A stretch of 64,000 nucleotides of DNA, taken from Gemmatimonadota bacterium. Its GTDB lineage: Bacteria > Gemmatimonadota > Gemmatimonadetes > Longimicrobiales > Gaopeijiaceae. Under the pieces are notes generated by a model. That model made no database searches. It had not been told where the DNA came from and was given only the letters and a program-made list of their open reading frames with translations. Positions within the stretch are counted from its first letter, which is position 1, and each line of letters begins with the position of its first letter. Below are positions 1 through 64,000 of this stretch, piece after piece. Where the stretch lies: assembly GCA_022826565.1 (NCBI GenBank), contig JAJDUP010000012.1, positions 310,001 through 374,000 of the forward strand, written 5' to 3'. Made by a program: the position numbers and the translations under genes.

Positions 1-233
1 TCGGGGATCGCGGCCAGCTTGGCCACGGGGATCAGGTCGGCTTCGCCGCTCGAGCGCCCCAGCGGGTCCAGCGCGACGCGGACGCCCGACCACAGCGGCG
101 CGACGAGGGCCAGCCCGGCGGCGGCGGCGGCTCCGATGCCCGCCAGGAAACCCCGGCGGGGTGCGGAGCCCGGCTCGCCGGACCCTTCCTCTACCACCAG
201 CGGTTCATCGGCCACCTGTGGCTTCCGGTTCAT
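1..233 (-). CDS. Rieske iron-sulfur protein, N-terminal part (cut by window edge)
   Basis: The gene starts at an ATG whose complement is at 231-233 and runs off the left edge; 77 codons are visible. The N-terminus is charged, then carries a twin-arginine motif (PRRGFLAG, residues 25-32) and a hydrophobic Ala/Gly/Leu stretch to about residue 48, followed by GVRVALDPLGR and LIPVAKLAAIP. This is the usual start of Tat-exported, membrane-anchored Rieske subunits of bc1/b6f-type complexes. The 2Fe-2S domain lies outside the window, so the assignment rests on the leader architecture. It is divergent from the lipoprotein gene at 427. Confidence 0.6.
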   Translation of the reverse strand, partial: MNRKPQVADEPLVVEEGSGEPGSAPRRGFLAGIGAAAAAGLALVAPLWSGVRVALDPLGRSSGEADLIPVAKLAAIP

Positions 234-303
234 GGCAAGTCGGTGCGGGTCGGGTGCGTTGGCACGGTGAAGTGGACAGCCGATCAAGAGTATTGCAGTC
301 GGT

Positions 304-333
304 GGAACTTTGCGAGATGGCCGCGGGTATACT
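304..333 (+). promoter_or_regulatory. Candidate promoter upstream of the 427 lipoprotein gene
   Basis: GGAACT (305-310) is followed after 17 bases by TATACT (328-333), a good -10 match in a GC-rich region between divergent genes. The GGAACTT element also resembles ECF-type -35 boxes. Found by eye only. Confidence 0.35.
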
Positions 334-426
334 AAAGTCTTAGGAGTTCGGCCAGATCGGTCCGGCGGCTCTGTCGCCCCCGGGACAGGCCGAGGCCCTG
401 CGAATCCCCTGCCGGAGGACCAAGCG

Positions 427-1692
427 ATGAAGGACCGGATCAACCGATTGCAGCGGCCGCTCGCGGCCGCGACCCGCCCCCGCGGAGCCCTGTTGCCGAT
501 GCTGGCCGCGTGCGTCGTGTGCGCCGCCTGCGGCGATGGAGGCCGGACCGCCACCGACCAGGACCCGTCCGTGTGGACGACCGAGGCGGAATACCAGCTG
601 GGCGACCCCTTCGAGACGGGCGTGGCGTTCGAAGCGCCCCTCGTGCGGATCGACCCCGGCCGAAACCGTGTCCTCGTCGCCGACGCGAGCACCGCACAGA
701 TCAGCGCCTGGACCCCCGACGGTGCGCTGCTCAGCCTGCGAGGCCGAATGGGAGAGGGCCTGGGGCGGTTCGGCGGGGCCGGAGGCCTCTTCGTCGAGGA
801 AGACGGCACCATGTCCGTCATGGATTGGAGCGGATCGCGGTTCGCCTACTTCGCCGCCGACGGCGAACACACCCGAACGCAGCTCGGGCCGGGAACGAGT
901 CTCAAGTACGAAGGACTGAGCATCGTGTTGGCGCCCCCCCGCGACGGGGTATACCTGGGCCGCGCGGTGGTCCCGCCGGCCATGGAAGCGGCCGCGGGCC
1001 CCTTCGCTACGGACGGCCCGGTGCAGCGTGAGCCGCTGCTGCGCGTCCGGCGCTCCGAAACGGGAGAGTGGCTCGATGCCGAGCCGCTGCTCTGGCTGGA
1101 CATCAGCAACCGGGTCATGGTCGCGGAGTTTCCGGACGGCAGCGGATCTTACGGTGGCCAGCGTTTCGCGGATCACGATCAGGTCCGGTTCGAGCCGGGT
1201 GCAGCTATCGTGATGCGAACCAAGGGAGGTCCCGGTTCCGTGGAGCTGATCGAGGTGAACTCAGCCGGAGACACGGTTTGGCACCGGCGCCTGCAGCTCG
1301 AGCCCCGCGAAGTGACCCCTCAAATGCTGGACGAAGTGCTGGAAGAACGGCTCGACGTCTTTGCGCCGTTCCGCGCCGAAGGGCTGACCCGGCAGGAGGT
1401 GCGCGACATCTACTACGAGGCCCTCTACAAGCCCGAATACTTGCCCGCGGCCGAAGGACGGCCCATCCCCACGTCATCCGGCGAAATCTGGTTCCGGACG
1501 CACGAGGTCGAAGGCGATCTCAGGGTGCACTACGCGGTGCGCCGGGGCGACATGGACGAGCCGCCGCGCCGCGTGCTCCTGCCCGAGTGGCTGCGCCTGA
1601 GCGACGCGACCGAAACGCACGTCTGGGGTGTCCGGCGGGACGAGGAGGAGGCTCCGCAGGTGGTTGGACGGAGGCTGGTGCCGGTTTCCTGA
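427..1692 (+). CDS. Secreted six-bladed beta-propeller lipoprotein
   Basis: A 421-residue protein. I start it at ATG 427 because GGAGG (414-418) lies eight bases upstream and the resulting N-terminus is a lipoprotein signal with a Cys at residue 35 (lipobox CAAC). The mature part has repeated strand-turn segments typical of the NHL/6-bladed propeller lipoproteins abundant in Gemmatimonadota (for example VRIDPGRNRVLVADASTAQI and GRMGEGLGRFGGAGGLFV). It is probably anchored in the outer or inner membrane facing the periplasm. No catalytic residues are recognisable and the ligand is unknown. Two further full-length relatives are at 4917-6032 and 9556-10668. Confidence 0.75.
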   Translation: MKDRINRLQRPLAAATRPRGALLPMLAACVVCAACGDGGRTATDQDPSVWTTEAEYQLGDPFETGVAFEAPLVRIDPGRNRVLVADASTAQISAWTPDGALLSLRGRMGEGLGRFGGAGGLFVEEDGTMSVMDWSGSRFAYFAADGEHTRTQLGPGTSLKYEGLSIVLAPPRDGVYLGRAVVPPAMEAAAGPFATDGPVQREPLLRVRRSETGEWLDAEPLLWLDISNRVMVAEFPDGSGSYGGQRFADHDQVRFEPGAAIVMRTKGGPGSVELIEVNSAGDTVWHRRLQLEPREVTPQMLDEVLEERLDVFAPFRAEGLTRQEVRDIYYEALYKPEYLPAAEGRPIPTSSGEIWFRTHEVEGDLRVHYAVRRGDMDEPPRRVLLPEWLRLSDATETHVWGVRRDEEEAPQVVGRRLVPVS

Positions 1693-1822
1693 CCTGGGCC
1701 GGGGCCTCGGATAGGGGCCGGTTTCCTGACTGCGGTCGGGGCCGGCACCCTGACTCGGCCGGGGCCGGGGCCTCGAATCGGGCCCGGCGGTGTTTACTCT
1801 GCCCGCCCCGTCCTCAGCGGGC
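1679..1822. repeat. GC-rich degenerate direct repeats and a hairpin between genes
   Basis: CCTGAC preceded by a GCCGG-rich element recurs at 1688, 1725 and 1749, the first copy covering the stop of the lipoprotein gene. The phrase GGGCCGGGGCCTCG occurs twice. GCCCGC (1801-1806) and GCGGGC (1817-1822) can form a hairpin, but no T-run follows. No gene is seen in 1693-1901. Confidence 0.4.
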
Positions 1823-1901
1823 TGAAGCGTAGCCGTCCCGCAACCCTACTTTCTTGAATATCCCTACTTGCACGGCGGATTTTCAAGGATTATCGTTGAT
1901 T

Positions 1902-3092
1902 ATGCTCATCGATCGTCCGACACCCGCCAGACGCATCCGCGAGGCTCTCGCCGTTCATCCCTGTGCCGCGCTTACCGGCCCTCGTCAGTGCGGCAAGACC
2001 ACATTGGCCCGACAGATCGTGGCCGAAGCCCGCGCGGCTACGTTTTTCGATCTGGAGGCCGCAACCGACCGGCAGCGCCTCACCGCTCCCGAGCAGGCCC
2101 TGGGCCGGCTGGAGGGGCTCGTGGTCATCGATGAAGTCCAACGGATGCCCGCGCTCTTCGAGACCTTGCGTGTGCTGGTGGATCGTCCGCACAACGATGC
2201 TCGTTTCCTGCTGCTGGGCAGCGCATCGCCGCAACTGGTAAAGGGCGTTTCGGAATCTCTCGCGGGACGGGTGGGGCTCGTGGACCTGGGGGGCTTCAGT
2301 CTTGGCGAGACCGGAACCCACGCCTGGCGAACGCTCTGGGAGCGTGGAGGCTTTCCTCGCGCTTTTCTGGCGCGCACAGGGAGGAGTTCCGCTCTCTGGC
2401 GACGGGATTTCGTTCGGACATTCCTGGAGAGGGACATCCCCCAGTTCGGCATCACCATTCCGGCGGAAAGCCTGCGCCGCTTCTGGACCATGATCGCCCA
2501 CTATCACGGTCAGACCTGGAACGCCGCCGAGTTCGCCCGGTCGCTCGGGTCGGGCGAAGCGACCGCCCGGCGGTATCTCGACATACTCGCGGGAGCGTTC
2601 ATGGTGCGCGTGCTGCCGCCCTGGTTCGAGAACCTGAAGAAACGGCAGGTCAAGGCGCCGAAGGTCTACGTGCGCGACACGGGACTCCTGCACTCGCTGC
2701 TCGGAATTCCCCGGGAGGACCTGCTCTTCGGCCATCCCAAGGTCGGGGCCTCGTTCGAAGGATTCGTCATCGAGCAGCTGCTTGCCGCACTCGACACCCG
2801 GGATGCGTACTACTGGGCCACCCATGCCGGAGCCGAACTCGATCTGCTCGTTCTCCACGAAGGCAGGCGATACGGCTTCGAGTGCAAGTTTGCGGACGCC
2901 CCCGGCACGACGCGCTCGATGCGCGTGGCTCTCGAAGATCTGAGCCTGGAACACCTTTGGGTCGTTTATCCGGGCGACGAAGAGTACGCTCTCGACGAAA
3001 GGGTATCCGTGCTCCCCGCGGCGAGGATTGCGCGGCTGGTGGAAACGATGTTCGGGGCAGGCGGATTCACTGGTACGCCTGCTTCCCCATGA
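1902..3092 (+). CDS. AAA-14 / DUF4143 family ATPase
   Basis: With the ATG at 1902 the protein has 396 residues. The Walker A motif is GPRQCGKT (residues 26-33) and Walker B is LVVIDE (73-78), with VQRMP after it. The C-terminal half has the DUF4143 pattern ending in a PD-(D/E)XK-like signature (AELDLLVLHEGRRYGFECKF). Family members are stand-alone, often horizontally moved ATPases of unsettled function. A start 16 codons earlier (1854) is open in frame, but the 1902 start gives the canonical N-terminus directly before the P-loop. Its last 26 bases overlap the convergent qhpE-like gene. Confidence 0.85.
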   Translation: MLIDRPTPARRIREALAVHPCAALTGPRQCGKTTLARQIVAEARAATFFDLEAATDRQRLTAPEQALGRLEGLVVIDEVQRMPALFETLRVLVDRPHNDARFLLLGSASPQLVKGVSESLAGRVGLVDLGGFSLGETGTHAWRTLWERGGFPRAFLARTGRSSALWRRDFVRTFLERDIPQFGITIPAESLRRFWTMIAHYHGQTWNAAEFARSLGSGEATARRYLDILAGAFMVRVLPPWFENLKKRQVKAPKVYVRDTGLLHSLLGIPREDLLFGHPKVGASFEGFVIEQLLAALDTRDAYYWATHAGAELDLLVLHEGRRYGFECKFADAPGTTRSMRVALEDLSLEHLWVVYPGDEEYALDERVSVLPAARIARLVETMFGAGGFTGTPASP

Positions 3093-3804
3093 ATTCGATG
3101 CACTTCCCCGCGGTCCACGGCCGGTCGAATCCTTCCAGCGCCCTCGCCAGCACCCCGGTCACGTTCGCCACGGCAAAGCTGATTCCACTCAGATTCATCT
3201 CCACCGGCACCCCCGGAATCGGCCTCGGATACGGCGAAGCGGCGACCACCACGTCGCCACCGGCCGCCCCCCGCACCTCGACGCACCCGCGCGGGCAGTC
3301 GGCGTCCGCCACCACCCCCACCGTCGACGGCAGCGACCCCGGCCACCACCTCTGCCCATCGTCTTCCGCCGCCGCCACCACCACACCCCCCGCGCCGGCG
3401 AGCCGCGCCACCGCCCCGCCCAGCGCCTCGGCGTGCTCTTCGCGGAGTGTCCCCAGGCTCAGGTTGACCACGCGGATGCCGTTCGCCGCCGCCCAGTCGA
3501 TCGCGGCCACCAGCGCACGCGAACTCGTCCTCAGCCGGTCCTCGAAGACGCGCACCGCGAAGATGGCCGCGCCCGGCGCCTTCTCCTGAATGGCCGCGAA
3601 AACCGCGGTGCCGTGCCCGAGGCGGTCGATGTAGTCGTCTTCGATATCGCCGGAGAGGGCGATGCGCACGCCCCCGGCCACGTCGTCCACATGCGGGTGA
3701 TCCGGATTGACGCCGCTGTCCATGACGGCGACGGGGACGCCCCGGCCGGTCACAGGCAGCAGCGCTGGCGAGTCGATGCACACGCGCGCGTGTTCAGATG
3801 GCAA
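3067..3804 (-). CDS. qhpE: Short cytoplasmic subtilisin (S8) protease, QhpE-like
   Basis: A 245-residue subtilisin-like protease with no signal peptide and no pro-domain. The catalytic triad is visible: Asp29 in VAVMDSGV, His64 in LGHGTAVFAAI, Ser209 in LSGISFAVANVTG. Small, leaderless S8 proteases of this kind are QhpE, which removes the leader of the crosslinked gamma subunit QhpC of quinohemoprotein amine dehydrogenase before export. The rest of that system lies on the same strand at 13.6-23.3 kb in the order G, A, D, C, B, F, so this gene sits in the expected relative position (after F) but about 9.8 kb away. A different peptide substrate remains possible. Its 3' end overlaps the DUF4143 ATPase gene. 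Confidence 0.68.
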   Translation of the reverse strand: MPSEHARVCIDSPALLPVTGRGVPVAVMDSGVNPDHPHVDDVAGGVRIALSGDIEDDYIDRLGHGTAVFAAIQEKAPGAAIFAVRVFEDRLRTSSRALVAAIDWAAANGIRVVNLSLGTLREEHAEALGGAVARLAGAGGVVVAAAEDDGQRWWPGSLPSTVGVVADADCPRGCVEVRGAAGGDVVVAASPYPRPIPGVPVEMNLSGISFAVANVTGVLARALEGFDRPWTAGKCIEFMGKQAYQ

Positions 3805-3811
3805 ACTCCGC

Positions 3812-4837
3812 CTATCCTCCCCGGCGAAGCCATATCAGGACCACACCGCAGGATGAGCCTGTACCCCAGTATTGCGGTGGTATTCCCGCCGTATTGCGAT
3901 AGACCTCGACGCCGGCGACTGCCGAAGGGTTGATGATATCGTCGATCCCGGCGGGATCGCGGCCGCCGCCAATCCTGATTCCTTCAAGGTAGACCGTCGG
4001 TATGCACTCGGTCCCCATCCTCCGGAACGCCAGAAACCCTCTGCTGGGCATGGCCGGATTGGGTATGACCGTTACCCCGGGGAACCGCATCAACGCTGCA
4101 GTAAGCTGAACGGGATTCCAGTATTCGATGTCTTCGCGATCCAGAAAGTCGCCCCAGCCGTCCTCTTCCCGTTGGTAGAAGCCCACGCTCAGCAGGTTTC
4201 TGTCTCGCGTGTCCACCGTCACCTCGATCGGGTCCAGCGAGATCGCGTCCACTGCAAGCACGACCTCCACACTGGTGGCGTGTCCGCCCCGGACGCCGAT
4301 GGATTCCGAGCGCTGGATGTATCCCAAATGGGAAAACACGACTTCATGCTGACCTGGGGACAAATCGTCCAGGCTGAAGCGACCGTCACCATCCGTCCTC
4401 GTCGTGCGGCCAACGGCCGGGACGTTCACGACGACTTCCGGAATTCCGCCTCCACTGATCTGATCGACGACGACTCCCAGGATTCCCGTGACCATGCCTT
4501 CGTAGGCATCGTCGGCGGGCTCCAGGTCGAGGAAGAACTCTCCGGGCCGGTCGATGGTCAGGTCACCCTCCAGATGGTCGTAGTCCCGATGCATCAACCG
4601 GAGGTCGTATTCGCCGCGGGGAACACCCTCCACGACAAACTGGCCGCGTGCGTCGGTCACGAAGGTCAGCCCCAACGGTTCAAGGACGACGACGACGCCA
4701 GCGACGGGCTCGCCGGTCGCGGCGCTCGCCACGTTGCCGGTCACCGTCACGGCGTTCGCTTCCTGTGTCTCCTGCGCATCCGCCGGTATCGCGGACACAG
4801 CTGTGAACATGACAAGGAACCGATTCAGATAGCGCAT
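3812..4837 (-). CDS. Secreted protein with two carboxypeptidase-regulatory-like domains and a TonB plug-like domain
   Basis: I choose ATG 4837, which has GGAGG just upstream and gives a signal peptide ending near IPADAQ; the open frame extends 37 codons further upstream without such a signal. The 341-residue protein has two CarboxypepD_reg-like beta-sandwiches (around GEPVAGVVVVLEP and GGGIPEVVVNVPAVG), then a plug-like region with a TonB-plug style ending (NPSAVAGVEVYRNTAGIPPQYWG...SCGVVLIW). There is no transmembrane barrel. Such plug-only proteins are common in Gemmatimonadota, with unknown roles at the outer membrane. It is the last gene of the minus-strand run that starts near 11.3 kb, ending eight bases before the qhpE-like start. 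Confidence 0.75.
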   Translation of the reverse strand: MRYLNRFLVMFTAVSAIPADAQETQEANAVTVTGNVASAATGEPVAGVVVVLEPLGLTFVTDARGQFVVEGVPRGEYDLRLMHRDYDHLEGDLTIDRPGEFFLDLEPADDAYEGMVTGILGVVVDQISGGGIPEVVVNVPAVGRTTRTDGDGRFSLDDLSPGQHEVVFSHLGYIQRSESIGVRGGHATSVEVVLAVDAISLDPIEVTVDTRDRNLLSVGFYQREEDGWGDFLDREDIEYWNPVQLTAALMRFPGVTVIPNPAMPSRGFLAFRRMGTECIPTVYLEGIRIGGGRDPAGIDDIINPSAVAGVEVYRNTAGIPPQYWGTGSSCGVVLIWLRRGG

Positions 4838-4916
4838 CCTGCCTCCGCGGATCGGCGATTCGCGCCACGCTCGCCTCGTCGAGCTCGTCGATTGTCCCGC
4901 CAACTCAAAGGTGCAT

Positions 4917-6032
4917 TCAAGCTGCGGGGCGTTTCTCGTAGACGGCAAGCTCCACCGGATCTCCCAGCGGGTTGTGGATCACCAGCAACTGGTTTGCATG
5001 TGCCGCGATCACCGGTGGTGGGTCACTGAGCGCGTACCAGTCACCGTTTTTGTCTCTCATCACCAGGATGGTGGGGTCGCCGTTATTCAGCACGCCCTGT
5101 ACAAACGGGATGGCAAGGAGTTCGGAGCTTGCAACCGGCCGTGCCGCGCCGTGAAACGAATTGCCCCACTCCATGAGATCCTCGATCGATCGCAACGGGC
5201 TCTCCGGGGCGGCGGGGGCCACGTAGCCGGGGATGGCGAGCCGGTAGGACTCGGGCTCAAGCGCGTCGCGGTTCAAGGGAACCACCCAGATGCTGTCCGA
5301 AATCGTCGAAACCGCCCAGGCCGTATCGTTGCTGACGGCGAACGAGGTCTGCCGCAGGTTCCCCCATGGAACACTGGGATCGGCGTCTGACGGGAGGACG
5401 TTGGTAGTGTAGAGGCCGTGCATGAGAGGAGCCCCGTCGTCGGCGTACACACCCATCGCCGCTGCGGAATCCGCGAAACCGAGCCCGGCGAACACCAGGC
5501 GGCCATCCGGAAGTACGGCGAAATCCGACACGAAACCAAAGCGAAAGTCGATCTCGCGCTCCAGATCCCCGCCGCCCGTCCACACGGACACGCGGCCCAA
5601 CCGTCCGTCGGCCATGTACAGCTGCCCGTCCCGGAGTTGAGGGAGGCGCGCGCTTCTGAATTCCCCCGGGCCCTCGCCCTGCCGGCCAACGGTGGCGATG
5701 AGTGATCGGCCGCCGTCGAACAGCTTTGCGTTGCCTTCCGAACCGTCGGCGATCGCCAGGCGGCCACCATCCCAGCTCGCGCCCGAGATCAGGGCGATCG
5801 GAGCTTCGGGGGTCTGCTCCGGCGTAATCACCTGTACCAGGTGGAACATCTCGGCAAAAGGCATTCCGTTCGGGACGATGGTGGAATCCTTTGAGGTTCC
5901 GTCGTCACAGGCAGCGCTGGCCAGGAGGGCCACGGTCAGGAGTGCCGCGGCGGGCCGGGGCCCGAATCTGGACAGGGCGCGTGTGCCTTGGGACAGTCGC
6001 AACTCGTGGTCAGTTGCCATGCATGATGTCAT
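4917..6032 (-). CDS. Six-bladed beta-propeller lipoprotein
   Basis: From ATG 6032 the product has 371 residues with a lipobox LLASAAC (Cys42). An alternative ATG is at 6020. The mature part shows propeller blades such as LAIADGSEGNAKLFDGG, then a VGRQGEGPGEF turn and DGQLYMADGRLGRVSVW, the GEGPGEF turn being characteristic of 6-bladed (BF3-type) propeller proteins. The start lies eight bases beyond the end of the preceding carboxypeptidase-regulatory-like gene, so the two are very likely co-transcribed. No enzymatic motif was found; a periplasmic or surface binding role is plausible. Confidence 0.75.
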   Translation of the reverse strand: MTSCMATDHELRLSQGTRALSRFGPRPAAALLTVALLASAACDDGTSKDSTIVPNGMPFAEMFHLVQVITPEQTPEAPIALISGASWDGGRLAIADGSEGNAKLFDGGRSLIATVGRQGEGPGEFRSARLPQLRDGQLYMADGRLGRVSVWTGGGDLEREIDFRFGFVSDFAVLPDGRLVFAGLGFADSAAAMGVYADDGAPLMHGLYTTNVLPSDADPSVPWGNLRQTSFAVSNDTAWAVSTISDSIWVVPLNRDALEPESYRLAIPGYVAPAAPESPLRSIEDLMEWGNSFHGAARPVASSELLAIPFVQGVLNNGDPTILVMRDKNGDWYALSDPPPVIAAHANQLLVIHNPLGDPVELAVYEKRPAA

Positions 6033-6039
6033 GCCACCA

Positions 6040-7746
6040 TTACCTCGCCAGCCTGAGAGACACACCGCCAACCGGCTCGTCCGGCGACAGCACCACTTCC
6101 GTCCTCGCTCGTTCTACGCCCGTGCCTGCGGTCACGGTAATCGTATGACGGTCCACCGGGACACCGCAGATGCGGAATTCGCCCAGCCGATTGGTCACGG
6201 CCTCGGCCGTCTGGGCCTGGCCGATCATTCGGCCGGAAAGGTTGCGCACCGCTACCCATTGCGCCACCACGTTGATGTCCTCCAACGCGCGACCCTGCCC
6301 ATCCGACACATCCCCCACCAGGATTCCCGTCCCCGGGCTCCACTCTTCAACCTGGCACGCCGCGGCGAGCACGTCGTGCACGGGAGGCGCCGTGATGCGC
6401 ACCGTCGTTGTATCGCCCGGCAAAACCCCTGCGTCGGCCACCGCGTATTCGCGATCCACGCCCATCAGGTAAGGGCGGATGTATGCAAGTCGATAGCTTC
6501 CCTCCGGGAGCCCGTCAAAGACGAAGCCCCCGCTTTCGTCCACGGCGGTCTGGATTCCGGCACCTACAACGGCGATCCCGTCCCCGGCGACCCCTCCTGA
6601 GACCTCGCCCAGCACCGTACCGCCAAGCTCGGCATAGGTCACCTGTCCGGTACCCCGTCGCACCGCCCTCACGACCCGGCCCCCCTCCTCCGCGATTCCC
6701 GCCAGCCTTGCGCGCCGGCCGCCCAGGAGGTCATGACGCTCTTCGACCATCATCGGCATGCGGATGAACCACTCCGAGACGATCCATCCGCCGTCGGGCA
6801 GGCCCAGGAACTCCACACGGCCACCGACCTGGTCGCTTCGGTGGTCCGCCGCCAGCCCGGGCAGGCCGCGGTAGTCGAATTCAAGCCAAAGGAGTTCGCC
6901 GGTTTCGCGGGACAGCCAGAGGACGCCTTCGATGTCGGTGCGGTTCGAACGAAGGTTGATGGGCCGAAACTCCAGTCCCACCAACCCGGGTCGAGACTCG
7001 TCGCGGGGGCGGAGCCGCAGGCAATGGGTGGCGAGAAAGAGGTCGGAAAGCAGGGTGTGCGCATCCGGCGCAAAGAAGCGATACCCGCCTGCTTCGTCGC
7101 CGACAGCCCAGCCGTCGCCGACGAGCATTTCCACCGGATGGCTCCTGATCGGCCGCTCGTCGGTTGACCGCGCATGCGTGCGCGTCTCACTGCGAATCTC
7201 CAGGGATCGTGGTTCAAGTTCCCGGACGTGTCTTTCGAGATCGTAGACGTACCGGCCTACCGAATCCGAGGTGCCTACCGCCCGTAGCGTCGTCCGGGCC
7301 CTGTCCCACACCTGGTGGGTCGTCTCGCCGAGTGCAGCCTCCAGCTCGCATCTTCGTTCGCCCGACGCCTGGACGCCCGCCAGTGCAATCGGACGATGAC
7401 TCAGTGCGATCCGAACCGTGACCGTGTCGGCCGGTTCCAGATCGAAACTGTCCACCGTCCTGGTGGTCATCCCGAGACGCTCCGCGCGCAGACTGTAGCT
7501 GCCCGGCACCGCGGCAACCAGGAAGCGGAACGAGCCGTCGGCATCGACCATGAAGCGCTGGATGTCGCGGCCGCTGCCGTCGACCAGCGAGACAAGCGCC
7601 CCGGCAACCGGGATGCGCGAGTCCGAGTCCACGACGACCCCATCGATGACCTGTGCGGCGCCTCTTTTGGCAAAAGTGGCGCTCGCCACACCCAGGATCA
7701 ATGCGATCAACAGCCGCGACCGTCCGCCAAGACGCGCTGAACTCAT
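6040..7746 (-). CDS. Large secreted carboxypeptidase-regulatory-like protein
   Basis: A 568-residue secreted protein with a signal peptide (cleavage near KRGAAQ) followed by a CarboxypepD_reg-like domain (residues 32-125), a middle region with the phrases RFFAPDAHTLLSDLFLATHC and EFLGLPDGGWIVSEWFIRMP, and further beta-sandwich segments at the C-terminus. It is a clear paralogue of the next upstream gene (7743-9521), which has the matching FWAPDADVLLSDFFLDTHC and LPNGTWIVPSWHLRM. Its ATG overlaps the TGA of that gene (ATGA), indicating translational coupling. The function is unknown; this family often accompanies TonB-type outer-membrane systems. Confidence 0.75.
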   Translation of the reverse strand: MSSARLGGRSRLLIALILGVASATFAKRGAAQVIDGVVVDSDSRIPVAGALVSLVDGSGRDIQRFMVDADGSFRFLVAAVPGSYSLRAERLGMTTRTVDSFDLEPADTVTVRIALSHRPIALAGVQASGERRCELEAALGETTHQVWDRARTTLRAVGTSDSVGRYVYDLERHVRELEPRSLEIRSETRTHARSTDERPIRSHPVEMLVGDGWAVGDEAGGYRFFAPDAHTLLSDLFLATHCLRLRPRDESRPGLVGLEFRPINLRSNRTDIEGVLWLSRETGELLWLEFDYRGLPGLAADHRSDQVGGRVEFLGLPDGGWIVSEWFIRMPMMVEERHDLLGGRRARLAGIAEEGGRVVRAVRRGTGQVTYAELGGTVLGEVSGGVAGDGIAVVGAGIQTAVDESGGFVFDGLPEGSYRLAYIRPYLMGVDREYAVADAGVLPGDTTTVRITAPPVHDVLAAACQVEEWSPGTGILVGDVSDGQGRALEDINVVAQWVAVRNLSGRMIGQAQTAEAVTNRLGEFRICGVPVDRHTITVTAGTGVERARTEVVLSPDEPVGGVSLRLAR

Positions 7747-9521
7747 CGCTCGACTCGCAGCAGGAGGGATCTGTGTGGAGCGTCGGCAGCGATTGTGATC
7801 TCCCGAACTCTGGCAGGGAAGAGATGGGCGAGGGTGGACGCGTCTTCGAACGCGTGACGATCAAGTTCTTCGTCGCTTGTCAGCGCCACCACCTCCAGGC
7901 GAGTTCTCATGGGCAGCCAGCACATTCGAAACAATCCCGAAGCGTTGGTCTGTCCCTGAATCCTCGGCGCGCCTGCCCGGTTGGCTTGCGCGCCGCGAGA
8001 CGCCGCTATCGCCAGGACGGTCGCCCCGTCAACGGGGTCCCCCTGCGCATCGGACACGAAGACGGTGAGGAGACCGTCGCCGGTTGTCTTTGGCCGCCTG
8101 ACACCACGACAGATCTCGTCCAACACGTCTCCGATCGGCGGCGTCCGGAAGTCGACCCGAACCGGATCGGAGGATTCAGGCCCCACTTCGACCTCGACCG
8201 GCGCGGGTTGGTACCACAGGCGCTCGAGATAGGGATGCGTGTAGTAGACCGAGTAGGTGTAGGGGCCCAGGTGATCGAGCTCGAAACGACCGACGGCGTC
8301 TGTGACAACCTCGGTTCCCTCGCCGTTGACGAAAACGCGGGCGCCCGGCAGGCCGACCTGCAGAGTGTCGAAGACTGTGCCCTGGATGCGACGGCCGCGG
8401 TCACCCTCAAAGACGATGTCGTCTTCATCATGAACGCGCAGTACCTCGCCGTGCTCCATGATGATAGCCTGCAGTGATGCCGCGGGACGACCGGTGCGGG
8501 CGTCGACCGTTTCACCGGGGCGGAACATCCGCAGATGCCACGACGGCACGATCCATGTGCCGTTCGGCAGCGTCCTGAAATTCACCCTGCCTCCGGGGGA
8601 GGCCCGCAAGAGCCGCGGGTGGACGTTGAGGTTGACGTACCGGAAATCCAGGCGTTGCAGCTGGGCCGTCGCCGGATGAAGCGACATCCTACCCGCGATT
8701 TCAGGCACCTGGCGACCGGGCGCGGGCTCAAACTCCAGGCCCACCGGTTCTCCTGGTCCGCCCTCGCTTTCCCCGATCCGAAAACAATGCGTGTCCAGAA
8801 AGAAGTCGGAGAGGAGGACGTCCGCGTCCGGTGCCCAGAACTCGGAGCCCGAAGGCGACAAACGCACGAATCCGCTGGCCAACAGCGAGTCGGCGGGACG
8901 AGAAGTGAAGGGGGCCGGGGCCGACACCTCGGTGTAGGAGCGGTCTTCCTGCTCTACCCTGCGGCCCCTTTCGTCCAGCCGGCGCTGAATCCGGAGCATC
9001 TCGTAGCGGTACAGTCCGCGCTCCTGGGTCCACGCAGCTGCCTCGAGGGCCTTCCGCGCCTCCTCCCACGCTCGGGCAACGGCCAGGCCTTCCTGCGGAC
9101 GGACACGGCACCGGCGCTCCGCCTCCGCTTCGATCCCCCGCAGGGATACCGGCTCGATCCCCGCGACCAATTCGATTGTCATCGTGTCCGTGGCGGCCAG
9201 GCCGAAGGACTCCGACGAGGTGGAGGCGTAGCCGATCCGGTCGGCCCTGATGCTGTATTTGCCGGGGTAGGGTGCCCGAAGCTGAAAGAGGCCGCTGGGG
9301 GATCGTGTGAGCACCCGCTCGTTCTCCCGGCCGCTCTGGTCGATGAGGCTGACCATCGCGCCGCCGATCCCATTGCCGTCTGCTGCATCGACAAGCCTGC
9401 CACGGACAAGTTGGGCATGGGCTGATTGAGAGAGGGCGACAAAGAGCCACAGAAGGGCCAATAACGTTGGCGGTGTCGTTCTGACCATGGGCAAGTTCAT
9501 TCTCAGCTTGTGGTTCGACAC
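7743..9521 (-). CDS. Large secreted carboxypeptidase-regulatory-like protein (paralogue)
   Basis: 592 residues from the GTG at 9521; in-frame ATGs at 9500 and 9488 are alternatives, and no start has a convincing ribosome site. The signal peptide ends near SAHAQ. An N-terminal CarboxypepD_reg-like domain (LVRGRLVDAADGNGIGGAMV) is followed by the same middle core as its downstream paralogue, then a second sandwich (GTVFDTLQVGLPGARVFVNG) and a C-terminal region with a Cys pair (EICRGV, FRMCWLP). The spacing of shared motifs shows the two arose by duplication. It starts 35 bases after the propeller gene at 9556-10668, consistent with one operon. Confidence 0.73.
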   Translation of the reverse strand: MSNHKLRMNLPMVRTTPPTLLALLWLFVALSQSAHAQLVRGRLVDAADGNGIGGAMVSLIDQSGRENERVLTRSPSGLFQLRAPYPGKYSIRADRIGYASTSSESFGLAATDTMTIELVAGIEPVSLRGIEAEAERRCRVRPQEGLAVARAWEEARKALEAAAWTQERGLYRYEMLRIQRRLDERGRRVEQEDRSYTEVSAPAPFTSRPADSLLASGFVRLSPSGSEFWAPDADVLLSDFFLDTHCFRIGESEGGPGEPVGLEFEPAPGRQVPEIAGRMSLHPATAQLQRLDFRYVNLNVHPRLLRASPGGRVNFRTLPNGTWIVPSWHLRMFRPGETVDARTGRPAASLQAIIMEHGEVLRVHDEDDIVFEGDRGRRIQGTVFDTLQVGLPGARVFVNGEGTEVVTDAVGRFELDHLGPYTYSVYYTHPYLERLWYQPAPVEVEVGPESSDPVRVDFRTPPIGDVLDEICRGVRRPKTTGDGLLTVFVSDAQGDPVDGATVLAIAASRGAQANRAGAPRIQGQTNASGLFRMCWLPMRTRLEVVALTSDEELDRHAFEDASTLAHLFPARVREITIAADAPHRSLLLRVER

Positions 9522-9555
9522 TCCCCGGGTGCCTTGCCGTCGTGCTTGCCTAAAC

Positions 9556-10668
9556 CTACCCCCGCGGATCCGCGATCCTTACCACCCTCGGGACGTCGAG
9601 CGCATCCGTGCCGACGCCATACAGGTACCCATCGTGGATAGCTCTCAGATCGAAACGCTCCGGCAGCAGAATGCGCCATTTTCGAGTCGATCCCGGTTTC
9701 ACGACCACCCACTCCTGCTGTTCGCCCTCGACGGCCTGGCTGAGCCAGAACTCGCCATTCCCGCCCGGCAGGATCCCGGTCGCGACGGACCATCCTTCCG
9801 CCATTTCGAACTCGATTCGCCGCGGCAGGTCCGGCTTGTCCTCACGAAGGCGCGCCTCGAAGTCGTCCATGTCGCGGTCGCTCACCGGACGCGCCCTCAT
9901 CCCCAGGTCAGTCGTGTCGGTCAGGGGCACTCCGCCGCGGATGCGAAGGCGAGTCAGAGTCCCGGCGATCCCGTCGGCCAGCACCGCCACGGAATCGCCC
10001 ACCACCTCCCATGACCCCGATCTGCCCAGGCCGGTCTCGAAGTTGCCGCCAAGCCGGCCGGGCGCATCCCACCTGCCGGAATCGATGTGGTAGCTGGCGA
10101 GCGTGTCCACCCGCAAGCCGTCCGGATGGAAAAGCAGGACGTGGCTGAAGGGATCGCTGGGGGCCGACCCCCCGAAGGAATACCAACCCGCCGTGGCACT
10201 GATCAGGTAGCCGTCGGACAGGGGAAGCACGTCCCCCAGGGGAACCTCCATCCCGCTCGAGGTGACGGGCCGGCGTTCCTGCCGGGTGGTCTCGATGTGT
10301 TCGCCCTCCAGGGTGAAGCGTACAATCCGCCCGAGGCGCACATCGGTCACCGTCACTACCGAGTCGACCCTGGGGCGCGATGGCATCAGGAATTCACCGG
10401 GTCCGCTCCCTTCGCGGCCGTATTGCGCCCTCAGGACGCCGTCGGGGTCAAAGCGCAGAACGGTCGTGTGACCGCGGTCGACGACCCAGATTCCCCGCTC
10501 GTCGACGACCATCCCTCCGATCCGGGCGAAGAAGCCTCCGGCGAACTCGGGAGGGATTACGGTCTCGGGAACCTGTCCGGAGAGGTCCAGCGTGTCCATC
10601 TGGGCCGCGACCGGGGTCGGCGCGAGGCCAATGACGAAGGCGATGCTCAAGCGATGTAAAGAGGACAT
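9556..10668 (-). CDS. Secreted six-bladed beta-propeller protein
   Basis: From ATG 10668 the protein has 370 residues with a Sec signal peptide (cleavage near TPVAAQ). Propeller blades are evident (GIWVVDRGHTTVLRFDPDG, then REGSGPGEFLMPSR, SHVLLFHPDGLRVDTL). No ribosome binding site is visible; instead CATAAT lies six bases before the ATG, which would fit a leaderless transcript. The start codon is inside a 32-bp motif repeated upstream of the gyrA-like gene at 50126. An internally deleted paralogue lies immediately upstream. Confidence 0.75.
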   Translation of the reverse strand: MSSLHRLSIAFVIGLAPTPVAAQMDTLDLSGQVPETVIPPEFAGGFFARIGGMVVDERGIWVVDRGHTTVLRFDPDGVLRAQYGREGSGPGEFLMPSRPRVDSVVTVTDVRLGRIVRFTLEGEHIETTRQERRPVTSSGMEVPLGDVLPLSDGYLISATAGWYSFGGSAPSDPFSHVLLFHPDGLRVDTLASYHIDSGRWDAPGRLGGNFETGLGRSGSWEVVGDSVAVLADGIAGTLTRLRIRGGVPLTDTTDLGMRARPVSDRDMDDFEARLREDKPDLPRRIEFEMAEGWSVATGILPGGNGEFWLSQAVEGEQQEWVVVKPGSTRKWRILLPERFDLRAIHDGYLYGVGTDALDVPRVVRIADPRG

Positions 10669-10696
10669 GACATTATGGTATGTTGACATTACATTG
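10665..10696 (-). repeat. 32-bp AT-rich motif, copy 1 (candidate promoter/operator)
   Basis: Read on the minus strand, these 32 bases match 27 of 32 bases at 50063-50094 on the plus strand, both lying at the 5' end of a gene in the same orientation. Both contain CATAATGTCATGT. On the plus strand TGACATTA is directly repeated at 10668 and 10684. The segment also contains the last codons and TAA of the truncated propeller ORF. Confidence 0.5.
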
Positions 10697-11263
10697 TGCG
10701 CCACCAGATTCACTCATGGTCGCGGTAGTCACCTCGAATGGCGATACCGGCATCGAGGTCGCCAGCACGATGCGCCATCTGTGTTTTGCCCCCGGCTCGA
10801 TGATGCTCCACTCCTCGTGCTGGCCAACGGATTTGTTGCGCACTCGGATCCCGTCGTTCCTGCCGACGAGAATCCTGGTCTCCGACGGGCGGTCGGCCGA
10901 CGGATGGCGGCCGCGGATCCCGATGTCGAATGTATCCGCGACCAGCGAGCCGTTGCGTACTGTGAGGCGGGTGAGCATTCCTGTAACTTCGTTCACCAGC
11001 ACGGCCATGGAGTCGGCCACGGACGTCCATGCCGCGGGTTCGCGAGGTGGAGAGTCGAATGCACCGATGAACCGCGCCGGTGAATCCCATCCTTCGGTTT
11101 CCATGTGGTAGCTCGCCACAGGGTTCAACTGCCTGCCGTCCGCGTGCAAAAGGCAGACGCGGCTTGTGTGATCGGAGAGGTCGATGGTCTCGGTCTGGGC
11201 GATCAGGTGCAGAGGCGCGGAGGCGACGACCATTGCGACCCCCAGGCCCTTGCAAATGTTCAT
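10673..11263 (-). CDS. Internally deleted six-bladed propeller paralogue (probable decaying gene)
   Basis: An open frame of about 196 codons from ATG 11263 (AAGGA nine bases upstream; ATG 11269 also possible). The signal peptide and first strand (QTETIDLS) are those of the propeller gene at 9556-10668, but the frame then jumps to VCLLHADGRQLNPVASYHME, which matches HVLLFHPDGLRVDTLASYHI more than 100 residues further into the paralogue. The following segments (SMAVLVNEVTGMLTRL against SVAVLADGIAGTLTRL) continue to align, then the C-terminus diverges and ends in the 32-bp motif. At least two blades are missing, so a functional propeller is unlikely unless it pairs with another protein. Confidence 0.6.
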   Translation of the reverse strand: MNICKGLGVAMVVASAPLHLIAQTETIDLSDHTSRVCLLHADGRQLNPVASYHMETEGWDSPARFIGAFDSPPREPAAWTSVADSMAVLVNEVTGMLTRLTVRNGSLVADTFDIGIRGRHPSADRPSETRILVGRNDGIRVRNKSVGQHEEWSIIEPGAKHRWRIVLATSMPVSPFEVTTATMSESGGAQCNVNIP

Positions 11264-11412
11264 CGCCATTTTCCTTTCGGGGCAGGGCAGGGCTGCCGCC
11301 AGCCGGTGGTTCGGATGCACGGATCTCCCTTACAACAGCGCCCACCGGGGAAGCGTGCAATGTCCTGTTGCACGTCTCAGGCCCGGGATCTGTTACAAGG
11401 GCAGCCTGACCC

Positions 11413-12267
11413 ATGGCCCGACACCGGGCGGACGATGACCCTTCACATCTGGACAGCGAGACGGTGACGATCACTCGGGGTAGGAACAAGGACGAAAGCC
11501 TGACCGCCGCTATCGCAAAAGCGGTATTGCCCTGGTGTGTGCTCTTCGTGGCGGCCTCTCCGCTGATCCGGTTCCACTGGCCTCCATACGAATGGTCCGG
11601 CTCGTTCCTCCGATGGCTGTGGGTCACCGCGAACGATTTCTCTACCGTGCTTCCGTTCGCGCTGTTCGCCGCTGGCGTAGTCGTCGCCCGGAAGCTGGGA
11701 CATTCTCGCCGGGCCCTGCGATGTACCCTCGTTGTCGGCCTTGCGTTGGGGTCGACAGCCTACGTCATGGAAGCCTGGGTACACCCGATAGTCGAGTACC
11801 AGTATGATGCCAGCCTGGGGAGTGCGACCGAAAACGTTCGGCAGTTCGGTGCACGGACGCCGGTCGGAGAGCTGCGGAACCTTCGCTATGTCGAAGAAAA
11901 CCCGCCGGACCAGTACAGCCTGAGCATCGAGAGCATTGAACGGCATCCCCCGAACATTCTCCGCTGGCGTCTCCACCTTTCGATCGTCCTGGGCATCTTC
12001 GGCTGCATCAACGTATTCCTCGGCCTGCTTGCCGCCGAGCTTACCGTAGATCTCAAGCGGGGAGTGCGCAGGACCGCGCTGCTTGCGTTCGGCATTCTGG
12101 GGGGAATTGCCTTCTTTGCTGCCGTTGTGTTTTCAGCACCCATACAGCCGTTCCTGGACACCGGGGAGCTTCGCCCGGGCGTGCCGGCCGCCTGGCTGCC
12201 GCTGTCCGTCCCTTTGGCCGAAGGTCTGCTGCTGGTGTATCTCACCCGCAGTCGGCGGTATGGATGA
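11413..12267 (+). CDS. Reduced LptF/LptG-like membrane permease
   Basis: 284 residues with about six membrane segments: one near residues 36-55, two in 68-120, and three at the C-terminus (190-282). The ending GVPAAWLPLSVPLAEGLLLV with a short basic tail, and the LRWRLHLSIVLG segment before the last helices, follow the C-terminal pattern of LptF/LptG lipopolysaccharide exporters. The middle soluble part is only about 60 residues, far shorter than the normal jellyroll domain. The resemblance is by eye only. It overlaps the following ECF sigma gene by eight bases, so it is part of a sigma/anti-sigma operon rather than an lpt operon. A GTG at 11464 is an alternative start. Confidence 0.5.
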   Translation: MARHRADDDPSHLDSETVTITRGRNKDESLTAAIAKAVLPWCVLFVAASPLIRFHWPPYEWSGSFLRWLWVTANDFSTVLPFALFAAGVVVARKLGHSRRALRCTLVVGLALGSTAYVMEAWVHPIVEYQYDASLGSATENVRQFGARTPVGELRNLRYVEENPPDQYSLSIESIERHPPNILRWRLHLSIVLGIFGCINVFLGLLAAELTVDLKRGVRRTALLAFGILGGIAFFAAVVFSAPIQPFLDTGELRPGVPAAWLPLSVPLAEGLLLVYLTRSRRYG

Positions 12268-12844
12268 GCGACACGAGGTGGGCGCGGGAATTGACATCGA
12301 GGCTTTTCACCGAGGCGATCCGGAGGCGTTTCGGGTGCTGCTGCAGTCCCAGGGCCACCTCATCAGGAGCATCACGGCGTCGTACGCTGGGGACGGCGAT
12401 GAACGGGACGATCTCTACCAGGAGGTTTGCGTCCGCATCTGGAAGCAGAGACATCGCTACGAGCACCGTGGATCTCTGTCGGGATGGATAGCCAGGCTGA
12501 CCCACCATCATGCTCGCAATTGGCGCGCCAGAGAGCTGGCACGGGCATCGGCGATGGATCGGTACTCGGTTCAGGCCGCCCCCGTGCAGGACGCAGGGGA
12601 ACTCCTCACCGACCCGGGAAGGCTGTTGAGGTATCGGCGCTTCCTGGACAGGCTGGAGCACGCCCTGGCGCAGCTTCCCGCCCGCCAGGCCGAGGCCTTC
12701 ATCGTCGTCCATCTCAAGGGCAACAGTCCCAAAGCGGCCGCGAGAAAGCTCGGGGTGAGCCCGGCGACGATACGTTCCCACCTCCGACACGCCAGGATCA
12801 AACTCCGCACTTTGCTCAAGGGTTCGAAAGATGAACTGTCCTGA
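12260..12844 (+). CDS. ECF-family RNA polymerase sigma factor
   Basis: 194 residues from ATG 12260. Region 2 is seen in DERDDLYQEVCVRIWKQ with the SLSGWIARLTHHHARNW segment, and region 4 as a helix-turn-helix in KAAARKLGVSPATIRSHLRH. Size and domain order are normal for ECF sigma factors. It overlaps the LptF/G-like gene upstream by eight bases and the anti-sigma gene downstream by 14 bases. The four-gene arrangement (permease-like protein, sigma, anti-sigma, small membrane protein) suggests an envelope stress or export response. Confidence 0.9.
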   Translation: MDERHEVGAGIDIEAFHRGDPEAFRVLLQSQGHLIRSITASYAGDGDERDDLYQEVCVRIWKQRHRYEHRGSLSGWIARLTHHHARNWRARELARASAMDRYSVQAAPVQDAGELLTDPGRLLRYRRFLDRLEHALAQLPARQAEAFIVVHLKGNSPKAAARKLGVSPATIRSHLRHARIKLRTLLKGSKDELS

Positions 12845-13283
12845 CCTGGCCGCTCTCCGGAGCGCGGGCACTCCCCGGAGCGACCCGGCGGTGGTCGAGC
12901 ACCTCCAGACGTGCGAGGAATGCTGGCTCGACTGGCAGATTCAGGAAGGCGCCCGCCTTCTCCTCGACCCGGAGGAAAAGACCGTGCGCGATCTGAGTGA
13001 TCCCGACGAACGCGTCCTCACCCGGATTGCCGCGTTGGCGCGCGAGTCCGACACGGCGACGAGTTGGAAGCAGCTCGCCCTGTCGGCGCTTCTGATTGCC
13101 TTCGCCGTCCTGGTATTCGTGATGTTTCGTGATGCTGTCGTGGGCCCGATTCCAATCTGGTATGCCGCCCTCTACGCAGGGGCGGTGAGCCTTTGCTGGG
13201 CGCTGTACCGCTGGAGACGCGAGCGAACGGCGGTAGGGGCTTCGGATATGGAGGAGCCGCCGGAAGACTTGCCGGTCCGCTGA
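12831..13283 (+). CDS. Membrane anti-sigma factor with zinc-finger-like N-terminus
   Basis: 150 residues. The N-terminus has a Cys at position 3 and a HLQTCEECWLDW motif, the His-x3-Cys-x2-Cys arrangement of zinc-binding anti-sigma domains. Two membrane segments follow at about residues 80-100 and 108-125, with a short basic then acidic tail. It overlaps the ECF sigma gene by 14 bases, the usual layout for a cognate sigma/anti-sigma pair. The N-terminal domain would hold the sigma factor at the inner membrane. Confidence 0.8.
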   Translation: MNCPDLAALRSAGTPRSDPAVVEHLQTCEECWLDWQIQEGARLLLDPEEKTVRDLSDPDERVLTRIAALARESDTATSWKQLALSALLIAFAVLVFVMFRDAVVGPIPIWYAALYAGAVSLCWALYRWRRERTAVGASDMEEPPEDLPVR

Positions 13284-13289
13284 TCACCG

Positions 13290-13484
13290 ATGCTGCGCGA
13301 TTCCTTGCAAATGATTGGGGTGCTGGTCCTCCTCCTGGCCTTCAGCGGGCTCATACTCGCTGCGGTTCGCCTGTTCTTCTACCTGCTGGAGCGGGTGGCC
13401 GAGCGCGGGATGGGCCGGGACGAGGGTTCCGAAACGGCTGGTCGGGACAAGGGCGGCCCGGGAGAAACGGGCGCGGAGGATTGA
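13290..13484 (+). CDS. Small single-pass membrane protein
   Basis: 64 residues with one strong hydrophobic helix (residues 8-31) and a charged Gly/Glu-rich tail. It starts six bases after the anti-sigma stop and is probably the last gene of that operon. No family was recognised. Confidence 0.5.
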   Translation: MLRDSLQMIGVLVLLLAFSGLILAAVRLFFYLLERVAERGMGRDEGSETAGRDKGGPGETGAED

Positions 13485-13556
13485 AGACGGCTGCGACTCG
13501 GTAAAGGGGCTCTATGGCTGGGTCCGGTCGTTCTTCCGCGAAGGCCAGCGACCACC

Positions 13557-15206
13557 CTACCCCCCACCCACCCCCACCACCCGATCCACCCCCCGCAGCA
13601 TCTCTTCCCGGTGCGTGATCAGCACGGTCGTCCGCCCCCTCATCACCTCGCGGTATGCGCCCACCACATGCGCCTGGGCCTCCGCGTCGAGCGCACTCGT
13701 CGCCTCATCCAGCACCAGCACGGCCGGATCCGCCAGCAGCGCCCGCGCGATCGCCACGCGCTGACGCTCACCCGCCGAGAGCTGCCGGCCGTCCTCGCCC
13801 ACCACCGTGCCGAGCCCGTCGGGCAGCCCCGCCACGAAGTCCGCCAGCCCCGCGCGCTCCACGGCCCGCATCACCGCTGCCTCGTCGGCGTCGGGCCGCG
13901 CGTACCGAACGTTGTCCATGATCGAGGTGTTGAACACGAACGCGGCCTGGTCGACGAGGGCGACATTCGCGCGCAGCTCCGCCAGACCGATGTCCCGCAC
14001 ATCCCGCCCGTCCAGCAGCACGCGCCCGGCATCCGGGTCGAGGTGGCGGACGATCAGGTCGGCCACCGTCGACTTGCCGCTCCCCGACGGACCCACCAGC
14101 GCCACCACCTCACCCGGCGCGACGGTCATCCCGAATCCCTCCAGCACCGCGCCGCCCCGCCCGTGCCCGCACGACACGTCCTCGAAGACCAGCTCCCCGC
14201 GCACCCGGCCCAGCGAGGCCGGCGCCTCGGCATCGACCACTTCGACCGGCTCGTCGAGCAGCTCGTGCACGCGGCGCAGCGACACCCGCGCCGTCGCGAT
14301 CCCGGTGTACAGGCCCATCAGCCCCTGCACGGGACCGATCAGGCGCATCTGGTAGGCCATGAACGCGGTGAAGGTGCCGAGCGTGATCACGCCGTCGATC
14401 ACGCGCGCGCCGCCGTAGAGGAAGACCACCGCCGTGCTGGCCGACAGCAGCAGCCCCGGCAGGCCGCCCGACAGGTAGCGCAGCCGCTGCATCGACATGA
14501 GCGAGCGCACGAACGAGTCGTTGTGTTCGCGGAAGCGCCCCGCCTCGCGCTCGGCGGCGTTCGACGCGGCGATCAGGCGCACCCCGCGCAGCGTCTCGAT
14601 CAGAAAGGTGCCGATGCTCGCGCTCCGTTCACGCATGACCCGTACCCGCACCTCGAGGCGCCGCCGGTACCGCACGATCGCCCAGATCGCCGGCGGCAGC
14701 AGCGCGGCGGCGGCCAGGAACAGCTGCCAGTCGAGGACGAGGAGCATGGCCACCGTCCCAACCAGAAATGCCACGTTCCCGATCCACGCCAGCGCAGTGT
14801 CCGCGAGCACCCGCTGGATCTCGCCCACGTCGTTGTTGATCCGCGACATGATCTCGCCGAGCGGGGTCCGCGCGAAGAACCGGGGCGACAGCCGCTGCAG
14901 GTGCCGGTAGACCGCGAGCCGCATGTCGAAGAGGATCTCGGCCGACACCTTCGTGTAGCGCATCCCGCTGGCGAAGTTGAGGACGAAGCTGGCGGCGGTA
15001 ACGCCCGCGAAGAGGACGACGACCCGCACCAGCGCGCTCAGGTCCTGCCCGAGCAGCGCGTCGTCCACCAGGGTGCGGGTGAGGAAGGGGACGTAGAGCG
15101 CCAGCGCGGTCCCGGCCAGGTTCAGCGCCAGGATGACCGCGAGCCGCCACTTGTAGGGGAAGACGTAGGCGAGTCCGCGCCGCAGTTCGGCGTCCAGCAT
15201 GGCCAT
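13557..15206 (-). CDS. qhpF: ABC exporter, fused membrane and ATPase domains, QhpF-like
   Basis: 549 residues: six-helix ABC exporter membrane domain (residues 20-315), then the ATPase with Walker A GPSGSGKST (372-380), signature LSAGE (476-480) and Walker B VLVLDE (496-501). It is a half-transporter that should dimerise in the inner membrane. In Paracoccus the qhp operon order is A-D-C-B-F-E-G, with F an ABC transporter thought to export the crosslinked gamma subunit. Here the gene follows qhpB on the same strand, separated only by the convergent HepT/MntA pair, so that role is the best guess. By sequence alone it could be a lipid or drug exporter. Confidence 0.65.
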   Translation of the reverse strand: MAMLDAELRRGLAYVFPYKWRLAVILALNLAGTALALYVPFLTRTLVDDALLGQDLSALVRVVVLFAGVTAASFVLNFASGMRYTKVSAEILFDMRLAVYRHLQRLSPRFFARTPLGEIMSRINNDVGEIQRVLADTALAWIGNVAFLVGTVAMLLVLDWQLFLAAAALLPPAIWAIVRYRRRLEVRVRVMRERSASIGTFLIETLRGVRLIAASNAAEREAGRFREHNDSFVRSLMSMQRLRYLSGGLPGLLLSASTAVVFLYGGARVIDGVITLGTFTAFMAYQMRLIGPVQGLMGLYTGIATARVSLRRVHELLDEPVEVVDAEAPASLGRVRGELVFEDVSCGHGRGGAVLEGFGMTVAPGEVVALVGPSGSGKSTVADLIVRHLDPDAGRVLLDGRDVRDIGLAELRANVALVDQAAFVFNTSIMDNVRYARPDADEAAVMRAVERAGLADFVAGLPDGLGTVVGEDGRQLSAGERQRVAIARALLADPAVLVLDEATSALDAEAQAHVVGAYREVMRGRTTVLITHREEMLRGVDRVVGVGGG

Positions 15207-15293
15207 CAGGCTGCGGCCGGGGGCGGGGTTCGGCTACGCATGACCGTGACGTTGTGCCAGGACCATGGCACAGCGCCGCCTGACGGCGCGGGG

Positions 15294-15321
15294 TTGGCGT
15301 AGTGGACGGAAACCGTATACT
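15294..15321 (+). promoter_or_regulatory. Candidate promoter upstream of the MntA/HepT pair
   Basis: TTGGCG (15294-15299), 16-base spacer, TATACT (15316-15321), in the 247-base divergent region between qhpF and the mntA-like gene. It leaves a leader of about 125 bases before the GTG at 15454. No other feature is seen in 15207-15453. Confidence 0.4.
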
Positions 15322-15453
15322 GAAGACGACGGACGGGCACGCGGCCATCGTGACATCCGGGCGTGCACAAACCACTGAGATGGAGACCGATGACAGAGAA
15401 AGCGAGGGTACGCGGACGCTCTGGCCGCTTGCGGGCCATGCCCAGGTCGAGCG

Positions 15454-15813
15454 GTGGCTGAGGCCAAGCCGAGGGCCAGGACGTTTGGAGGCCACGAGCG
15501 GCTGGCTGCCCGAATCGGCGTGCCCCTCGACCTGGTCAAGGCGTTTTGCAACCGCTGGCAGGTAGAGGAACTGGCATTGTTCGGGTCCGTGCTGCGCGAC
15601 GATTTCGGGCCGGACAGCGACATCGATGTACTGATTCGCTTTCGATCAGAGCGGACCCCGGGTCTTTTCGGGATCGCCGAGATGGAGCGGGAGCTGGCAG
15701 GCTTGCTTGCGCGAAGTGTCGATCTGGTGACCCGAACCGCGATCGAGGAAAGCCGAAACTACATTCGTCGAAAGGCGATCCTGGAATCTGCGCGGGTGAT
15801 CTATGCCGCGTGA
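15454..15813 (+). CDS. mntA: MNT-type nucleotidyltransferase antitoxin (MntA-like)
   Basis: 119 residues from a GTG start. It carries the minimal nucleotidyltransferase signature: G44-S45, then ten residues, then D56-x-D58 (DSDIDVLIRF), as in antitoxins of the HEPN/MNT modules, which AMPylate a Tyr in the partner toxin. It overlaps the HEPN gene downstream by 11 bases. The pair lies convergent to qhpB, between qhpB and qhpF. Confidence 0.85.
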   Translation: MAEAKPRARTFGGHERLAARIGVPLDLVKAFCNRWQVEELALFGSVLRDDFGPDSDIDVLIRFRSERTPGLFGIAEMERELAGLLARSVDLVTRTAIEESRNYIRRKAILESARVIYAA

Positions 15814-16159
15814 CGACTCGGCGTACCTGCTGGATACGCTGCTCGCCGCCCGCGATGCGTTGTCTTTCACGGCAGGCATGTCCTACAACGACTTCGCGGG
15901 AGATCGGCGCACCCAGCTTTCGGTTGTCAAATCCGTAGAGATCATTGGGGAGGCTGCCGCACGCGTGCGAGATGCCACGAGGCGTGGAAACCCGGAAATC
16001 CCTTGGCGGGATATTGTCGGCATGCGCAATCGGCTCGTCCATGTCTACTTCGACATTGACCTTCCGCTCGTCTGGGATACAGTTCACAATGACCTCCCTG
16101 CTCTGATCGCCCGACTGGAACCGCTGGTGCCGCCCGAGGCCCAAACGCGCAAACCCTAA
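15803..16159 (+). CDS. hepT: HEPN-domain RNase toxin (HepT-like)
   Basis: 118 residues, all-helical HEPN protein (DUF86 type). The catalytic signature Arg-x4-His-x-Tyr is intact as RNRLVHVY (R75, H80, Y82); in characterised pairs the Arg and His cleave RNA, and the Tyr is the AMPylation site used by MntA. It overlaps the mntA-like gene by 11 bases. Its stop codon lies inside a perfect hairpin shared with the convergent qhpB stop. Confidence 0.87.
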   Translation: MPRDDSAYLLDTLLAARDALSFTAGMSYNDFAGDRRTQLSVVKSVEIIGEAAARVRDATRRGNPEIPWRDIVGMRNRLVHVYFDIDLPLVWDTVHNDLPALIARLEPLVPPEAQTRKP

Positions 16160-16174
16160 CGGTGCGTTAGGGTT
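16152..16174. terminator. Perfect 9-bp hairpin shared by the convergent hepT and qhpB stop codons
   Basis: AACCCTAAC (16152-16160), loop GGTGC, GTTAGGGTT (16166-16174). The left arm contains the TAA of hepT and the right arm contains the TAA of qhpB on the other strand, so both genes end within the stem. There is no long T-run, so it may act as a bidirectional terminator or an RNA-stabilising 3' end. Confidence 0.6.
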
Positions 16175-17282
16175 GTCCCGGCGACCCGCCCGAGTCCGCT
16201 TGCGGCCCCGTTCCCTCCGGGATCATCACGAAGCTGGTCATGTCGGCGTCGAAGGTCACGGTCCGCAGGAACTCGTAGGTGGCGGCGTCGTAGACGTCGA
16301 TCGTCGAACCGGCGTTGTAGATGTAGAGCAGTTCGCCGTTCGAGCTGATCTCGAGGCCCATCCGCGGACGCCCCGCGAAGCGCTGGCGGCTCTCCACGCG
16401 CCGACCCTCCACGTCGAAGGTCCAGAACTCGTAGTTGCCGATCTGCTGCACCAGCCCGTACGCCTTCCTGCCGCCGGGCGCGAGGCGGAAGCTGACCGGA
16501 GAGCTCGGCCCCAGGGTGAAGAAGTCGACGTCCCTCTCCGCCAGGTTGACGCGCGCGATCCCCATCATGCGGCGGTCCTGCACGGGGTCGGTGAAGTTGA
16601 AGAGGCCGGTGTGGAAGCCCTCGTCGTCGTGCGGGCTCGTGGGGAAGCCGAAGCTGAAGCGCCCCAGCCCCTCCTCGATCGGGCGGGACAGGTCCCAGCG
16701 GTCCTCTTCCGTGAAGTTCTCGGTCTCGAGGACGATGATGTTGCCCCGGCTGAAGAAGTACAGGTAGTCCCCCTCGGGCGAGAACATCAGCCGCGCCCTG
16801 CGGCCGCCATCGCCCTCCGGCCACGGGATCGTGTCGGTGACCTGTTTCTCGGCCAGGTCGTACTTCAGCAGGACCGCTTCCTCGATCTCCCAGCGGTCGA
16901 TGCGCTTGGTGTAGCGCATGGTATTGAGGATGATGAACTCCTCGGCCGGGTCGACCTCCATCCCCCAGATCCGCACCTTCCGGTTCCCGCGGCTGAGGGT
17001 GAAGCTGTCGATCGACTCGCGGCTCGCCACGTCGATGATCTCGATCTCCTCGAACTCGGCGTCGCGCACGTAGATGCGCTCGTGGTCCTTCGAGAGCGTC
17101 AGCCCGATCGGGATGCCGATCGTCGTCGGGATCTTGTCCACGACCTCAAGGGTGTTCTCGTCGATGACGTGGATCGCGTGGTCGTACGCCGCCATGTAGA
17201 TGACGCCGTTGCCGCCGCCCTGGGCGAGGGCGGGCGCGGGGAGGGCCAGCAGGCCGGCGGTCAGGAATGCCGCGGCACGCAT
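16167..17282 (-). CDS. qhpB: Quinohemoprotein amine dehydrogenase beta subunit
   Basis: 371 residues with a Sec signal peptide (cleavage after PAPALA, about residue 20). The mature protein is a beta-propeller of YVTN-like blades (YDHAIHVIDENTLEVVDKI, AEFEEIEIIDVASRE), matching the seven-bladed beta subunit of QHNDH, which docks the small gamma subunit in the periplasm. Its ATG overlaps the TGA of qhpC by one base, so it is translationally coupled. The C-terminus is slightly longer than I would expect and Gly/Pro-rich. The neighbours (qhpC, qhpD, qhpA in one run) make the assignment firm. Confidence 0.88.
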   Translation of the reverse strand: MRAAAFLTAGLLALPAPALAQGGGNGVIYMAAYDHAIHVIDENTLEVVDKIPTTIGIPIGLTLSKDHERIYVRDAEFEEIEIIDVASRESIDSFTLSRGNRKVRIWGMEVDPAEEFIILNTMRYTKRIDRWEIEEAVLLKYDLAEKQVTDTIPWPEGDGGRRARLMFSPEGDYLYFFSRGNIIVLETENFTEEDRWDLSRPIEEGLGRFSFGFPTSPHDDEGFHTGLFNFTDPVQDRRMMGIARVNLAERDVDFFTLGPSSPVSFRLAPGGRKAYGLVQQIGNYEFWTFDVEGRRVESRQRFAGRPRMGLEISSNGELLYIYNAGSTIDVYDAATYEFLRTVTFDADMTSFVMIPEGTGPQADSGGSPGQP

Positions 17283-17668
17283 CACGGGAAGATCAGGTCG
17301 ATCTTGCGCCAGTCCTTCTGCGCGGCCGCGCACTTGCCCGTCCAGTCGGGCGCGTGGTTCAGCTGGTCCGGGACGTGGGCGGGCCAGAAGCAGGCCAGGT
17401 GGCAATCGAAGAGGTCGCGCTCGACCGGCTGACAGAGTCCGGCCGTGCCGCCCGTCGAGTCCACTTCCCAACCCGGCGCGAATACGAGCGAGCACCCCAG
17501 CGGGATGTGCGGCCCGGACCGGTCCGGGGAGCTTTCGAGCGCGACGACGTCGAGGTCGGCGTCGCCGTTCGCGGCCACCGGCGATGCGGCAACCTCCCCG
17601 GGCACCCCCGGTGCCACATGCTCCTGAATCCGCCGTGCCTTCTGGTTGATGGCTTTCAAGTGGTCCAT
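17282..17668 (-). CDS. qhpC: Quinohemoprotein amine dehydrogenase gamma subunit precursor (CTQ-bearing RiPP-like peptide)
   Basis: A 128-residue precursor. From Cys59 on, every position used in the Paracoccus enzyme is kept at identical spacing: Cys59-Glu68, Cys79-Asp85 and Cys93-Asp101 (three Cys-to-Asp/Glu thioether bridges) and Cys89-Trp95 (cysteine tryptophylquinone, CTQ). Motifs: APGWEVD, LCQPVERDLFDCHLACFWP, AHVPD. Preceding them is a leader of about 50-58 residues (MDHLKAINQKARRIQEH...), longer than the 28 I recall for Paracoccus. An extra Cys113 lies outside the known bridge set. The peptide is modified by QhpD and QhpG, trimmed by QhpE and exported. It lies between qhpD (66-base gap) and qhpB (1-base overlap). 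Confidence 0.93.
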   Translation of the reverse strand: MDHLKAINQKARRIQEHVAPGVPGEVAASPVAANGDADLDVVALESSPDRSGPHIPLGCSLVFAPGWEVDSTGGTAGLCQPVERDLFDCHLACFWPAHVPDQLNHAPDWTGKCAAAQKDWRKIDLIFP

Positions 17669-17734
17669 TTGCCGGCCTCCTTTGTCACCGGCGATCTCTG
17701 ATCATGATGTCCTGTCATGATTCATGATCGCCGA

Positions 17735-19186
17735 TCATGATTCGAACTGTTCCAGATAGCCCGGATTCCGGACCGCGATCTCGCCGTAGACCTCCAGGCA
17801 GGTGTTGGTCCAGCTCCGGATCCAGTCGCAGTAGTGCAGGTTCGCCACGCCCGTGTCGCCGTAGCGCACATGCGCCTCGTGATAGCATCCGCCGGCGCAG
17901 AGCGGCCGTGCCCAGCAGGTGCTGCAGTCTGTCTTGTTGGCCACGTGGTGGTGCCCGAGGAACTCGAACTGGCGCTTGCGGTCGAGCCCGGTGTCCACCG
18001 AGCCGATGCTGTGATCGTCCGAGCCCGCGAAGCGGTGGCAGAGCGCGACCTCGCCGTCGGTGGCGACGCCCATCAGCCCGAGTCCGGCGCCGCAGGGGAA
18101 GGCCTTGCTCACGCCCTTGTGGATCTCCTCGATCGTGTCCTTCACGTTCGAGAAGCCGTGGTGCTTGTCCTCGACCGCGAAATCCAGAAACTCCCGCGCC
18201 AGCTCCTGGAACTGGCCGAGCATGCGGTCGAAGCCGGTGTCCTCGATCGCGTAGCCGCGTCCGTCGGCGGTCGTGACGGGGGCGAACCCGACCTCCCAGA
18301 AGCCGATCTCGTTGCGCAGATGGTGGAAGATCCGCGACACGTCCAGGGTCTGCCGAGTGAGCGTCACCCGGGCCCCGATCGGGCGGGTGCGGTGGCGCTC
18401 CAGCAGGCGCTTTATCTTGGGCATCGCGTAATCGTAGCTGCCCATCCCGTTCTTGAAGACGCGGAACCTGTTCTGCATCTCCTTCGGCCCGTCGATGCTT
18501 ACCGTCACGCCGATCCGGTTGTCCGCCAGCCAGTCGATCACCTCGTCGCGGAGCAGCGTGCCGTTCGTGGTCAGGGAGAAGTCGACATCCTTCCCCAGCT
18601 CCTTGGCCCGTTCGCGCGCATAGGCCGCGGTCTTCCTGAGGACCTTGAAGTTGAGCAGCGTCTCGCCGCCGAAGAAGGTGAGGTGCGCGACCGGCAGATC
18701 GCCCGACTGCTCGAACATGAAGTCGACGCTCTTCCGCGCGGTCTCCTCGCTCATGTAGTTGGGCGCCGGGTCGCAGGTCGTGTCGACGATCTTGTCCTCG
18801 CCGTACTCGTAGCAGTAGGTGCACGCCAGGTTGCACTTGTTGGTGACGTTGAGGACCATCGTCGTCAGCGGGAAATCCGCCTGGGGGAGCACCCGCGGGA
18901 AGGTCTCCTTCGGGGCCGTGGTGAGGCCGATGGCCTGCACGCGCATGAGTTCGGCGAGGCTGCGGCGGACGGTGTCCTCGCCGAAGCGCGGGGCGAGGGC
19001 GGCGACGATGTCGTTTTCGCTCGCGGCGCCCGCTTCGAGGGTCCGGAGGACGGCCAACGAAGCTTCGTCGAGGTGGAAGACGGCGGCCGAGGGGACCAGG
19101 TAGAGGAAGGTCTCGCCGCCGGCTTCGAAGGGGTGGAATTCGCGCTGGGCGAGGAAGGTGGTGTCGGTGGCGAGGGCGGTGCTCAT
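17735..19186 (-). CDS. qhpD: Radical SAM/SPASM maturase of QHNDH gamma subunit
   Basis: 483 residues. The N-terminal ~95 residues resemble a PqqD/RRE-like peptide-binding region (FYLVPSAAVFHLDE-type segment). The radical SAM cluster motif is CNLACTYC (Cys118, Cys122, Cys125), followed by FFGGETLLN and TTNGTLL. A Cys-rich SPASM-type C-terminus holds two auxiliary clusters (FPCGAGLGL, CSTCWARPLCAGGCYHE, HYCDW, NTC). QhpD installs the Cys-to-Asp/Glu thioether bridges in QhpC. The ATG overlaps the TGA of qhpA (ATGA). The open frame continues far upstream through qhpA in another frame, but the 19186 start gives the family N-terminus. Confidence 0.92.
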   Translation of the reverse strand: MSTALATDTTFLAQREFHPFEAGGETFLYLVPSAAVFHLDEASLAVLRTLEAGAASENDIVAALAPRFGEDTVRRSLAELMRVQAIGLTTAPKETFPRVLPQADFPLTTMVLNVTNKCNLACTYCYEYGEDKIVDTTCDPAPNYMSEETARKSVDFMFEQSGDLPVAHLTFFGGETLLNFKVLRKTAAYARERAKELGKDVDFSLTTNGTLLRDEVIDWLADNRIGVTVSIDGPKEMQNRFRVFKNGMGSYDYAMPKIKRLLERHRTRPIGARVTLTRQTLDVSRIFHHLRNEIGFWEVGFAPVTTADGRGYAIEDTGFDRMLGQFQELAREFLDFAVEDKHHGFSNVKDTIEEIHKGVSKAFPCGAGLGLMGVATDGEVALCHRFAGSDDHSIGSVDTGLDRKRQFEFLGHHHVANKTDCSTCWARPLCAGGCYHEAHVRYGDTGVANLHYCDWIRSWTNTCLEVYGEIAVRNPGYLEQFES

Positions 19187-20976
19187 CTCTGGCTCCCCAT
19201 GTCCGAGGTTCTGCGCGCGCCGCCCGGGACCATCTGGACCCGCCACGGCTCCCACCGCATGTAGAGCGGCACCGTGACGATCAGGTGGGCGCGTCCCCGC
19301 ACTTCCGTGCCGTCCGGGCCGCGATAGGTCGCGACCGTCCAGACGTCGCCGACGTTGTTGCGCATGCCTTCGCGGTCGGGGTTGGGGCCGTCGAGCGCCG
19401 GGTGGAAGAGGCCGTTTGCGTCGAGCGAGCCCACGTACTCGATGTCGTCGTCGTCGAAGATCGCCGAGTACTCCTCCATCGACCATTCGACGTCGACCAA
19501 GCCGAGGTCGAGGTCGTCGTCGGTGTCGGGCTCGCCGTCGGCGCCGTTGCTGAAGGCGGTGGCCTCGAACTGCGCGTATCCGCGGGGGAAGGCGCCGCCG
19601 CCGAGCCGCGCCATGCCGGCTTCGGGGGTGACGAGGATGCGGTCGACGGTCTCGTAGACGGTCAGGTGGCCGGGCACGGGGCGGCCCGCGAGGAAGACGT
19701 CCCGGGCACCGGGGGCGGCATCGCCGGCGGCGGTGACCTCGGCGGCGAACATGTCGGGGGCGCTCGCGGTCACGCTCACGACTTCGACGCCGGGGCCGAG
19801 GTCGAGGTCGGCGGCGCCCAGCCCGGTCGGAAGGTTCGCGCCGTGCACGGTGACGGTGGCGCTGCTGCCGGAGCGGAGCGCGCCGGGGTGCAATCCCAGA
19901 ACCACGGGGCCGTCCGCCCGCACGAGTGTGACATCGGGTCCGAACTCGTCGTAGTCGCCGGCGAACCAGCGGCCGTTGATCTCGTTCCAGCCGCGCTCCA
20001 CCATCATCACCTCGCGCAGCGCGTTCTCCTCGCTGGCCCCCTCGAAGGAGCGGCCGCGCCACTGGTAGCCCGTGTAGACGATCGCGCGCCCGTCGCGCTC
20101 GACCTGTTCGCCGGAGCGGGCGTAGGCGTAGCGGATCTGCGTGTCGAAGTTGCCCTCGTCGGCGGCCTGCGAGATCTCGACCGTGCCGTAGATCGGACCG
20201 CGGCCGGGGTCGTGACCCCGCAGCGCCCAGGTGCCGGCGATCCGCGGCGGCCGCATCGTCGCCGACCACGAACTCCATTCGGCGGTGGTCAGCGGAAACT
20301 TGCCCGAGAGCTCGTCGATCGCCTTGTCCATCGGGTGGCGGCTGTCCGCCCCGTCGGGGCCAGGCGGCCCGAACCGCCGGAATCCCTGCGTGTCGGACAG
20401 CGGATAGTAGCCGCGGTGCATCGCCATGAGCAGGTCCCACTCTTCCTTCGTCCTGCGCTGGGTGACGACGCGGCCCATCGAGTGGCAGCTGCTGCAGGTG
20501 CGGTCAACGTCCTCGTCCCCATCGTGCGCTTCCTCGTACGACCAGTCGATCAGGCGCCGCTCGACCTCGAAGCGGGCGGGGCGCAGCTCTTCGGGCGCGA
20601 TGCCGTGGTGGTCGGACAGGTAGCGCACGATGTCGCGGGCGGTCTCCGGCTCAAGTTCGACATCGTTGAGGGTCACCATGCGCCGGATCGACTGCTGCCA
20701 CCCCTCGGGCGTCTTCCGCATGTACGAGACGCGCGTCATCATCCCGTCGTCGTCGACGGCGTGGCACTGGTCGCAGGTGTCGATGACCAGCTGGTCGGTG
20801 ACGGGGATCCCGGTGCCGTTCGCGTCGTCGCCGGACTGCTGGGCGGATGCGGCCGGGGAAAAAGCCAGGGAAAGGAGCAACGCCGACAGCGCCGGCACCA
20901 CGGGGAGCGACAGGGGTTGCGTGCGTCCTGAAGTGCGGTTCCCGCCGCTCCCTGTCCTTCCTCTCCCTGGGCTCAT
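19183..20976 (-). CDS. qhpA: Quinohemoprotein amine dehydrogenase alpha subunit (dihaem)
   Basis: 597 residues with a signal peptide (cleavage near PAASAQ). Two c-type haem sites are seen: CDQCH (68-72) and CSSCH (161-165), with RRMVTLNDVEL as a likely Met ligand region. After the dihaem domain come Ig-like beta domains (for example GSSATVTVHGANLPTGLG) as in the known structure. Periplasmic; haems pass electrons from CTQ in the gamma subunit to the respiratory chain. The product oxidises primary amines to aldehydes. It is longer than I recall for typical QhpA proteins. It is the first gene of the coupled A-D-C-B run; a VapBC-type pair separates it from the qhpG-like gene. Confidence 0.9.
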   Translation of the reverse strand: MSPGRGRTGSGGNRTSGRTQPLSLPVVPALSALLLSLAFSPAASAQQSGDDANGTGIPVTDQLVIDTCDQCHAVDDDGMMTRVSYMRKTPEGWQQSIRRMVTLNDVELEPETARDIVRYLSDHHGIAPEELRPARFEVERRLIDWSYEEAHDGDEDVDRTCSSCHSMGRVVTQRRTKEEWDLLMAMHRGYYPLSDTQGFRRFGPPGPDGADSRHPMDKAIDELSGKFPLTTAEWSSWSATMRPPRIAGTWALRGHDPGRGPIYGTVEISQAADEGNFDTQIRYAYARSGEQVERDGRAIVYTGYQWRGRSFEGASEENALREVMMVERGWNEINGRWFAGDYDEFGPDVTLVRADGPVVLGLHPGALRSGSSATVTVHGANLPTGLGAADLDLGPGVEVVSVTASAPDMFAAEVTAAGDAAPGARDVFLAGRPVPGHLTVYETVDRILVTPEAGMARLGGGAFPRGYAQFEATAFSNGADGEPDTDDDLDLGLVDVEWSMEEYSAIFDDDDIEYVGSLDANGLFHPALDGPNPDREGMRNNVGDVWTVATYRGPDGTEVRGRAHLIVTVPLYMRWEPWRVQMVPGGARRTSDMGSQR

Positions 20977-21096
20977 CGCTGCCGCGTCCCTCCCGCTTCA
21001 AGGTGATGCACGTGATTCACGGGCCCTCGCGCCGTGGGCGACCTCTACGATAGGAAGGAGGCGGACACGGCGCAAAGTAGCGCGCGCCGCCTCCCC

Positions 21097-21498
21097 CTAA
21101 TCGCGATCGCGACAGCGGAAGGTGCACCGACACCCTGGTGCGCGTCTCAACCGGTCGTCCAGGGTCGCGAGCGGGGCATCGAGCGATTCCGCAAGGGCCA
21201 CGTACCAGGCGTCGTAGGGAGTGACGTTGTCGCGAAGCGCCCATGCTCGCCGCGCGAACGGCGCGAAGGGAAAGAGCTCGAATCGCAGATCCAGGAGGTC
21301 CTGAAGCGCGAGGGCCGCAACGCTTCCTGGAATCTCACCCTGCAACGCCGCGCGCCGCAGGACGTTGGCCACTTCCACGGGCATGTGGTGCGGTGCCGCC
21401 AGCGGCCCGCGCGCCAGTTGCTCGCTGGCCCACGCCCCCTCCGGCCCGGCGTCGATCAACGCGGAAGCGACGACGGTCGCGTCCACGACCAGCGTCAT
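21097..21498 (-). CDS. vapC: PIN-domain RNase toxin, VapC-type
   Basis: 133 residues. The four acidic PIN residues are in place: Asp6 (VVDATVV), Glu42 (PVEVANVL), Asp96 (TPYDAWYVALAE) and Asp114 (LATLDDRL). Length is normal for VapC. The ATG overlaps the stop of the antitoxin gene (ATGA). The pair lies between the qhpG-like gene and qhpA on the same strand. Confidence 0.88.
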   Translation of the reverse strand: MTLVVDATVVASALIDAGPEGAWASEQLARGPLAAPHHMPVEVANVLRRAALQGEIPGSVAALALQDLLDLRFELFPFAPFARRAWALRDNVTPYDAWYVALAESLDAPLATLDDRLRRAPGCRCTFRCRDRD

Positions 21499-21731
21499 CG
21501 GCGATCCTCGTCGCGATGGCGGAGAATGGCCGCCGCCGACAGTCTCGTTCCGGTCACCGCCTTACGCTTCTCGATGCGCGCGAGCACGTCGGCGACATCC
21601 GGCCGGCTGGCGAGTTCGATCAACGCCGTCTTGAGGTAGGACTGGAGGGAATGTCCGTTGGCCGCCGCTCGCGACGCGAGTTCACGGCAGACTCGCTCGG
21701 GAACATCCCGGACTGTGATGGATTTCTGCAT
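21495..21731 (-). CDS. vapB: Ribbon-helix-helix antitoxin, VapB/FitA-type
   Basis: 78 residues from ATG 21731. The N-terminus MQKSITVRDVPERVCRELA followed by NGHSLQSYLKTALIEL is the ribbon-helix-helix pattern of FitA/VapB antitoxins, which bind their own promoter and block the PIN partner with the C-terminal tail. It overlaps vapC by four bases. The promoter region near 21725-21745 is relatively AT-rich and contains the repeated TGCATG element. Confidence 0.85.
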   Translation of the reverse strand: MQKSITVRDVPERVCRELASRAAANGHSLQSYLKTALIELASRPDVADVLARIEKRKAVTGTRLSAAAILRHRDEDRR

Positions 21732-21784
21732 GCATGTATTATGCTGGTGATGCCTGTGTTTTGCAAGCAGAGGGTGGTCCAGTG

Positions 21785-23311
21785 CTACGATCCAGGTCCC
21801 GGCACCAGCACCCCATCCGCGATCAACAGCGCCACCACGCCGATGAAATTGGCCAGGTCGACCGGAGGCAGGTCTTCGCGGGCCGCCCACTCGGAGTACG
21901 CTTCGTAGAGGGCGCCGGGGTTGGGCGAGCCGGTGGCGAGGTGGACCACGCGGAGCAGGTCGACATCGCGGAAGAAGCGGACGCCGCCGGGGAAGCGGGG
22001 GGTGACGAGTGCCGGCGCCATGCGGATGCGGTTGCCGATGACGAGCGGTCGGTCGGCCGTCTCGCGGCGTCCCACCCGCAGGCGTCCGGAGCCGAGGCGG
22101 AGTGCGTGGAAAGCCGCTCGCACCTCGGGATCGTCGCGGAGAGTCTCGGCGTCGGGTCCGTCGGGCGCGTTGGCGTCGGCTGCGGACTGGGGCTGGTCGG
22201 CGAGCCAGCGCGCGCGGCGCTCCCAGAAGGCGTCCGGCGCCCTTTCCCCCACCTCGTCCACCTCCACCGCCAACCCCTCCCGCAACGACCGGTACATCGC
22301 ACGCTCCCGGTCGCTGTAGAAAGCGGTCGCGGCTCCCGCCAGCTCCGGCGTGCGGATCGCAGTGTTCACCGTGACGGCCGCCAGCCACGCCGACGCCAGC
22401 GCCTTCTTCACTCCGTACGACGACATCGGGTCCGCGAACGAGGCCGCGTCGCCCACGAGCAGCGCCCGCCCCACCGCGAACTCCGACGACGTGTACATCG
22501 ACGCGGTCACCGCCCAGGCGTCGCCGGCAGGCACGGCGGAGTTGGTGATGGAGCGCATGAGGGCGGTGTTCTCGATCTCGGCCTCGAAGGCAGCCGAAAG
22601 GTCGGCGGCCCCCTCCAGCACGTCCTGGAGTTGAGGGTCGACCATCACCGCCACATGACGCTCCCGTTCCGAGGTGGGCACCGACCAGGCCCAGCCGCGC
22701 TCGAAGCTCTCCACCAGGGCGTGGGTCGCGTCGACGTTCGCCCACCCATCCTCGCTGCGATACCTGCGCACGACTGCGAGCGTCGGCGCCTCGGCCTCGA
22801 GCACCCGGTAGCGGCGCGCCAGCACGCCCGCACGCCCAGTGCAGTCCAGCACCCAACCCGGCGCGATCTCCACGCGCTCCCCGGCATCCAGCACCACCTC
22901 GACCCGCCACCCCTCCCCGTCACCCACCCGCTCCGGCAACCTCGCCACACCCCCCACGATCTCCGCCCCGGCCCCCGCCGCCGCCTCACGCAGCAACCCG
23001 TCGAACCGCGACCGCAGGATGTGGAACCCGGTGGCGCCCCCCGCGAAGTCGTCCCGGCGGCCCTCACCACCCCACAGCGCCGTGTTCCCCCCGTTCGGGT
23101 GGAATCCCCCCGCCTCCACCACCCCGAGCAGCCCCGTCGCGGCGAGGATCTTGCGCGTACTGGGCGGCAGCGATTCGGCGAGGGACTGCGCGGCGGGGTC
23201 GGCCGCCCGCTCGACCACCACGACTTCGTGGCCCCACCGGGCGAGGAGTCGGGCCGCGGCGGCACCGGCCGGCCCGCCGCCGAGGATGAGGACTTGTGGT
23301 TCGCTGGTCAC
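21785..23311 (-). CDS. qhpG: FAD-dependent monooxygenase/halogenase-fold flavoprotein, QhpG-like
   Basis: About 508 residues from GTG 23311; the frame is open to 23452 but the region upstream of 23311 does not look like this family, which begins at QVLILGGGPAGAAAARLLA (FAD-binding GxGxxG). Other marks are the RSRFDGLLRE-type segment, the GDAASFADPMSSYGVKKAL motif of the second FAD contact, and a long C-terminal helical tail. QhpG is the flavoprotein that dihydroxylates the QhpC Trp on the way to CTQ. It lies directly upstream of the qhpADCB run (with vapBC in between), which makes that role likely. Another tryptophan halogenase-like role cannot be excluded. Confidence 0.72.
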   Translation of the reverse strand: MTSEPQVLILGGGPAGAAAARLLARWGHEVVVVERAADPAAQSLAESLPPSTRKILAATGLLGVVEAGGFHPNGGNTALWGGEGRRDDFAGGATGFHILRSRFDGLLREAAAGAGAEIVGGVARLPERVGDGEGWRVEVVLDAGERVEIAPGWVLDCTGRAGVLARRYRVLEAEAPTLAVVRRYRSEDGWANVDATHALVESFERGWAWSVPTSERERHVAVMVDPQLQDVLEGAADLSAAFEAEIENTALMRSITNSAVPAGDAWAVTASMYTSSEFAVGRALLVGDAASFADPMSSYGVKKALASAWLAAVTVNTAIRTPELAGAATAFYSDRERAMYRSLREGLAVEVDEVGERAPDAFWERRARWLADQPQSAADANAPDGPDAETLRDDPEVRAAFHALRLGSGRLRVGRRETADRPLVIGNRIRMAPALVTPRFPGGVRFFRDVDLLRVVHLATGSPNPGALYEAYSEWAAREDLPPVDLANFIGVVALLIADGVLVPGPGS

Positions 23312-23617
23312 TGGCGTAGTCGTTGTGTCCTGATGCAGTCGCAATAACGGGTCAATACTGATGGGCCGGGAGGTCAACGTGCGTAGAGTATGGCAGGTTT
23401 TGCTCTCGGTCGCCGGACGGAAACGCAACCGGCACGCCAGGAAAGACCTCAAGGAGGTGCTGCTGGCTCCAGAGCCTCGTACCGAGGATCTGGTACCCCC
23501 TCGTACCAGGCATCGTCACCGCAAAACAATTTCGACTTGAGCAAACCCCACATTCCGTGTAGCTTATCTGCCCCTCGCCAGCGGGTGTCGCGAGACATGC
23601 GCCGGCGAGCTGCAGAC
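23312..23617. other. Intergenic region upstream of the tRNA pair
   Basis: No gene is supported in these 306 bases. CCTCGTACC is directly repeated at 23475 and 23499, flanking GGTAC/GTACC inverted copies. The right part is AT-richer and holds a candidate tRNA promoter. Confidence 0.5.
23537..23565 (+). promoter_or_regulatory. Candidate promoter for the tRNA-Glu/tRNA-Val unit
   Basis: TTGAGC (23537-23542), 17-base spacer, TAGCTT (23560-23565), about 50 bases before the tRNA-Glu 5' end. It is the only plausible sigma-70-like pair in the local AT-rich patch. Confidence 0.4.
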
Positions 23618-23690
23618 GCCCCCATCGTCTAGTGGACTAGGATACCTGGTTCTCAGCCAGGAGACCGGGGTTCGATTCCCCGTGGGGGTA
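23618..23690 (+). tRNA. tRNA-Glu (anticodon CTC)
   Basis: Complete cloverleaf: acceptor GCCCCCA (23618-23624) pairs with TGGGGGT (23683-23689), discriminator A. Anticodon arm CCTGG-TTCTCAG-CCAGG with anticodon CTC at 23652-23654. T arm CCGGGGTTCGATTCCCCG. CCA is not encoded. The tRNA-Val starts five bases later, so the two are probably one transcript. Confidence 0.95.
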
Positions 23691-23695
23691 CTCAA

Positions 23696-23768
23696 GGTCG
23701 CTTAGCTCAGTCGGTAGAGCACTACGCTCACATCGTAGGGGTCGCTGGTTCGAGTCCAGCAGCGACCA
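23696..23768 (+). tRNA. tRNA-Val (anticodon CAC)
   Basis: Acceptor GGTCGCT (23696-23702) pairs with AGCGACC (23761-23767), discriminator A. Anticodon arm CTACG-CTCACAT-CGTAG with anticodon CAC at 23729-23731; T arm GCTGGTTCGAGTCCAGC. CCA is not encoded. It is followed by the hipBA accessory block, but I saw no duplicated tRNA 3' end that would mark an integration site. Confidence 0.95.
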
Positions 23769-23880
23769 TTCCAGCCAATCGGCGCTCGCTGGTTCCGTCC
23801 GGTGGTCCCGCAGAAACGGGCAGGGACACGCGCATGTTCGGATGGGACAAGGGGACTGCGGTCGCGGCCCCTCCCGCTCT

Positions 23881-25161
23881 TTACCTTCGCAGACGGTCCA
23901 GGCATGCGCTCGCGTGACTCCCGATCCCGTCCTTCAGCCTTTCGGCAATTGGGTGATCCAGTCCTTCCGATTGGGCGGCCGTGACGACATCGGCGAAACG
24001 GTCGCGGGTCTCGGCGGCCACGGATTCGCAGATTCCGAGGACCTCTTGAGGCGGCAAACCCGCCTCGGCAGCGAACCGCTCCCAATGTCTTACCCGGATG
24101 TACCCGAGCCGCGACTCCCCGCCGATCTTCATGGCCAGTTTGAGCCTCGGCGCGTAGTTGCCGGGGTAGGGCAGGGCGCTGGCCAGGTCGTAGAGTGGCG
24201 CGAGCCTGGCGTTGCCCCCGGCGCCGATCAGGAGTGAGAAGTTCCTGGCGTGAGCGTCGGTGCCGCCGATGACCCAGTTCACTGCGATCGCCTTCACGAA
24301 CGTGCGGAGATCTTCGCCCGGACGAGCGCAGTGGGACTGAATTGCGCCAGCGATGTCCCGGCAGCCCGGTCCGCCGTCGCTCTGGTACTTGTTGAAGGGG
24401 CTGCGCGCGAGCGTCTGGCAAAGGTCTTCCTGGTGCAGCCGTACCAGGCGTCCCGCGGCGCGGATCCGATCGTACCTTTCGACGACTATGGCGGTCTCCT
24501 GCCCGAAGCGCCCTACCAGGGATCGTGCGGTGGGAATGCCCAGGGCTTCTGCCAGAGCCAGGCAGAGGTGCTCGTTCTCGCAGTGTCCGGGGAAGCCGGG
24601 GATTGGGGGTTTCAGGATGTGGGTTGTGGGTGTCGCACCGTGTGGAATGCCCCAGCGGCCGTCTTCCTGGAGCAGCGCCGTCTTGGACTGCGCCCCGGCC
24701 AGGCTGAACTGTCCCTCGTCGCCGTCGAGCCGCCACGCGCTGTCGTCCATGCGCAGAGTACGCAGGCGAGCCTCGACCTCGGCAGCCGTCAGCCACGCGA
24801 CTTGCCGACCCGCCGGAGCCATTACGCGGTCGACGCGCTCCGGCCGCACCAGCTGAACCGCCCCCGGGCAGTCCTCCCCTGTGGCCCTGAGCAGCGAAAA
24901 GGCACTGCGGGCCGACACATGGAACGTGCGAGCCCAACGTGTCAGCACGTTTTCGTTGTCCGGAAGGAGGCCCCAGAGCCATGGCTCGATCCGGTCGTGA
25001 CCGTGGTTGGGGACAGTCAGCGGCATCGAGAGGGAAAGCGGATAGGCCGCTTCGTCCCTGCTCCATCCCTCGTCGTACTCGAACGCAAGCTGCCCTCGGG
25101 CGTCACGTTGCACCTCGCCCATGACTCGCCCGTTGGCCAGCGCGACCAGGCGGTCGGTCAC
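23881..25161 (-). CDS. hipA: HipA-family Ser/Thr kinase toxin
   Basis: 426 residues, normal HipA length. Seen are the N-terminal couple_hipA region (PYPLSLSMPLT, WGLLPDNENVLTRWA), the nucleotide loop GQFSLAGAQSKTAL, HILKPP, the catalytic core NWVIGGTDAHARNFSLL and the metal-binding PLYDLASALPY. Known HipA kinases phosphorylate glutamyl-tRNA synthetase or related targets and cause growth arrest. The ATG overlaps the hipB stop (ATGA). A tRNA-Glu gene happens to lie about 190 bases beyond the 3' end. Confidence 0.9.
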   Translation of the reverse strand: MTDRLVALANGRVMGEVQRDARGQLAFEYDEGWSRDEAAYPLSLSMPLTVPNHGHDRIEPWLWGLLPDNENVLTRWARTFHVSARSAFSLLRATGEDCPGAVQLVRPERVDRVMAPAGRQVAWLTAAEVEARLRTLRMDDSAWRLDGDEGQFSLAGAQSKTALLQEDGRWGIPHGATPTTHILKPPIPGFPGHCENEHLCLALAEALGIPTARSLVGRFGQETAIVVERYDRIRAAGRLVRLHQEDLCQTLARSPFNKYQSDGGPGCRDIAGAIQSHCARPGEDLRTFVKAIAVNWVIGGTDAHARNFSLLIGAGGNARLAPLYDLASALPYPGNYAPRLKLAMKIGGESRLGYIRVRHWERFAAEAGLPPQEVLGICESVAAETRDRFADVVTAAQSEGLDHPIAERLKDGIGSHASACLDRLRR

Positions 25162-25484
25162 GGGGATGTGCGCCGGTGGGCGTCCAGAACGGCCTGGAGG
25201 TCGATGACCTCGATCGGATCCTCCGATTCGCGGACCTCGGGGATTCCCTTGCCGTGTATGCTCAGCGACAGGTCCAGCGCGGCCAGCGTCTGAAGCACCT
25301 TGCCAAGCTCAGCCCGTGGCTTGCCCGCTTCGATAGCCACGATCCACTGGCGTCCGACCGCGGCGGCGCGCGCAAGCTCCTGCTGGGTCATTCCCCGGGC
25401 CCGCCTCGCCTGGCGGATCATCAACCCGAAATCGACCGGCGTGTTGACTCTCACGTGTGATCCCCGGAACTTGCGTTCGTCCAC
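25158..25484 (-). CDS. hipB: HipB-like XRE antitoxin/repressor
   Basis: 108 residues with an XRE helix-turn-helix (DFGLMIRQARRARGMTQQELA...VGRQWIVAIEAGKP) and a C-terminal extension ending DLQAVLDAHRRTSP. It is coupled to hipA by a four-base overlap. HipB proteins bind their own promoter and neutralise HipA. A three-copy 27-bp repeat begins 15 bases upstream of this start and is a natural place to look for its operator. Confidence 0.87.
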   Translation of the reverse strand: MDERKFRGSHVRVNTPVDFGLMIRQARRARGMTQQELARAAAVGRQWIVAIEAGKPRAELGKVLQTLAALDLSLSIHGKGIPEVRESEDPIEVIDLQAVLDAHRRTSP

Positions 25485-25498
25485 TCGATAGAGTTCAC

Positions 25499-25579
25499 AA
25501 TGTAGGCGAACGGCGACAATTCATCAATGTCTGCGAACGACGACAAGGCTCAAATGTCGGCGAACGGCGACGAGATTGT
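25499..25579. repeat. Three tandem copies of a 27-bp repeat
   Basis: A 21-base core beginning AATGT and containing GCGAAC-GACGACAA-like sequence starts at 25499, 25526 and 25553, a period of exactly 27 bases. Because 27 is a multiple of three, copies 2 and 3 appear in the small plus-strand ORF as MSANDDKAQ and MSANGDEIV, each offering an ATG. The array lies between the divergent hipB start (25484) and the small ORF (25527). Confidence 0.8.
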
Positions 25580-25718
25580 GCGGCAAGTGAACGTCCTTCG
25601 ACCTCGCGACACGGCCCGGATAGAAACGGCGCTAGCCGACTTGAAGGCCTTTCAGGAAACGCACAGCCTCCGAGGCCTCTCGGTTCGTCAGATGATCGAG
25701 GAGGGCCCCAAGCGCTGA
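25527..25718 (+). CDS. Small hypothetical protein next to hipBA, start region repeated
   Basis: 63 residues. It begins in the second copy of the 27-bp repeat; ATG 25554 in the third copy is an equally good start and would give 54 residues. The body (VRQVNVLRPRDTARIETALA, then FQETHSLRGLSVRQMIEEG) looks like a small helical antitoxin or regulator, but I recognise no family and no toxin follows. A 7-bp inverted repeat (CGCTGAC at 25713, GTCAGCG at 25737) covers its stop. Confidence 0.5.
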   Translation: MSANDDKAQMSANGDEIVRQVNVLRPRDTARIETALADLKAFQETHSLRGLSVRQMIEEGPKR

Positions 25719-25757
25719 CGGCGTGCGGATTCGAAGGTCAGCGTCGCTTCAGCCCCT

Positions 25758-27917
25758 CTAAGCCAAAACCGGCACCCGCGGCACCCCAGCCCCCACCCGC
25801 TCCATCCTCGCCCCCGGCTCCCACCCCACCACCTTCCCCGCCACCGCCGACGCAGCCACCGAATACGGCGACACCAGATACAGCTGCCCGGGCCCCGACC
25901 GCCCCGGGAAGTTGCGGTTCTGCGACGACACCGACACCTGCTCCGCCGACCGCGTGACCCCCGGCCCGGCCGCGATGCACGCACCGCAACCCGGCTCGAT
26001 GAACTCGGCGCCGATCTCGCGGAACAAGTCCAGGTACCCCTGCTCGCGCGCGTACTCCCGCACATCGGTCGAGCCGCACTGGATGTAGCAGCTGACGTCG
26101 GGGTGCACGCCGAGTCCCCAGCGGTCGCGTGCTTCGCGGAAGACCCGTGCGTACATGTCCATGTCCTCTTTCTTGCCGGCCGTGCACGATCCGGCGTAGG
26201 CGATCTCGATCGGCACCGCGTCGGCAAGCTCGTCGATGTAGAGGCCGTTTCCGGGATCGCCCGGCAACGCGACCATGGGCCGCAGCCGTGTCGCGTCGAT
26301 CTCGATGACCTTGACATACTCGGCGCCGGGGTCGCTGTGCACCCCCTCGACCAGCGCCCGGGCCCGGGCCAGGGGCATGCCGCGCTCCTGCACGAGGAAC
26401 TCGACCGTTCTCTCGTCGGCCGCAACGAGGCCGGTGAATGCGCCCACCTCGGCGGCCATGTTGGTCATGGTCGCTCTCTCATCCACAGAAAGCCCCTCCA
26501 CGACCGGGCCCGCGTACTCGATGATCTGGCCGATCGCGTGCCCATCCCGCACATACGGGTGCCGAAGGATCTCGAGCATGAGGTCCTTGGCGGTACAGTT
26601 CGCTGGGAGCGTGCCGTCCACCACGACCTTGAACGACGGCGGAATCCGCGCCCGCACGTCCTTCGTGATCCACGAGTTGAAAATCGCCGTGGTCCCAACG
26701 CCGAATGCCAGCGCCCCGACCGCGCCCGCGTGGGGAGTGTGCGAATCGGTCCCGATGATCAGCATCCCGGGCTCGGCGTAGTCCTCCAGGATCTTCGAGT
26801 GGCAGATCGCCTCGGAGCCCATCACGTGGCCCTGCTGCTCGCCGTACAGCCGGATCCCCTGGCGCTCCGAAAACTCGCGCTGCTTGACCTCCAGTTCGTT
26901 GGCGACCGCCAGCAGCCCCTGCTCGATCCGCTCCTGGCTCATGACCTTGTGCAGGAAGGTCAGGTGGTCGCGGAAAAACAGGATCGTGTCGGGGTCGAGC
27001 ACCTTCGCGTCGTCGCCCAGCTTCTGCTCGAAGAAGATGGCGGCCATGGGGGTCACGTACTCGTGCGAGAAACGGATGTCGGCGCGGAAGAAGCCCGCCT
27101 CGCTAGGTTCGGCCCAGTCGGTGCCGATGCGCCCCTCGGCCGCGTCCACGACCCATTTGCGGGCGAAAATCTTCTCGCCGAGGGTCATGGGGCGGGGGGT
27201 GGAAGCGCGACCGCTTGCTTGCGGCTGGCCGTTCGACCCGACGGTTTGCGCCCGCCCGGCCTCGCCTGCGGGAGTTCCGCCCAGCGCCCGCGGCGCCGGC
27301 AGCGTCACCTGGCCCCCCATCCTCGCCATGTTGAACTCGAACAGGCCGCCGTACTCGATGATCTGCCGCGTGATGTCGTCGGTCCCGGCGGTGAATTCGC
27401 TCAGCGGAATCGGCTCGCCGGAGCGGATGCGTTCGATGAGGCCGAAATCGGTTGTCGTGAGGATGCCCAGGTTCTGGCAGTTCTCGTTGTAGATCCGCTC
27501 GATGCTCTCGCTGACGACGACCTTGATGCCGGCCATGAGTTCGGCGTAGGGGCTTTGCTCGCGGCTCGATCCCTTGCCGCGACGCTTTCCGGCGACCGAG
27601 CAGATGAAGCCGGCGTCCTTGACGCTGCCGCGCTCGATGGGAGCCTCCGTCCCGCCCTTCCGGCTGGCCACTTCCAACCCCAGATAGGGGAATTCCCCCA
27701 GTGTCTCGTCGTAGAAGAAGCAGATGTAGGCGGGGGTGATCTCGTCGGTGCTGATCTGGTCGCGCAGGTTGGCCTTCAGCTCGGGGGTCAGGTCCAGGTC
27801 GAGCCCCTCGTGGAGCTGGCGGCGGATCAGGTCGGCGTCGTCCGCCAGAAAGAGGATGCGGCCTCCGAAAGCGGCTTTAGGCGGCCGTTTGAGGGCTGTT
27901 GGGTCGGTGCGGCGCAT
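25758..27917 (-). CDS. Aconitase/isopropylmalate dehydratase-family fusion with swivel domain first
   Basis: 719 residues from ATG 27917 (GTG 27971 also open). Residues 15-200 form a LeuD-like swivel domain with the substrate loop GKGSSREQSPYAELMAG (114-130) and NENCQNLGIL. A Gly/Ala/Pro linker (about 205-243) leads to a LeuC-like part starting MTLGEKIFARKW, with IGTDSHTPHAGAVGALAFG and three Fe-S Cys (GSCTAGKKEDM and PGCGACIAAGPG). In ordinary fused aconitases the swivel is C-terminal, so the order here is reversed. It should be a 4Fe-4S hydro-lyase on a 2-hydroxyacid. The substrate cannot be read from the sequence, and no leuA/leuB or citrate synthase neighbours help. Confidence 0.82.
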   Translation of the reverse strand: MRRTDPTALKRPPKAAFGGRILFLADDADLIRRQLHEGLDLDLTPELKANLRDQISTDEITPAYICFFYDETLGEFPYLGLEVASRKGGTEAPIERGSVKDAGFICSVAGKRRGKGSSREQSPYAELMAGIKVVVSESIERIYNENCQNLGILTTTDFGLIERIRSGEPIPLSEFTAGTDDITRQIIEYGGLFEFNMARMGGQVTLPAPRALGGTPAGEAGRAQTVGSNGQPQASGRASTPRPMTLGEKIFARKWVVDAAEGRIGTDWAEPSEAGFFRADIRFSHEYVTPMAAIFFEQKLGDDAKVLDPDTILFFRDHLTFLHKVMSQERIEQGLLAVANELEVKQREFSERQGIRLYGEQQGHVMGSEAICHSKILEDYAEPGMLIIGTDSHTPHAGAVGALAFGVGTTAIFNSWITKDVRARIPPSFKVVVDGTLPANCTAKDLMLEILRHPYVRDGHAIGQIIEYAGPVVEGLSVDERATMTNMAAEVGAFTGLVAADERTVEFLVQERGMPLARARALVEGVHSDPGAEYVKVIEIDATRLRPMVALPGDPGNGLYIDELADAVPIEIAYAGSCTAGKKEDMDMYARVFREARDRWGLGVHPDVSCYIQCGSTDVREYAREQGYLDLFREIGAEFIEPGCGACIAAGPGVTRSAEQVSVSSQNRNFPGRSGPGQLYLVSPYSVAASAVAGKVVGWEPGARMERVGAGVPRVPVLA

Positions 27918-28022
27918 TTTTCGGGTGTCGAGCGGGGTCGGTGTGGGCCGTCCAGGAAGATACCACCGCACGGCGACCCGCGAACCGTGTTGCGCCTGGC
28001 CTTGCCTACTGTTGTCCGTGTG

Positions 28023-28051
28023 TTGACATTGTCAGGTTACATATCTACGCT
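28023..28051 (+). promoter_or_regulatory. Candidate promoter with an overlapping palindromic operator
   Basis: TTGACA (28023-28028), 17-base spacer, TACGCT (28046-28051). The perfect palindrome TGACATTGTCA (28024-28034) overlaps the -35 box and a further TGACA half-site lies near 28055. This suits autoregulation by the XRE protein encoded from 28100. Confidence 0.5.
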
Positions 28052-28099
28052 TTCTGACAAATCTGGTGGAGGCGTTCCCTGCCAGAGGAGGCAGCATAC

Positions 28100-29314
28100 G
28101 TGAGCGATGGCCCGTGGAAGACGGAGAAACCGATGACCGTGATCACCGCGCGCGCCAGCGACCGCGAGATCGGCCAGCGGCTCCGCATCGCCCGCAAGAC
28201 GGCGCAACTCACCCAGGCTGAAGCGGCTGCGGCAATCGAGATCGCGCGCACCACCCTTGTCGCCATCGAACAGGGGAAGCGCCGAATCCGCACGCACGAA
28301 CTGCAAGAGCTTGCGATCCGTTACGGCACTTCCGCAAACGCGATCCTGCGACGGGAGGCGGTCCACCTCGGTCTCGTGCCCCAGTTCCGAAGCCTGGCGC
28401 GCTGCCCGGACGACGGCACCGAGGAGGCGGCCCAGCTGCTGACGGGTCTCGTCAGCGCCGAGGTGGAGCTTGAGAACGCCCTGGGTGTTGCCCGGCACCG
28501 GAACTATCCTCGAGCCAGACCCATTCTGCCCGGCGATGTCAGGGCCCAGGCGGAACAGGACGCCCAGGAACTGCGCGTGTGGCTCGGGCTGGGAGCCGGC
28601 CCGGTCAGGGACATCGTGTCGATCATGGAACTGGACCTCGGCATTCGCGTGCATGTGCGGCGTCTCGACAGCCGCATCTCGGGACTGTTCGCCTACGACG
28701 ACGACGTTGGCGCCTGCGTGCTCCTGAACGCCAGTCACCCCTTGGCCCGACGGAACTACACCGCCGCCCATGAGCTCGGGCACTTTACCTCAACCCGGCG
28801 AGAGCCCGCCGTGCTCTGGTCCGACGAAAGCCCCCGCTCGCGCGAAGAGCGATACGCGGATTGCTTCGCGCGCTCCCTGCTGACTCCGGCGAGGGCCGTG
28901 AAGCAGCGTTTTGACGAGTTGACCGCCGGTCATTCGCATCTGACCCGCCGCCACGTGATCCTCCTTGCCGACCGGTTCGCCGTCTCGCGCGAAATGATGG
29001 TGCGCCGTCTCGAGGAGCTGGGCCTGGCCCGAACCGGCACCTGGGACTGGTTTCAGTCGAACGGGGGCATCACCAACCGGCAGGCGGACCGAGTGCTGGG
29101 GACCTCGCTCCACCCGGCCGCCGACATTTCCGATGGGGACTACGTGCCGAGAAGGCTGGGATTGCTGGTGCGCGAGGCATCGAAACGCGGCTACTACAGC
29201 GAGGGACAGCTCGCCCGATTGCTCAGGCTCCATCGGCTTGAAGTGCGCGAGCTCCTCGACGGAGTGGAGACCGAGAGATGCGAGGCGGATGAAGTCGTCC
29301 AGCTTCCCCGGTGA
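28100..29314 (+). CDS. XRE regulator fused to ImmA/IrrE-type metallopeptidase
   Basis: 404 residues from GTG 28100. An XRE helix-turn-helix (residues 24-75) is followed by a linker and an ImmA/IrrE (M78) peptidase domain with the zinc motif HELGH (224-228) in NYTAAHELGHF and a downstream acidic ligand region (SREERYADCFARSLLTP). A roughly 100-residue C-terminal domain follows. Such XRE-peptidase proteins act as regulators of stress, phage and toxin-antitoxin modules. Its end overlaps the PIN-domain gene by 26 bases, so the two form a pair. Confidence 0.87.
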   Translation: MSDGPWKTEKPMTVITARASDREIGQRLRIARKTAQLTQAEAAAAIEIARTTLVAIEQGKRRIRTHELQELAIRYGTSANAILRREAVHLGLVPQFRSLARCPDDGTEEAAQLLTGLVSAEVELENALGVARHRNYPRARPILPGDVRAQAEQDAQELRVWLGLGAGPVRDIVSIMELDLGIRVHVRRLDSRISGLFAYDDDVGACVLLNASHPLARRNYTAAHELGHFTSTRREPAVLWSDESPRSREERYADCFARSLLTPARAVKQRFDELTAGHSHLTRRHVILLADRFAVSREMMVRRLEELGLARTGTWDWFQSNGGITNRQADRVLGTSLHPAADISDGDYVPRRLGLLVREASKRGYYSEGQLARLLRLHRLEVRELLDGVETERCEADEVVQLPR

Positions 29315-29912
29315 ACCGGACGTCCCGGTCGTGACCGATGCCAGCGTGATCATCAACCTCAACGCGACGCTGACGGCGGCCGCCATCATCGATTGTTTTC
29401 CGAACCGCTTCCTGGTGACGGACACCGTTCGCCGGGAGCTGTTGACGGGGGGATCCCGTGGACACGAATCCTGGGAGGGACTCGAAGCGCTGATCCACGA
29501 TGGTTCGATTGAGCTGGTCGAACTGGAGCCGGGCGACGGCCCCGTCTATCGGTCGCTGATCGAGGGAGGATTCAAGGAAACCCTGGACGACGGCGAGGCC
29601 GCAACGATCGCCTATGCTTTTGGGCGAGGTGCCGTCGCCCTGATCGACGAACGCAAGGCAAGAAGGATCTGCGCCGACCGCTTCCCGATGCTTCGGCTTG
29701 CATCAACGGTCGATGTCCTTTGTCACGGCCTGGTGAAAAAGCTGCTTGGGGAAACCGGCCAGCACGACGCAATCTTCCTCGCGTTGCGCGATGCGAGAAT
29801 GCAGGTCGTGCCTCGCAGCAGGCTCCGGGAAGTGGTCGAGCGCATCGGCGCCGACCGGGCGGCCGAGTGCCCAAGCCTGCCTCGTTGGGCCCGCACGATG
29901 CGGAGCGGCTGA
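29289..29912 (+). CDS. PIN-like nuclease (DUF3368 type), partner of the XRE-ImmA protein
   Basis: 207 residues from ATG 29289. PIN-fold acidic residues are visible: Asp17 (VVTDASVIINL), Glu50 (VRRELLTG), Asp101/Glu103 (LDDGEAATIAYA) and Asp120 (ALIDERKAR), in the DUF3368/COG2405 style. It overlaps the upstream XRE-ImmA gene by 26 bases. By analogy with XRE-ImmA/PIN pairs it is probably a toxin-like RNase controlled by that protein. This is inference from the domain pairing. Confidence 0.78.
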   Translation: MKSSSFPGEPDVPVVTDASVIINLNATLTAAAIIDCFPNRFLVTDTVRRELLTGGSRGHESWEGLEALIHDGSIELVELEPGDGPVYRSLIEGGFKETLDDGEAATIAYAFGRGAVALIDERKARRICADRFPMLRLASTVDVLCHGLVKKLLGETGQHDAIFLALRDARMQVVPRSRLREVVERIGADRAAECPSLPRWARTMRSG

Positions 29913-29943
29913 CCTGCAGGATGTCCGCCAGATCGGGTTCGGC

Positions 29944-31350
29944 CTAACTGAAGTCCACCCCCAGGATCACGAAGTAGATGATCGCCGCCACCGCGATCGG
30001 CGCCACCCAGCGGATGAAGAAGCGCCAGGCACCGTATTTGAACCAGCCTGGCTCGGTGCCGTCCACCAGCTCGCTCTTCGTCGCTTCGCGGGTCATGAAC
30101 CAGCCCGCCGCGAGGGTGATGAAGAACCCGCCCGTCGGCAGCATCCAGTTCGACACGAAGTGGTCGGCGGTCGAGAACCAGCCGGCCTTGCCGTCGAACA
30201 CTTCCATGGTCGACAGGATCGGCGTCCCCGTGAACGACAGCGCAGCGAAGATGGTGAACACGAAGATCGCGGCGCCCGCCCCGATCGTGGCCTTGTGGCG
30301 CGTCAGACCGCGCTCGTCGATCAGGTAGGCCGACACGACCTCCAGCAGCGAGATCGTCGAGGTCAGCGCGGCGAGCGCCACCAGCACGTAGAAGAGCGGC
30401 CCCAGCACGACTCCGAAGGGGACCTCGGTGTAGAACAGCTCGGGCAGCGAGATGAAGAGCATGCCGACCGTCGAGCCGCCCACCTCGTCACGCATGCCGG
30501 CGACCGAGAAGATCACCGAGAACATGATCACGGTGGCGACCAGCGCGATGATGGTGTCGAGCGCCACGATCGCCCCCGACGCCTTCACCACAGAATGCTT
30601 GCGGGAGATGTACGACCCGTAGGTGATCATCGCCCCCATTCCGAGCGACAGGGTGAAGAACGAGTGCCCGAGTGCCTCGAGGACCGCGTCGCGCCCCAGT
30701 TCGGCGAAGTTGGGCCGGAAGATGAAGGCGAGCGCCTCGCCCGCTCCGCTCATGCTGAGCGCGCTGAAGAGCATGAGGAGAAGGATCCCGAAGAGGATCG
30801 GCAGGAAGATCCGCGCGATTCGCTCGATCCCCTTGCTGACCCCGAAGTAGACGACCGCGATCGTCCCGATGCTGAAGCTCAGGGAGAGTGCCAGCTGCAG
30901 GCCCGCGTTGCCTACCTGCGCATCGAAGAGTTCGCCTGGCGAAAGATCCGCCGGGAAGCCGCCGAAGGTCCACCCGACCGACTGTGCGAAATAGTAGAGC
31001 GACCAGCCCGCGATGACCGTGTAGTAGCTGAGCAGGATGAAGCCCGCCAGCACGCCCCATCCCCCCACCAGCCCGCCGAGCTTCCGGCCGGCCGGCCATT
31101 TCGACGCGACGGCGTCCTTCAGCGCCCCCACCGCGCTCTTTTGGCTGCGCCGCCCGATCAGCAGCTCCGCCATCATGATCGGCAGCCCGACCGCCGCGAT
31201 GCAGATCAGGTAGACCAGAACGAAGGCGCCTCCCTCGTTCTCCCAGGTGATGAAGGGGAACTTCCAGAGGTTGCCGAGGCCGATCGCGCTGCCGGTGGCG
31301 GCGAGTACGAGGCCTGCGTTGGAACTCCAATGGTCGCGGGATTGGGACAT
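29944..31350 (-). CDS. Sodium-dependent transporter, NSS (SNF) family
   Basis: 468 residues from ATG 31350 with about eleven or twelve membrane helices of the LeuT fold. The first helix has the family signature GSAIGLGNLWKFPF and ENEGGAFVLVYL, with substrate/Na+-site residues in the unwound Gly regions. Bacterial NSS proteins import amino acids or related amines with sodium. Frames open upstream to 31593, but the region before 31350 is not family-like. It is divergent from the BMP lipoprotein gene. Confidence 0.88.
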   Translation of the reverse strand: MSQSRDHWSSNAGLVLAATGSAIGLGNLWKFPFITWENEGGAFVLVYLICIAAVGLPIMMAELLIGRRSQKSAVGALKDAVASKWPAGRKLGGLVGGWGVLAGFILLSYYTVIAGWSLYYFAQSVGWTFGGFPADLSPGELFDAQVGNAGLQLALSLSFSIGTIAVVYFGVSKGIERIARIFLPILFGILLLMLFSALSMSGAGEALAFIFRPNFAELGRDAVLEALGHSFFTLSLGMGAMITYGSYISRKHSVVKASGAIVALDTIIALVATVIMFSVIFSVAGMRDEVGGSTVGMLFISLPELFYTEVPFGVVLGPLFYVLVALAALTSTISLLEVVSAYLIDERGLTRHKATIGAGAAIFVFTIFAALSFTGTPILSTMEVFDGKAGWFSTADHFVSNWMLPTGGFFITLAAGWFMTREATKSELVDGTEPGWFKYGAWRFFIRWVAPIAVAAIIYFVILGVDFS

Positions 31351-31453
31351 GGGGGCTTTCCGGTTGGGGTCGGAACGGTGGGCGATATCGCGCATATATT
31401 GTACTGTCCCACTTCGACGGGCCACCAGAGCAGGTACAGACCCCGACATTTCC

Positions 31454-32512
31454 ATGAAAGATCCCCTTTCGGCGATGATGGATCGCGGCCGCGGACTTTT
31501 GCGCACCGCCGCTCTTTTCCTGTCGATCGCGGCTGCGGCGTGCGGTGCCGACCCTGCTGCCGACTCCGGCCAACCCGCCGTCGCCCTCCTCACCGCCGGC
31601 CCCGTAAGCGACGCCGGCTGGTACGCGGGGGCCTACGAAGGCCTGCAGCTGATCGGCGACTCGCTGGGCTTCCGCGTCTCGCACCAGCAGACCCGCACCC
31701 CCGCCGAGTTCGACGAGGCATTCATTTCGTACGCCGAGTCCGGCTACGGCTTGATCTTCGGCCACGGCTTCGAGTATCAGGACGCCGCGAGCCGCGCCGG
31801 CGAGATGTACCCCGATGTCACCTTCGTGGTCTCGTCGGGCTCGCGGTCCTCCGCGAATGTCGTCCCGATCATCTTCGGGCTGCACGAAGCGTCCTACCTC
31901 GCGGGGATGGCGGCTGGCTCCGTCACGCAGTCCGGGACCGTAGGGATGGTGGGCGGTGTCGAGATCCCGAGCGCCAAGGGCACGTTCATCGCTTTCGAGG
32001 CGGGCGTGAAGGCGGTGATGCCGGATGCGGTCGTGCTCGAGACGTTCATCGGCAGCTGGGACGATGTCTCGGCTGCGAAGGAAGCGGCCGCCGCCCAGTT
32101 GCGGCAGGGTGCGGATGTCCTGATCCACAACGTCGACGCGGCCAGCTTCGGCGTCTTCCAGGCGGTCCGCGAGGCCCGCGAGGGAGGCCGCACGGCCTGG
32201 GCCTTCGGGATGAACCGCGACCAGAACGATGTCGCGCCCGACGTCATCCTCGGCAGTGCCGCGATCAACATTCCGACGATCTTCCTGCAGACCGCGCTCG
32301 ACTGGCGGGCGGGCACGCTCTCCGGGCCTACAATCACCGGGCTGGCTGGCGGCTCGGTCGAGTTCGTCCCCAACCCGGCGCACGAAGGGGTGATCCCGGC
32401 CCAGGCGCTTTCGCGGATCGACGAGGCGCGGGCGTCGATCCTCGCAGGCACGCTGGATGTCCCGGCGATCGATTTCCTCGAGCCGGCGGCGGGGGAGTCG
32501 CCTTCGTCCTGA
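31454..32512 (+). CDS. BMP-family nucleoside-binding lipoprotein of an ABC importer
   Basis: 352 residues from ATG 31454 with a lipobox IAAAAC (Cys30). The mature part is a periplasmic-binding-protein fold of the BMP/Med (PnrA-like) type: LLTAGPVSDAGWYAGAYEGL, GHGFEYQDAA, GMVGGVEIPSAKG and FGMNRDQNDVAPDVILGSA. The three genes that follow encode its ATPase and two permeases, giving a complete importer for purine nucleosides or a related ligand. It starts 103 bases from the divergent NSS gene; that gap holds an AT-rich patch (GCATATATTGTACTG). Confidence 0.88.
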   Translation: MKDPLSAMMDRGRGLLRTAALFLSIAAAACGADPAADSGQPAVALLTAGPVSDAGWYAGAYEGLQLIGDSLGFRVSHQQTRTPAEFDEAFISYAESGYGLIFGHGFEYQDAASRAGEMYPDVTFVVSSGSRSSANVVPIIFGLHEASYLAGMAAGSVTQSGTVGMVGGVEIPSAKGTFIAFEAGVKAVMPDAVVLETFIGSWDDVSAAKEAAAAQLRQGADVLIHNVDAASFGVFQAVREAREGGRTAWAFGMNRDQNDVAPDVILGSAAINIPTIFLQTALDWRAGTLSGPTITGLAGGSVEFVPNPAHEGVIPAQALSRIDEARASILAGTLDVPAIDFLEPAAGESPSS

Positions 32513-32535
32513 CGGGCGAGGGCGGAGGGCGAAGA

Positions 32536-34116
32536 GTGCGCGACGCCCTGCGGCTACGGGGCGTGACGCGCCGGTTCGGCCCGGTCACCGCGCTCGATCA
32601 GGTCGACTTCGCGCTGGCACCCGGCGAGATCCACGGGCTGCTGGGTGAAAACGGGGCCGGGAAGACCACGCTGGCCCGTGTCGCGGCCGGGATTCTGCAG
32701 CCGGATGCTGGCCAGGTGGTGATCGGCGGGGAGCCGCTCGGTGCACGTGGCGTGGGCGGGGCGCGCGCGCTCGGCGTCGCGATGGTGCACCAGCACTTCT
32801 CGCTCGTGCCGCGCTTCACCGGACTCGAGAACGTGGCGCTCTTCGACTCGGCCGCGTGGACGCGTCGGGGGACGGGCAGCCCCGGGTACCGGGAACGGGT
32901 CGAGGCGCGCGCGGAGGAGTTGGGCCTGGAGGTACAGCTGGATGTCCAGGTCGGGGGGCTGGGGGTGGTGGAGCGTCAGCGGGTGGAGATCCTGAAGGCG
33001 CTCATGGGGGAGACGCGCGTGTTGTTGCTGGACGAGCCCACGGCCGTGCTGGCGCCGCAGGAGGTGGAGGGGCTCTTCGCCGTGCTCCGGCAGGTGGCAC
33101 GCGCCGGGGCGGGGATCGTCCTGGTGGCGCACAAGCTGGACGAGGTGCTGGCCGTGGCCGACCGCGTGACCGTGTTGCGGAGAGGGCGGTGGGTGCTGAC
33201 GGGGGAAGCCGCGGGGGTGTCGGCGCGGGAGTTGGCCGAGGCGATAGTGGGGGCGGGGGTGGATGGGGGGGGCGGGGGGGTGGGGGGTGGGGATGCTGGT
33301 GGCCCGGGGACGGTGGGTGGGGGCGGCGAAGACGCGCCGAAGGTGGGGGCGGCGGGCGCCGAACAAGCGCCGGAACCGCGGCCGGGTGATGATGTCGAGG
33401 TGGCCAGGCTTCGGGCGGTCACGGTGTCGACCGGGGGCCCCATCCCGCTCCGCGGCGTAAGCATGGAGGTACGAAGGGGCGAGATCCTCGGCATCGCCGG
33501 TGTGGGGGGCAACGGCCAGCGTACCCTGGCCGCGGTACTCGCCGGGATGCTGCCGCCGGATTCGGGGGAGGTCCAACTGCCCGAGGAGGTGGGGTGGATT
33601 CCCCTGGACCGCACCGAAGAGGGGCTTGTGAACGAGTTCACAATCTCCGAGAACGTCGCCCTGGCGGTGCACGGCAGTGACGACTACCGGCGGGGGCCGT
33701 GGCTGGATTGGGCGGGCGTGGCGGAGACGGCCGCGGCGCTCGTGCGCGATATGGACGTGCGGGCGGATTCCTCCGCCACGCAAGCGGGCGTCCTCTCGGG
33801 GGGCAATCAGCAGAAGGTGGTCACGGGGCGTGAGTTCCTGCGGAGCGGCGAACTGCTGGTGGCCGAGTCGCCTACGCGGGGACTCGACGTGAAGGCCACG
33901 GTCGCCGTCCGCGCCCGGATCGCCGCTCTCGCCCGGAGCGGCAAGCGCCCCCCCGGGGTCGTGCTGATCTCGTCCGATCTCGACGAGATCCTGGAGCTGT
34001 CCGACCGGATCGCGGTGATGGTGCGGGGGCGCCTGATCCCGGTGCCGCGCGAGGATCACAACCCCACCGCGATCGGCGAGCTGATGCTGAGCGCGCGCGG
34101 AGACGGCGACCCGTGA
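32536..34116 (+). CDS. Nucleoside ABC importer, double ATPase subunit
   Basis: 526 residues from GTG 32536, six bases after GGAGGG. Two ATPase halves: the first with GLLGENGAGKTTLARVAAG, a Q-loop region VHQHFSL and VLLLDEPTAVL; the second with a degenerate P-loop GVGGNGQRTLAAVLAG and signature LSGGNQQKVV. This asymmetry is normal for sugar/nucleoside (YufO/NupA) ATPases. The linker between halves is extremely Gly-rich (about 33243-33390). The stop overlaps the GTG of the next permease. Confidence 0.9.
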   Translation: MRDALRLRGVTRRFGPVTALDQVDFALAPGEIHGLLGENGAGKTTLARVAAGILQPDAGQVVIGGEPLGARGVGGARALGVAMVHQHFSLVPRFTGLENVALFDSAAWTRRGTGSPGYRERVEARAEELGLEVQLDVQVGGLGVVERQRVEILKALMGETRVLLLDEPTAVLAPQEVEGLFAVLRQVARAGAGIVLVAHKLDEVLAVADRVTVLRRGRWVLTGEAAGVSARELAEAIVGAGVDGGGGGVGGGDAGGPGTVGGGGEDAPKVGAAGAEQAPEPRPGDDVEVARLRAVTVSTGGPIPLRGVSMEVRRGEILGIAGVGGNGQRTLAAVLAGMLPPDSGEVQLPEEVGWIPLDRTEEGLVNEFTISENVALAVHGSDDYRRGPWLDWAGVAETAAALVRDMDVRADSSATQAGVLSGGNQQKVVTGREFLRSGELLVAESPTRGLDVKATVAVRARIAALARSGKRPPGVVLISSDLDEILELSDRIAVMVRGRLIPVPREDHNPTAIGELMLSARGDGDP

Positions 34117-35162
34117 GCACCCGAACCCGCGCGCTCACCCCGGCCCTGACCGCCGCCGCCGCGCTGCTGGCCACCCTGGCCGTCGCGGCCGCCCTCCTCG
34201 CGCTCGGGGGCTATCCGCCCGGCGACGCTTTCGCCGCCCTCTTCCGGGGCGCCTTCGGCACGTGGGACCGGTTCGTCTCGTTCACCCTGGTGCGGGCCAC
34301 CCCGCTGCTCCTCACCGGCCTGGCCGTCGCCCTCGCCTTCAAGGCGCGCGTCTGGAACATCGGCGCGGAGGGACAGCTCCACGCGGGAGCGCTCGCCGCC
34401 GTGGCAGTCGCGGTGGCGCTCCCCGGCGCTCCCGGCTTTCTCGTCATCCCGGCCACCCTCCTCGCCGCCGCCGCGGCCGGTGCACTGTGGGCTTCGGCTC
34501 CGGCGGCGATGAAGACCGGGATGGGCGTGGGAGAGGTGATCACCACCCTGCTCATGAACTTCGTGGCCCTCTTCATGGCCCAGTTCCTGGTGCAGGGCCC
34601 GCTGCGCGAGTCCCGCGGCGTCTTCAACCAGACCGACGAGATCCCCCCGGCGGCCCACCTCCCCGACCTGGTCCCCGGAACACGCCTGCACCTGGGATTC
34701 CTGATCGGGATCCTCATCGCGATCGCGCTCTGGCTCTATCTGACGCGGACGCCGGGCGGGTTCCGGCTGCGCGCCGTCGGGGCGTCGCCGCAGGCGGCGG
34801 AAGTGAGCGGGCGGTTCCGCGCGCAGCCCGTGGTCTGGCTGGCGTTCCTGGCGTCGGGTGCGATCGCGGGGCTCGCCGGCGGGGTGCAGGTGGCGGGCGT
34901 CACGCACCGCATGTACGAGGGGCTGTCGCCGGGGTGGGGCTACACGGCGATCGCGGTGGCGCTGCTGGCGCGCCTCAACCCGCTCGCCGTGGTGGTGACG
35001 GCGATCGTGTTCGGGGCGCTGAGCGCGGGGGGCGGGGCGATGCAGCGCGACGCGGGTGTGCCGGAGGTCTGGGTCCGGGGAATCGAGGCGCTGGTCATCC
35101 TCGCCGTGCTCACCGTAGACAGAAGCTGGCAGGCGCTTGCCAGCCGAGGTTCCCGTGGCTGA
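34113..35162 (+). CDS. Nucleoside ABC importer permease 1
   Basis: 349 residues, GTG start overlapping the ATPase stop. About nine membrane segments; family marks are FKARVWNIGAEGQLHAGALA and MGVGEVITTLLMNFVALFM, typical of YufP/NupB-type permeases. Works as a heterodimer with the next gene product. Confidence 0.88.
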   Translation: MSTRTRALTPALTAAAALLATLAVAAALLALGGYPPGDAFAALFRGAFGTWDRFVSFTLVRATPLLLTGLAVALAFKARVWNIGAEGQLHAGALAAVAVAVALPGAPGFLVIPATLLAAAAAGALWASAPAAMKTGMGVGEVITTLLMNFVALFMAQFLVQGPLRESRGVFNQTDEIPPAAHLPDLVPGTRLHLGFLIGILIAIALWLYLTRTPGGFRLRAVGASPQAAEVSGRFRAQPVVWLAFLASGAIAGLAGGVQVAGVTHRMYEGLSPGWGYTAIAVALLARLNPLAVVVTAIVFGALSAGGGAMQRDAGVPEVWVRGIEALVILAVLTVDRSWQALASRGSRG

Positions 35163-36081
35163 ATTCGGCGCCCTCTCCTCCTCCTTCCTCGTCGCTGCCG
35201 TGGGACTCGGGGTGCCGCTGGCGCTGGCCGCTCTCGGGGAAACCGTCTCGGAGCGGGCGGGCGTGATCAACATCGGGCTCGAGGGCTCGGTGATCTGGGG
35301 TGCGCTCGGGGGGGCGCTCGGTGCGCTCGCGTTGGGGCCGTACGGGGGATTGGCGGCGGGGGCGCTCGCGGGAGGGCTGGCGGCGCTGGTCTTTGCGGCG
35401 TTCGCGGTGTGGCTGAATACCGACCAGATCATCACGGGGACGGCGGTGACGATCGGGAGCCTGGGCTTCACGGGGGCGGTCTTCCAGAGCCGTTTCGGGG
35501 CGACGGGGCTGGCGCTGGAGCTGCCGACGGTGCCGGCGTGGGAGGTGCCGGTGCTGGCCCGGATTCCGGTGGTCGGGCCGGCGTTCTTCGATCAGGCGGT
35601 GACGGCGTACCTGGCGTATCTGCTGGTGCCGGTGCTGGGCTGGTTCCTCTTCCGCACGCGCCGGGGGCTGTCGCTGCGGGCGGTCGGCGAGTCGCCGGAA
35701 GCGGCAAATGCGGCGGGGGTGCCGGTGGTGCGGACGCGCATGCTGGCGGTCGTCTTCGCGGGGCTGACGGCGGGGCTGGCCGGCGCGCATCTGAGCCTGG
35801 TGCACACGGGGACCTTCGCCGAGAACATGTCGGCCGGGAAGGGATTCATCGCGATTGCGGTGGTGGTGCTCGGGCGCTGGAATCCGAAGGGCGTGGTTGC
35901 GGCGGCGCTCTTCTTCGGAGGCGCGGAGGCGCTGCAGTTCGCGCTGCAGGCGGTTGACGCGGATCTGCCTTACCCGCTTTTTCTTGCCTTGCCGTACGTG
36001 CTCAGCCTGGCGGCGCTGGCGGGATGGTTCGGGAGGTCGCGGGCGCCTGAGGGGCTGGCCTCGGCGTGGCCGCGGGGGTGA
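35155..36081 (+). CDS. Nucleoside ABC importer permease 2
   Basis: 308 residues from GTG 35155, which overlaps the previous stop by eight bases. Marks: ERAGVINIGLEGSVIWGAL and WLNTDQIITGTAVTIGSLG, as in YufQ/NupC-type permeases, with about eight membrane helices. It completes the substrate-binding, ATPase and permease set begun at 31454. Confidence 0.88.
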   Translation: MAEFGALSSSFLVAAVGLGVPLALAALGETVSERAGVINIGLEGSVIWGALGGALGALALGPYGGLAAGALAGGLAALVFAAFAVWLNTDQIITGTAVTIGSLGFTGAVFQSRFGATGLALELPTVPAWEVPVLARIPVVGPAFFDQAVTAYLAYLLVPVLGWFLFRTRRGLSLRAVGESPEAANAAGVPVVRTRMLAVVFAGLTAGLAGAHLSLVHTGTFAENMSAGKGFIAIAVVVLGRWNPKGVVAAALFFGGAEALQFALQAVDADLPYPLFLALPYVLSLAALAGWFGRSRAPEGLASAWPRG

Positions 36082-36165
36082 CGCCGACGGACGTCGGCCG
36101 CGATAGTGGCGCGCGGGTGGCCCGTCACGTCGGGGACTTACGGGGATTCTCGAAGGGATCGCCAG

Positions 36166-36978
36166 ATGATCAGGGCTGCAGCACAAATCACGATCGTTCT
36201 GGCGGGGGTTGCCCTGGCCGGTGCGGCCCACGCCCAGCAGGCGCTCGTCGCGGATCGTCCCGACTTCACCGAGGCGGCCAGCACAGTGGGCCGCGGTGTC
36301 TTCCAGCTCGAATTCGGGTACACCTTCGGCGTCGACGATGCGGACGGAGTAACCACCCGGGCGCACTCATACGGGGAGCCCCTGCTGCGCGTCGGGTTCC
36401 CGGCGGAGCAGCTGGAGTTCCGCGTCGGCGCGGGTGCGGCGACACTGCACACCGAGTCGCACGGGCATGCCGCGACCGACTCGGGGCTCGAAGACCTCTA
36501 CCTCGGCGTGAAGCTGGCGCTCACGGAACAGCGCGGCGCTTTCCCCGCCACCGCAATCCTGCCGCAGGTGACGCTGGCGACCGGCGGCGACGCGTTTTCG
36601 GCCGGGCGCAGCCTGCCGGGCGTGAACTTCCTCTACAGCTGGGACCTTACCGAGGCGGTGTCGCTGGCTGGCAGCACCCAGGTGAACGCCGCCGTCGGCG
36701 ACGCGAGCCAGGACTACGCGGAGTGGGCGCAGTCGCTGTCGTGCGGGCTGGCCCTGGGCGAGCGCGCCGGCCTGTACGGCGAATGGTACGCTTTCATCCC
36801 GGCGGGGCTCGACGTGCCCGCGGAGCACGCACCCGCCCGTACCGACCACTACCTGAACAGCGGATTCACCTGGCTCGCCAACGACGATCTCCAGTGGGAC
36901 GTCCGCGCCGGATTCGGGTTGAACGACGGCGCCGAGGACCTGTACGTGGGGGCTGGCGTGGTGTTCCGGATCCGCTAG
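36166..36978 (+). CDS. Outer-membrane-type beta-barrel protein (phenol_MetA_deg-like)
   Basis: 270 residues from ATG 36166 with AAGGGA upstream and a signal peptide (cleavage near GAAHAQ). The mature part starts LVADRPDFTEAASTVGRGVFQLEFGYTF and has alternating strands ending with a C-terminal Arg after aromatic residues (GVVFRIR). The pattern fits transporter/MetA-pathway-like outer-membrane barrels; the substrate is unknown. Its TAG overlaps the stop of the convergent gene in the palindrome GCTAGC. Confidence 0.65.
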   Translation: MIRAAAQITIVLAGVALAGAAHAQQALVADRPDFTEAASTVGRGVFQLEFGYTFGVDDADGVTTRAHSYGEPLLRVGFPAEQLEFRVGAGAATLHTESHGHAATDSGLEDLYLGVKLALTEQRGAFPATAILPQVTLATGGDAFSAGRSLPGVNFLYSWDLTEAVSLAGSTQVNAAVGDASQDYAEWAQSLSCGLALGERAGLYGEWYAFIPAGLDVPAEHAPARTDHYLNSGFTWLANDDLQWDVRAGFGLNDGAEDLYVGAGVVFRIR

Positions 36979-37490
36979 CCAGCCATCGCCGCGCGGGCGT
37001 GCCGTATTCGGACCTTCACGGCGGCCGTTTCGGTCGTCGCGGCCCGGTCGAACAGGCGCTCGACCTCTTTCCGCAAAGCAGGGTCGCGCGCGGCCAGCAC
37101 GCCGAGGCCGTTGTAGGCCCAGGCACGGACGAATGCGCGCCTCGACCGGATCAGCTCCATGAGCGCTTGCCGGAGGGCGCCCCGCTGGCCGGCCTCGATG
37201 CGCATGTGCGGCAGGGTCTGCAGGATGTGCAACGCCGCGTCGGGCGCAATCGGCCGACCCAGCAGGTCCAGGAGCCTCGCCGAACCGGAACCGCGCGGCG
37301 CCGTCCCCCGCTCGGCGAGGTGTTTGAGCACCCACGTCGCGCCCACCTGAAGCTCCATCTCGTCCGAGGCTGCGAGCTCGACGAGCTGGCCGACCGCGGT
37401 CTCCGGCGCGTCCCGCACCGCCTCCGCCACCGCGCGGAAGGGCGCGACGCGCTTTCCGTCGTAGCTGCGAAGCGTGGCGGCGATGTCCAT
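36975..37490 (-). CDS. HEAT-like repeat protein
   Basis: 171 residues, all helical with Ala/Leu/Arg-rich helical pairs (VGATWVLKHLAERG, RAFVRAWAYNGLGVLAARD) that resemble HEAT/PBS repeats. No signal peptide. It is convergent with the barrel gene (4-bp overlap) and starts 22 bases from the divergent PIG-L gene. Function unknown. Confidence 0.65.
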   Translation of the reverse strand: MDIAATLRSYDGKRVAPFRAVAEAVRDAPETAVGQLVELAASDEMELQVGATWVLKHLAERGTAPRGSGSARLLDLLGRPIAPDAALHILQTLPHMRIEAGQRGALRQALMELIRSRRAFVRAWAYNGLGVLAARDPALRKEVERLFDRAATTETAAVKVRIRHARAAMAG

Positions 37491-37512
37491 CGGGGATAGT
37501 TACCTTCCCACC

Positions 37513-40209
37513 ATGAAACCGGGCAAGATTGCGACCGCGGCGGTGCTAGCCGGACTGGCCCTGTGGCCCTGTGTGCCGACCTCCAGCACGCTCGCCGCCC
37601 AGCAGGATCAGGGAGTCGTGGGCGCCGGACTGCGCCTGCGCCAGCTGGACGGCGTGAAGCGCGTGCTGATGATCGCCGCCCACCCCGACGACGAGGACAC
37701 GGCGCTCCTCGCCGCTCTGGCGCGGGGGATGGGTGCCGAGACGGCCTACCTGTCGCTCAGCCGCGGAGAGGGCGGACAGAACCTGATCGGCCCCCGGCTG
37801 CACGAGGGGCTGGGCGTGATCCGCACGGGTGAGCTGGTGGCCGCACGCGCCCTCGACGGCGGGGAGCAGTTCTTCACCCGCGCCTTCGACTTCGGCTTCT
37901 CGAAGACCATCGACGAGGCGCTCGGGCTGTGGCCGTTCGAGGACGTGTTGCGCGACCTGGTGTTCGTGGTGCGCAAGTTCCGGCCGCACGTCATCGTCTC
38001 GGTCTTTTCGGGCACGCCCCGCGACGGACACGGCCAGCACCAGCTCGCCGGGAGGGCCGCCCACGAGGTCTTCACGGCGGCGGGCGACCCCGATCGCTAT
38101 CCCGAACTGGCCGCGCAGGGTATCACCCCGTGGCAGCCCGCCAAGCTGTACACCTCGATGCGCTTCCTCCCCCGCGACGCGACCGTGAGCGTGCCGACGG
38201 GCGACTACGACCCCCTCCTGGGCCGGTCGCACTTCCAGCTGGCCATGGAAAGCCGCAGCCAGCACCGCTCCCAGGACATGGGTTCGGGCGAGTTCCCGGG
38301 CCCGAGGTCGAGTCCGCTCCAGCTGGCGGCGTCGGTGGTGGAGGGCTTGGAGGACGACGGCATCTTCGCGGGCGTCGACACCACGCTCATCGGGCAGCTC
38401 GGCGCACCCTTGCCTGCGGGATGGCCGGCGGATACCGAGCGGCGGATCGAACGGTACCGTGGCGCGCTGGCCGACGCGGCACGCGGGCTCTCGGCGCTGC
38501 GGCCCGACGGCGCCGTGGCCGGCCTGGCGGAGGCGGCCGGGACCCTGCACGGCCTTGTGGTCGACGCCCCCCAGGGCGACGGAAGGGAGCTCCTCGAGCA
38601 CCGTCTCGGCCAGCTTTCCGAGGCGCTGCTGGCCGCAGCCGGCGTCGTGACCGACGTGCGGGTGGGGCGCGACCTGCTCACTCCCGGCGAGTCGGTCGTG
38701 GTCGACGTCAACGTGTGGAACGGCGGCGGGTTCGACCTGTCGGGGGTGGCGCCCCGGTTGCTGCTGCCGCCGGGTTGGGAGGCCTCGCCCACCGAGCAGT
38801 CGTCGGTGCCGCCGTCCCGTTCGCCGTTTTTCCGGACACCGGTGCCCCCGACGTCGGCCGACGGTCGCCTCGCGGGCGGGCAGATCGCGCGCTGGAGCTG
38901 GCGGGTCGCGGTGCCGGCCGACGCGTCCACCTCGGCGCCGTACTACCTGGACGCACCGCGCGACGGCGCCATGCACGTGTGGCCGGACGACGGGGCGCTG
39001 TGGGCGCTTCCCTTCGATCCGCCGCCGATCCGGGCCGATGTGAGCATGGAGCTGGCCCCGGACCGCGGGTCGTCCGGCGCGGTCGAGCTGGCCGTCGAGC
39101 GCGAGGGCGAGTACGTGGGGGTGGACCAGGCCACCGGCGAGTACCGGGAGGCGGTCCTGGTCGCGCCGGCGATCAACGTCGAGGTGGATCCGCCGGGGAT
39201 GGTGTGGCCGAGGGGGGCTGGCGGGGTGCGGGAGGTCGGCGTGGTGCTGACCAACACATCGACGGCTGCGCGGTCGGGCACGGTGCGGCTCGAGGCGCCC
39301 GACGGCTGGGCGGTCGAGCCGATGAGCGCCCCCTTCGCGCTGGAACCGGCCGGCGCGAGCGCTTCGTTCACCTTCGCGGTGACGCCCCGGGGCGAGGCTG
39401 CCGACGGATCGCACCTCTTCCGCGCGGTGGCGGGCACCGCGGGCGGCGAGTTCCGAGCACAGTTCGACATCGTGGACCACCCCCACATCCCGAGGACGTT
39501 GATGGCGCGCCAAGCCGCGGTGCGCGTCATGGCCTTCCCCGTCGCGGCGGACACCGACCTGCGCGTCGGCTACGTCATGGGATCCGGTGATGACGGCCCG
39601 GCCGCGCTCAGGCAGATGGGCATGGAGGTGGCCGAGCTGGACGAGGAGCGCGTCCGGGGCGGCGATTTCGCCGAATTCGACGTGCTCGTGCTGGGCGTCC
39701 GCGCCTACGAGACGCGGCCCGATCTGCGTGCCGTCAATGAGGCGCTGCTCGATTTCGCGCGCGGTGGCGGCACGGTGATCACGCAGTACAACAGGTACGA
39801 GTACTCGGCGGGCGGGTTTGCGCCCTACCCGGTGACGATCAGCCGCCCCCACGACCGCGTGACCGACGAAAACGCGGCCGTCACGATCCTGGCGCCCGCA
39901 TCACCCGTCTTCGCGGGGCCGAACGCCATCGGACCCGCCGACTTCGAAGGGTGGGTGCAGGAACGGGGACTGTACTTCCCGGGAGAGTGGGACGACCGCT
40001 TCACGCCCGTCATGGAGATGGCCGACCCGGGCGAGGACCCGAAGCGCGGCAGCCTCCTCGTGGCCGAAGTGGGCGACGGCCTCTACATCTACACCGGGCT
40101 GGCCTTCTTCCGGCAGTTCCCTGCGGGCGTTCCCGGCGCGTACCGCCTGTTCGCGAACCTGGTGTCGATGCGGGCCGAGGACTGGAGGCGGACGCGGCCG
40201 GTCAGCTAG
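37513..40209 (+). CDS. Large secreted PIG-L family deacetylase
   Basis: 898 residues from ATG 37513, with a signal peptide (about residues 1-30). The PIG-L/LmbE zinc motif is AHPDDED (from residue 56) and the second metal ligand is in DGHGQHQLAGR. After the roughly 300-residue deacetylase domain come beta-sandwich regions (NEW3-like, for example GVVLTNTSTAARSGTVRLEA) and a C-terminal class I amidotransferase/ThuA-like fold (VGYVMGSGDDG, FDVLVLGVRAYE, GGTVITQYN). It probably hydrolyses N-acetyl groups on glycans in the periplasm or outside the cell. Multi-domain secreted PIG-L proteins are frequent in Gemmatimonadota-like genomes. Confidence 0.85.
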   Translation: MKPGKIATAAVLAGLALWPCVPTSSTLAAQQDQGVVGAGLRLRQLDGVKRVLMIAAHPDDEDTALLAALARGMGAETAYLSLSRGEGGQNLIGPRLHEGLGVIRTGELVAARALDGGEQFFTRAFDFGFSKTIDEALGLWPFEDVLRDLVFVVRKFRPHVIVSVFSGTPRDGHGQHQLAGRAAHEVFTAAGDPDRYPELAAQGITPWQPAKLYTSMRFLPRDATVSVPTGDYDPLLGRSHFQLAMESRSQHRSQDMGSGEFPGPRSSPLQLAASVVEGLEDDGIFAGVDTTLIGQLGAPLPAGWPADTERRIERYRGALADAARGLSALRPDGAVAGLAEAAGTLHGLVVDAPQGDGRELLEHRLGQLSEALLAAAGVVTDVRVGRDLLTPGESVVVDVNVWNGGGFDLSGVAPRLLLPPGWEASPTEQSSVPPSRSPFFRTPVPPTSADGRLAGGQIARWSWRVAVPADASTSAPYYLDAPRDGAMHVWPDDGALWALPFDPPPIRADVSMELAPDRGSSGAVELAVEREGEYVGVDQATGEYREAVLVAPAINVEVDPPGMVWPRGAGGVREVGVVLTNTSTAARSGTVRLEAPDGWAVEPMSAPFALEPAGASASFTFAVTPRGEAADGSHLFRAVAGTAGGEFRAQFDIVDHPHIPRTLMARQAAVRVMAFPVAADTDLRVGYVMGSGDDGPAALRQMGMEVAELDEERVRGGDFAEFDVLVLGVRAYETRPDLRAVNEALLDFARGGGTVITQYNRYEYSAGGFAPYPVTISRPHDRVTDENAAVTILAPASPVFAGPNAIGPADFEGWVQERGLYFPGEWDDRFTPVMEMADPGEDPKRGSLLVAEVGDGLYIYTGLAFFRQFPAGVPGAYRLFANLVSMRAEDWRRTRPVS

Positions 40210-40210
40210 C

Positions 40211-40969
40211 TCAGCGACCTGTCCGCGTCTCGATCATCAGCACTCCATTGCTGCCGCGATGACCGTAGCGCAGAGCGGCTCCGGGACCTTGAAGGAAGCG
40301 CACCGAGAAGACCTCGTGGGTGCTCAACCGGTATACCCATTCCGATGCTTCGGGGCCAAGGAGCACTCCGTCAACCACCACTGCCGCGCAACTGCGCCCG
40401 CTGAACGTCAGTGTGGAGACCGTCAGGCAGCCCGGATCTCCCAGCCCGCGGCCTGGTCTGAAGCGGGCACGCGGGAAATAGCGGCCCAGAAAGACCTGGT
40501 CCAGGCTGAAGTAGCGTTCGCGAAGTTCCTCCATCTCGAGCGGCCCGATGATGCTCCGCGTCGAGATGCCCATCGACCGCCGCTCCATGTCCGCTTCGCT
40601 CGTCACCGTCACCTCGATCCCCTCCAGCGACACGGGGCCCGGGGTGAGGTAGAGTCCCAGCACCTCCTGCCCGTTGAGCGGCACCTCTGCCGCGAGGGTC
40701 TCGTACCCGAGGCGGTGCACCTGAATCGGGTAGAACCCCGCGGGCACCCCTTCGAGCCGGAAGTAGCCCAGTTCATCGGTGATCGTGCTGCGGTTGAGCG
40801 CCGGGATCGCGACGATCGCCACCGCGACCGGGACGTTGTTGCTGACGTCCAGCACTTCGCCTTCCACCGTGACTCCGGCGGTGTCCGGTGGATCCTGGCC
40901 CGCCGCCGCTCCCGGACAGAGCGCGGCGCAGGCTGTGATCACGGCCAGTGCCGGATGAATCAGTCGCAT
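40211..40969 (-). CDS. Secreted carboxypeptidase-regulatory-like/TonB plug protein
   Basis: 252 residues with a signal peptide (PGAAAGQ), one CarboxypepD_reg-like domain (VEGEVLDVSNNVPVAVAIV, LGYFRLEGVPAGFYPIQV) and a short plug-like domain ending VRFLQGPGAALRYGHRGSNG. It lacks a barrel, like the protein at 3812-4837. It is convergent to the PIG-L gene, one base between stops. Confidence 0.72.
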   Translation of the reverse strand: MRLIHPALAVITACAALCPGAAAGQDPPDTAGVTVEGEVLDVSNNVPVAVAIVAIPALNRSTITDELGYFRLEGVPAGFYPIQVHRLGYETLAAEVPLNGQEVLGLYLTPGPVSLEGIEVTVTSEADMERRSMGISTRSIIGPLEMEELRERYFSLDQVFLGRYFPRARFRPGRGLGDPGCLTVSTLTFSGRSCAAVVVDGVLLGPEASEWVYRLSTHEVFSVRFLQGPGAALRYGHRGSNGVLMIETRTGR

Positions 40970-40997
40970 GTCAGCGGGTAGCCTTGTCCATGGGCTG

Positions 40998-42077
40998 TCA
41001 GTCTCCGAAGGAAATCCCCATCGCCCTGGCGGAGAGGATCAGTTCGTGGTCCAGGGGCACCGTCTTCAGCTTGCTGACGGCCTGCGCAAGCGGCACGCCC
41101 CGAACCCTGGGAGGATCCAGCGCCACCATGCACCCGAACTGTCCCTTTGCGATCAACTCAACCGCTGCCGTGCCGAAGCTCAGAGACAGTATCCTGTCGA
41201 AGGCGATTGGTTCCCCGCCGCGCTGAAGGTGCCCGAGAACGAGGCTGCGGGTTTCGTGCCCTGTAAGCTCCTCCAGCTGCCACGCGATCATCTTGGCCAC
41301 GCCTCCGAGTCTCCTGCCACCGCTCAGCGCCGGTTTTTCCAGGTACGATGCCTCGCCACCCTTCGGGACCGCTCCCTCGGCCACCACGATGATCGCAAAC
41401 TCGGAGCCCTCGGCCCACCTCTCGCCGATCTTCTCCGCCACCCTCGCAAGGTCATACGGTATTTCGGGGATCAGGATTACGTCCGCGGTGGACGCGAATC
41501 CCGCGAAGAGCGCGATCCAGCCGGCGTGCCGTCCCATGAGCTCGACCACCATCACCCGCTGGTGGGCCTCGGCGGTGGAATGCAGCTTGCCGATCGCGTC
41601 GGTGGCCGTCTGCACCGCGGTGTGGAAGCCGAAGGTCACCGCCGTCGCGTCGAGGTCGTTGTCGATGGTCTTCGGCACCCCGACGACCTTGAGTCCCTTG
41701 TTCGCCAACTCCGCGGCGATACGCAGCGATCCGTCTCCCCCGACCGCGATCAGGCAGTCGATCCCCAGTTCCTCGATCCTGCTGATCACCTGGTCGGAAC
41801 GGTCCACCATTTCGACGGTGCCGCCCGACCGCTCGACGGGGAAGGAGAACGGATTCCCCCGGTTTGAGGTCCCCAGGATCGTCCCGCCCATATGGGTGAT
41901 CCCGCTCACAGCCCTCTCCGTCAGCGGCACGATGCCGTGTGGCTTGAACAGGCCGCTGTAGCCCCGGCGAATGCCGACGACATCCCATCCCCTGCCCTGT
42001 GCCGCCAGGACCGCCGCCCGGATCACCGCGTTGAGCCCGGGTGCGTCGCCGCCACCCGTGTTGATCGCGATTCGCAT
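40998..42077 (-). CDS. pfkA: 6-phosphofructokinase
   Basis: 359 residues. Phosphofructokinase motifs: INTGGGDAPGLNAVIRA, the phosphoryl-donor loop AVGGDGSLRIA, the catalytic PKTIDNDLDAT and VELMGRHAGWIA, and LGHLQRGGEP. The combination of Gly in GGDGS (ATP type) with Lys in PKTIDND (usual in PPi-dependent enzymes) matches the mixed group III enzymes known from actinobacteria, so the donor (ATP or PPi) is not settled by sequence. It catalyses fructose-6-phosphate phosphorylation in glycolysis. Confidence 0.93.
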   Translation of the reverse strand: MRIAINTGGGDAPGLNAVIRAAVLAAQGRGWDVVGIRRGYSGLFKPHGIVPLTERAVSGITHMGGTILGTSNRGNPFSFPVERSGGTVEMVDRSDQVISRIEELGIDCLIAVGGDGSLRIAAELANKGLKVVGVPKTIDNDLDATAVTFGFHTAVQTATDAIGKLHSTAEAHQRVMVVELMGRHAGWIALFAGFASTADVILIPEIPYDLARVAEKIGERWAEGSEFAIIVVAEGAVPKGGEASYLEKPALSGGRRLGGVAKMIAWQLEELTGHETRSLVLGHLQRGGEPIAFDRILSLSFGTAAVELIAKGQFGCMVALDPPRVRGVPLAQAVSKLKTVPLDHELILSARAMGISFGD

Positions 42078-42335
42078 GATTCTCCAGTGTCCCGATTTGC
42101 CGCGCGCGACGCAAGCGCCCCGCGGTCAGCGGGAGTCATCGCTGGCGTAAGGTGGGGATGCCCTGGCCGTCGGCCCGCTGGCGTGCAGGGCGATGAGCAG
42201 CGCCCGGGGGCTGTTACATTGCGGTATCTCCGTTGTCGGCGGCATTTTGCTTTGATCGGCGACGCACGCGCCGGGATGTTCGATCCCGGTCGCTTCATGT
42301 GGCACGCAGCCCAGCAATGCCGGAGGTTCGCCAAG

Positions 42336-42635
42336 GTGCCGGTTACGAAGAAGGCCGTACGCGACGCGCTCAAGACGGTGAAGGATCCCGAGCTCAACCT
42401 GGACCTCGTGGTCCTGGGGTTGGTATACGACATCGAGGTAGAGGGAGACGCCGCCAGGGCGATCATATCGCTCACGACGCCGATGTGTCCCGCGGCCGGG
42501 CAGATCCTCGACGAGGCGAAGGCGGCGGTTGCGAGCGTGGACGGGGTCCAGGACGCCGAGGTCGAGCTGACCTTCGACCCGCCCTGGACGCCGGACCGAA
42601 TCAGCCCCCTGATCCGCTCGGCGCTGGGGATCTGA
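42336..42635 (+). CDS. MIP18/DUF59 metal-sulfur cluster assembly protein
   Basis: 99 residues from GTG 42336, with GGAGG (42322-42326) nine bases upstream. The MIP18 fold signature is seen in VKDPELNLDLVVLGLVYDIEV and the Cys-containing loop LTTPMCPAAGQIL, then ELTFDPPWTPDRISP. Relatives (SufT, PaaD) assist Fe-S or diiron protein assembly. It leads the paa-like operon and is followed 30 bases later by paaA-like. No feature was recognised in the 258 bases before it. Confidence 0.82.
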   Translation: MPVTKKAVRDALKTVKDPELNLDLVVLGLVYDIEVEGDAARAIISLTTPMCPAAGQILDEAKAAVASVDGVQDAEVELTFDPPWTPDRISPLIRSALGI

Positions 42636-42665
42636 GCCGTGGCCGGGCGTGGAAAGGACGACCTG

Positions 42666-43604
42666 ATGTCGCAACGAGCCGAAGAGCAGCTCAAGGAGCG
42701 AATCCGGAAGGGCCACATCCTGGAGTCGCCGGAGGAGATGACGCCGGGCTACAGGAGGGCGATCATCATCCAGCTGACCGTCCAGGCCGACACGGAGCTG
42801 ATGAGCGCGCCCGCGTACTGGCTCGCCGCCCGTCATGCTCCTTCAACCAACACGCAGGTCAGCGCGCACGCGATCATCCAGGACGAGCTGGCGCACGCCA
42901 ACATCGCCTACCGGCTCCTCGAGGACATGGGGGTGTCGAAGGAGAAGCTGGTGTACGGCCGCGAGCCCCACGAGTTCAAGCATCCCTACGGCTTCGACCA
43001 GCCGCTCGACAACTGGGCGGAGCTGGTGGTGGCCAACGGGTTCTTCGACCGGGCCGGGATCTGCCTGCTGGGCGACGTGCACCGCAACACCTCCTACGGG
43101 CCCCTCAAGCGGGCGCTGGTGAAGGTGGACATGGAGGAGACCTTCCACCTGCGGCACGGAGAGGTGTGGATGCGCCGCCTGGCGCGGGCGGGGGGCGCGG
43201 CGACCGAGTTGCTGCAGCGTTGCGTCGACTGGATGTTCCCGATGACCATCGAGTGGTTCGGACTGCCTGACGACCTCAAGCGGCACAGCGGCCAGCTGGA
43301 CTACAGGCTCAAGGGGCTCACCAACGACGAGCTTCGCCAGCTGTGGATGTCGTCCACGGTTCCGCTATGCGAGGGCCTGGGGCTGAAGGTGCCCGCCCAC
43401 TACGACGAGGCCGCGGAAGAGTACGTGCTCGACTACCCGTTCCCCTGCGAGTACGACCCCGAGGCCAAGCACTGGCTCTTCGGCGACGGCGAGATCACCT
43501 GGGACGCGGTTTTCACCCGCTGGAAGGGCCGGGGGCCGATGAACGAGCGCTACGTCGAGTCGGTGCGGAGGTCGCGCGGCACGGTGTCCTCGTGGCTGAA
43601 CTGA
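42666..43604 (+). CDS. paaA: Phenylacetyl-CoA epoxidase-like diiron subunit A
   Basis: 312 residues from ATG 42666 (AAAGGA seven bases upstream; GTG 42639 also in frame). A ferritin-like four-helix diiron protein with the carboxylate/His ligand motifs IIQDELAHANIAYRLL and DMEETFHLRHGEVWM, and the PaaA-type C-terminus (YPFPCEYDPEAKHW, FTRWKGRGPMNERYV). In the known complex PaaA is the catalytic subunit epoxidising the CoA-bound aromatic ring with PaaC, PaaB and the reductase PaaE. It is in one operon with MIP18, paaB- and paaC-like genes. Confidence 0.87.
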   Translation: MSQRAEEQLKERIRKGHILESPEEMTPGYRRAIIIQLTVQADTELMSAPAYWLAARHAPSTNTQVSAHAIIQDELAHANIAYRLLEDMGVSKEKLVYGREPHEFKHPYGFDQPLDNWAELVVANGFFDRAGICLLGDVHRNTSYGPLKRALVKVDMEETFHLRHGEVWMRRLARAGGAATELLQRCVDWMFPMTIEWFGLPDDLKRHSGQLDYRLKGLTNDELRQLWMSSTVPLCEGLGLKVPAHYDEAAEEYVLDYPFPCEYDPEAKHWLFGDGEITWDAVFTRWKGRGPMNERYVESVRRSRGTVSSWLN

Positions 43605-44053
43605 GCGGCGGCATCGCGACGGCCTCCGCGCCTCCCCGGCGCAGGCGTCCCCTGAAGACGCTGCTGGCCATGAGGCCGATGGCGCTGCCCGATGCGTCGG
43701 GCGGCCGCGACAGGTGGTCGGCACCGCTCGCCGAGGCCCCCGCCGACGTGGCAGCGGCCGTGCGCGCGGTCCTCGGCGAGGTGCTGGACCCCGAGCTGCC
43801 GATCTCGGTTGTCGAACTCGGGCTCGTGTACGGCGTGGGCTTCGAGGACGGGACGGCCCGGGTCGACCTGACCTTCACGGCGACGGCGTGCCCCTGCATG
43901 GACTTCATCAAGCAGGATGTCAGCGACCGGATCGCGATGGAGCCCTGGGTGGACCGCGTCGAGATCAACGAGGTGTGGGACCCTCCCTGGACCACGGCAC
44001 GGATCTCGGAGGAGGGGCGGCGGAAGCTCGCGCGGCTGGGCGTGGGCGCGTGA
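43592..44053 (+). CDS. paaD: PaaD-like MIP18 protein lacking the zinc ribbon
   Basis: 153 residues from GTG 43592, overlapping paaA-like by 13 bases. After a basic, low-complexity N-terminal extension (about 45 residues) comes a MIP18 domain: LDPELPISVVELGLVYGVGF, TATACPCMDFIKQDV and INEVWDPPWTTARISEEGRR. PaaD of model bacteria carries a C-terminal Cys4 zinc ribbon after this domain; here the protein stops, and a matching ribbon is encoded separately at 45054. Confidence 0.82.
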   Translation: MAELSGGIATASAPPRRRRPLKTLLAMRPMALPDASGGRDRWSAPLAEAPADVAAAVRAVLGEVLDPELPISVVELGLVYGVGFEDGTARVDLTFTATACPCMDFIKQDVSDRIAMEPWVDRVEINEVWDPPWTTARISEEGRRKLARLGVGA

Positions 44054-44286
44054 CCGGCGAGGGAGTCTACGAGGTCTTCGCCCGCAAGAAGCGGGGCGAG
44101 CCGCTCCGTCACATCGGCTACGTGGACGCGCCGGGCGACGAACTGGCGCGGGTGTACGCGTGGAAGACCTACGACGAGGAGAAGTGGTTCGAGATGTGCG
44201 TGGTGCCGCGCGGCGCCGTGATCCCCGTCAACCGGGACGACGGACCCTGGGGGCGGAACCGGCGCGGAGAGGGAGATGACGGTTGA
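44050..44286 (+). CDS. paaB: Phenylacetyl-CoA epoxidase-like subunit B
   Basis: 78 residues from GTG 44050, overlapping the previous stop. Small PaaB-type protein: YEVFARKKRGEPLRHIGYVD and WFEMCVVPRGAVI match the PaaB pattern. PaaB is a structural linker in the epoxidase complex. Confidence 0.82.
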   Translation: MTGEGVYEVFARKKRGEPLRHIGYVDAPGDELARVYAWKTYDEEKWFEMCVVPRGAVIPVNRDDGPWGRNRRGEGDDG

Positions 44287-45047
44287 CCGACTCGGCCCCC
44301 TCGCCGCTGGCCCGGCACATCCTCAGCCTCGCGGACACCAAGCGGCTGCTCGGCATTCGCTACAGCGACTGGATTCTGGGCGGCCCCTCGATCGAGACCG
44401 GAATCGCGGCGTCGTCCATGGCGCAGGACGAATGGGGGCACGCCCGGCTCCTGTACTCGATGCTGAAACGGCTCGGCTACGACCCCTTCGAGGTCGAGCA
44501 CACCCGCCCCGCCGAGCGGTACTACTCCGCCCCCGCACTGGACGACCCCTTCGCGGACTGGGCCGACTTCGTCGCGGCGACGGTAGTGGTGGACGGCGCC
44601 CTTTCCGTTGCGCTGGAGAGCATCGCCGGCGGGAACTTCCCGCTCGCACGGTCGCGCGTCCCCAAGATGCTGGCCGAGGAGGAGTACCACCACCAGTTCG
44701 GCGCGGCCTGGTTCCAGCGCCTGGCGGGTTCGGGGGGAGAGGGCGCCGCGCGGGTGGCGGCGGCGGCGCGCGCCATGCTGCCCTCGACGCTCGCGTGGCT
44801 CCTCCCCGGCGACGGCCTCTACCGCGATCTCGTCGCCGACGGCAGCGCGCTGTCCCTCGACGCCGTGCGCGACCGGTGCGAAGCGCGGCTGGGCCCCACC
44901 CTGTCGGCCGCCCGTATTCGCCTGGACGACATCGAGCCCGCACGCGCCGGCTGGGACGGGGAGCGGCGGCGCGGCCCCGGTGCTCCCGCCGAGGAGGCGG
45001 TCGAGCGGGCGCGGGGTGATCGCAACCGTGACCTCTTCGTCGAGTAG
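44283..45047 (+). CDS. paaC: Phenylacetyl-CoA epoxidase-like subunit C
   Basis: 254 residues from TTG 44283, overlapping paaB-like by four bases. Ferritin-like PaaC pattern: GIRYSDWILGGPSIETGIAA, SSMAQDEWGHARLLYSML and EEEYHHQFGAAWFQRL. PaaC is the structural, usually metal-free, partner of PaaA; here DEWGH and EEYHH still look ligand-like. The C-terminal 60 residues are rich in Arg and Ala. Confidence 0.85.
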   Translation: MTDSAPSPLARHILSLADTKRLLGIRYSDWILGGPSIETGIAASSMAQDEWGHARLLYSMLKRLGYDPFEVEHTRPAERYYSAPALDDPFADWADFVAATVVVDGALSVALESIAGGNFPLARSRVPKMLAEEEYHHQFGAAWFQRLAGSGGEGAARVAAAARAMLPSTLAWLLPGDGLYRDLVADGSALSLDAVRDRCEARLGPTLSAARIRLDDIEPARAGWDGERRRGPGAPAEEAVERARGDRNRDLFVE

Positions 45048-45053
45048 CGTCCC

Positions 45054-45263
45054 GTGAAGCCGTCCACCGCGCCGACCCCGAACGACGCGCCTCCCTGCCC
45101 GTTCTGTGAAGGCAGCCGCACCGAGGTCATGTCGCTCTTCGGCAGCCATGCCTCGCTCACGACCTGCTGGTGCGCCGACTGCCGCAGTCCCTTCGAGTTC
45201 CTGCGCTGGCGCGGCCCGGCGGAAGAGCGGGGGAACATGGACCGCCGCAACGGGGTTGAGTAA
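45054..45263 (+). CDS. Stand-alone PaaD-type zinc ribbon
   Basis: 69 residues from GTG 45054, six bases after the paaC-like stop. The core PPCPFCEGSRTEVMSLFGSH and TCWCADCRSPFEFLRW contains CPFC and CADC pairs and the FGS and PFEFL phrases found at the C-terminus of normal PaaD. It therefore supplies the half missing from the PaaD-like protein at 43592. It is probably needed for epoxidase maturation together with that protein. Confidence 0.8.
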   Translation: MKPSTAPTPNDAPPCPFCEGSRTEVMSLFGSHASLTTCWCADCRSPFEFLRWRGPAEERGNMDRRNGVE

Positions 45264-45314
45264 AGTTCCGGAGGTGTGCATCTGATCCGCAGGAAGGAGT
45301 CGTGAAGCTCGACC

Positions 45315-46043
45315 ATGCCCTACCACACTCACCATATCCCGCCGGTGGCGGCCTCCCGCCCGGCCCTGCTCCTGGCCGCGTTCTCAGTGGTCGTGCTGCC
45401 GCTGCTCGCGTGCGCTTCCGGCGAGATCGAACTGCCCAACCCCCGCCGCCTGGTCGTCTACTCCGGCGCCCGCATCGTGCCGACCCAGGAACGCATGGAA
45501 GAGGTGGACGCCTGGGTTCGCGAACAGACGGACAGTATCAGGCTTGACCCTTCGTTCATGATCATCGCCAACGCCCAGGAAGGACCGGTCTACCCCTGGG
45601 AAGAGCTTCATCTGAACGCCCGGGGCGACTCCGCGACCGTAAGCCTCCAGCCCAATTCAGATGCGAGGTGGCCATACCAGTTCTACGCCCACCTCCATCT
45701 GATGGCCGTGCAGGACCGGCTCGACCGCTGGCTGCCCGAGGCGGTGGGAGCCGATGAATTCGAGCTCGAGCTGGCCATCCTGTCACGGGTGGCCGACGTG
45801 TGGATCTACCAGCGCTCCATCTTCGATGCGCGTCCGTACAGCATTCTCGATGAAATCGCCTACGCCAGCGAGCACGGTTTCCTGGAGGAATTCGTCCTGA
45901 CTGCGCGTCCCGCTGCCTTTGTCGAGGCGCGCAAGGAGTGGCAGGCCGAGAATCCTGACGGGAATGCCGCGTACGTGGACTGGTTCCGTCAGACCTTCGA
46001 GCGCGATCCCCCGGGATTCAGCCGCGGGTCGCAGGACGGCTGA
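45315..46043 (+). CDS. Hypothetical secreted lipoprotein
   Basis: 242 residues. Signal peptide with lipobox LLAC (Cys33). The mature part starts IELPNPRRLVVYSGARIVP and is mixed alpha/beta with several aromatic-rich helices (YQFYAHLHLMAVQDRLDRWL). No family was recognised. Its 3' end leads directly into a 20-bp tandem repeat. Confidence 0.65.
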   Translation: MPYHTHHIPPVAASRPALLLAAFSVVVLPLLACASGEIELPNPRRLVVYSGARIVPTQERMEEVDAWVREQTDSIRLDPSFMIIANAQEGPVYPWEELHLNARGDSATVSLQPNSDARWPYQFYAHLHLMAVQDRLDRWLPEAVGADEFELELAILSRVADVWIYQRSIFDARPYSILDEIAYASEHGFLEEFVLTARPAAFVEARKEWQAENPDGNAAYVDWFRQTFERDPPGFSRGSQDG

Positions 46044-46050
46044 GACGCGG

Positions 46051-46136
46051 ATCGTCTGGCAGGGCTGCGGCTCGTCAGGTGCGGCCGCAGGTCGTCAGGC
46101 GTGGTCGCTGATCGTCAGGCTGGGCCGCTGATCGTC
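46051..46136. repeat. Tandem repeat, 20-bp period, about 4.5 copies
   Basis: The pentamer TCGTC occurs at 46052, 46072, 46092, 46112 and 46132, exactly 20 bases apart, with degenerate flanks (for example ATCGTCAGGCTGGGCCGCTG). The array starts eight bases after the lipoprotein stop and covers the 3' end of the convergent minus-strand gene. Confidence 0.75.
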
Positions 46137-46423
46137 CACCCGGACTCTATCGTGCGCGCTCCCTCACCGCGCATGTGGACATCCACGCGTCCCGTCAGAG
46201 CCAGGCGGGCGTCGGTGAGCTTGCCGCCGAAGAGGGCGAACCCGTCCACCTGGAGCGGTTCCTCCGCGCCTTCCGTCGTCGCAATCAGGCCGCCGCCCTT
46301 CAATTCCTTCAGGGTCAGCGCCTCTCCCTGCCTCAGCCGCAGGCGAAGAATGCGTCCGCCGTGCGGATGATCGAGCGCATCGATTACGCTGTACCTTGCC
46401 TTCACTCGTGCGGTATCGGTCAC
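46115..46423 (-). CDS. Conserved-looking small hypothetical protein
   Basis: 102 residues from GTG 46423. Beta-rich (ALDHPHGGRILRLRLRQG, EPLQVDGFALFGGKL, ESGWTISGPA). No family was recognised. The last codons lie in the 20-bp repeat. It is divergent from the PLP decarboxylase gene, sharing a region with a 12-bp palindrome. Confidence 0.55.
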   Translation of the reverse strand: MTDTARVKARYSVIDALDHPHGGRILRLRLRQGEALTLKELKGGGLIATTEGAEEPLQVDGFALFGGKLTDARLALTGRVDVHMRGEGARTIESGWTISGPA

Positions 46424-46439
46424 AGTGATGTATCTCTCG

Positions 46440-46451
46440 GTGCAATTGCAC
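46440..46451. promoter_or_regulatory. 12-bp perfect palindrome in a divergent promoter region
   Basis: GTGCAATTGCAC at 46440-46451 lies midway between the divergent starts at 46423 and 46507. It is a plausible operator, but no regulator gene is adjacent. Confidence 0.4.
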
Positions 46452-46506
46452 TGGACGTTGGTGTCTCAACAGTACACTAGAACCCCGAAACCCGAAGCGT
46501 CAACGG

Positions 46507-47991
46507 ATGATCGACGAGCCACCCAGGCCCGACCCGGCGGCAGGCCCGCTGCTGGAGACCCCGGAAGAAATGCGGCGCTCCGGATACGCCATCGTCGACG
46601 CCATCGTGGACCGCTGGGCCCGCCTCGGCGACGATCCCGCGTGGCAGGGGGCGACCCGCGACATCACCGAACCGATGCTCCACGGCCCCCCACCGGAGGA
46701 AGGCCGCGACCTGGCCGGGCTGCTCGACACCGTCCTGGGCGACGTGATGCCGCTTGCCGGACGGATCGACCACCCCCGTTTTCTCGCCTTCATCCCGTCC
46801 AGCCCCACCTGGGCGTCCGTACTGGCCAGCTTCCTGATCAACGGCTACAACATCTTCCAGGGGACCTGGCTGGAGTCCTCCGGACCCTCCCAGATCGAAT
46901 TCACGGTCACGGAGTGGTTCAGGGAGTGGATGGGATATCCGGAGGGCGGCGGCGGTCTGTTCACGAGCGGGGGTTCCGCGGCCAACCTGATCGCGATCGT
47001 CGCCGCCCGGGAAGCGGCGGGGAATCCCGCACGCGGAACCGTCTACGCATCCGGGCAGACACACGCCTCGGTGAGCCGCGCCGCCCGCATTGCCGGTGTC
47101 GACCCCTCGCTCGTCCGCTTCGTGCCCACCGACGACGCTTTCCGAATCCGGCCCTCGCGGCTGCTGGCGGCGATACGGCGGGACCGCGCCGCCGGTCTCG
47201 AGCCCTTCTGCCTGGTCGCCACCGCCGGGACGACGAACACGGGAAGCATCGACCCCCTGGCGGAGCTGGCCGGGATCGCGCGCGACGAGGGCCTCTGGTA
47301 CCACATCGATGCCGCTTACGGAGGGTTTGCGGTGCTGGATCCCGAGACGCGGCCCCTGCTCCAGGGGATGGAGCTCTCCGACAGTCTCTCGCTCGATCCC
47401 CACAAGTGGCTCTTCCAGCCGTACGAAACCGGCTGCCTGCTCGCCCGCGACGCGAGCCGCCTCGAGGCGGCGTTCCGAATCATGCCCTCCTATCTGCAGG
47501 ACGCCGAGTGGGGCCCCGAACACGTCAACTTCTGCGACCGCGGTCTTCAGCTCACCCGGACCTTCCGCGCACTGCGGGTCTGGCTGTCGATGCAAAGGTA
47601 CGGCGTTGCCGCGCATCGCGAAGCGGTCGCGAGGGGCATTGCGCTTGCGAAGGGCGCGGAGGCCCGCATCCGAAGCGAGGCCGAGCTCGAGCTGCTCTCC
47701 CCCCAGTGCCTGGGGATCGTGTGTTTCCGATACCGCGGGGACGAGTCGATTCCGGCGGCCGCGCTGGATGACCTCAACGCGCGCATCCAGGACGAGATCG
47801 TTCAGTCGGGGTACGCGATGATGTCGTCGACTCGCGTGCGGGACTGCTTCTCTCTGCGGTTCTGCGTGCTCAACTACCGCACCACCGAGGAAGATCTCGC
47901 CCGCGTCCTGGACCGGATCGTCGCCGCCGGCCGCCGGCTCGGCGCGGAAGCGAGGCCCCCGGGACCGGCCGGCGAGAGCGCCCCGGCGTGA
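46507..47991 (+). CDS. Group II PLP-dependent amino acid decarboxylase
   Basis: 494 residues. Group II decarboxylase fold: HPRFLAFIPSSPTWASVLA, LFTSGGSAANLIAI, QTHAS with the ring-stacking His186, YHIDAAYGG with Asp268, and the PLP lysine Lys300 in LDPHKWLFQPYE. Substrates in this family are aromatic or acidic amino acids (tyrosine, tryptophan, glutamate); the amine produced is not identifiable by eye. It overlaps the next gene by four bases. Confidence 0.9.
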   Translation: MIDEPPRPDPAAGPLLETPEEMRRSGYAIVDAIVDRWARLGDDPAWQGATRDITEPMLHGPPPEEGRDLAGLLDTVLGDVMPLAGRIDHPRFLAFIPSSPTWASVLASFLINGYNIFQGTWLESSGPSQIEFTVTEWFREWMGYPEGGGGLFTSGGSAANLIAIVAAREAAGNPARGTVYASGQTHASVSRAARIAGVDPSLVRFVPTDDAFRIRPSRLLAAIRRDRAAGLEPFCLVATAGTTNTGSIDPLAELAGIARDEGLWYHIDAAYGGFAVLDPETRPLLQGMELSDSLSLDPHKWLFQPYETGCLLARDASRLEAAFRIMPSYLQDAEWGPEHVNFCDRGLQLTRTFRALRVWLSMQRYGVAAHREAVARGIALAKGAEARIRSEAELELLSPQCLGIVCFRYRGDESIPAAALDDLNARIQDEIVQSGYAMMSSTRVRDCFSLRFCVLNYRTTEEDLARVLDRIVAAGRRLGAEARPPGPAGESAPA

Positions 47992-48737
47992 AGAAACCGG
48001 CGGTGTGGACGGGCGCAGCCGTGGTGCTGGCCGCCATCTTCGTCTTCGCCGGGCTGGGCGGGCTCCTGACGGCGCTGGTCGCGGCGGTCTGGCTGACCCT
48101 GATCCCCGCCCTGTCCACCGGCCGCGAATTCCCCCCGGCGGCACAGATCCGGGACGCCCGCGTCGCCCTCTACCTCAGTTCAGCCGTGGTATTGATGGCC
48201 GCCGGGGGAGTCACTTTTCTGGCGTGGCGCTGGCTTGGCGGCGTGGAATCCCTGCAGCCCGGCTGGCCTTCCGCCTGGGCGCCCCTTGTCGGCCCCGCAG
48301 TTCTGCTGATGGGGGGCGGGCTCGCCGTCGCATATCTTTTCCGGGGCCTGTCCGTTCTCCGCGGGTGGCGGGAAACGGAGGTTGTCCACGCGATCATGCC
48401 CGCCACGGGCAGTGAAAGGAGCGTGTTTGCCTTGCTGACCGCAGCTGCCGGATGGTCCGAGGAAATCGTCTTTCGCGGCTTCCTCCCGGTGTTCCTGATG
48501 CCATGGTTCGGCTCCTACCTGCTCGCCTCCCTGCCGGTGAACGCAGCATTTGGTATCGTACACGGTTATCAGGGGCCGCTCGGCATGGCGAGGGCGGGCG
48601 TCATGGGGCTGGTGCTGGCCCTCGGCGTCGCCTGGACGGGAAGCCTGTGGCCCTCCATCCTCGCCCACACGGCCCTGAATCTCCTGATCGGGCTCGTGCT
48701 GCACAGATCTCTTCTCGGAGGCTTCAAGTGGACATAG
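47988..48737 (+). CDS. CPBP-family intramembrane metalloprotease
   Basis: 249 residues from GTG 47988, about seven membrane helices. Family motifs are EEIVFRGFLPVFL, the His motif NAAFGIVHGYQGPLG and ILAHTALNL. CPBP/ABI proteins are membrane proteases or immunity-type factors. It overlaps the decarboxylase stop and the following gene start, so it is in that operon. Confidence 0.82.
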   Translation: MKKPAVWTGAAVVLAAIFVFAGLGGLLTALVAAVWLTLIPALSTGREFPPAAQIRDARVALYLSSAVVLMAAGGVTFLAWRWLGGVESLQPGWPSAWAPLVGPAVLLMGGGLAVAYLFRGLSVLRGWRETEVVHAIMPATGSERSVFALLTAAAGWSEEIVFRGFLPVFLMPWFGSYLLASLPVNAAFGIVHGYQGPLGMARAGVMGLVLALGVAWTGSLWPSILAHTALNLLIGLVLHRSLLGGFKWT

Positions 48738-49135
48738 ACCTGGCGCTCACCGCCGATGCCGCCACGATCGACGGTTCCGGCAAACTCAACCTCCTCGGCG
48801 TCTTCGACCAGATCGCCGTGCAGCAGTTCCCGGCACGGCACGGACGCCTGGCGCTCGTCCTGCGCTTTCTGGGGGGCGCCGCCGACGCGGGCACGCACAA
48901 TCTCAGTATCAAGCTGACCAGCCCCGCCGGGACCGAACTCGTCTCCCTGAACGGCGAACTCAACGTCAGGCCCGGGCGCGGCAGCCTGCAGACCGGGATT
49001 CGGGTGCCTCACGTGATCAACCTGGACGGGATCGTCTTCCAGGAACTCGGCATCCACACCTTCGACATCGCCGTGGACGGACGCCATCAGGCAACCCTTC
49101 CGCTCACCATCGCGCGGCAGAGGAAGATGACATGA
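48728..49135 (+). CDS. DUF6941-like conserved protein
   Basis: 135 residues from GTG 48728, overlapping the CPBP stop by ten bases. The start DIDLALTADAATIDGSGKLN followed by LLGVFDQI is the typical opening of the DUF6941 family; the rest is a beta-sandwich (HTFDIAVDGRHQATLPLTI). Role unknown. Confidence 0.7.
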   Translation: MDIDLALTADAATIDGSGKLNLLGVFDQIAVQQFPARHGRLALVLRFLGGAADAGTHNLSIKLTSPAGTELVSLNGELNVRPGRGSLQTGIRVPHVINLDGIVFQELGIHTFDIAVDGRHQATLPLTIARQRKMT

Positions 49136-49977
49136 CAGACAGCCCGCCGGGCGCGATGCCCAACCGGGTCGTGCGGCTCCGGATCCATCCGGTCAAGGGG
49201 GCCAGGGGCTCCGATGTCGACACGCTGCACTTCGAGGCGATGGGGCCGCGGTTCGACCGCCGCTGGATGGTGGTCAGGCCGGACGGCGGCTTTGTCACGC
49301 AGCGCGATACCCCGCGCCTCGCCACCATCCGTCCGACGGTCGCGGACGGCGCCCTCACGCTCGAGGCGCCGGACGCTCCTCCTATCCACCTGCCCCTCAC
49401 ACCCCGCGGAGAGCGGCTGCAAGCGACCGTCTGGAGCTCGGTCGTGGATGTCCGCACGGTGTCGGCGGCCGCCGACGCCTGGGTGTCGTCGGTCCTCGGC
49501 GGCGCCCACCGCCTGGTCTTCATGGGCGACGACGACATCCGCAACACCGACCCGGCCTACGCCGAGGGCCACCGCGTGTCGTTCGCCGACGGCTACCCGG
49601 CCCTCCTCGTCTCGCAGGGTTCGGTCGACGAACTGGCCCGCCGCGTCGGCCGCAAGATTCCCGTGGAGCGCTTCCGTCCCAACATCGTGGTCAGCGGCGA
49701 CCGTCCCCACGCAGAAGACTTCTGGAGGGAGTTCACGATCGGCGCCCTGCCCTTCCGCGGCGTGAAGCTCTGCGCACGCTGCAAAGTCACGACGACCGAT
49801 CAGGAGACCGGGGTCCGCGACCCCGACCAGGAGCCGTTGCGTACGCTGGCCCGCTACCGGCGCATCGAGAGCCTGGTCTACTTCGGCGTCAACACGGTGC
49901 ACCTCGCCCAGGGGCCGATCTCCCTGGGCGACCCGGTCGAGGTGCAGGAACGGGGTATCGTTCGCGGGGCGATATAG
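49132..49977 (+). CDS. MOSC-domain molybdenum sulfurtransferase-like protein
   Basis: 281 residues, ATGA overlap with the previous gene. N-terminal MOSC beta-barrel (VVRLRIHPVKGARGSDVDTL, RWMVVRPDGGFVTQRDTPRL) and MOSC domain with PVERFRPNIVV and the Cys motif LCARCKVTTTDQETG. This is the YcbX/mARC type, which binds the molybdenum cofactor and reduces N-hydroxylated compounds. Confidence 0.85.
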   Translation: MTDSPPGAMPNRVVRLRIHPVKGARGSDVDTLHFEAMGPRFDRRWMVVRPDGGFVTQRDTPRLATIRPTVADGALTLEAPDAPPIHLPLTPRGERLQATVWSSVVDVRTVSAAADAWVSSVLGGAHRLVFMGDDDIRNTDPAYAEGHRVSFADGYPALLVSQGSVDELARRVGRKIPVERFRPNIVVSGDRPHAEDFWREFTIGALPFRGVKLCARCKVTTTDQETGVRDPDQEPLRTLARYRRIESLVYFGVNTVHLAQGPISLGDPVEVQERGIVRGAI

Positions 49978-50062
49978 GAGCCCGTGGACAAAATCCCCCC
50001 GGCATCCGCGCGGCGCTGCCTCCGGGCTCCTGGCACGCGGGCCGGGCGTGCTTGAATCTGCG

Positions 50063-50094
50063 CTATGTCATGGCAACATTACATAATGTCATGT
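50063..50094 (+). repeat. 32-bp AT-rich motif, copy 2 (candidate promoter/operator)
   Basis: Matches 27 of 32 bases of the motif at 10665-10696 (read on the minus strand), in the same orientation to its downstream gene, here 31 bases before the gyrA-like start. It contains the palindrome ACATTA-CA-TAATGT (50078-50091) and the CAACAT...ATGTTG inverted pair. It stands out as AT-rich. Confidence 0.5.
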
Positions 50095-50125
50095 TGTCTT
50101 TACATCCGGAATTCGGGTAGCCCAG

Positions 50126-52609
50126 ATGCGTAACCGCGTGCTTCCCCGCTTCATCGAGGAGGAGATGCAGCACTCCTTCCTCGACTACTCCATGAGCGTG
50201 ATCGTGCAGCGGGCCCTGCCCGATGTGCGCGACGGCCTCAAACCCGTGCACCGCCGCATCCTCTACGCCATGCACGGCCTGGGCCTGCAGCCGGACCGCA
50301 ACTACAAGAAGAGCGCGTCGGTCGTCGGCGAGGTGCTGGGCAAGTACCATCCGCACGGCGATTCCGCCGTCTACGACGCCCTCGTGCGCATGGTCCAGGA
50401 CTTCTCGCTGCGCTGTCCGCTGGTCGACGGCCAGGGCAACTTCGGCTCGATCGACGGGGACTCCGCCGCCGCGTACCGGTACACCGAGGCGCGCCTCTCC
50501 GCCGCCGCCACCGAGCTGCTGGCCGAGATCGACAGGGACACGGTCGCCTGGGAGAACAACTTCGACGACCGGCTGAAGGAGCCGACCGTCCTGCCGGCCC
50601 GCTTCCCCAACCTGCTGGTCAACGGCAGCTCCGGCATCGCGGTGGGGATGAGCACCAACGTGCCGCCGCACAACCTGGCCGAGGTGGCGGCGGCCCTGCG
50701 CCTGCTGGTGGCCAACCCCGCCTGCGGCACCGACGAGCTCATGGAGGTGCTCCCCGGGCCGGACTTCCCGACGGGCGGCTTCATCGTCGGCACCGACGGG
50801 ATCCGCAGCATGTACGAGACCGGCCGCGGCCGCATGATGATGCGGGCCAGGGTCGTCACCGAGTCGGTGCGCGGCGGGCGCAAGCAGCTCGTGGTCACGG
50901 AACTCCCCTACGCCGTCTCCAAGTCGCGGGTCATCGCCAACATCACGGCGCTGTCGCGGAAGGGTGCGATCCCCGAGATCGCCGATCTGCGCGACGAGTC
51001 CGACCGCGAGGGCATCCGCCTGGTCGTCGAGCTGAAGCGGGGCGCCGACCCGGACCGGATGATGGCCTTCCTCTTCAAGAAGACCGCGCTGCAGACCACC
51101 TTCGGCGCCATCCTCCTCGCCCTCGACGGCGGCACCCAGCCCGGCGAATTCACCCTCAAGGACCTGCTCTCCCGCTACCGGGACCACCGCCTCGAGGTCA
51201 TCCGCCGCCGCTCGCGCTTCGAGCTGGAAAAGGCCGAGACCGAGCTTCACATCACCCTCGGCCTGCTTCTGGCGCTGGCGCAGATCGATGAAGTCATCGC
51301 GCAGATCCGGGCCTCCAGGAACCGCGCCGAGGCGTCGGAGAGACTGCAGAACCGCTTCGGGCTGAGCGACGCCCAGGCCGACGCGATCCTGAAGATGCGC
51401 CTGGCCCGCCTCACCGCGCTGGAGGGCGACCAGCTGCGGGCCCGCGAGGCGTCCCTGCGCGCTTCCATCCGGGACCTGCGGGCGCTGCTCGGTGACGAGT
51501 CGCTGCAGCTCGCAACGATGCTCCGGGAGCTGGACGAAGTGGTCGACCGGTACGCCGACGAACGCCGCACCGTCATCCTGCCCAAGAAGAGCAAGGCCGA
51601 CTTCGCCTACATCGAATCGGGCATCGCCGACGAGGATGTCGTGGTCACGCTTTCCCGCCAGGGCTACCTCAAGCGCATCCCGATGCACCTGTACCGCCGC
51701 CGCGTGACCGCCGGGGTGGGAATGGCCGACATGGCGCGCTATCCCGGCGACTATCTCGAACGGCTCTTCGTCACACGCTCGCAGGGCTGGCTGCTCTGCT
51801 TCACCAGCCGCGGCCATGTGCACTTCCTCAAGGTGGACGACATCCACGAAAGCACCCGCACCGCCCGCGGCCGCTCGATCTGGGCTCTTCTCGGGGTCGA
51901 CCAGCACGACACGATCGTCGCAACCCGCTCCGTCGACGACCTGGAGAGCGAAGGCTATCTCATCTGCGCCACCCGCCTGGGGTTGATCAAGCGGACCCGG
52001 CTCAGCGAATTTTCCAACCCCAAACCCGGCGGCGTGATCGCCTCGCGAGTGCGGCCGGGCGACGAGGTTCTGGATGTCGTGCTGGCAGCGGGCGACACGG
52101 AGTTCATGCTTTTTTCGCGGCACGGCCGCGCGGTCCGCTTCCCGGAACCGCAGGTGTCCGTGGTGGGCCGCGTGGCGCAGGGCGTGAAGGGGATGGGCCT
52201 CAGGGACGGAGACGAAGTCGTCGGTCTGGTAGTCGTGAAGAGAGAATCAATGGTGTTGTGCATAACTGAATCCGGGATCGGAAAACGGTCTCCCGTCTCC
52301 GATTTCCCCCTCCACAACCGGGGCGGGCTCGGCCTGGCCGCCATGCCTTCCTCCGCCAAGGGCGGCCATCTCGCCGCGGCTCTCGAGGTGCTGGACGACG
52401 ACAACGTGATGCTCGTTTCCTCGAGCGGCGCCATGACCCCCGTCGCGGCGGCCGACATCGCGCTCCGGGCCCGCAACGCCGCGGGCGAACAGGTGGTCCG
52501 CCTCGCGCCCGGCGACCGTCTCGCGACCGTCACCCGGGTGTACGGCGACCCGGGTGTGGCCGGCAACGCCGAACAGCTCGACCTTCTCGGTCCGGGCCGG
52601 CGCTCGTGA
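50126..52609 (+). CDS. gyrA: Type IIA topoisomerase subunit A (GyrA/ParC-like)
   Basis: 827 residues. N-terminal breakage-reunion domain with the catalytic Tyr119 in [10 protein letters not shown] and the quinolone region [10 protein letters not shown] (Ser80, Asp84, wild type). The C-terminal six-bladed DNA-wrapping domain is present, but where GyrA has the QRRGGKG box between [11 protein letters not shown] and YLERLFV the sequence is [14 protein letters not shown]. The protein could therefore be gyrase A with an altered box or topoisomerase IV subunit A. No gyrB/parE gene is adjacent. It cuts and rejoins double-stranded DNA as part of a heterotetramer. Confidence 0.88.
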
Positions 52610-53766
52610 AGTTTCTCGTTCTCGGAGGCGGCACCCAGGGCACGGCCGCCGCCTTCGATCTGCTGCGCGCCGACGGGGTCGACGAGGTGGTGATCGCCGA
52701 CCTCGACGCCTGCGCCGTCCACCCCTGCCTCCAGCCGCACCTCGAGGGCCGCCTGCGCCTGGTCGAGGTCGATGCGGCGGACGCCGGGCAGGTGGCGGCG
52801 CTGATGGAGGGAGTCGACGCGGTCCTGTGCGCGCTGCCTTATCACTTCAACCTTCAGGTCGCGCGGCTGGCGGTGGAGGCGGGCGTCCACTTCACCGACC
52901 TGGGCGGCAACACCGCGATCGTCGACGAGCAGCGCAAGCTCGACGGCGCGGCCCGCGAGCGCGGCATCTCGGTTGTCCCCGACACCGGCCTGGCGCCCGG
53001 CATGGTCAACATCTTCGCTCAGGCGGGCATCGCCGCGCTGGACTCGGCCGATGCGGTGCGGTTGTGGGTGGGCGGCCTGCCGCAGGACCCCAGGCCCCCC
53101 CTGAACTACGAGATCGTGTACTCCCTCGAAGGGATGCTCGACTACTACGTCACCCCGGCGGTCATCCTGCGTGACGGCAAGCGGACGCGGGTCGACGCCC
53201 TCTCCGAGGTCGAGCACCTCGACTTTCCCGAGCCGGTCGGCCGCCTCGAGGCCTTTTTCACCGGCGGCGGGACCTCGACGCTTCCCCAGCGCCATGAGGG
53301 CCGGGTCAGGACGCTCGAGTACAAGACGCTCCGGTATCCCGGCCACGCCCGCATCATGCGCGCGATCCGCGACCTCGGCCTGCTCAGCGACCGGGAGGTC
53401 GTGCACGAGGGGCGCCGGATCAACCCGCGCAGGTTCTTCATTCAGCAGGTCACGCCGACCCTGTGCGGCAACGGAGCCGGCGACCTGGTCGTCGTGCGCG
53501 TCGATGTGACCGGCCCGCGCGGCGGCGCGGAAACGCGCGTGCGCTTCGAGGTCACCGACCGGCAGGACCCCGCGACCGGTCTCACCGCCATGGCGCGCAC
53601 CACCGGGTTCTCCCTGTCCATTACGGCGCTGATGCAGGCGCGCGGACGGTTGCGTCCCGGCGCCGGTACGCCCGACGAAATCGTGCCGCCCGCGCTTTAC
53701 ATCGAAGAACTGCGGAAGCGCGGCATTCACGCGGAGCAATCCGAACACCGGGCCGCCCGGCCCTGA
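52606..53766 (+). CDS. Saccharopine dehydrogenase-family protein, lysine 6-dehydrogenase-like
   Basis: 386 residues from GTG 52606, four-base overlap with the topoisomerase gene. Rossmann start [18 protein letters not shown], then the saccharopine dehydrogenase-type core ([47 protein letters not shown]). This layout matches L-lysine 6-dehydrogenases, which oxidise the epsilon-amino group using NAD+. The substrate is inferred, not proven. Confidence 0.72.
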
Positions 53767-53791
53767 CGCAACCACCCGAGGACCCCACACG

Positions 53792-54895
53792 ATGCAGACC
53801 CACCACGACGGCACCCTCGATGTGCCGCTTTACCTGGCCCGGCGCCCGCGCTCCGGCGCCGCGCTCGCTCTTGCGGCCGTGCTGTCGGCCGCCATGCCCA
53901 TTGCCGGCGCCGCCCAGCAGCTCACCAACGCCAACGAGAAGCGCTTCGGCGAGATCAGGCAGCTCACCTTCCGCGGCGAGAACGCCGAGGCCTACTGGTC
54001 CTTCGACGGGTCCAGCCTGATCTTCCAGTCCACGCCCACACCCGGCGAAGGGTGCGACCAGATCTTCATCCTGGATCCGGAGACCGGCGAGACCGAGCTG
54101 GTCAGCACCGGCGAAGGCCGCACGACCTGCTCCTACTACTATCCCGGCGGCGAGCGCATCCTCTACTCGTCCACCCACCACTTCAACCGGGCCTGCCCGA
54201 CCCCGCCCGACTTCTCGCAGGGCTACGTCTGGGCGGTGTACCCCAGCTTCGACATCTTCGCCGCGAACGCGGACGGCTCGGGTCTCCGCCAGCTCACCAA
54301 CTCCTTCGGCTACGACGCCGAGGCCACCGTTTCGCCGACCGGGCACCGGATCGTCTTCACCTCGATGCGCGACGGCGATCTCGACCTCTACTCCATGCTC
54401 CCCGACGGCTCGGGCGTGCGGCGGCTCACCGACCACCTCGGCTATGATGGCGGCGCCTTCTACAGCCCCGACGGCACGAAGATCGTCTGGCGCGCCCATT
54501 ACCCCGAGACCGACCAGGAGCGCGAGGATTACCTGGCGCTCCTGGCGGAGGGCCTGATCCGCCCCTCGGCGCTCGAGATCTACGTGGCCGACGCCGACGG
54601 GTCCAACCGGCGCCAGCTGACCGACAACGGAGCCGCAAACTTCGCGCCGTACTGGCACCCCTCGGGGGAGAAGATCATCTTCTCGTCCAACATGGACGAT
54701 CCCCGGGGCCGGGAATTCGAACTCTACCTGATCAACGTCGACGGCACCGGTCTCGAGCGCGTGACCTGGTCCGAGGGCTTCGACGGCTTCCCGGTCTTCC
54801 ACCCCGACGGCACGAAGCTGGCCTTCGGTTCGAACCGCAACATGTCGCACGAGGGCAACACGAACATCTTCCTGGCGGAGTGGCGGGACGAGTAG
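53792..54895 (+). CDS. TolB-like WD40/PD40 beta-propeller, secreted
   Basis: 367 residues with a signal peptide (cleavage near IAGAAQQ). PD40 repeats are plain: IRQLTFRGENAEAYWSFDGS, ADGSGLRQLTNSFGYDAEA, PDGSGVRRLTDHLGYDGG, ADGSNRRQLTDNG and FHPDGTKLAFGSNR. Periplasmic TolB-type propeller, unrelated in detail to the six-bladed lipoproteins elsewhere in the window. No peptidase domain. Confidence 0.82.
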   Translation: MQTHHDGTLDVPLYLARRPRSGAALALAAVLSAAMPIAGAAQQLTNANEKRFGEIRQLTFRGENAEAYWSFDGSSLIFQSTPTPGEGCDQIFILDPETGETELVSTGEGRTTCSYYYPGGERILYSSTHHFNRACPTPPDFSQGYVWAVYPSFDIFAANADGSGLRQLTNSFGYDAEATVSPTGHRIVFTSMRDGDLDLYSMLPDGSGVRRLTDHLGYDGGAFYSPDGTKIVWRAHYPETDQEREDYLALLAEGLIRPSALEIYVADADGSNRRQLTDNGAANFAPYWHPSGEKIIFSSNMDDPRGREFELYLINVDGTGLERVTWSEGFDGFPVFHPDGTKLAFGSNRNMSHEGNTNIFLAEWRDE

Positions 54896-54920
54896 CGACC
54901 TCTCGCAACCGCGCCGCGCG

Positions 54921-55592
54921 TCAGCGAGCGGCCGGGTCCCTGACAACCTTCAGGAAGCGCGTCAGCACGCGGTAGGTCAGGCCCCAGACGACCTGGCCGT
55001 CGATGCGGACGCAGGGGAAGTGGCGAGCGATGCCGCCGTAGCGCCAGGTATGGGTCCCCTGGTTGGCCGGGTCCTCCATCGCACGGAGGGGGAACCAGTG
55101 CACCGCCGCGACCTCGTGGCTGGCCACCCGTGCATCGGTGCCGGCGTCCACCCGGAAGACGAAGGGCCAGATCGTGAGTGGCGGGATGCGGACGGCGACG
55201 GGACGCAGCGCCTCGCCCCGGCCGAGCAACGCCGTGGACTCCGTGAGGTCGACGCCGGTCTCCTCACCAGTCTCGCGGACCGCGGCTGCGGACAGTCCGG
55301 CGTCCTCGCGGTCGAGGCGGCCGCCCGGCAGCGCCATCTGTCCGGACCACGGATCCCGCCCCGACTCGGCCCGCCGGATCGCGAGGAAGTCGCACTGCAC
55401 CGCCGCAGCGTCCGCAATGCCTTCCGGCGGCCGAAGCACGAGCGCGACGGCCGCGTTCTTGCGCGCCGGATCCGGCTGCGCCGACTCGATCCCGCCGAAG
55501 CGTCCGGCCAGCACAGGGGCGAGCCGTGAGATGCCCACGCTCGGGTTCGGCGCAAATGGGTTTCCGGTCGAGTCCAGCGGGCTCTCTCCCAC
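54921..55592 (-). CDS. Nudix hydrolase, NudL/CoA-type
   Basis: 223 residues. The Nudix box is MALPGGRLDREDAGLSAAAV followed by RETGEETGV (about residues 86-114), with the UPF0035/NudL features FLAIRRAESGRDPWSGQM ahead of it. Members hydrolyse CoA or nucleotide sugars. It starts 21 bases after the queE stop, so it is probably co-transcribed. Confidence 0.83.
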   Translation of the reverse strand: MGESPLDSTGNPFAPNPSVGISRLAPVLAGRFGGIESAQPDPARKNAAVALVLRPPEGIADAAAVQCDFLAIRRAESGRDPWSGQMALPGGRLDREDAGLSAAAVRETGEETGVDLTESTALLGRGEALRPVAVRIPPLTIWPFVFRVDAGTDARVASHEVAAVHWFPLRAMEDPANQGTHTWRYGGIARHFPCVRIDGQVVWGLTYRVLTRFLKVVRDPAAR

Positions 55593-55613
55593 GGCTGCAG
55601 GGCCGCGCTCCGG

Positions 55614-56294
55614 CTACACGCCGGCCCGGTCCGGCCCCCAGATGTGCTTGTGGAGCTGGGTCTGGAAGCGCACGGGGAGCCCGCTCTCGAGGATCCGGGC
55701 GGCCAGCTCTTCCATCTCCTCCATCCCCCAGACCGGCGAGACGAGGAGCGCGCCCAGGGAGCCGCCGCGCACCCGCTCGTCCAGCCCGTGGCGGCGGATG
55801 ACATCGGCGGCCCAGTCGAAGTCCGCAGTCCCGTCTACGACGAACTTGACCTCGTCGCAGCCCGTGAGGTGGTCCAGGTTCGCCCAGAGGTTCCGGTGCT
55901 CCTCTCCCGAGCCGGGGCACTTGAGGTCCATGATTCGGTGGACCCCGGGGTCCAGCACGCTCACGTCCAGCGCACCGGAGGTCTCGACGAGCACCGTACA
56001 GCCCTCATCCAGGAGCCGGGCGGCGAGGATGGCGGCGCCCGGCTGAACGAGCGGCTCGCCGCCGGTGATCTCGACCAGTCGGCACCCCATTGCCCGCACC
56101 GCGGCGAGCACCTCGTCGATATCCATGCGGGTGCCGCCGTGGAAGGCGTACGCGGTGTCGCACCAGACGCACCGCAGCGGGCACCCGGTCAGGCGGACGA
56201 AGGTGCACGGGAGCCCCGCCCAGGTGGACTCCCCCTGTATGGAATGGAAGATCTCCGTTACGCGGACCGACCCCGCGCGGCCCGGGTCACTCAT
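55614..56294 (-). CDS. queE: 7-carboxy-7-deazaguanine synthase
   Basis: 226 residues from ATG 56294. Radical SAM enzyme with the QueE pattern: EIFHSIQGESTWAGLPCTFV, the cluster motif CPLRCVWC (Cys38, Cys42, Cys45), DTAYAF and ITGGEPLVQ, and TQLHKHIW near the end. It converts 6-carboxy-tetrahydropterin to 7-carboxy-7-deazaguanine for queuosine and related pathways. The start overlaps the stop of the upstream gene (TGATG). No queC/queD lies nearby. Confidence 0.9.
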   Translation of the reverse strand: MSDPGRAGSVRVTEIFHSIQGESTWAGLPCTFVRLTGCPLRCVWCDTAYAFHGGTRMDIDEVLAAVRAMGCRLVEITGGEPLVQPGAAILAARLLDEGCTVLVETSGALDVSVLDPGVHRIMDLKCPGSGEEHRNLWANLDHLTGCDEVKFVVDGTADFDWAADVIRRHGLDERVRGGSLGALLVSPVWGMEEMEELAARILESGLPVRFQTQLHKHIWGPDRAGV

Positions 56295-56689
56295 CACGCA
56301 GGCTCACCGTTTTCGCCGCCCGCCGTCCGGCGCACTACGGCCTCGTTCAGCAGATGCTGGACCTCATGCAAACTCAGAGCCTCCGCCTGCTCCACCACCG
56401 CCTCCCGGGACGCCCCCCGCCACAGCAGCGGAGTCTCCACGTGGCCCACGATGCCGAGCCCGGTCCCTGCCCAGCGCGGGAAGACCAGGTAGCCCGCCAC
56501 CGGCGCCTTCAGGTCGGGCGAGCGCTCGGTCTCGATCGAAACCGTGTAGGGGAAGCCGTCGCAGGCTTCGAAGGCCGGGGGCCGGGTGTGTACGGCGAAG
56601 TAGCCCCCCAGCGTGCGATCGTCCTCGCCTTCGCCCGGCCCCGCGGGGCGGGTCGCGTTCTGTTCCTCGCCTGCCATGCTCGAAGTCAT
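56294..56689 (-). CDS. Hypothetical protein upstream of queE
   Basis: 131 residues. Recognisable phrases are GGYFAVHTRPPAFEACDGFP and YLVFPRWAGTGLGIVGHVET; C-terminal helix LSLHEVQHLLNEAV. No family recognised. Coupled to queE by a one-base overlap, so a role near it is possible. The 239 bases between this start and the MDR gene hold no gene that I can support. Confidence 0.6.
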   Translation of the reverse strand: MTSSMAGEEQNATRPAGPGEGEDDRTLGGYFAVHTRPPAFEACDGFPYTVSIETERSPDLKAPVAGYLVFPRWAGTGLGIVGHVETPLLWRGASREAVVEQAEALSLHEVQHLLNEAVVRRTAGGENGEPA

Positions 56690-56928
56690 TCGGTCGTGGG
56701 TGAATGGTGTGGCCGACCCGCCGGCTCCCGCAATCGGCCCCGAAAGCTAAACCGGAGCGTCCGCGGGGGGACAGCCGAATGGTCCCATCCAGACATGCCC
56801 GTGCCCGTCGGCCCGGCTCCGCGGACGCGGTTCATCCCTTTCGGGCGCGCTGCGCGAGGTCCGCCTCGTGGCCCTATCTTCCTTGCACGCCCAACGCACC
56901 CACCCCCACACCAGAGCGGATTCGAACA

Positions 56929-57966
56929 TTGAAAGCAGCAGTGTTTCACGAGAACGGCGGCCCCGAGGTCATCGCCGTCGACGACATGCCCACGCCGAGT
57001 CCGCGGCCCGGCGAAGCGAGGATCAGGGTCGAGGCCTCCTCGATGAACCACCTCGACCTGTGGATGCGGCGCGGGCTGCCCATCGAGATTCCGATGCCGC
57101 ATATCGGCGGCTCGGACATCGCGGGGACGGTCGACGCGGTCGGCGGCGGCGTGGACGAGTCGTGGGTGGGCAAGCGCGTCCTGGTCGATCCGTCGCTGAA
57201 CTACGACTGGTATCGCCTGGCGCGGCTCCCGTACGGACACGCGCCCGCGCTGGAGATCATCGGGGAGCACACGCAGGGGGGCTTTGCGGAGTTCGCGGTG
57301 GCGCCCGCGGCGAATCTCGTCGAGTTGCCGGAGGACGTCTCGCCGGTTACGGCCGCGGCGGCGGGGCTGGTCGGGGTGACGGCCTGGCACGGCCTGTTCT
57401 CGCGCGGGGGACTGCGGGCCGGGCACCGGGTCCTAATCACCGGAGCCAGCGGGGGTGTGTCGACCATGGCGGTGCAGTATGCGAAGGCGGCGGGAGCGGA
57501 GGTCTTCGCCATCACGTCCTCCCCCGACCTCGTTCGGCGCGTGCGGGCGCTCGGCGCCGACCACGTCTTCGACCGCACGGCCACCAACTGGCCCAAGGAG
57601 GTTTTTCTGGCGACCGGCAGGCGGGGCGTAGACGTGTGCCTGGACTCGGTCGGCGAGGCGATCTGGCCGAATCTTCTGCGGGCCCTGGCCGTGGGTGGAC
57701 GCCTTGTGTCGTTCGGCGCGACCTCCGGCGCCAACGGGGCGGTCGACATACGGCTCCTCTTCTGGCGCCAGCTCACCGTCATGGGGTCGACCATGGGGAC
57801 GCCCGACGAGTTCCGCGACGCCATGCAGCTGGTCTTCAACGGCACCGTCGTACCGCCGGTACACGAGGTCGTGCCGCTCGAGGACACCCGCCGGGCTCAC
57901 GAGCTGCTGGAGGCGGGCGCGGTCTTCGGCAAGATCGTCGTCGAGCCGCAGGGGGCGGCCGAGTGA
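56929..57966 (+). CDS. Zinc-binding dehydrogenase/quinone oxidoreductase (MDR family)
   Basis: 345 residues from TTG 56929, giving the family start KAAVFHENGGPEVIAVDD. MDR catalytic and NAD(P)-binding parts: GGSDIAGTVDAVGGGV and VLITGASGGVSTMAVQYA. The classical zinc ligand Cys-37/His-69 set is not obvious, and the structural-zinc Cys quartet is absent, so quinone-oxidoreductase-like activity is more likely than alcohol dehydrogenase. It overlaps the MazG-like gene by four bases. Confidence 0.82.
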   Translation: MKAAVFHENGGPEVIAVDDMPTPSPRPGEARIRVEASSMNHLDLWMRRGLPIEIPMPHIGGSDIAGTVDAVGGGVDESWVGKRVLVDPSLNYDWYRLARLPYGHAPALEIIGEHTQGGFAEFAVAPAANLVELPEDVSPVTAAAAGLVGVTAWHGLFSRGGLRAGHRVLITGASGGVSTMAVQYAKAAGAEVFAITSSPDLVRRVRALGADHVFDRTATNWPKEVFLATGRRGVDVCLDSVGEAIWPNLLRALAVGGRLVSFGATSGANGAVDIRLLFWRQLTVMGSTMGTPDEFRDAMQLVFNGTVVPPVHEVVPLEDTRRAHELLEAGAVFGKIVVEPQGAAE

Positions 57967-58316
57967 GGATTCGCGACGCGCAGGAGCGGGTCGATCAGTG
58001 GATCAGCCGCTTCGAGGAGGGCTACTGGCCCCCGCTGGCGATCCTGGCGCGCCTGATGGAGGAGGTCGGCGAACTGTCGCGCGAGGTCAACCACCGCTTC
58101 GGCTCCAAGCCCAAGCGCGACGACGAGGCGGCGGCGGAGCTGGAGCTGGAGATCGCCGATGTTCTGTTCGTCGTCGTCTCGCTCGCCAATCAGCAGGGGA
58201 TCGACCTGGAGCGCGCTTTTGCACGGGTGATGGACAAGTACGAAGCCCGGGATGTGGGGCGCTGGACGCCAAAGGCTGCCGGGTCCGAGGCTGGCCGGGA
58301 CCGGCCCGGCGCATAA
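57963..58316 (+). CDS. MazG-like nucleotide pyrophosphohydrolase
   Basis: 117 residues from GTG 57963. MazG/HisE fold with the metal motif ARLMEEVGELSREVNHRF and ELEIADVLFVVVSLANQQGI (EExxE...ExxD). Single-domain MazG-like enzymes cleave non-canonical NTPs. It is coupled to the MDR gene by four bases. Confidence 0.85.
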   Translation: MRIRDAQERVDQWISRFEEGYWPPLAILARLMEEVGELSREVNHRFGSKPKRDDEAAAELELEIADVLFVVVSLANQQGIDLERAFARVMDKYEARDVGRWTPKAAGSEAGRDRPGA

Positions 58317-58347
58317 CACAACCGCCCCTCCCACTGTCCCTTTGCAT

Positions 58348-58908
58348 ATGGACAACGGCGAAACCGACGCGATCCTCGTCGCACGCGTGCGGCGCGGGGA
58401 CAGCCGTGCATTCGACCAGCTCGTCCGGCGGCACCTCCGGGCGGCGCACGCCGTGGCGCGCGCCAGACTCGACATCCCCGGCGATGCCGACGACGTGTGC
58501 CAGGATGCCTTCATCAAGGCGCTGGAGCGAATCGACGACTGCCGCAACCCGGACGGGTTCCGCGCCTGGCTGCTGACGATTGTCCGCAACACCGCCCACA
58601 ATCACAGGGATTATCAGCGCGTGAGAGCGACGACCCCCATCGAGACGGCCTTCTCCGCCGCGTCGCGTGACGACCCCTTCGCCGACGCCCGGAACGCCGA
58701 ACTGCGCGGCCGCCTGAGCGACGCGATGGAGCACCTCACCGATCTGCAGAGGAAAGTGCTCGTTCTGTACGATCTCGAGGGATGGAGACACGGCGAGATC
58801 GCCCGCGAACTCGGGATTTCCGCCGGTTCCTCGCGCGTTCACCTTCATGTCGCCAGAAAGGCGATGCGAAAACGCCTTTCGAGCACCCTTGCTCTTGGGA
58901 GCCTTTGA
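58348..58908 (+). CDS. ECF-family RNA polymerase sigma factor (second locus)
   Basis: 186 residues from ATG 58348. Region 2: DADDVCQDAFIKALERID and FRAWLLTIVRNTAHNH; region 4: GWRHGEIARELGISAGSSRVHLHVARKAM. It lies in an operon with a membrane protein and a Spy-like protein, an arrangement suggesting response to envelope stress. Confidence 0.9.
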   Translation: MDNGETDAILVARVRRGDSRAFDQLVRRHLRAAHAVARARLDIPGDADDVCQDAFIKALERIDDCRNPDGFRAWLLTIVRNTAHNHRDYQRVRATTPIETAFSAASRDDPFADARNAELRGRLSDAMEHLTDLQRKVLVLYDLEGWRHGEIARELGISAGSSRVHLHVARKAMRKRLSSTLALGSL

Positions 58909-58911
58909 GAG

Positions 58912-59358
58912 ATGACAGATCTGCCGAACGGCCGGGACGGCCAGGACCACAGCGGAGATAGACCGCGCGCGCAGGCCGAGCGCCCGCAACCCGAGCGTGA
59001 TCGTCCGCCTCCGGAGCGTGACGTGTTTGCGCTTGACCCGGTGACCGGTCCGGAGCGCTGGGAAGCGCTGGTGGCCCGGATCAACGAGCGGGCCGGGCCC
59101 GTTCTCGAGGCCCGGCGGCATGAGAGCATTGCCGGTACCCTTGCGGGCTGGCGGAGGCCGGTCATGTCCGGTGTCGCCGGCCTCGCGGCCGCGGCGGTTG
59201 CAGTGCTTCTGCTGCTCCCCGCCGAGGAAGCCACCCCTGTCGAGACGATGTTCGCGGAAGCGATTATGCCCTGGTCCGTCGCGGGGTGGGTGGACGGGAG
59301 CTACGCGCCCACCGTCGAAGAACTGGTCATCGCCGCCGAGGAGGAATACACGCCATGA
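58912..59358 (+). CDS. Putative membrane anti-sigma factor
   Basis: 148 residues. Charged, Arg/Pro-rich N-terminus (about residues 1-85), one membrane helix (residues 87-103, GVAGLAAAAVAVLLLLPAEE) and a short acidic tail that could face the periplasm. It lies between the ECF sigma gene (three-base gap) and the Spy-like gene (ATGA overlap), the position expected of a cognate anti-sigma factor. There is no recognised zinc finger. Confidence 0.6.
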   Translation: MTDLPNGRDGQDHSGDRPRAQAERPQPERDRPPPERDVFALDPVTGPERWEALVARINERAGPVLEARRHESIAGTLAGWRRPVMSGVAGLAAAAVAVLLLLPAEEATPVETMFAEAIMPWSVAGWVDGSYAPTVEELVIAAEEEYTP

Positions 59359-59846
59359 GTCGCAGATCTTCGGCCATCGCCCTGCTCGCCGCCGTGTTCT
59401 TCGCGGGAGCCGCAACCACGCTGGCGGTGCTCCGCGTCGTCGACCACCGGGGCGGGCCCGGCTGGGATTGGGAGCGCCGCGCCGTCTGGCAGGGGGAGCG
59501 TCCGTCCCGTCCGCCTGTCCGGCCCGGCGACCTGCCGCGGGGCGGATCGCCGTTCATGGAACTCGCCCGCACCCGCGTGACGGACCGCATGGCCCGCGTC
59601 CTGGAGCTGAGCGACGAGCAGCGCACCCAGATCGAGGAAGCGTTCGAGCGGCGGCGCATCGCCTCCCAGGAAGCGATGAACGAGGTGCTCCCCAGGCTGC
59701 GCAGTCAGATGGACTCCATCAACGCCGAGATCGAGCGAATCCTGACCCCGGAGCAGCGAGACGCCTACCGTCGATTCCTGCGTGAGGACCGGGAACGCTT
59801 CCGGCGCCGGGGAGGATCGTCGCGCGACCGCGACCGCACGCGCTGA
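59355..59846 (+). CDS. Spy/CpxP-like periplasmic protein
   Basis: 163 residues with an N-terminal membrane/signal segment. The helical body carries the LTxxQ-type motif twice in variant form: LELSDEQRTQIEEAFERRR and ILTPEQRDAYRRFLRED, as in Spy/CpxP/zinc-resistance-associated proteins, which act as periplasmic chaperones or sensors. The Arg-rich tail is unusual. Last gene of the second ECF operon. Confidence 0.75.
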   Translation: MSRRSSAIALLAAVFFAGAATTLAVLRVVDHRGGPGWDWERRAVWQGERPSRPPVRPGDLPRGGSPFMELARTRVTDRMARVLELSDEQRTQIEEAFERRRIASQEAMNEVLPRLRSQMDSINAEIERILTPEQRDAYRRFLREDRERFRRRGGSSRDRDRTR

Positions 59847-60012
59847 CAGGTACGGCTGACGGCGGGACCCGGGCGGTTCGGACGGGTGCCGCCTGGCCGC
59901 ACCTTGCCCCCGGCCCGTTTCCGGGCATCTTGTTTCCTGCCTGCATCCGCAAGCCCCGGTTTTTCCATTCGTACGAGGTATGTAGAGAGGACATGACACT
60001 TCGGGCCGCCAC

Positions 60013-60984
60013 ATGAAGCGCATCCTCATTACCGGCGCCGCGGGGCAGCTCGGGACGGAACTGGCCTCCACCCTGCAGGCCCGTTACGGGCCCGCGGCAA
60101 TCCTCGCCACCGACATTCGCGATCCGGCGGAGTGGGCGACGCGCAGCCAGGCCGCAAGACTCGACTGCCTCGACCTGGATGCCTTGCGGGATACGGTAGC
60201 GGGCTTTCGCGCCGACGCCGTTCTGCACCTGGCCGCGGTGCTCTCGGCCACCGCCGAGGCCAACCCCCTCGCGGCCTGGAAGCTCAACATGAACGGCCTC
60301 GTGAACGTCCTGCAGGTAGCGGCCGAGGCGGGATGCCGCGTCTTCGTGCCGAGCTCGATCGCCGCGTTCGGCCCCGGGACGCCGCGCGATCCGGCGCCGC
60401 AGTCCACCGTCCAGCGCCCCACGACCATGTACGGCGTCACGAAGGTGGCCGGCGAGCTGCTCTGCGACTACTACCACGACCGCCTCGGGGTGGACGCGAG
60501 GGGGCTGCGCTTCCCCGGGCTGATCTCCTACGCCACTCCTCCCGGCGGCGGCACCACCGACTACGCGGTCGAGATCTTCCGCGCCGCCCTTTGCGAGGGC
60601 CACTACACCTGCTTCCTGAGGGCCGACACGCGCATGGACATGATGTACATGCCCGACGCGATCCGCGCGGTAGTCGAGCTCATGGAGGCGCCGCCGGACG
60701 GACTCACGTACCGGAACGCTTTCAACATCACGGCAATGCAGTTCACGCCGGCCGAGCTGGCCGAGGCCATCCGGGCGCACGTCCCCGGCTTCGAGATCGA
60801 CTACGATCCCGATCCGCTGCGCCAATCGATCGCAGACTCGTGGCCCGCGCGGCTCGACGACTCGGAGGCGCGGGAGCAGTGGGGCTGGCGACATCACTAC
60901 GAACTTCCGGACATGGTGGCGGACATGTTCCGGGGACTGAACGCACAAACGGCCCGCGCGGGCGCGGGTTCCGCCGGGAGGTAG
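60013..60984 (+). CDS. L-threonine 3-dehydrogenase, SDR type
   Basis: 323 residues. Extended SDR fold: ILITGAAGQLGTELASTLQ, VLHLAAVLSATAEANP and the catalytic YGVTKVAGELL (Tyr-x3-Lys), with the RFPGLISYATPPGGGTTDYA region characteristic of SDR-type threonine dehydrogenase. It oxidises threonine to 2-amino-3-ketobutyrate. The next gene encodes the ligase that cleaves this product, which makes the assignment firm. Confidence 0.9.
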   Translation: MKRILITGAAGQLGTELASTLQARYGPAAILATDIRDPAEWATRSQAARLDCLDLDALRDTVAGFRADAVLHLAAVLSATAEANPLAAWKLNMNGLVNVLQVAAEAGCRVFVPSSIAAFGPGTPRDPAPQSTVQRPTTMYGVTKVAGELLCDYYHDRLGVDARGLRFPGLISYATPPGGGTTDYAVEIFRAALCEGHYTCFLRADTRMDMMYMPDAIRAVVELMEAPPDGLTYRNAFNITAMQFTPAELAEAIRAHVPGFEIDYDPDPLRQSIADSWPARLDDSEAREQWGWRHHYELPDMVADMFRGLNAQTARAGAGSAGR

Positions 60985-60992
60985 CGCCAACC

Positions 60993-62225
60993 ATGCCGAT
61001 GGACCGCCTGGTCACCGTGGTCGAAGGACTGGTGGCCGGACTCGAGCAGCAGGGCACCGCGAAGGGTGCGGAGGTCGTCGTCCGCGAGGTGATCCCGCCG
61101 CAAGGTGGGCAGGGGCCCCGCTTCCTCCTGGAGGGCCAGGGGGACAAGCCCTTCATACGCATGAACGCCAATTCGTACCTGGGGCTCAGCCTTCACCCCG
61201 AGGTGATCGAGGCCGAGGAGGTCACCGCGCGGGCGATGGGCGCGGGGCCGGGCGCGGTGCGGTTCATTGCGGGCACGCACTCGCAGCACACGGCGCTCGA
61301 GCGCGCCCTGGCGGCGTTTCACGGGCGCGAGGAGGGGATGATCTTCTCGTCGGCGTACGCGGCGGTCGTCAGCGCGCTGGTGTCGCTGACCGACAAGACT
61401 ACCTTCGTCCTCTCCGACGAGCTCAACCACAACTGCATCATCAACGCGATCCGCATGTCACGGCCCGCGGGCAAGGCGATCTACCCGCACCTCGACATGG
61501 ACGCCCTCGACCGCGCGCTCGAGGCCAACAAGGGGAAAGCCCGGCGGGCGATCGTGGTGACCGACGGCATCTTTTCCATGCGCGGGGACCACGCCCCGGT
61601 CGACGAGATCATGGAGATCGCGCAGCGCCACGACGACGCCTACCCGGAGAACGTCGTGGTCCTGGTGGACGACTCCCACGGGGTCGGGGCGTTCGGACCC
61701 ACCGGCAGGGGAACCGAGGAGTACACGGAAAGCGCGCCGTGCGACATCCTGGTGGGGACGCTCGGGAAGGCCTTCGGGGTGAATGGCGGCTACGTCGTGT
61801 CGAGTTCGCCGGTGATCCGGTTCCTGCGCGAGTCGTCCCCGCTGTACATCTACTCCAACCCTATTACGGCGGGAGAGGCGGCGGCGGCCATGAAGTCGCT
61901 GGAGATCCTGACCGGCCCCGGCGGCGCGGCGCGGCTGCGGCGGCTTCGCAACCTGACGAAGCGGTTCGAGGCGGGGCTGCTCGAGCGCGGCTTCGAGATC
62001 ATCCCGGGCGACCACCCCATCGTCCCGATCATGGTGCGCGACACGGCCGAGACGCGCCGGCTGGTGGCCGCCCTCTTCGATGCCGGCGTCCTGGCCACCG
62101 GGCTCGCCTTCCCGGTCGTGCCGCGCGGCGACGAATCGATCCGGTTCCAGATCAACGCCGACCACACCGAAGCCGGAATCGATTACGTCCTTTCGGCGTT
62201 GTCGGCCGCGAGCACCGCGCGGTAG
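60993..62225 (+). CDS. kbl: 2-amino-3-ketobutyrate CoA ligase
   Basis: 410 residues from ATG 60993, with GGGAGG about 12 bases upstream. Alpha-oxoamine synthase fold: MNANSYLGLSLHPEVIEAEE, FIAGTHSQHTALERALAAFH, VLVDDSHGVGAFGPTGRGTE and the PLP lysine in GTLGKAFGVNGGYV. It converts 2-amino-3-ketobutyrate and CoA to glycine and acetyl-CoA. Eight bases after the threonine dehydrogenase gene. The N-terminus is somewhat longer than in E. coli Kbl. Confidence 0.9.
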   Translation: MPMDRLVTVVEGLVAGLEQQGTAKGAEVVVREVIPPQGGQGPRFLLEGQGDKPFIRMNANSYLGLSLHPEVIEAEEVTARAMGAGPGAVRFIAGTHSQHTALERALAAFHGREEGMIFSSAYAAVVSALVSLTDKTTFVLSDELNHNCIINAIRMSRPAGKAIYPHLDMDALDRALEANKGKARRAIVVTDGIFSMRGDHAPVDEIMEIAQRHDDAYPENVVVLVDDSHGVGAFGPTGRGTEEYTESAPCDILVGTLGKAFGVNGGYVVSSSPVIRFLRESSPLYIYSNPITAGEAAAAMKSLEILTGPGGAARLRRLRNLTKRFEAGLLERGFEIIPGDHPIVPIMVRDTAETRRLVAALFDAGVLATGLAFPVVPRGDESIRFQINADHTEAGIDYVLSALSAASTAR

Positions 62226-62240
62226 CAGGCGAGGAGGACC

Positions 62241-62996
62241 ATGCGGCTGGCCTTCATCTCGGACATCCACGGCAACCTCCCTGCCCTGGACGCCGTGCTG
62301 GCCGACATCGCCGCCCGGCGCGTCGACGCCACCTACCACCTGGGCGATCTGGTGGGGTACGGGCCCTGGCCCAACGAGGTCATCGAACGCATCCGCGCCG
62401 AGGGCATCGCCGGGATCGCCGGCAACTACGACACCACCGTCGCGCTCGGCCACGACACCTGCGGCTGCCAGCACGACGACCCCCGCCACAAGGCCTTGTC
62501 AGCTGCGAGCTACAGGTGGACCGCCGCGCAGGTGACGCCCTCCAACCGCCGCTTCCTGGCGAGCCTGCCCTTCCGCCTCGACCTCCGCCCCCTGGGAGGC
62601 CACGCGGCCGGCCCGGCGGTGATCCTGATCCACGGCGCCGCCACGCTGAACACCGTCTACTGGCGCGAGGACCGAACCGATCGCTTCTGCCGGAAGATGA
62701 TCGCGCGCCTCGGGGCCCGTGACGGCGACGCCGTCCTCTTCGGGCACACGCACAAGCCCTGGACCCGCACCGTGGACGGGCGCGTGCTGATCAATACCGG
62801 CTCGGCCGGCCGGCCGAAGGACGGCGACCCGAGAGGATCCTACGCGCTGATCGAGGTGGGGCGCGAAGGTCTGGACATCGGCTTTCCCAGAGTCACCTAC
62901 GACGCGGCCCGAGCCGCGGAGGCCATCGTCGCCGCGGGACTGCCGGCCGAACTGGGTGTGTTCCTGAAAACCGGCGGTTCGCTACAGGGACACTAG
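62241..62996 (+). CDS. Metallophosphoesterase, YfcE-like
   Basis: 251 residues. Calcineurin-like motifs in order: FISDIHGNLPALDAVL, HLGDLVGYG, GIAGNYD, LIHGAA and LFGHTHKPW, then INTGSAGRPKDG. Family members are cytoplasmic phosphodiesterases. Its TAG overlaps the stop of the convergent gene (CTAG). Confidence 0.87.
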   Translation: MRLAFISDIHGNLPALDAVLADIAARRVDATYHLGDLVGYGPWPNEVIERIRAEGIAGIAGNYDTTVALGHDTCGCQHDDPRHKALSAASYRWTAAQVTPSNRRFLASLPFRLDLRPLGGHAAGPAVILIHGAATLNTVYWREDRTDRFCRKMIARLGARDGDAVLFGHTHKPWTRTVDGRVLINTGSAGRPKDGDPRGSYALIEVGREGLDIGFPRVTYDAARAAEAIVAAGLPAELGVFLKTGGSLQGH

Positions 62997-64000
62997 AACC
63001 TCGGATTCACCGTCAGACTGAACGACACCGAGAAGCGCTCGTAATAGTCGCCGCTGAAATTCGTCTCGGCCCTGATCCATCCGCCGCCTATGCCCGCGCG
63101 CACGCCGTCACCCAGAAAACGGGTGATCTCTGCGTTCACGCTGGCCGCGTTGTCGGCTTCCTCGCCCGGAACCAGGGCTTCCTGCGGATGGATGTATCGC
63201 TTGACGGCCCAAAGCGCCGCGATGTCCAACTGGGTGTCGTCGCCCAGTTCGACGGCCGCCGTGGTACGGATCCTGCCGGCGTTGTACTCCACACGTCGGG
63301 AGCTGGAGCGGTTTCGAGTAGCGTTGCCTGAAAGCGTCAGCACGAATCCGTGCGCCTCCCGGCGATCCAGGGTGAATTCGCTCCCGGCCTGGAGTCCGTC
63401 GTCCGCCCGTGGCAGGCCCAACCCTCCCTGCTTCGGGTAACTGTGGTACTGATAGGCAGCGAAGAAGGTGACCGTTGTCCGGTCGAGCGTCTCCGAGAAG
63501 CCGCGGAACAGCAGTGTGACTCCAGCTGACGGGGTGATTGTCCGTCGATCCAGGAGGTCGAGTGCCGGGAGCACCCTCGGGGCGGCGTAGTCCTTCAGTT
63601 CCCCCACAACCCGGCCATAGACGGCGAGGCCCGGCGAAATTGCTCGCGAGTAGTTTGCGTCCACAGCCGCCGAGTTGTATCCCGGAGGAAGGTAGAGCGG
63701 CATTGGCGGTCGATCCGCAATGTATCTCGATTCGACGGTGGGGACGACGCGAAGCGTTCCCCCTCGATAGCGCCGGGTATAGGTGCTCCGCAGGCTCCCC
63801 GAGAGTTCTCGCGGGGCATAGTTCCGCAACTGAAAACCGTTGGTCACGAACTGTCTCATCCCGGCGTCGAAGTCGAGACGCAGGGACTGTCTGTCCTGGG
63901 CCAGGAGCGTAAGTGTGCCCCTGGCTCCCATGTAGCCGGCTCCCGCCAGCGCGCGTTCGGTGGAATCGATCTGCGGCACGGTGACGGCCGAGAAATCGCC
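62993..64000 (-). CDS. C-terminal part of a beta-barrel outer-membrane protein (cut by window edge)
   Basis: 336 codons visible, entering at the right edge in frame through GDFSAVTVPQIDST. Alternating amphipathic strands with conserved aromatic residues (DFDAGMRQFVTNGFQLRNYA, FFAAYQYHSYPKQGG) and a final strand ending in Phe (SLTVNPRF), the usual signal for outer-membrane insertion. It may be the barrel of a TonB-dependent or porin-like protein; the N-terminus is outside the window. Confidence 0.65.
   Translation of the reverse strand, partial: GDFSAVTVPQIDSTERALAGAGYMGARGTLTLLAQDRQSLRLDFDAGMRQFVTNGFQLRNYAPRELSGSLRSTYTRRYRGGTLRVVPTVESRYIADRPPMPLYLPPGYNSAAVDANYSRAISPGLAVYGRVVGELKDYAAPRVLPALDLLDRRTITPSAGVTLLFRGFSETLDRTTVTFFAAYQYHSYPKQGGLGLPRADDGLQAGSEFTLDRREAHGFVLTLSGNATRNRSSSRRVEYNAGRIRTTAAVELGDDTQLDIAALWAVKRYIHPQEALVPGEEADNAASVNAEITRFLGDGVRAGIGGGWIRAETNFSGDYYERFSVSFSLTVNPRF

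Follow-up and report, generated by a model that had tools for sequence, protein, structure and literature searches.

A seven-gene quinohemoprotein amine dehydrogenase (qhp) locus of Gemmatimonadota type

Results

Organisation of the locus

The window, i.e. the whole 64,000-nucleotide stretch of Gemmatimonadota DNA analysed here, carries a locus for quinohemoprotein amine dehydrogenase (QHNDH; Table 1). The preliminary description had named six genes on one strand, qhpG, A, D, C, B and F. All six are present on the minus strand with open frames, the CTQ residues are intact, and the outer coordinates given for the six (13557–23311) are right. The parts list of that description lacked qhpE, which lies ~9.8 kb beyond qhpF, so that the qhp genes continue past 13557. 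Once qhpE is counted the A–G set is complete, all seven frames are open and the order is G-A-D-C-B-F-E.

Table 1. Features of the qhp locus (positions in the window)
Feature	Position	Strand	Evidence
qhpG, flavin monooxygenase (peptidyl tryptophan dihydroxylase)	21785..23311	-	NF049967, PDB 7ctq, dN/dS
FitA/VapB-like antitoxin, between qhpG and qhpA	21495..21731	-	PF22513, NF050181
PIN-domain (VapC-like) toxin, between qhpG and qhpA	21097..21498	-	PF01850 49.5 bits, cut-off 23.6
qhpA, dihaem alpha subunit	19183..20976	-	TIGR03908, PDB 1jmx_A, two CxxCH
qhpD, radical SAM/SPASM thioether maturase	17735..19186	-	TIGR03906, invariant cysteines
qhpC, gamma-subunit precursor, long leader	17282..17668	-	NF037958, PF08992, invariant residues
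qhpB, divergent seven-bladed propeller beta subunit (predicted)	16167..17282	-	TIGR03907 sub-cut-off, predicted fold
HEPN/HepT-like RNase toxin, between qhpB and qhpF	15803..16159	+	PF01934, NF047751
MntA-like nucleotidyltransferase antitoxin, partner of HEPN gene	15454..15813	+	PF01909, NF047752
~981 bp segment unmatched in nearest relative G061	15223..16203	.	blastn breakpoints, approximate
qhpF, putative ABC exporter of modified gamma subunit	13557..15206	-	PF00664 + PF00005, conserved position
qhpE, subtilisin-like leader protease	3067..3783	-	NF049966, Asp/His/Ser
tRNA-Glu + tRNA-Val beside qhpG, conserved neighbour	23618..23768	+	

Two toxin-antitoxin-like pairs, overlooked in the preliminary description, interrupt the run: a VapBC/FitAB-like pair between qhpG and qhpA, and a MntA/HepT-like pair between qhpB and qhpF. 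The FitA/VapB-like antitoxin scores 30.2 bits with PF22513 (cut-off 27), on a longer frame containing the gene, and 22 bits with NF050181 (cut-off 60); with its PIN partner it is present in 4 of the 9 genus relatives inspected. For the second pair the Pfam scores are 94 bits (PF01934, cut-off 23.5) for the HEPN/HepT-like gene and 62.3 bits (PF01909, cut-off 21) for the MntA-like gene, and the NCBIfam scores are 37.4 (NF047751) and 38.1 bits (NF047752), each for a cut-off of 60. In G061 the approximate blastn breakpoints flanking the ~981 bp segment are 19 bp apart. Because the inserts part qhpF and qhpE from the A-D-C-B run, co-expression of the whole set is not assured.

Catalytic subunits

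In the profile search QhpA reaches 473.8 bits with TIGR03908 (cut-off 274). It contains all four Pfam QHNDH-alpha domains (I–IV), matches PDB 1jmx_A (1.3e-79) and has two CxxCH motifs, i.e. the two c-type haem motifs also found in the Paracoccus and Pseudomonas enzymes. QhpC is well above the cut-offs of NF037958 (120.4 bits for 50) and PF08992 (112.5 bits for 25). It keeps the residues for the CTQ and for three thioether Cys-Asp/Glu bridges, which are invariant in 15 gamma precursors, those of Paracoccus and Pseudomonas included, and in the PDB alignments. Its thioether residues stand at a constant offset of 52 from the QHNDH numbering in the available part of PMC8172795. Judged from the inferred cleavage site, the leader would be ~43 residues long, versus 28 in Paracoccus/Pseudomonas QHNDH.

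QhpB gives 44.2 bits with TIGR03907, far under the cut-off of 223.2, which is an annotation threshold and not a biological definition. The five other non-classical beta proteins tested all miss it too (34–78 bits), and the single classical control passes with 476.7 bits. QhpB is 15–18% identical to three classical rows, and a single-sequence PDB search retrieved no QHNDH beta chain at E up to 1. A first beta profile included 3 classical rows and does not count as independent evidence. A profile restricted to 18 of the 27 rows, on the window's side and none of them classical, is independent: it finds 1jju_B and 1jmx_B at nearly full length (3.8e-9 and 1.8e-7), with a surface-layer propeller ranking first. 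The AlphaFold model (pLDDT 84.1; input alignment of 27 rows, 3 of them classical QhpB) retrieves 1jju_B and 1jmx_B as PDB ranks 1 and 2. By this best-matching predicted fold, QhpB belongs with the seven-bladed propeller beta subunits of QHNDH.

Maturation proteins

QhpD does not cluster with SPASM proteins of non-QHNDH systems, the outcome that the preliminary description had set against its own reading: it passes the QHNDH-specific equivalog TIGR03906 (564.2 bits, cut-off 453) and groups with QhpDs from qhp loci. Its Cys118, 122 and 125 and seven C-terminal cysteines are invariant in 15 sequences. QhpD also scores with other SPASM peptide maturases, e.g. the PapB family (279 bits, cut-off 340). 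This score and the divergence of the beta subunit could be taken to indicate some other radical-SAM system for peptide modification, with the QhpC-like peptide secreted as its product rather than serving as a dehydrogenase subunit. We regard this as very unlikely, given the equivalog score of QhpD, the adjoining alpha subunit with its four QHNDH domains, a beta fold that matches QHNDH beta best and the invariant CTQ residues.

Two maturation proteins fall just short of curated thresholds while having the expected model as best NCBIfam match. QhpE scores 160.1 bits with the QH_SP model NF049966, 5 under the cut-off of 165, is its one match in the genome, and has Asp22/His57/Ser202 invariant in 7 sequences. 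QhpG scores 231.7 bits with NF049967, 8 under the cut-off of 240; it matches PDB 7ctq (phmmer, 5.6e-19), and the halogenases 3i3l, 8zop and 3e1t outscore 7ctq in the PDB sequence search. QhpF is an ABC exporter by PF00664 and PF00005. Family models do not separate it from other MsbA-like exporters, and no Qhp-specific model appears among the 25 of 188 families listed; its identity is assigned from its position after qhpB, which is conserved in relatives. By NCBIfam cut-offs, A, C and D pass and B, E and G miss, G and E being within 9 bits. Thus qhp loci can look incomplete, with three of the seven genes under curated cut-offs and one 9.8 kb off.

Conservation and selection

Half of the 28 relatives fetched have all seven genes in the order G-A-D-C-B-F-E on one contig and strand. 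The other 14 lack the full order, and in many of these a gene falls on a different contig or beyond the stretch; in G070 qhpG lies downstream on the opposite strand, and in G161 qhpE is some 495 kb away. Chance is no issue for the locus, because the same genes recur in the same order in relatives.

All seven qhp genes are under purifying selection: dN/dS is 0.02–0.43 over the usable comparisons, with three or four relatives for each gene. The values are 0.16–0.26 for qhpG and 0.04–0.19 for qhpF (four relatives each), and 0.22–0.43 for qhpE (three relatives). Two comparisons (cpd7743 of G061 and B of G161) were set aside for a stop inside the tblastn-derived stretch, so that qhpB, qhpE and the measurable qhpC ratio rest on three relatives each.

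These data bear on whether the locus is decaying, i.e. whether the genes are still recognisable but inserts at G/A, B/F and F/E have broken their co-expression and no enzyme is made. The two toxin-antitoxin-like pairs and the 9.8-kb block do interrupt the run, and qhpE has the highest usable ratio (0.43, against G061). However, the seven frames are open, each gene is constrained relative to its counterparts, and relatives bearing other inserts still keep the qhp genes; decay is very improbable.

Distribution and phylogeny

Any rarity implied by the preliminary description is not supported. The gamma subunit is encoded in 75 of 395 sampled genomes of the phylum Gemmatimonadota, about a fifth, and 70 of these 75 have a match of at least 97 bits to the QhpE model; qhp genes also occur in Acidobacteriota and Planctomycetota. 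The placement outside the Proteobacteria itself holds. In a quick-type QhpD tree, made without bootstrap and carrying a warning that long branches meet, the window sequence falls among those of its own phylum. The branch that holds them also includes Acidobacteriota, Planctomycetota and sphingomonads, and is separate from the classical Pseudomonas/Paracoccus branch, to which the solved structures belong. The tree left out 20 locus identifiers (duplicates or fragments; genome G309 was lost with them), 14 Pseudomonas rows, and matches under 380 aa or 550 bits. The window QhpD is 38% identical to that of P. pantotrophus and 35% to that of P. nitroreducens.

The tRNA-Glu/Val genes that adjoin qhpG, and the toxin-antitoxin-like genes close by, could suggest a mobile island recently brought in from Pseudomonadota. 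But of 11 qhp loci scanned, 7 have the same tRNA pair, including one that belongs to a different genus within the family; QhpD is far from the classical Pseudomonadota branch, and the G+C of the qhp genes (0.66–0.73) brackets that of the window (0.68). Recent import is thus highly improbable.

Regulation

In Paracoccus, amine-induced expression requires a set of components that includes QhpR. As the preliminary description had noted, no QhpR-type AraC regulator lies within the window, and the genome (93% complete) contains no full-length match. Its AraC genes were rejected as QhpR: the only matches lie beyond the window, score 24 and 19 bits and cover just the HTH domain. An ECF sigma factor (12260–12844), considered as a candidate for the missing regulator, adjoins qhpF only in G061 among the genus relatives fetched; therefore no link to qhp is claimed.

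A Gemmatimonadota type of QHNDH locus

The identities, residues, order, conservation and selection of the genes make it very probable that this is a complete, selected-for and working QHNDH gene set of Gemmatimonadota type. By analogy with the characterised systems, the organism may make the active enzyme. The biochemical steps, cleavage site and substrate are read across from Paracoccus/Pseudomonas work. The CTQ, which we take to be Cys89-Trp95, would be completed in the periplasm, where gamma would join the dihaem alpha and propeller beta subunits; the enzyme would deaminate primary amines, its two haems relaying the electrons to an acceptor in the periplasm.

The locus is of a known kind: alpha, beta and gamma subunits, D, E, G and, as assigned by position, F are common to the window and the QHNDH/qhp (pea) systems of Paracoccus and Pseudomonas (PDB 1jju, 1jmx; QhpG 7ctq). 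Wide distribution of qhp has already been reported in general terms (PMC7876137 and PMC8172795, in the parts available). What is added is the placing of this crosslinked-peptide enzyme, with its whole maturation set, in another phylum. Our literature searches, covering parts of the relevant papers, found no description of qhp in Gemmatimonadota, and no biochemistry was found for the QhpD branch of the window. A soil survey includes qhpA among its marker genes and, in the part available, does not tie it to Gemmatimonadetes (PMC6662431); PMC4417212, likewise in part, concerns lodA/goxA and not qhp.

The gene order differs from that of the classical loci. The Paracoccus order A-D-C-B-F-E-G given in the preliminary description does not match the P. 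pantotrophus plasmid inspected, which carries A-D-C-B-E-F flanked by two genes on the opposite strand, G before the run and an AraC gene after it. Three Acidobacteriota loci (L083, L087 and L096) share the order G-A-D-C-B-F-E; their QhpDs are 61–68% identical to that of the window and lie within the set adjoining Gemmatimonadota in the tree (support 94, not starred). Unlike in the window, E directly follows F in these loci. Other Acidobacteriota are placed elsewhere in the tree.

It is conceivable, though we put it forward tentatively, that a second QHNDH class extends across Gemmatimonadota, Acidobacteriota, Planctomycetota and sphingomonads. It would have its own beta type, different regulation and a leader and gamma N-terminus that are both longer, and so might differ from Paracoccus/Pseudomonas in substrate range, electron partner or assembly. 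In the window the curated cut-offs pass A, C and D but not B, E or G, and annotation could overlook such loci for that reason. The deep second branch also offers a setting in which to ask how much of CTQ formation is general. The sphingomonad loci L101 and L074, on the same wider QhpD branch as the window, have A-D-C-B then F-E, and QhpG was not found at either locus with the profile used. L101 has a shorter, weakly QhpG-like gene between B and F (58.2 bits, cut-off 240).

Gene content of the locus

The locus in the window is a real, complete and conserved version of a known system, that of the quinohemoprotein amine dehydrogenase (QHNDH). The six genes recognized in the preliminary description (qhpG, A, D, C, B and F) are all present on one strand, and three of them exceed the curated family cut-offs (see table). 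QhpA carries all four of the QHNDH alpha domains together with two CxxCH motifs; its alignments with alpha chains of known structure, 1jmx_A (1.3e-79) and 1jju_A (2.1e-63), span the greater part of the protein. In the family search, which showed 25 of 188 families, no Qhp-specific model came up for QhpF.

Features of the qhp locus and adjoining gene pairs
Feature	Position	Strand	Remarks
qhpE	3067-3783		NF049966, 160.1 bits (cut-off 165)
qhpF	13557-15206	minus	ABC exporter
MntA/HepT-like pair	15454-16159	plus	between qhpB and qhpF
qhpB	16167-17282	minus	44.2 bits, far under NCBIfam cut-off 223.2
qhpC	17282-17668	minus	passes curated NCBIfam QHNDH-family cut-off
qhpD	17735-19186	minus	passes curated NCBIfam QHNDH-family cut-off
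qhpA	19183-20976	minus	passes curated NCBIfam QHNDH-family cut-off
VapBC/FitAB-like pair	21097-21731		between qhpG and qhpA
qhpG	21785-23311	minus	231.7 bits, 8 under NCBIfam cut-off 240
HipA/HipB-like pair	23881-25484		adjoins tRNA genes

The earlier parts list lacked qhpE. This gene was found ~9.8 kb from qhpF, and therefore all seven genes A-G are present in the window. It is the sole match to the QhpE model in the whole genome and one of only two subtilase matches there; its Asp22, His57 and Ser202, taken as the putative catalytic triad, are invariant in 7/7 QhpE sequences. Of the 75 genomes of the phylum in which gamma is matched, 73 also match the QhpE model, and in 70 the score is 97 bits or higher; the remaining three matches, below 50 bits, may be other subtilases.

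The genes between qhpF and qhpE encode an ECF sigma factor and carboxypeptidase-regulatory-like, TonB-plug and 6-bladed propeller proteins. Across genus relatives the gap goes from almost nothing (G347) or 0.2-0.3 kb (G192, G017) to ~26 kb (G058). The interval (3784-13556 in the window) is highly variable within the genus; several members carry 6-bladed propeller and carboxypeptidase-regulatory-like genes in it, some also an ECF sigma factor.

In all seven genes dN/dS lies between 0.02 and 0.43 in the usable comparisons with the nearest relative G061 and with G058, G247 and G161 (the G161 qhpB comparison being set aside and qhpE compared with three relatives). The genes of the locus are being kept in working order.

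A divergent beta subunit

Used as a single sequence against the PDB, QhpB retrieves no QHNDH beta chain with an E-value of 1 or less. A profile built from 18 rows of the Gemmatimonadota/Acidobacteriota type, with no classical sequence among them, picks up 1jju_B (3.8e-9) and 1jmx_B (1.8e-7) along almost the entire length, a surface-layer propeller outranking both in this search. The AlphaFold model (27 input rows, 3 classical; pLDDT 84.1, pTM 0.81) has as its top two PDB fold matches 1jju_B and 1jmx_B, with TM-scores by query length of 0.72 and 0.74 and identities of 16% and 14% respectively. The NCBIfam beta cut-off is also failed by 5/5 other non-classical beta proteins, while a Thauera control passes it (476.7 bits). 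Because of the profile reach, the fold matches and this shared failure, QhpB is taken as a true but divergent beta subunit. The branch with this subunit is the part worth following. One qhp locus, of Candidatus Acidiferrum typicum (L124:10870-13143), displays two consecutive beta-subunit matches.

The gamma precursor

QhpC was aligned with the precursors of 12 same-phylum relatives, Paracoccus pantotrophus and Pseudomonas nitroreducens. Cys59, Glu68, Cys79, Asp85, Cys89, Cys93, Trp95 and Asp101 are invariant in all 15. Subtracting 52 from these positions gives Cys37-Trp43, the pair for the CTQ cofactor. The same subtraction yields Cys7-Glu16, Cys27-Asp33 and Cys41-Asp49, i.e. the thioether pairs given in PMC8172795.

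The Paracoccus gamma leader has 28 residues according to PMC7876137; mapped on the P. pantotrophus sequence it ends in VVA, followed by MNSL. In the window QhpC, VVA likewise stands before LES. Since this motif is shared with the P. pantotrophus leader end, we infer that QhpC would be cleaved after Ala43, so that the mature chain would have 85 residues and a longer N-terminus.

Between the window (17285-17668) and G061 (L034:6237-6620) qhpC shows zero base differences over 128 codons, with D, B, A, F and G of the same pair at dS 0.08-0.16. The identity could reflect either recent exchange or constraint on the DNA.

Distribution and descent

A gamma match occurs in 75 of 395 sampled phylum genomes (64 of 286 at 90% completeness and ≤5% contamination) and in 19 of the 23 listed members of the genus. 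QhpD has at least 476 relatives in named genomes; beyond Pseudomonadota, the best 80, which were kept, belong to Gemmatimonadota, Acidobacteriota and Planctomycetota, plus one record labelled only bacterium. In a tree of 88 QhpD sequences, built by a quick method, a classical Pseudomonadota branch of 20 rows is split from the remaining 68 with support 100. The rows from Gemmatimonadota belong to a single set of 33 (support 98), which also contains a record labelled Gammaproteobacteria. Adjoining this set are six Acidobacteriota rows (support 94), other Acidobacteriota lying elsewhere. The Gammaproteobacteria-labelled record (L085, VXNP01000148.1) has a QhpD identical to that of the Gemmatimonadota relative G086 and a contig of equal length (54,639), so the two are probably one genome, L085 being a mislabelled assembly.

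Of the 28 phylum relatives fetched, 14 have the genes in the order G-A-D-C-B-F-E on a single contig and a single strand, 11 of these inside one fetched stretch, and Acidobacteriota loci such as L083, L087 and L096 share this order. A tRNA-Glu/Val pair recurs in 7/11 loci scanned. The QhpD tree, the kept gene order and the recurring tRNA pair together speak for inheritance within the phylum and against a recent gain. Literature searches returned no dedicated report of qhp in Gemmatimonadota.

Sphingomonad-type loci have no qhpG found by the profile used. In Sphingobium scionense the B-F interval contains a shorter gene (L101:11857-12903) with only weak resemblance to QhpG (58.2 bits versus the cut-off of 240), which may encode a different maturase for the QhpG step. 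Long frames stand at the same place in L074, L102, L105 and L114, the family search covering L101.

Predicted maturation and regulation

In Paracoccus, as set out in PMC7876137, QhpD makes the thioethers, QhpG dihydroxylates, QhpE removes the leader and QhpF exports, the final oxidation being periplasmic. By homology, the window QhpD would form the gamma thioethers, QhpG would carry out the dihydroxylation, QhpE would take off the leader and QhpF would export, with final oxidation in the periplasm. What the window shows directly are the genes, the residues and how far they are conserved; the enzyme's activity, its substrate and the sequence of the steps are carried across from homologues. No qhpR-type AraC regulator had been seen in the window, and indeed the Paracoccus AraC protein matches just two HTH regions in the genome, both outside it. 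QhpR is likely absent from this genome, which is 93% complete.

Gene pairs inserted in the locus

Both flanking genes are visible in 9 genus relatives, and 4 of these (G061, G247, G299, G394) have the VapBC/FitAB-like pair. In G058 a short PIN-like match (L036:6436-6591; 46% over ~52 residues), overlapping the qhpG end, is perhaps a remnant of this pair.

Relative to G061, the breakpoints around the MntA/HepT-like pair delimit ~981 bp (15223-16203) in the window versus 19 bp. This insert alters the final residues of qhpB and leaves the qhpF start intact. Its proteins have no tblastn match (E up to 1e-4) in 40 fetched relative loci from 28 genomes, part of which cover the B-F interval. Other genus members have, between qhp genes, large lipoprotein-like genes (A-D), propeller-like lipoproteins and an integrase-like frame, all named from sequence by eye. 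The HipA/HipB-like pair is the third toxin-antitoxin-type pair within ~10 kb.
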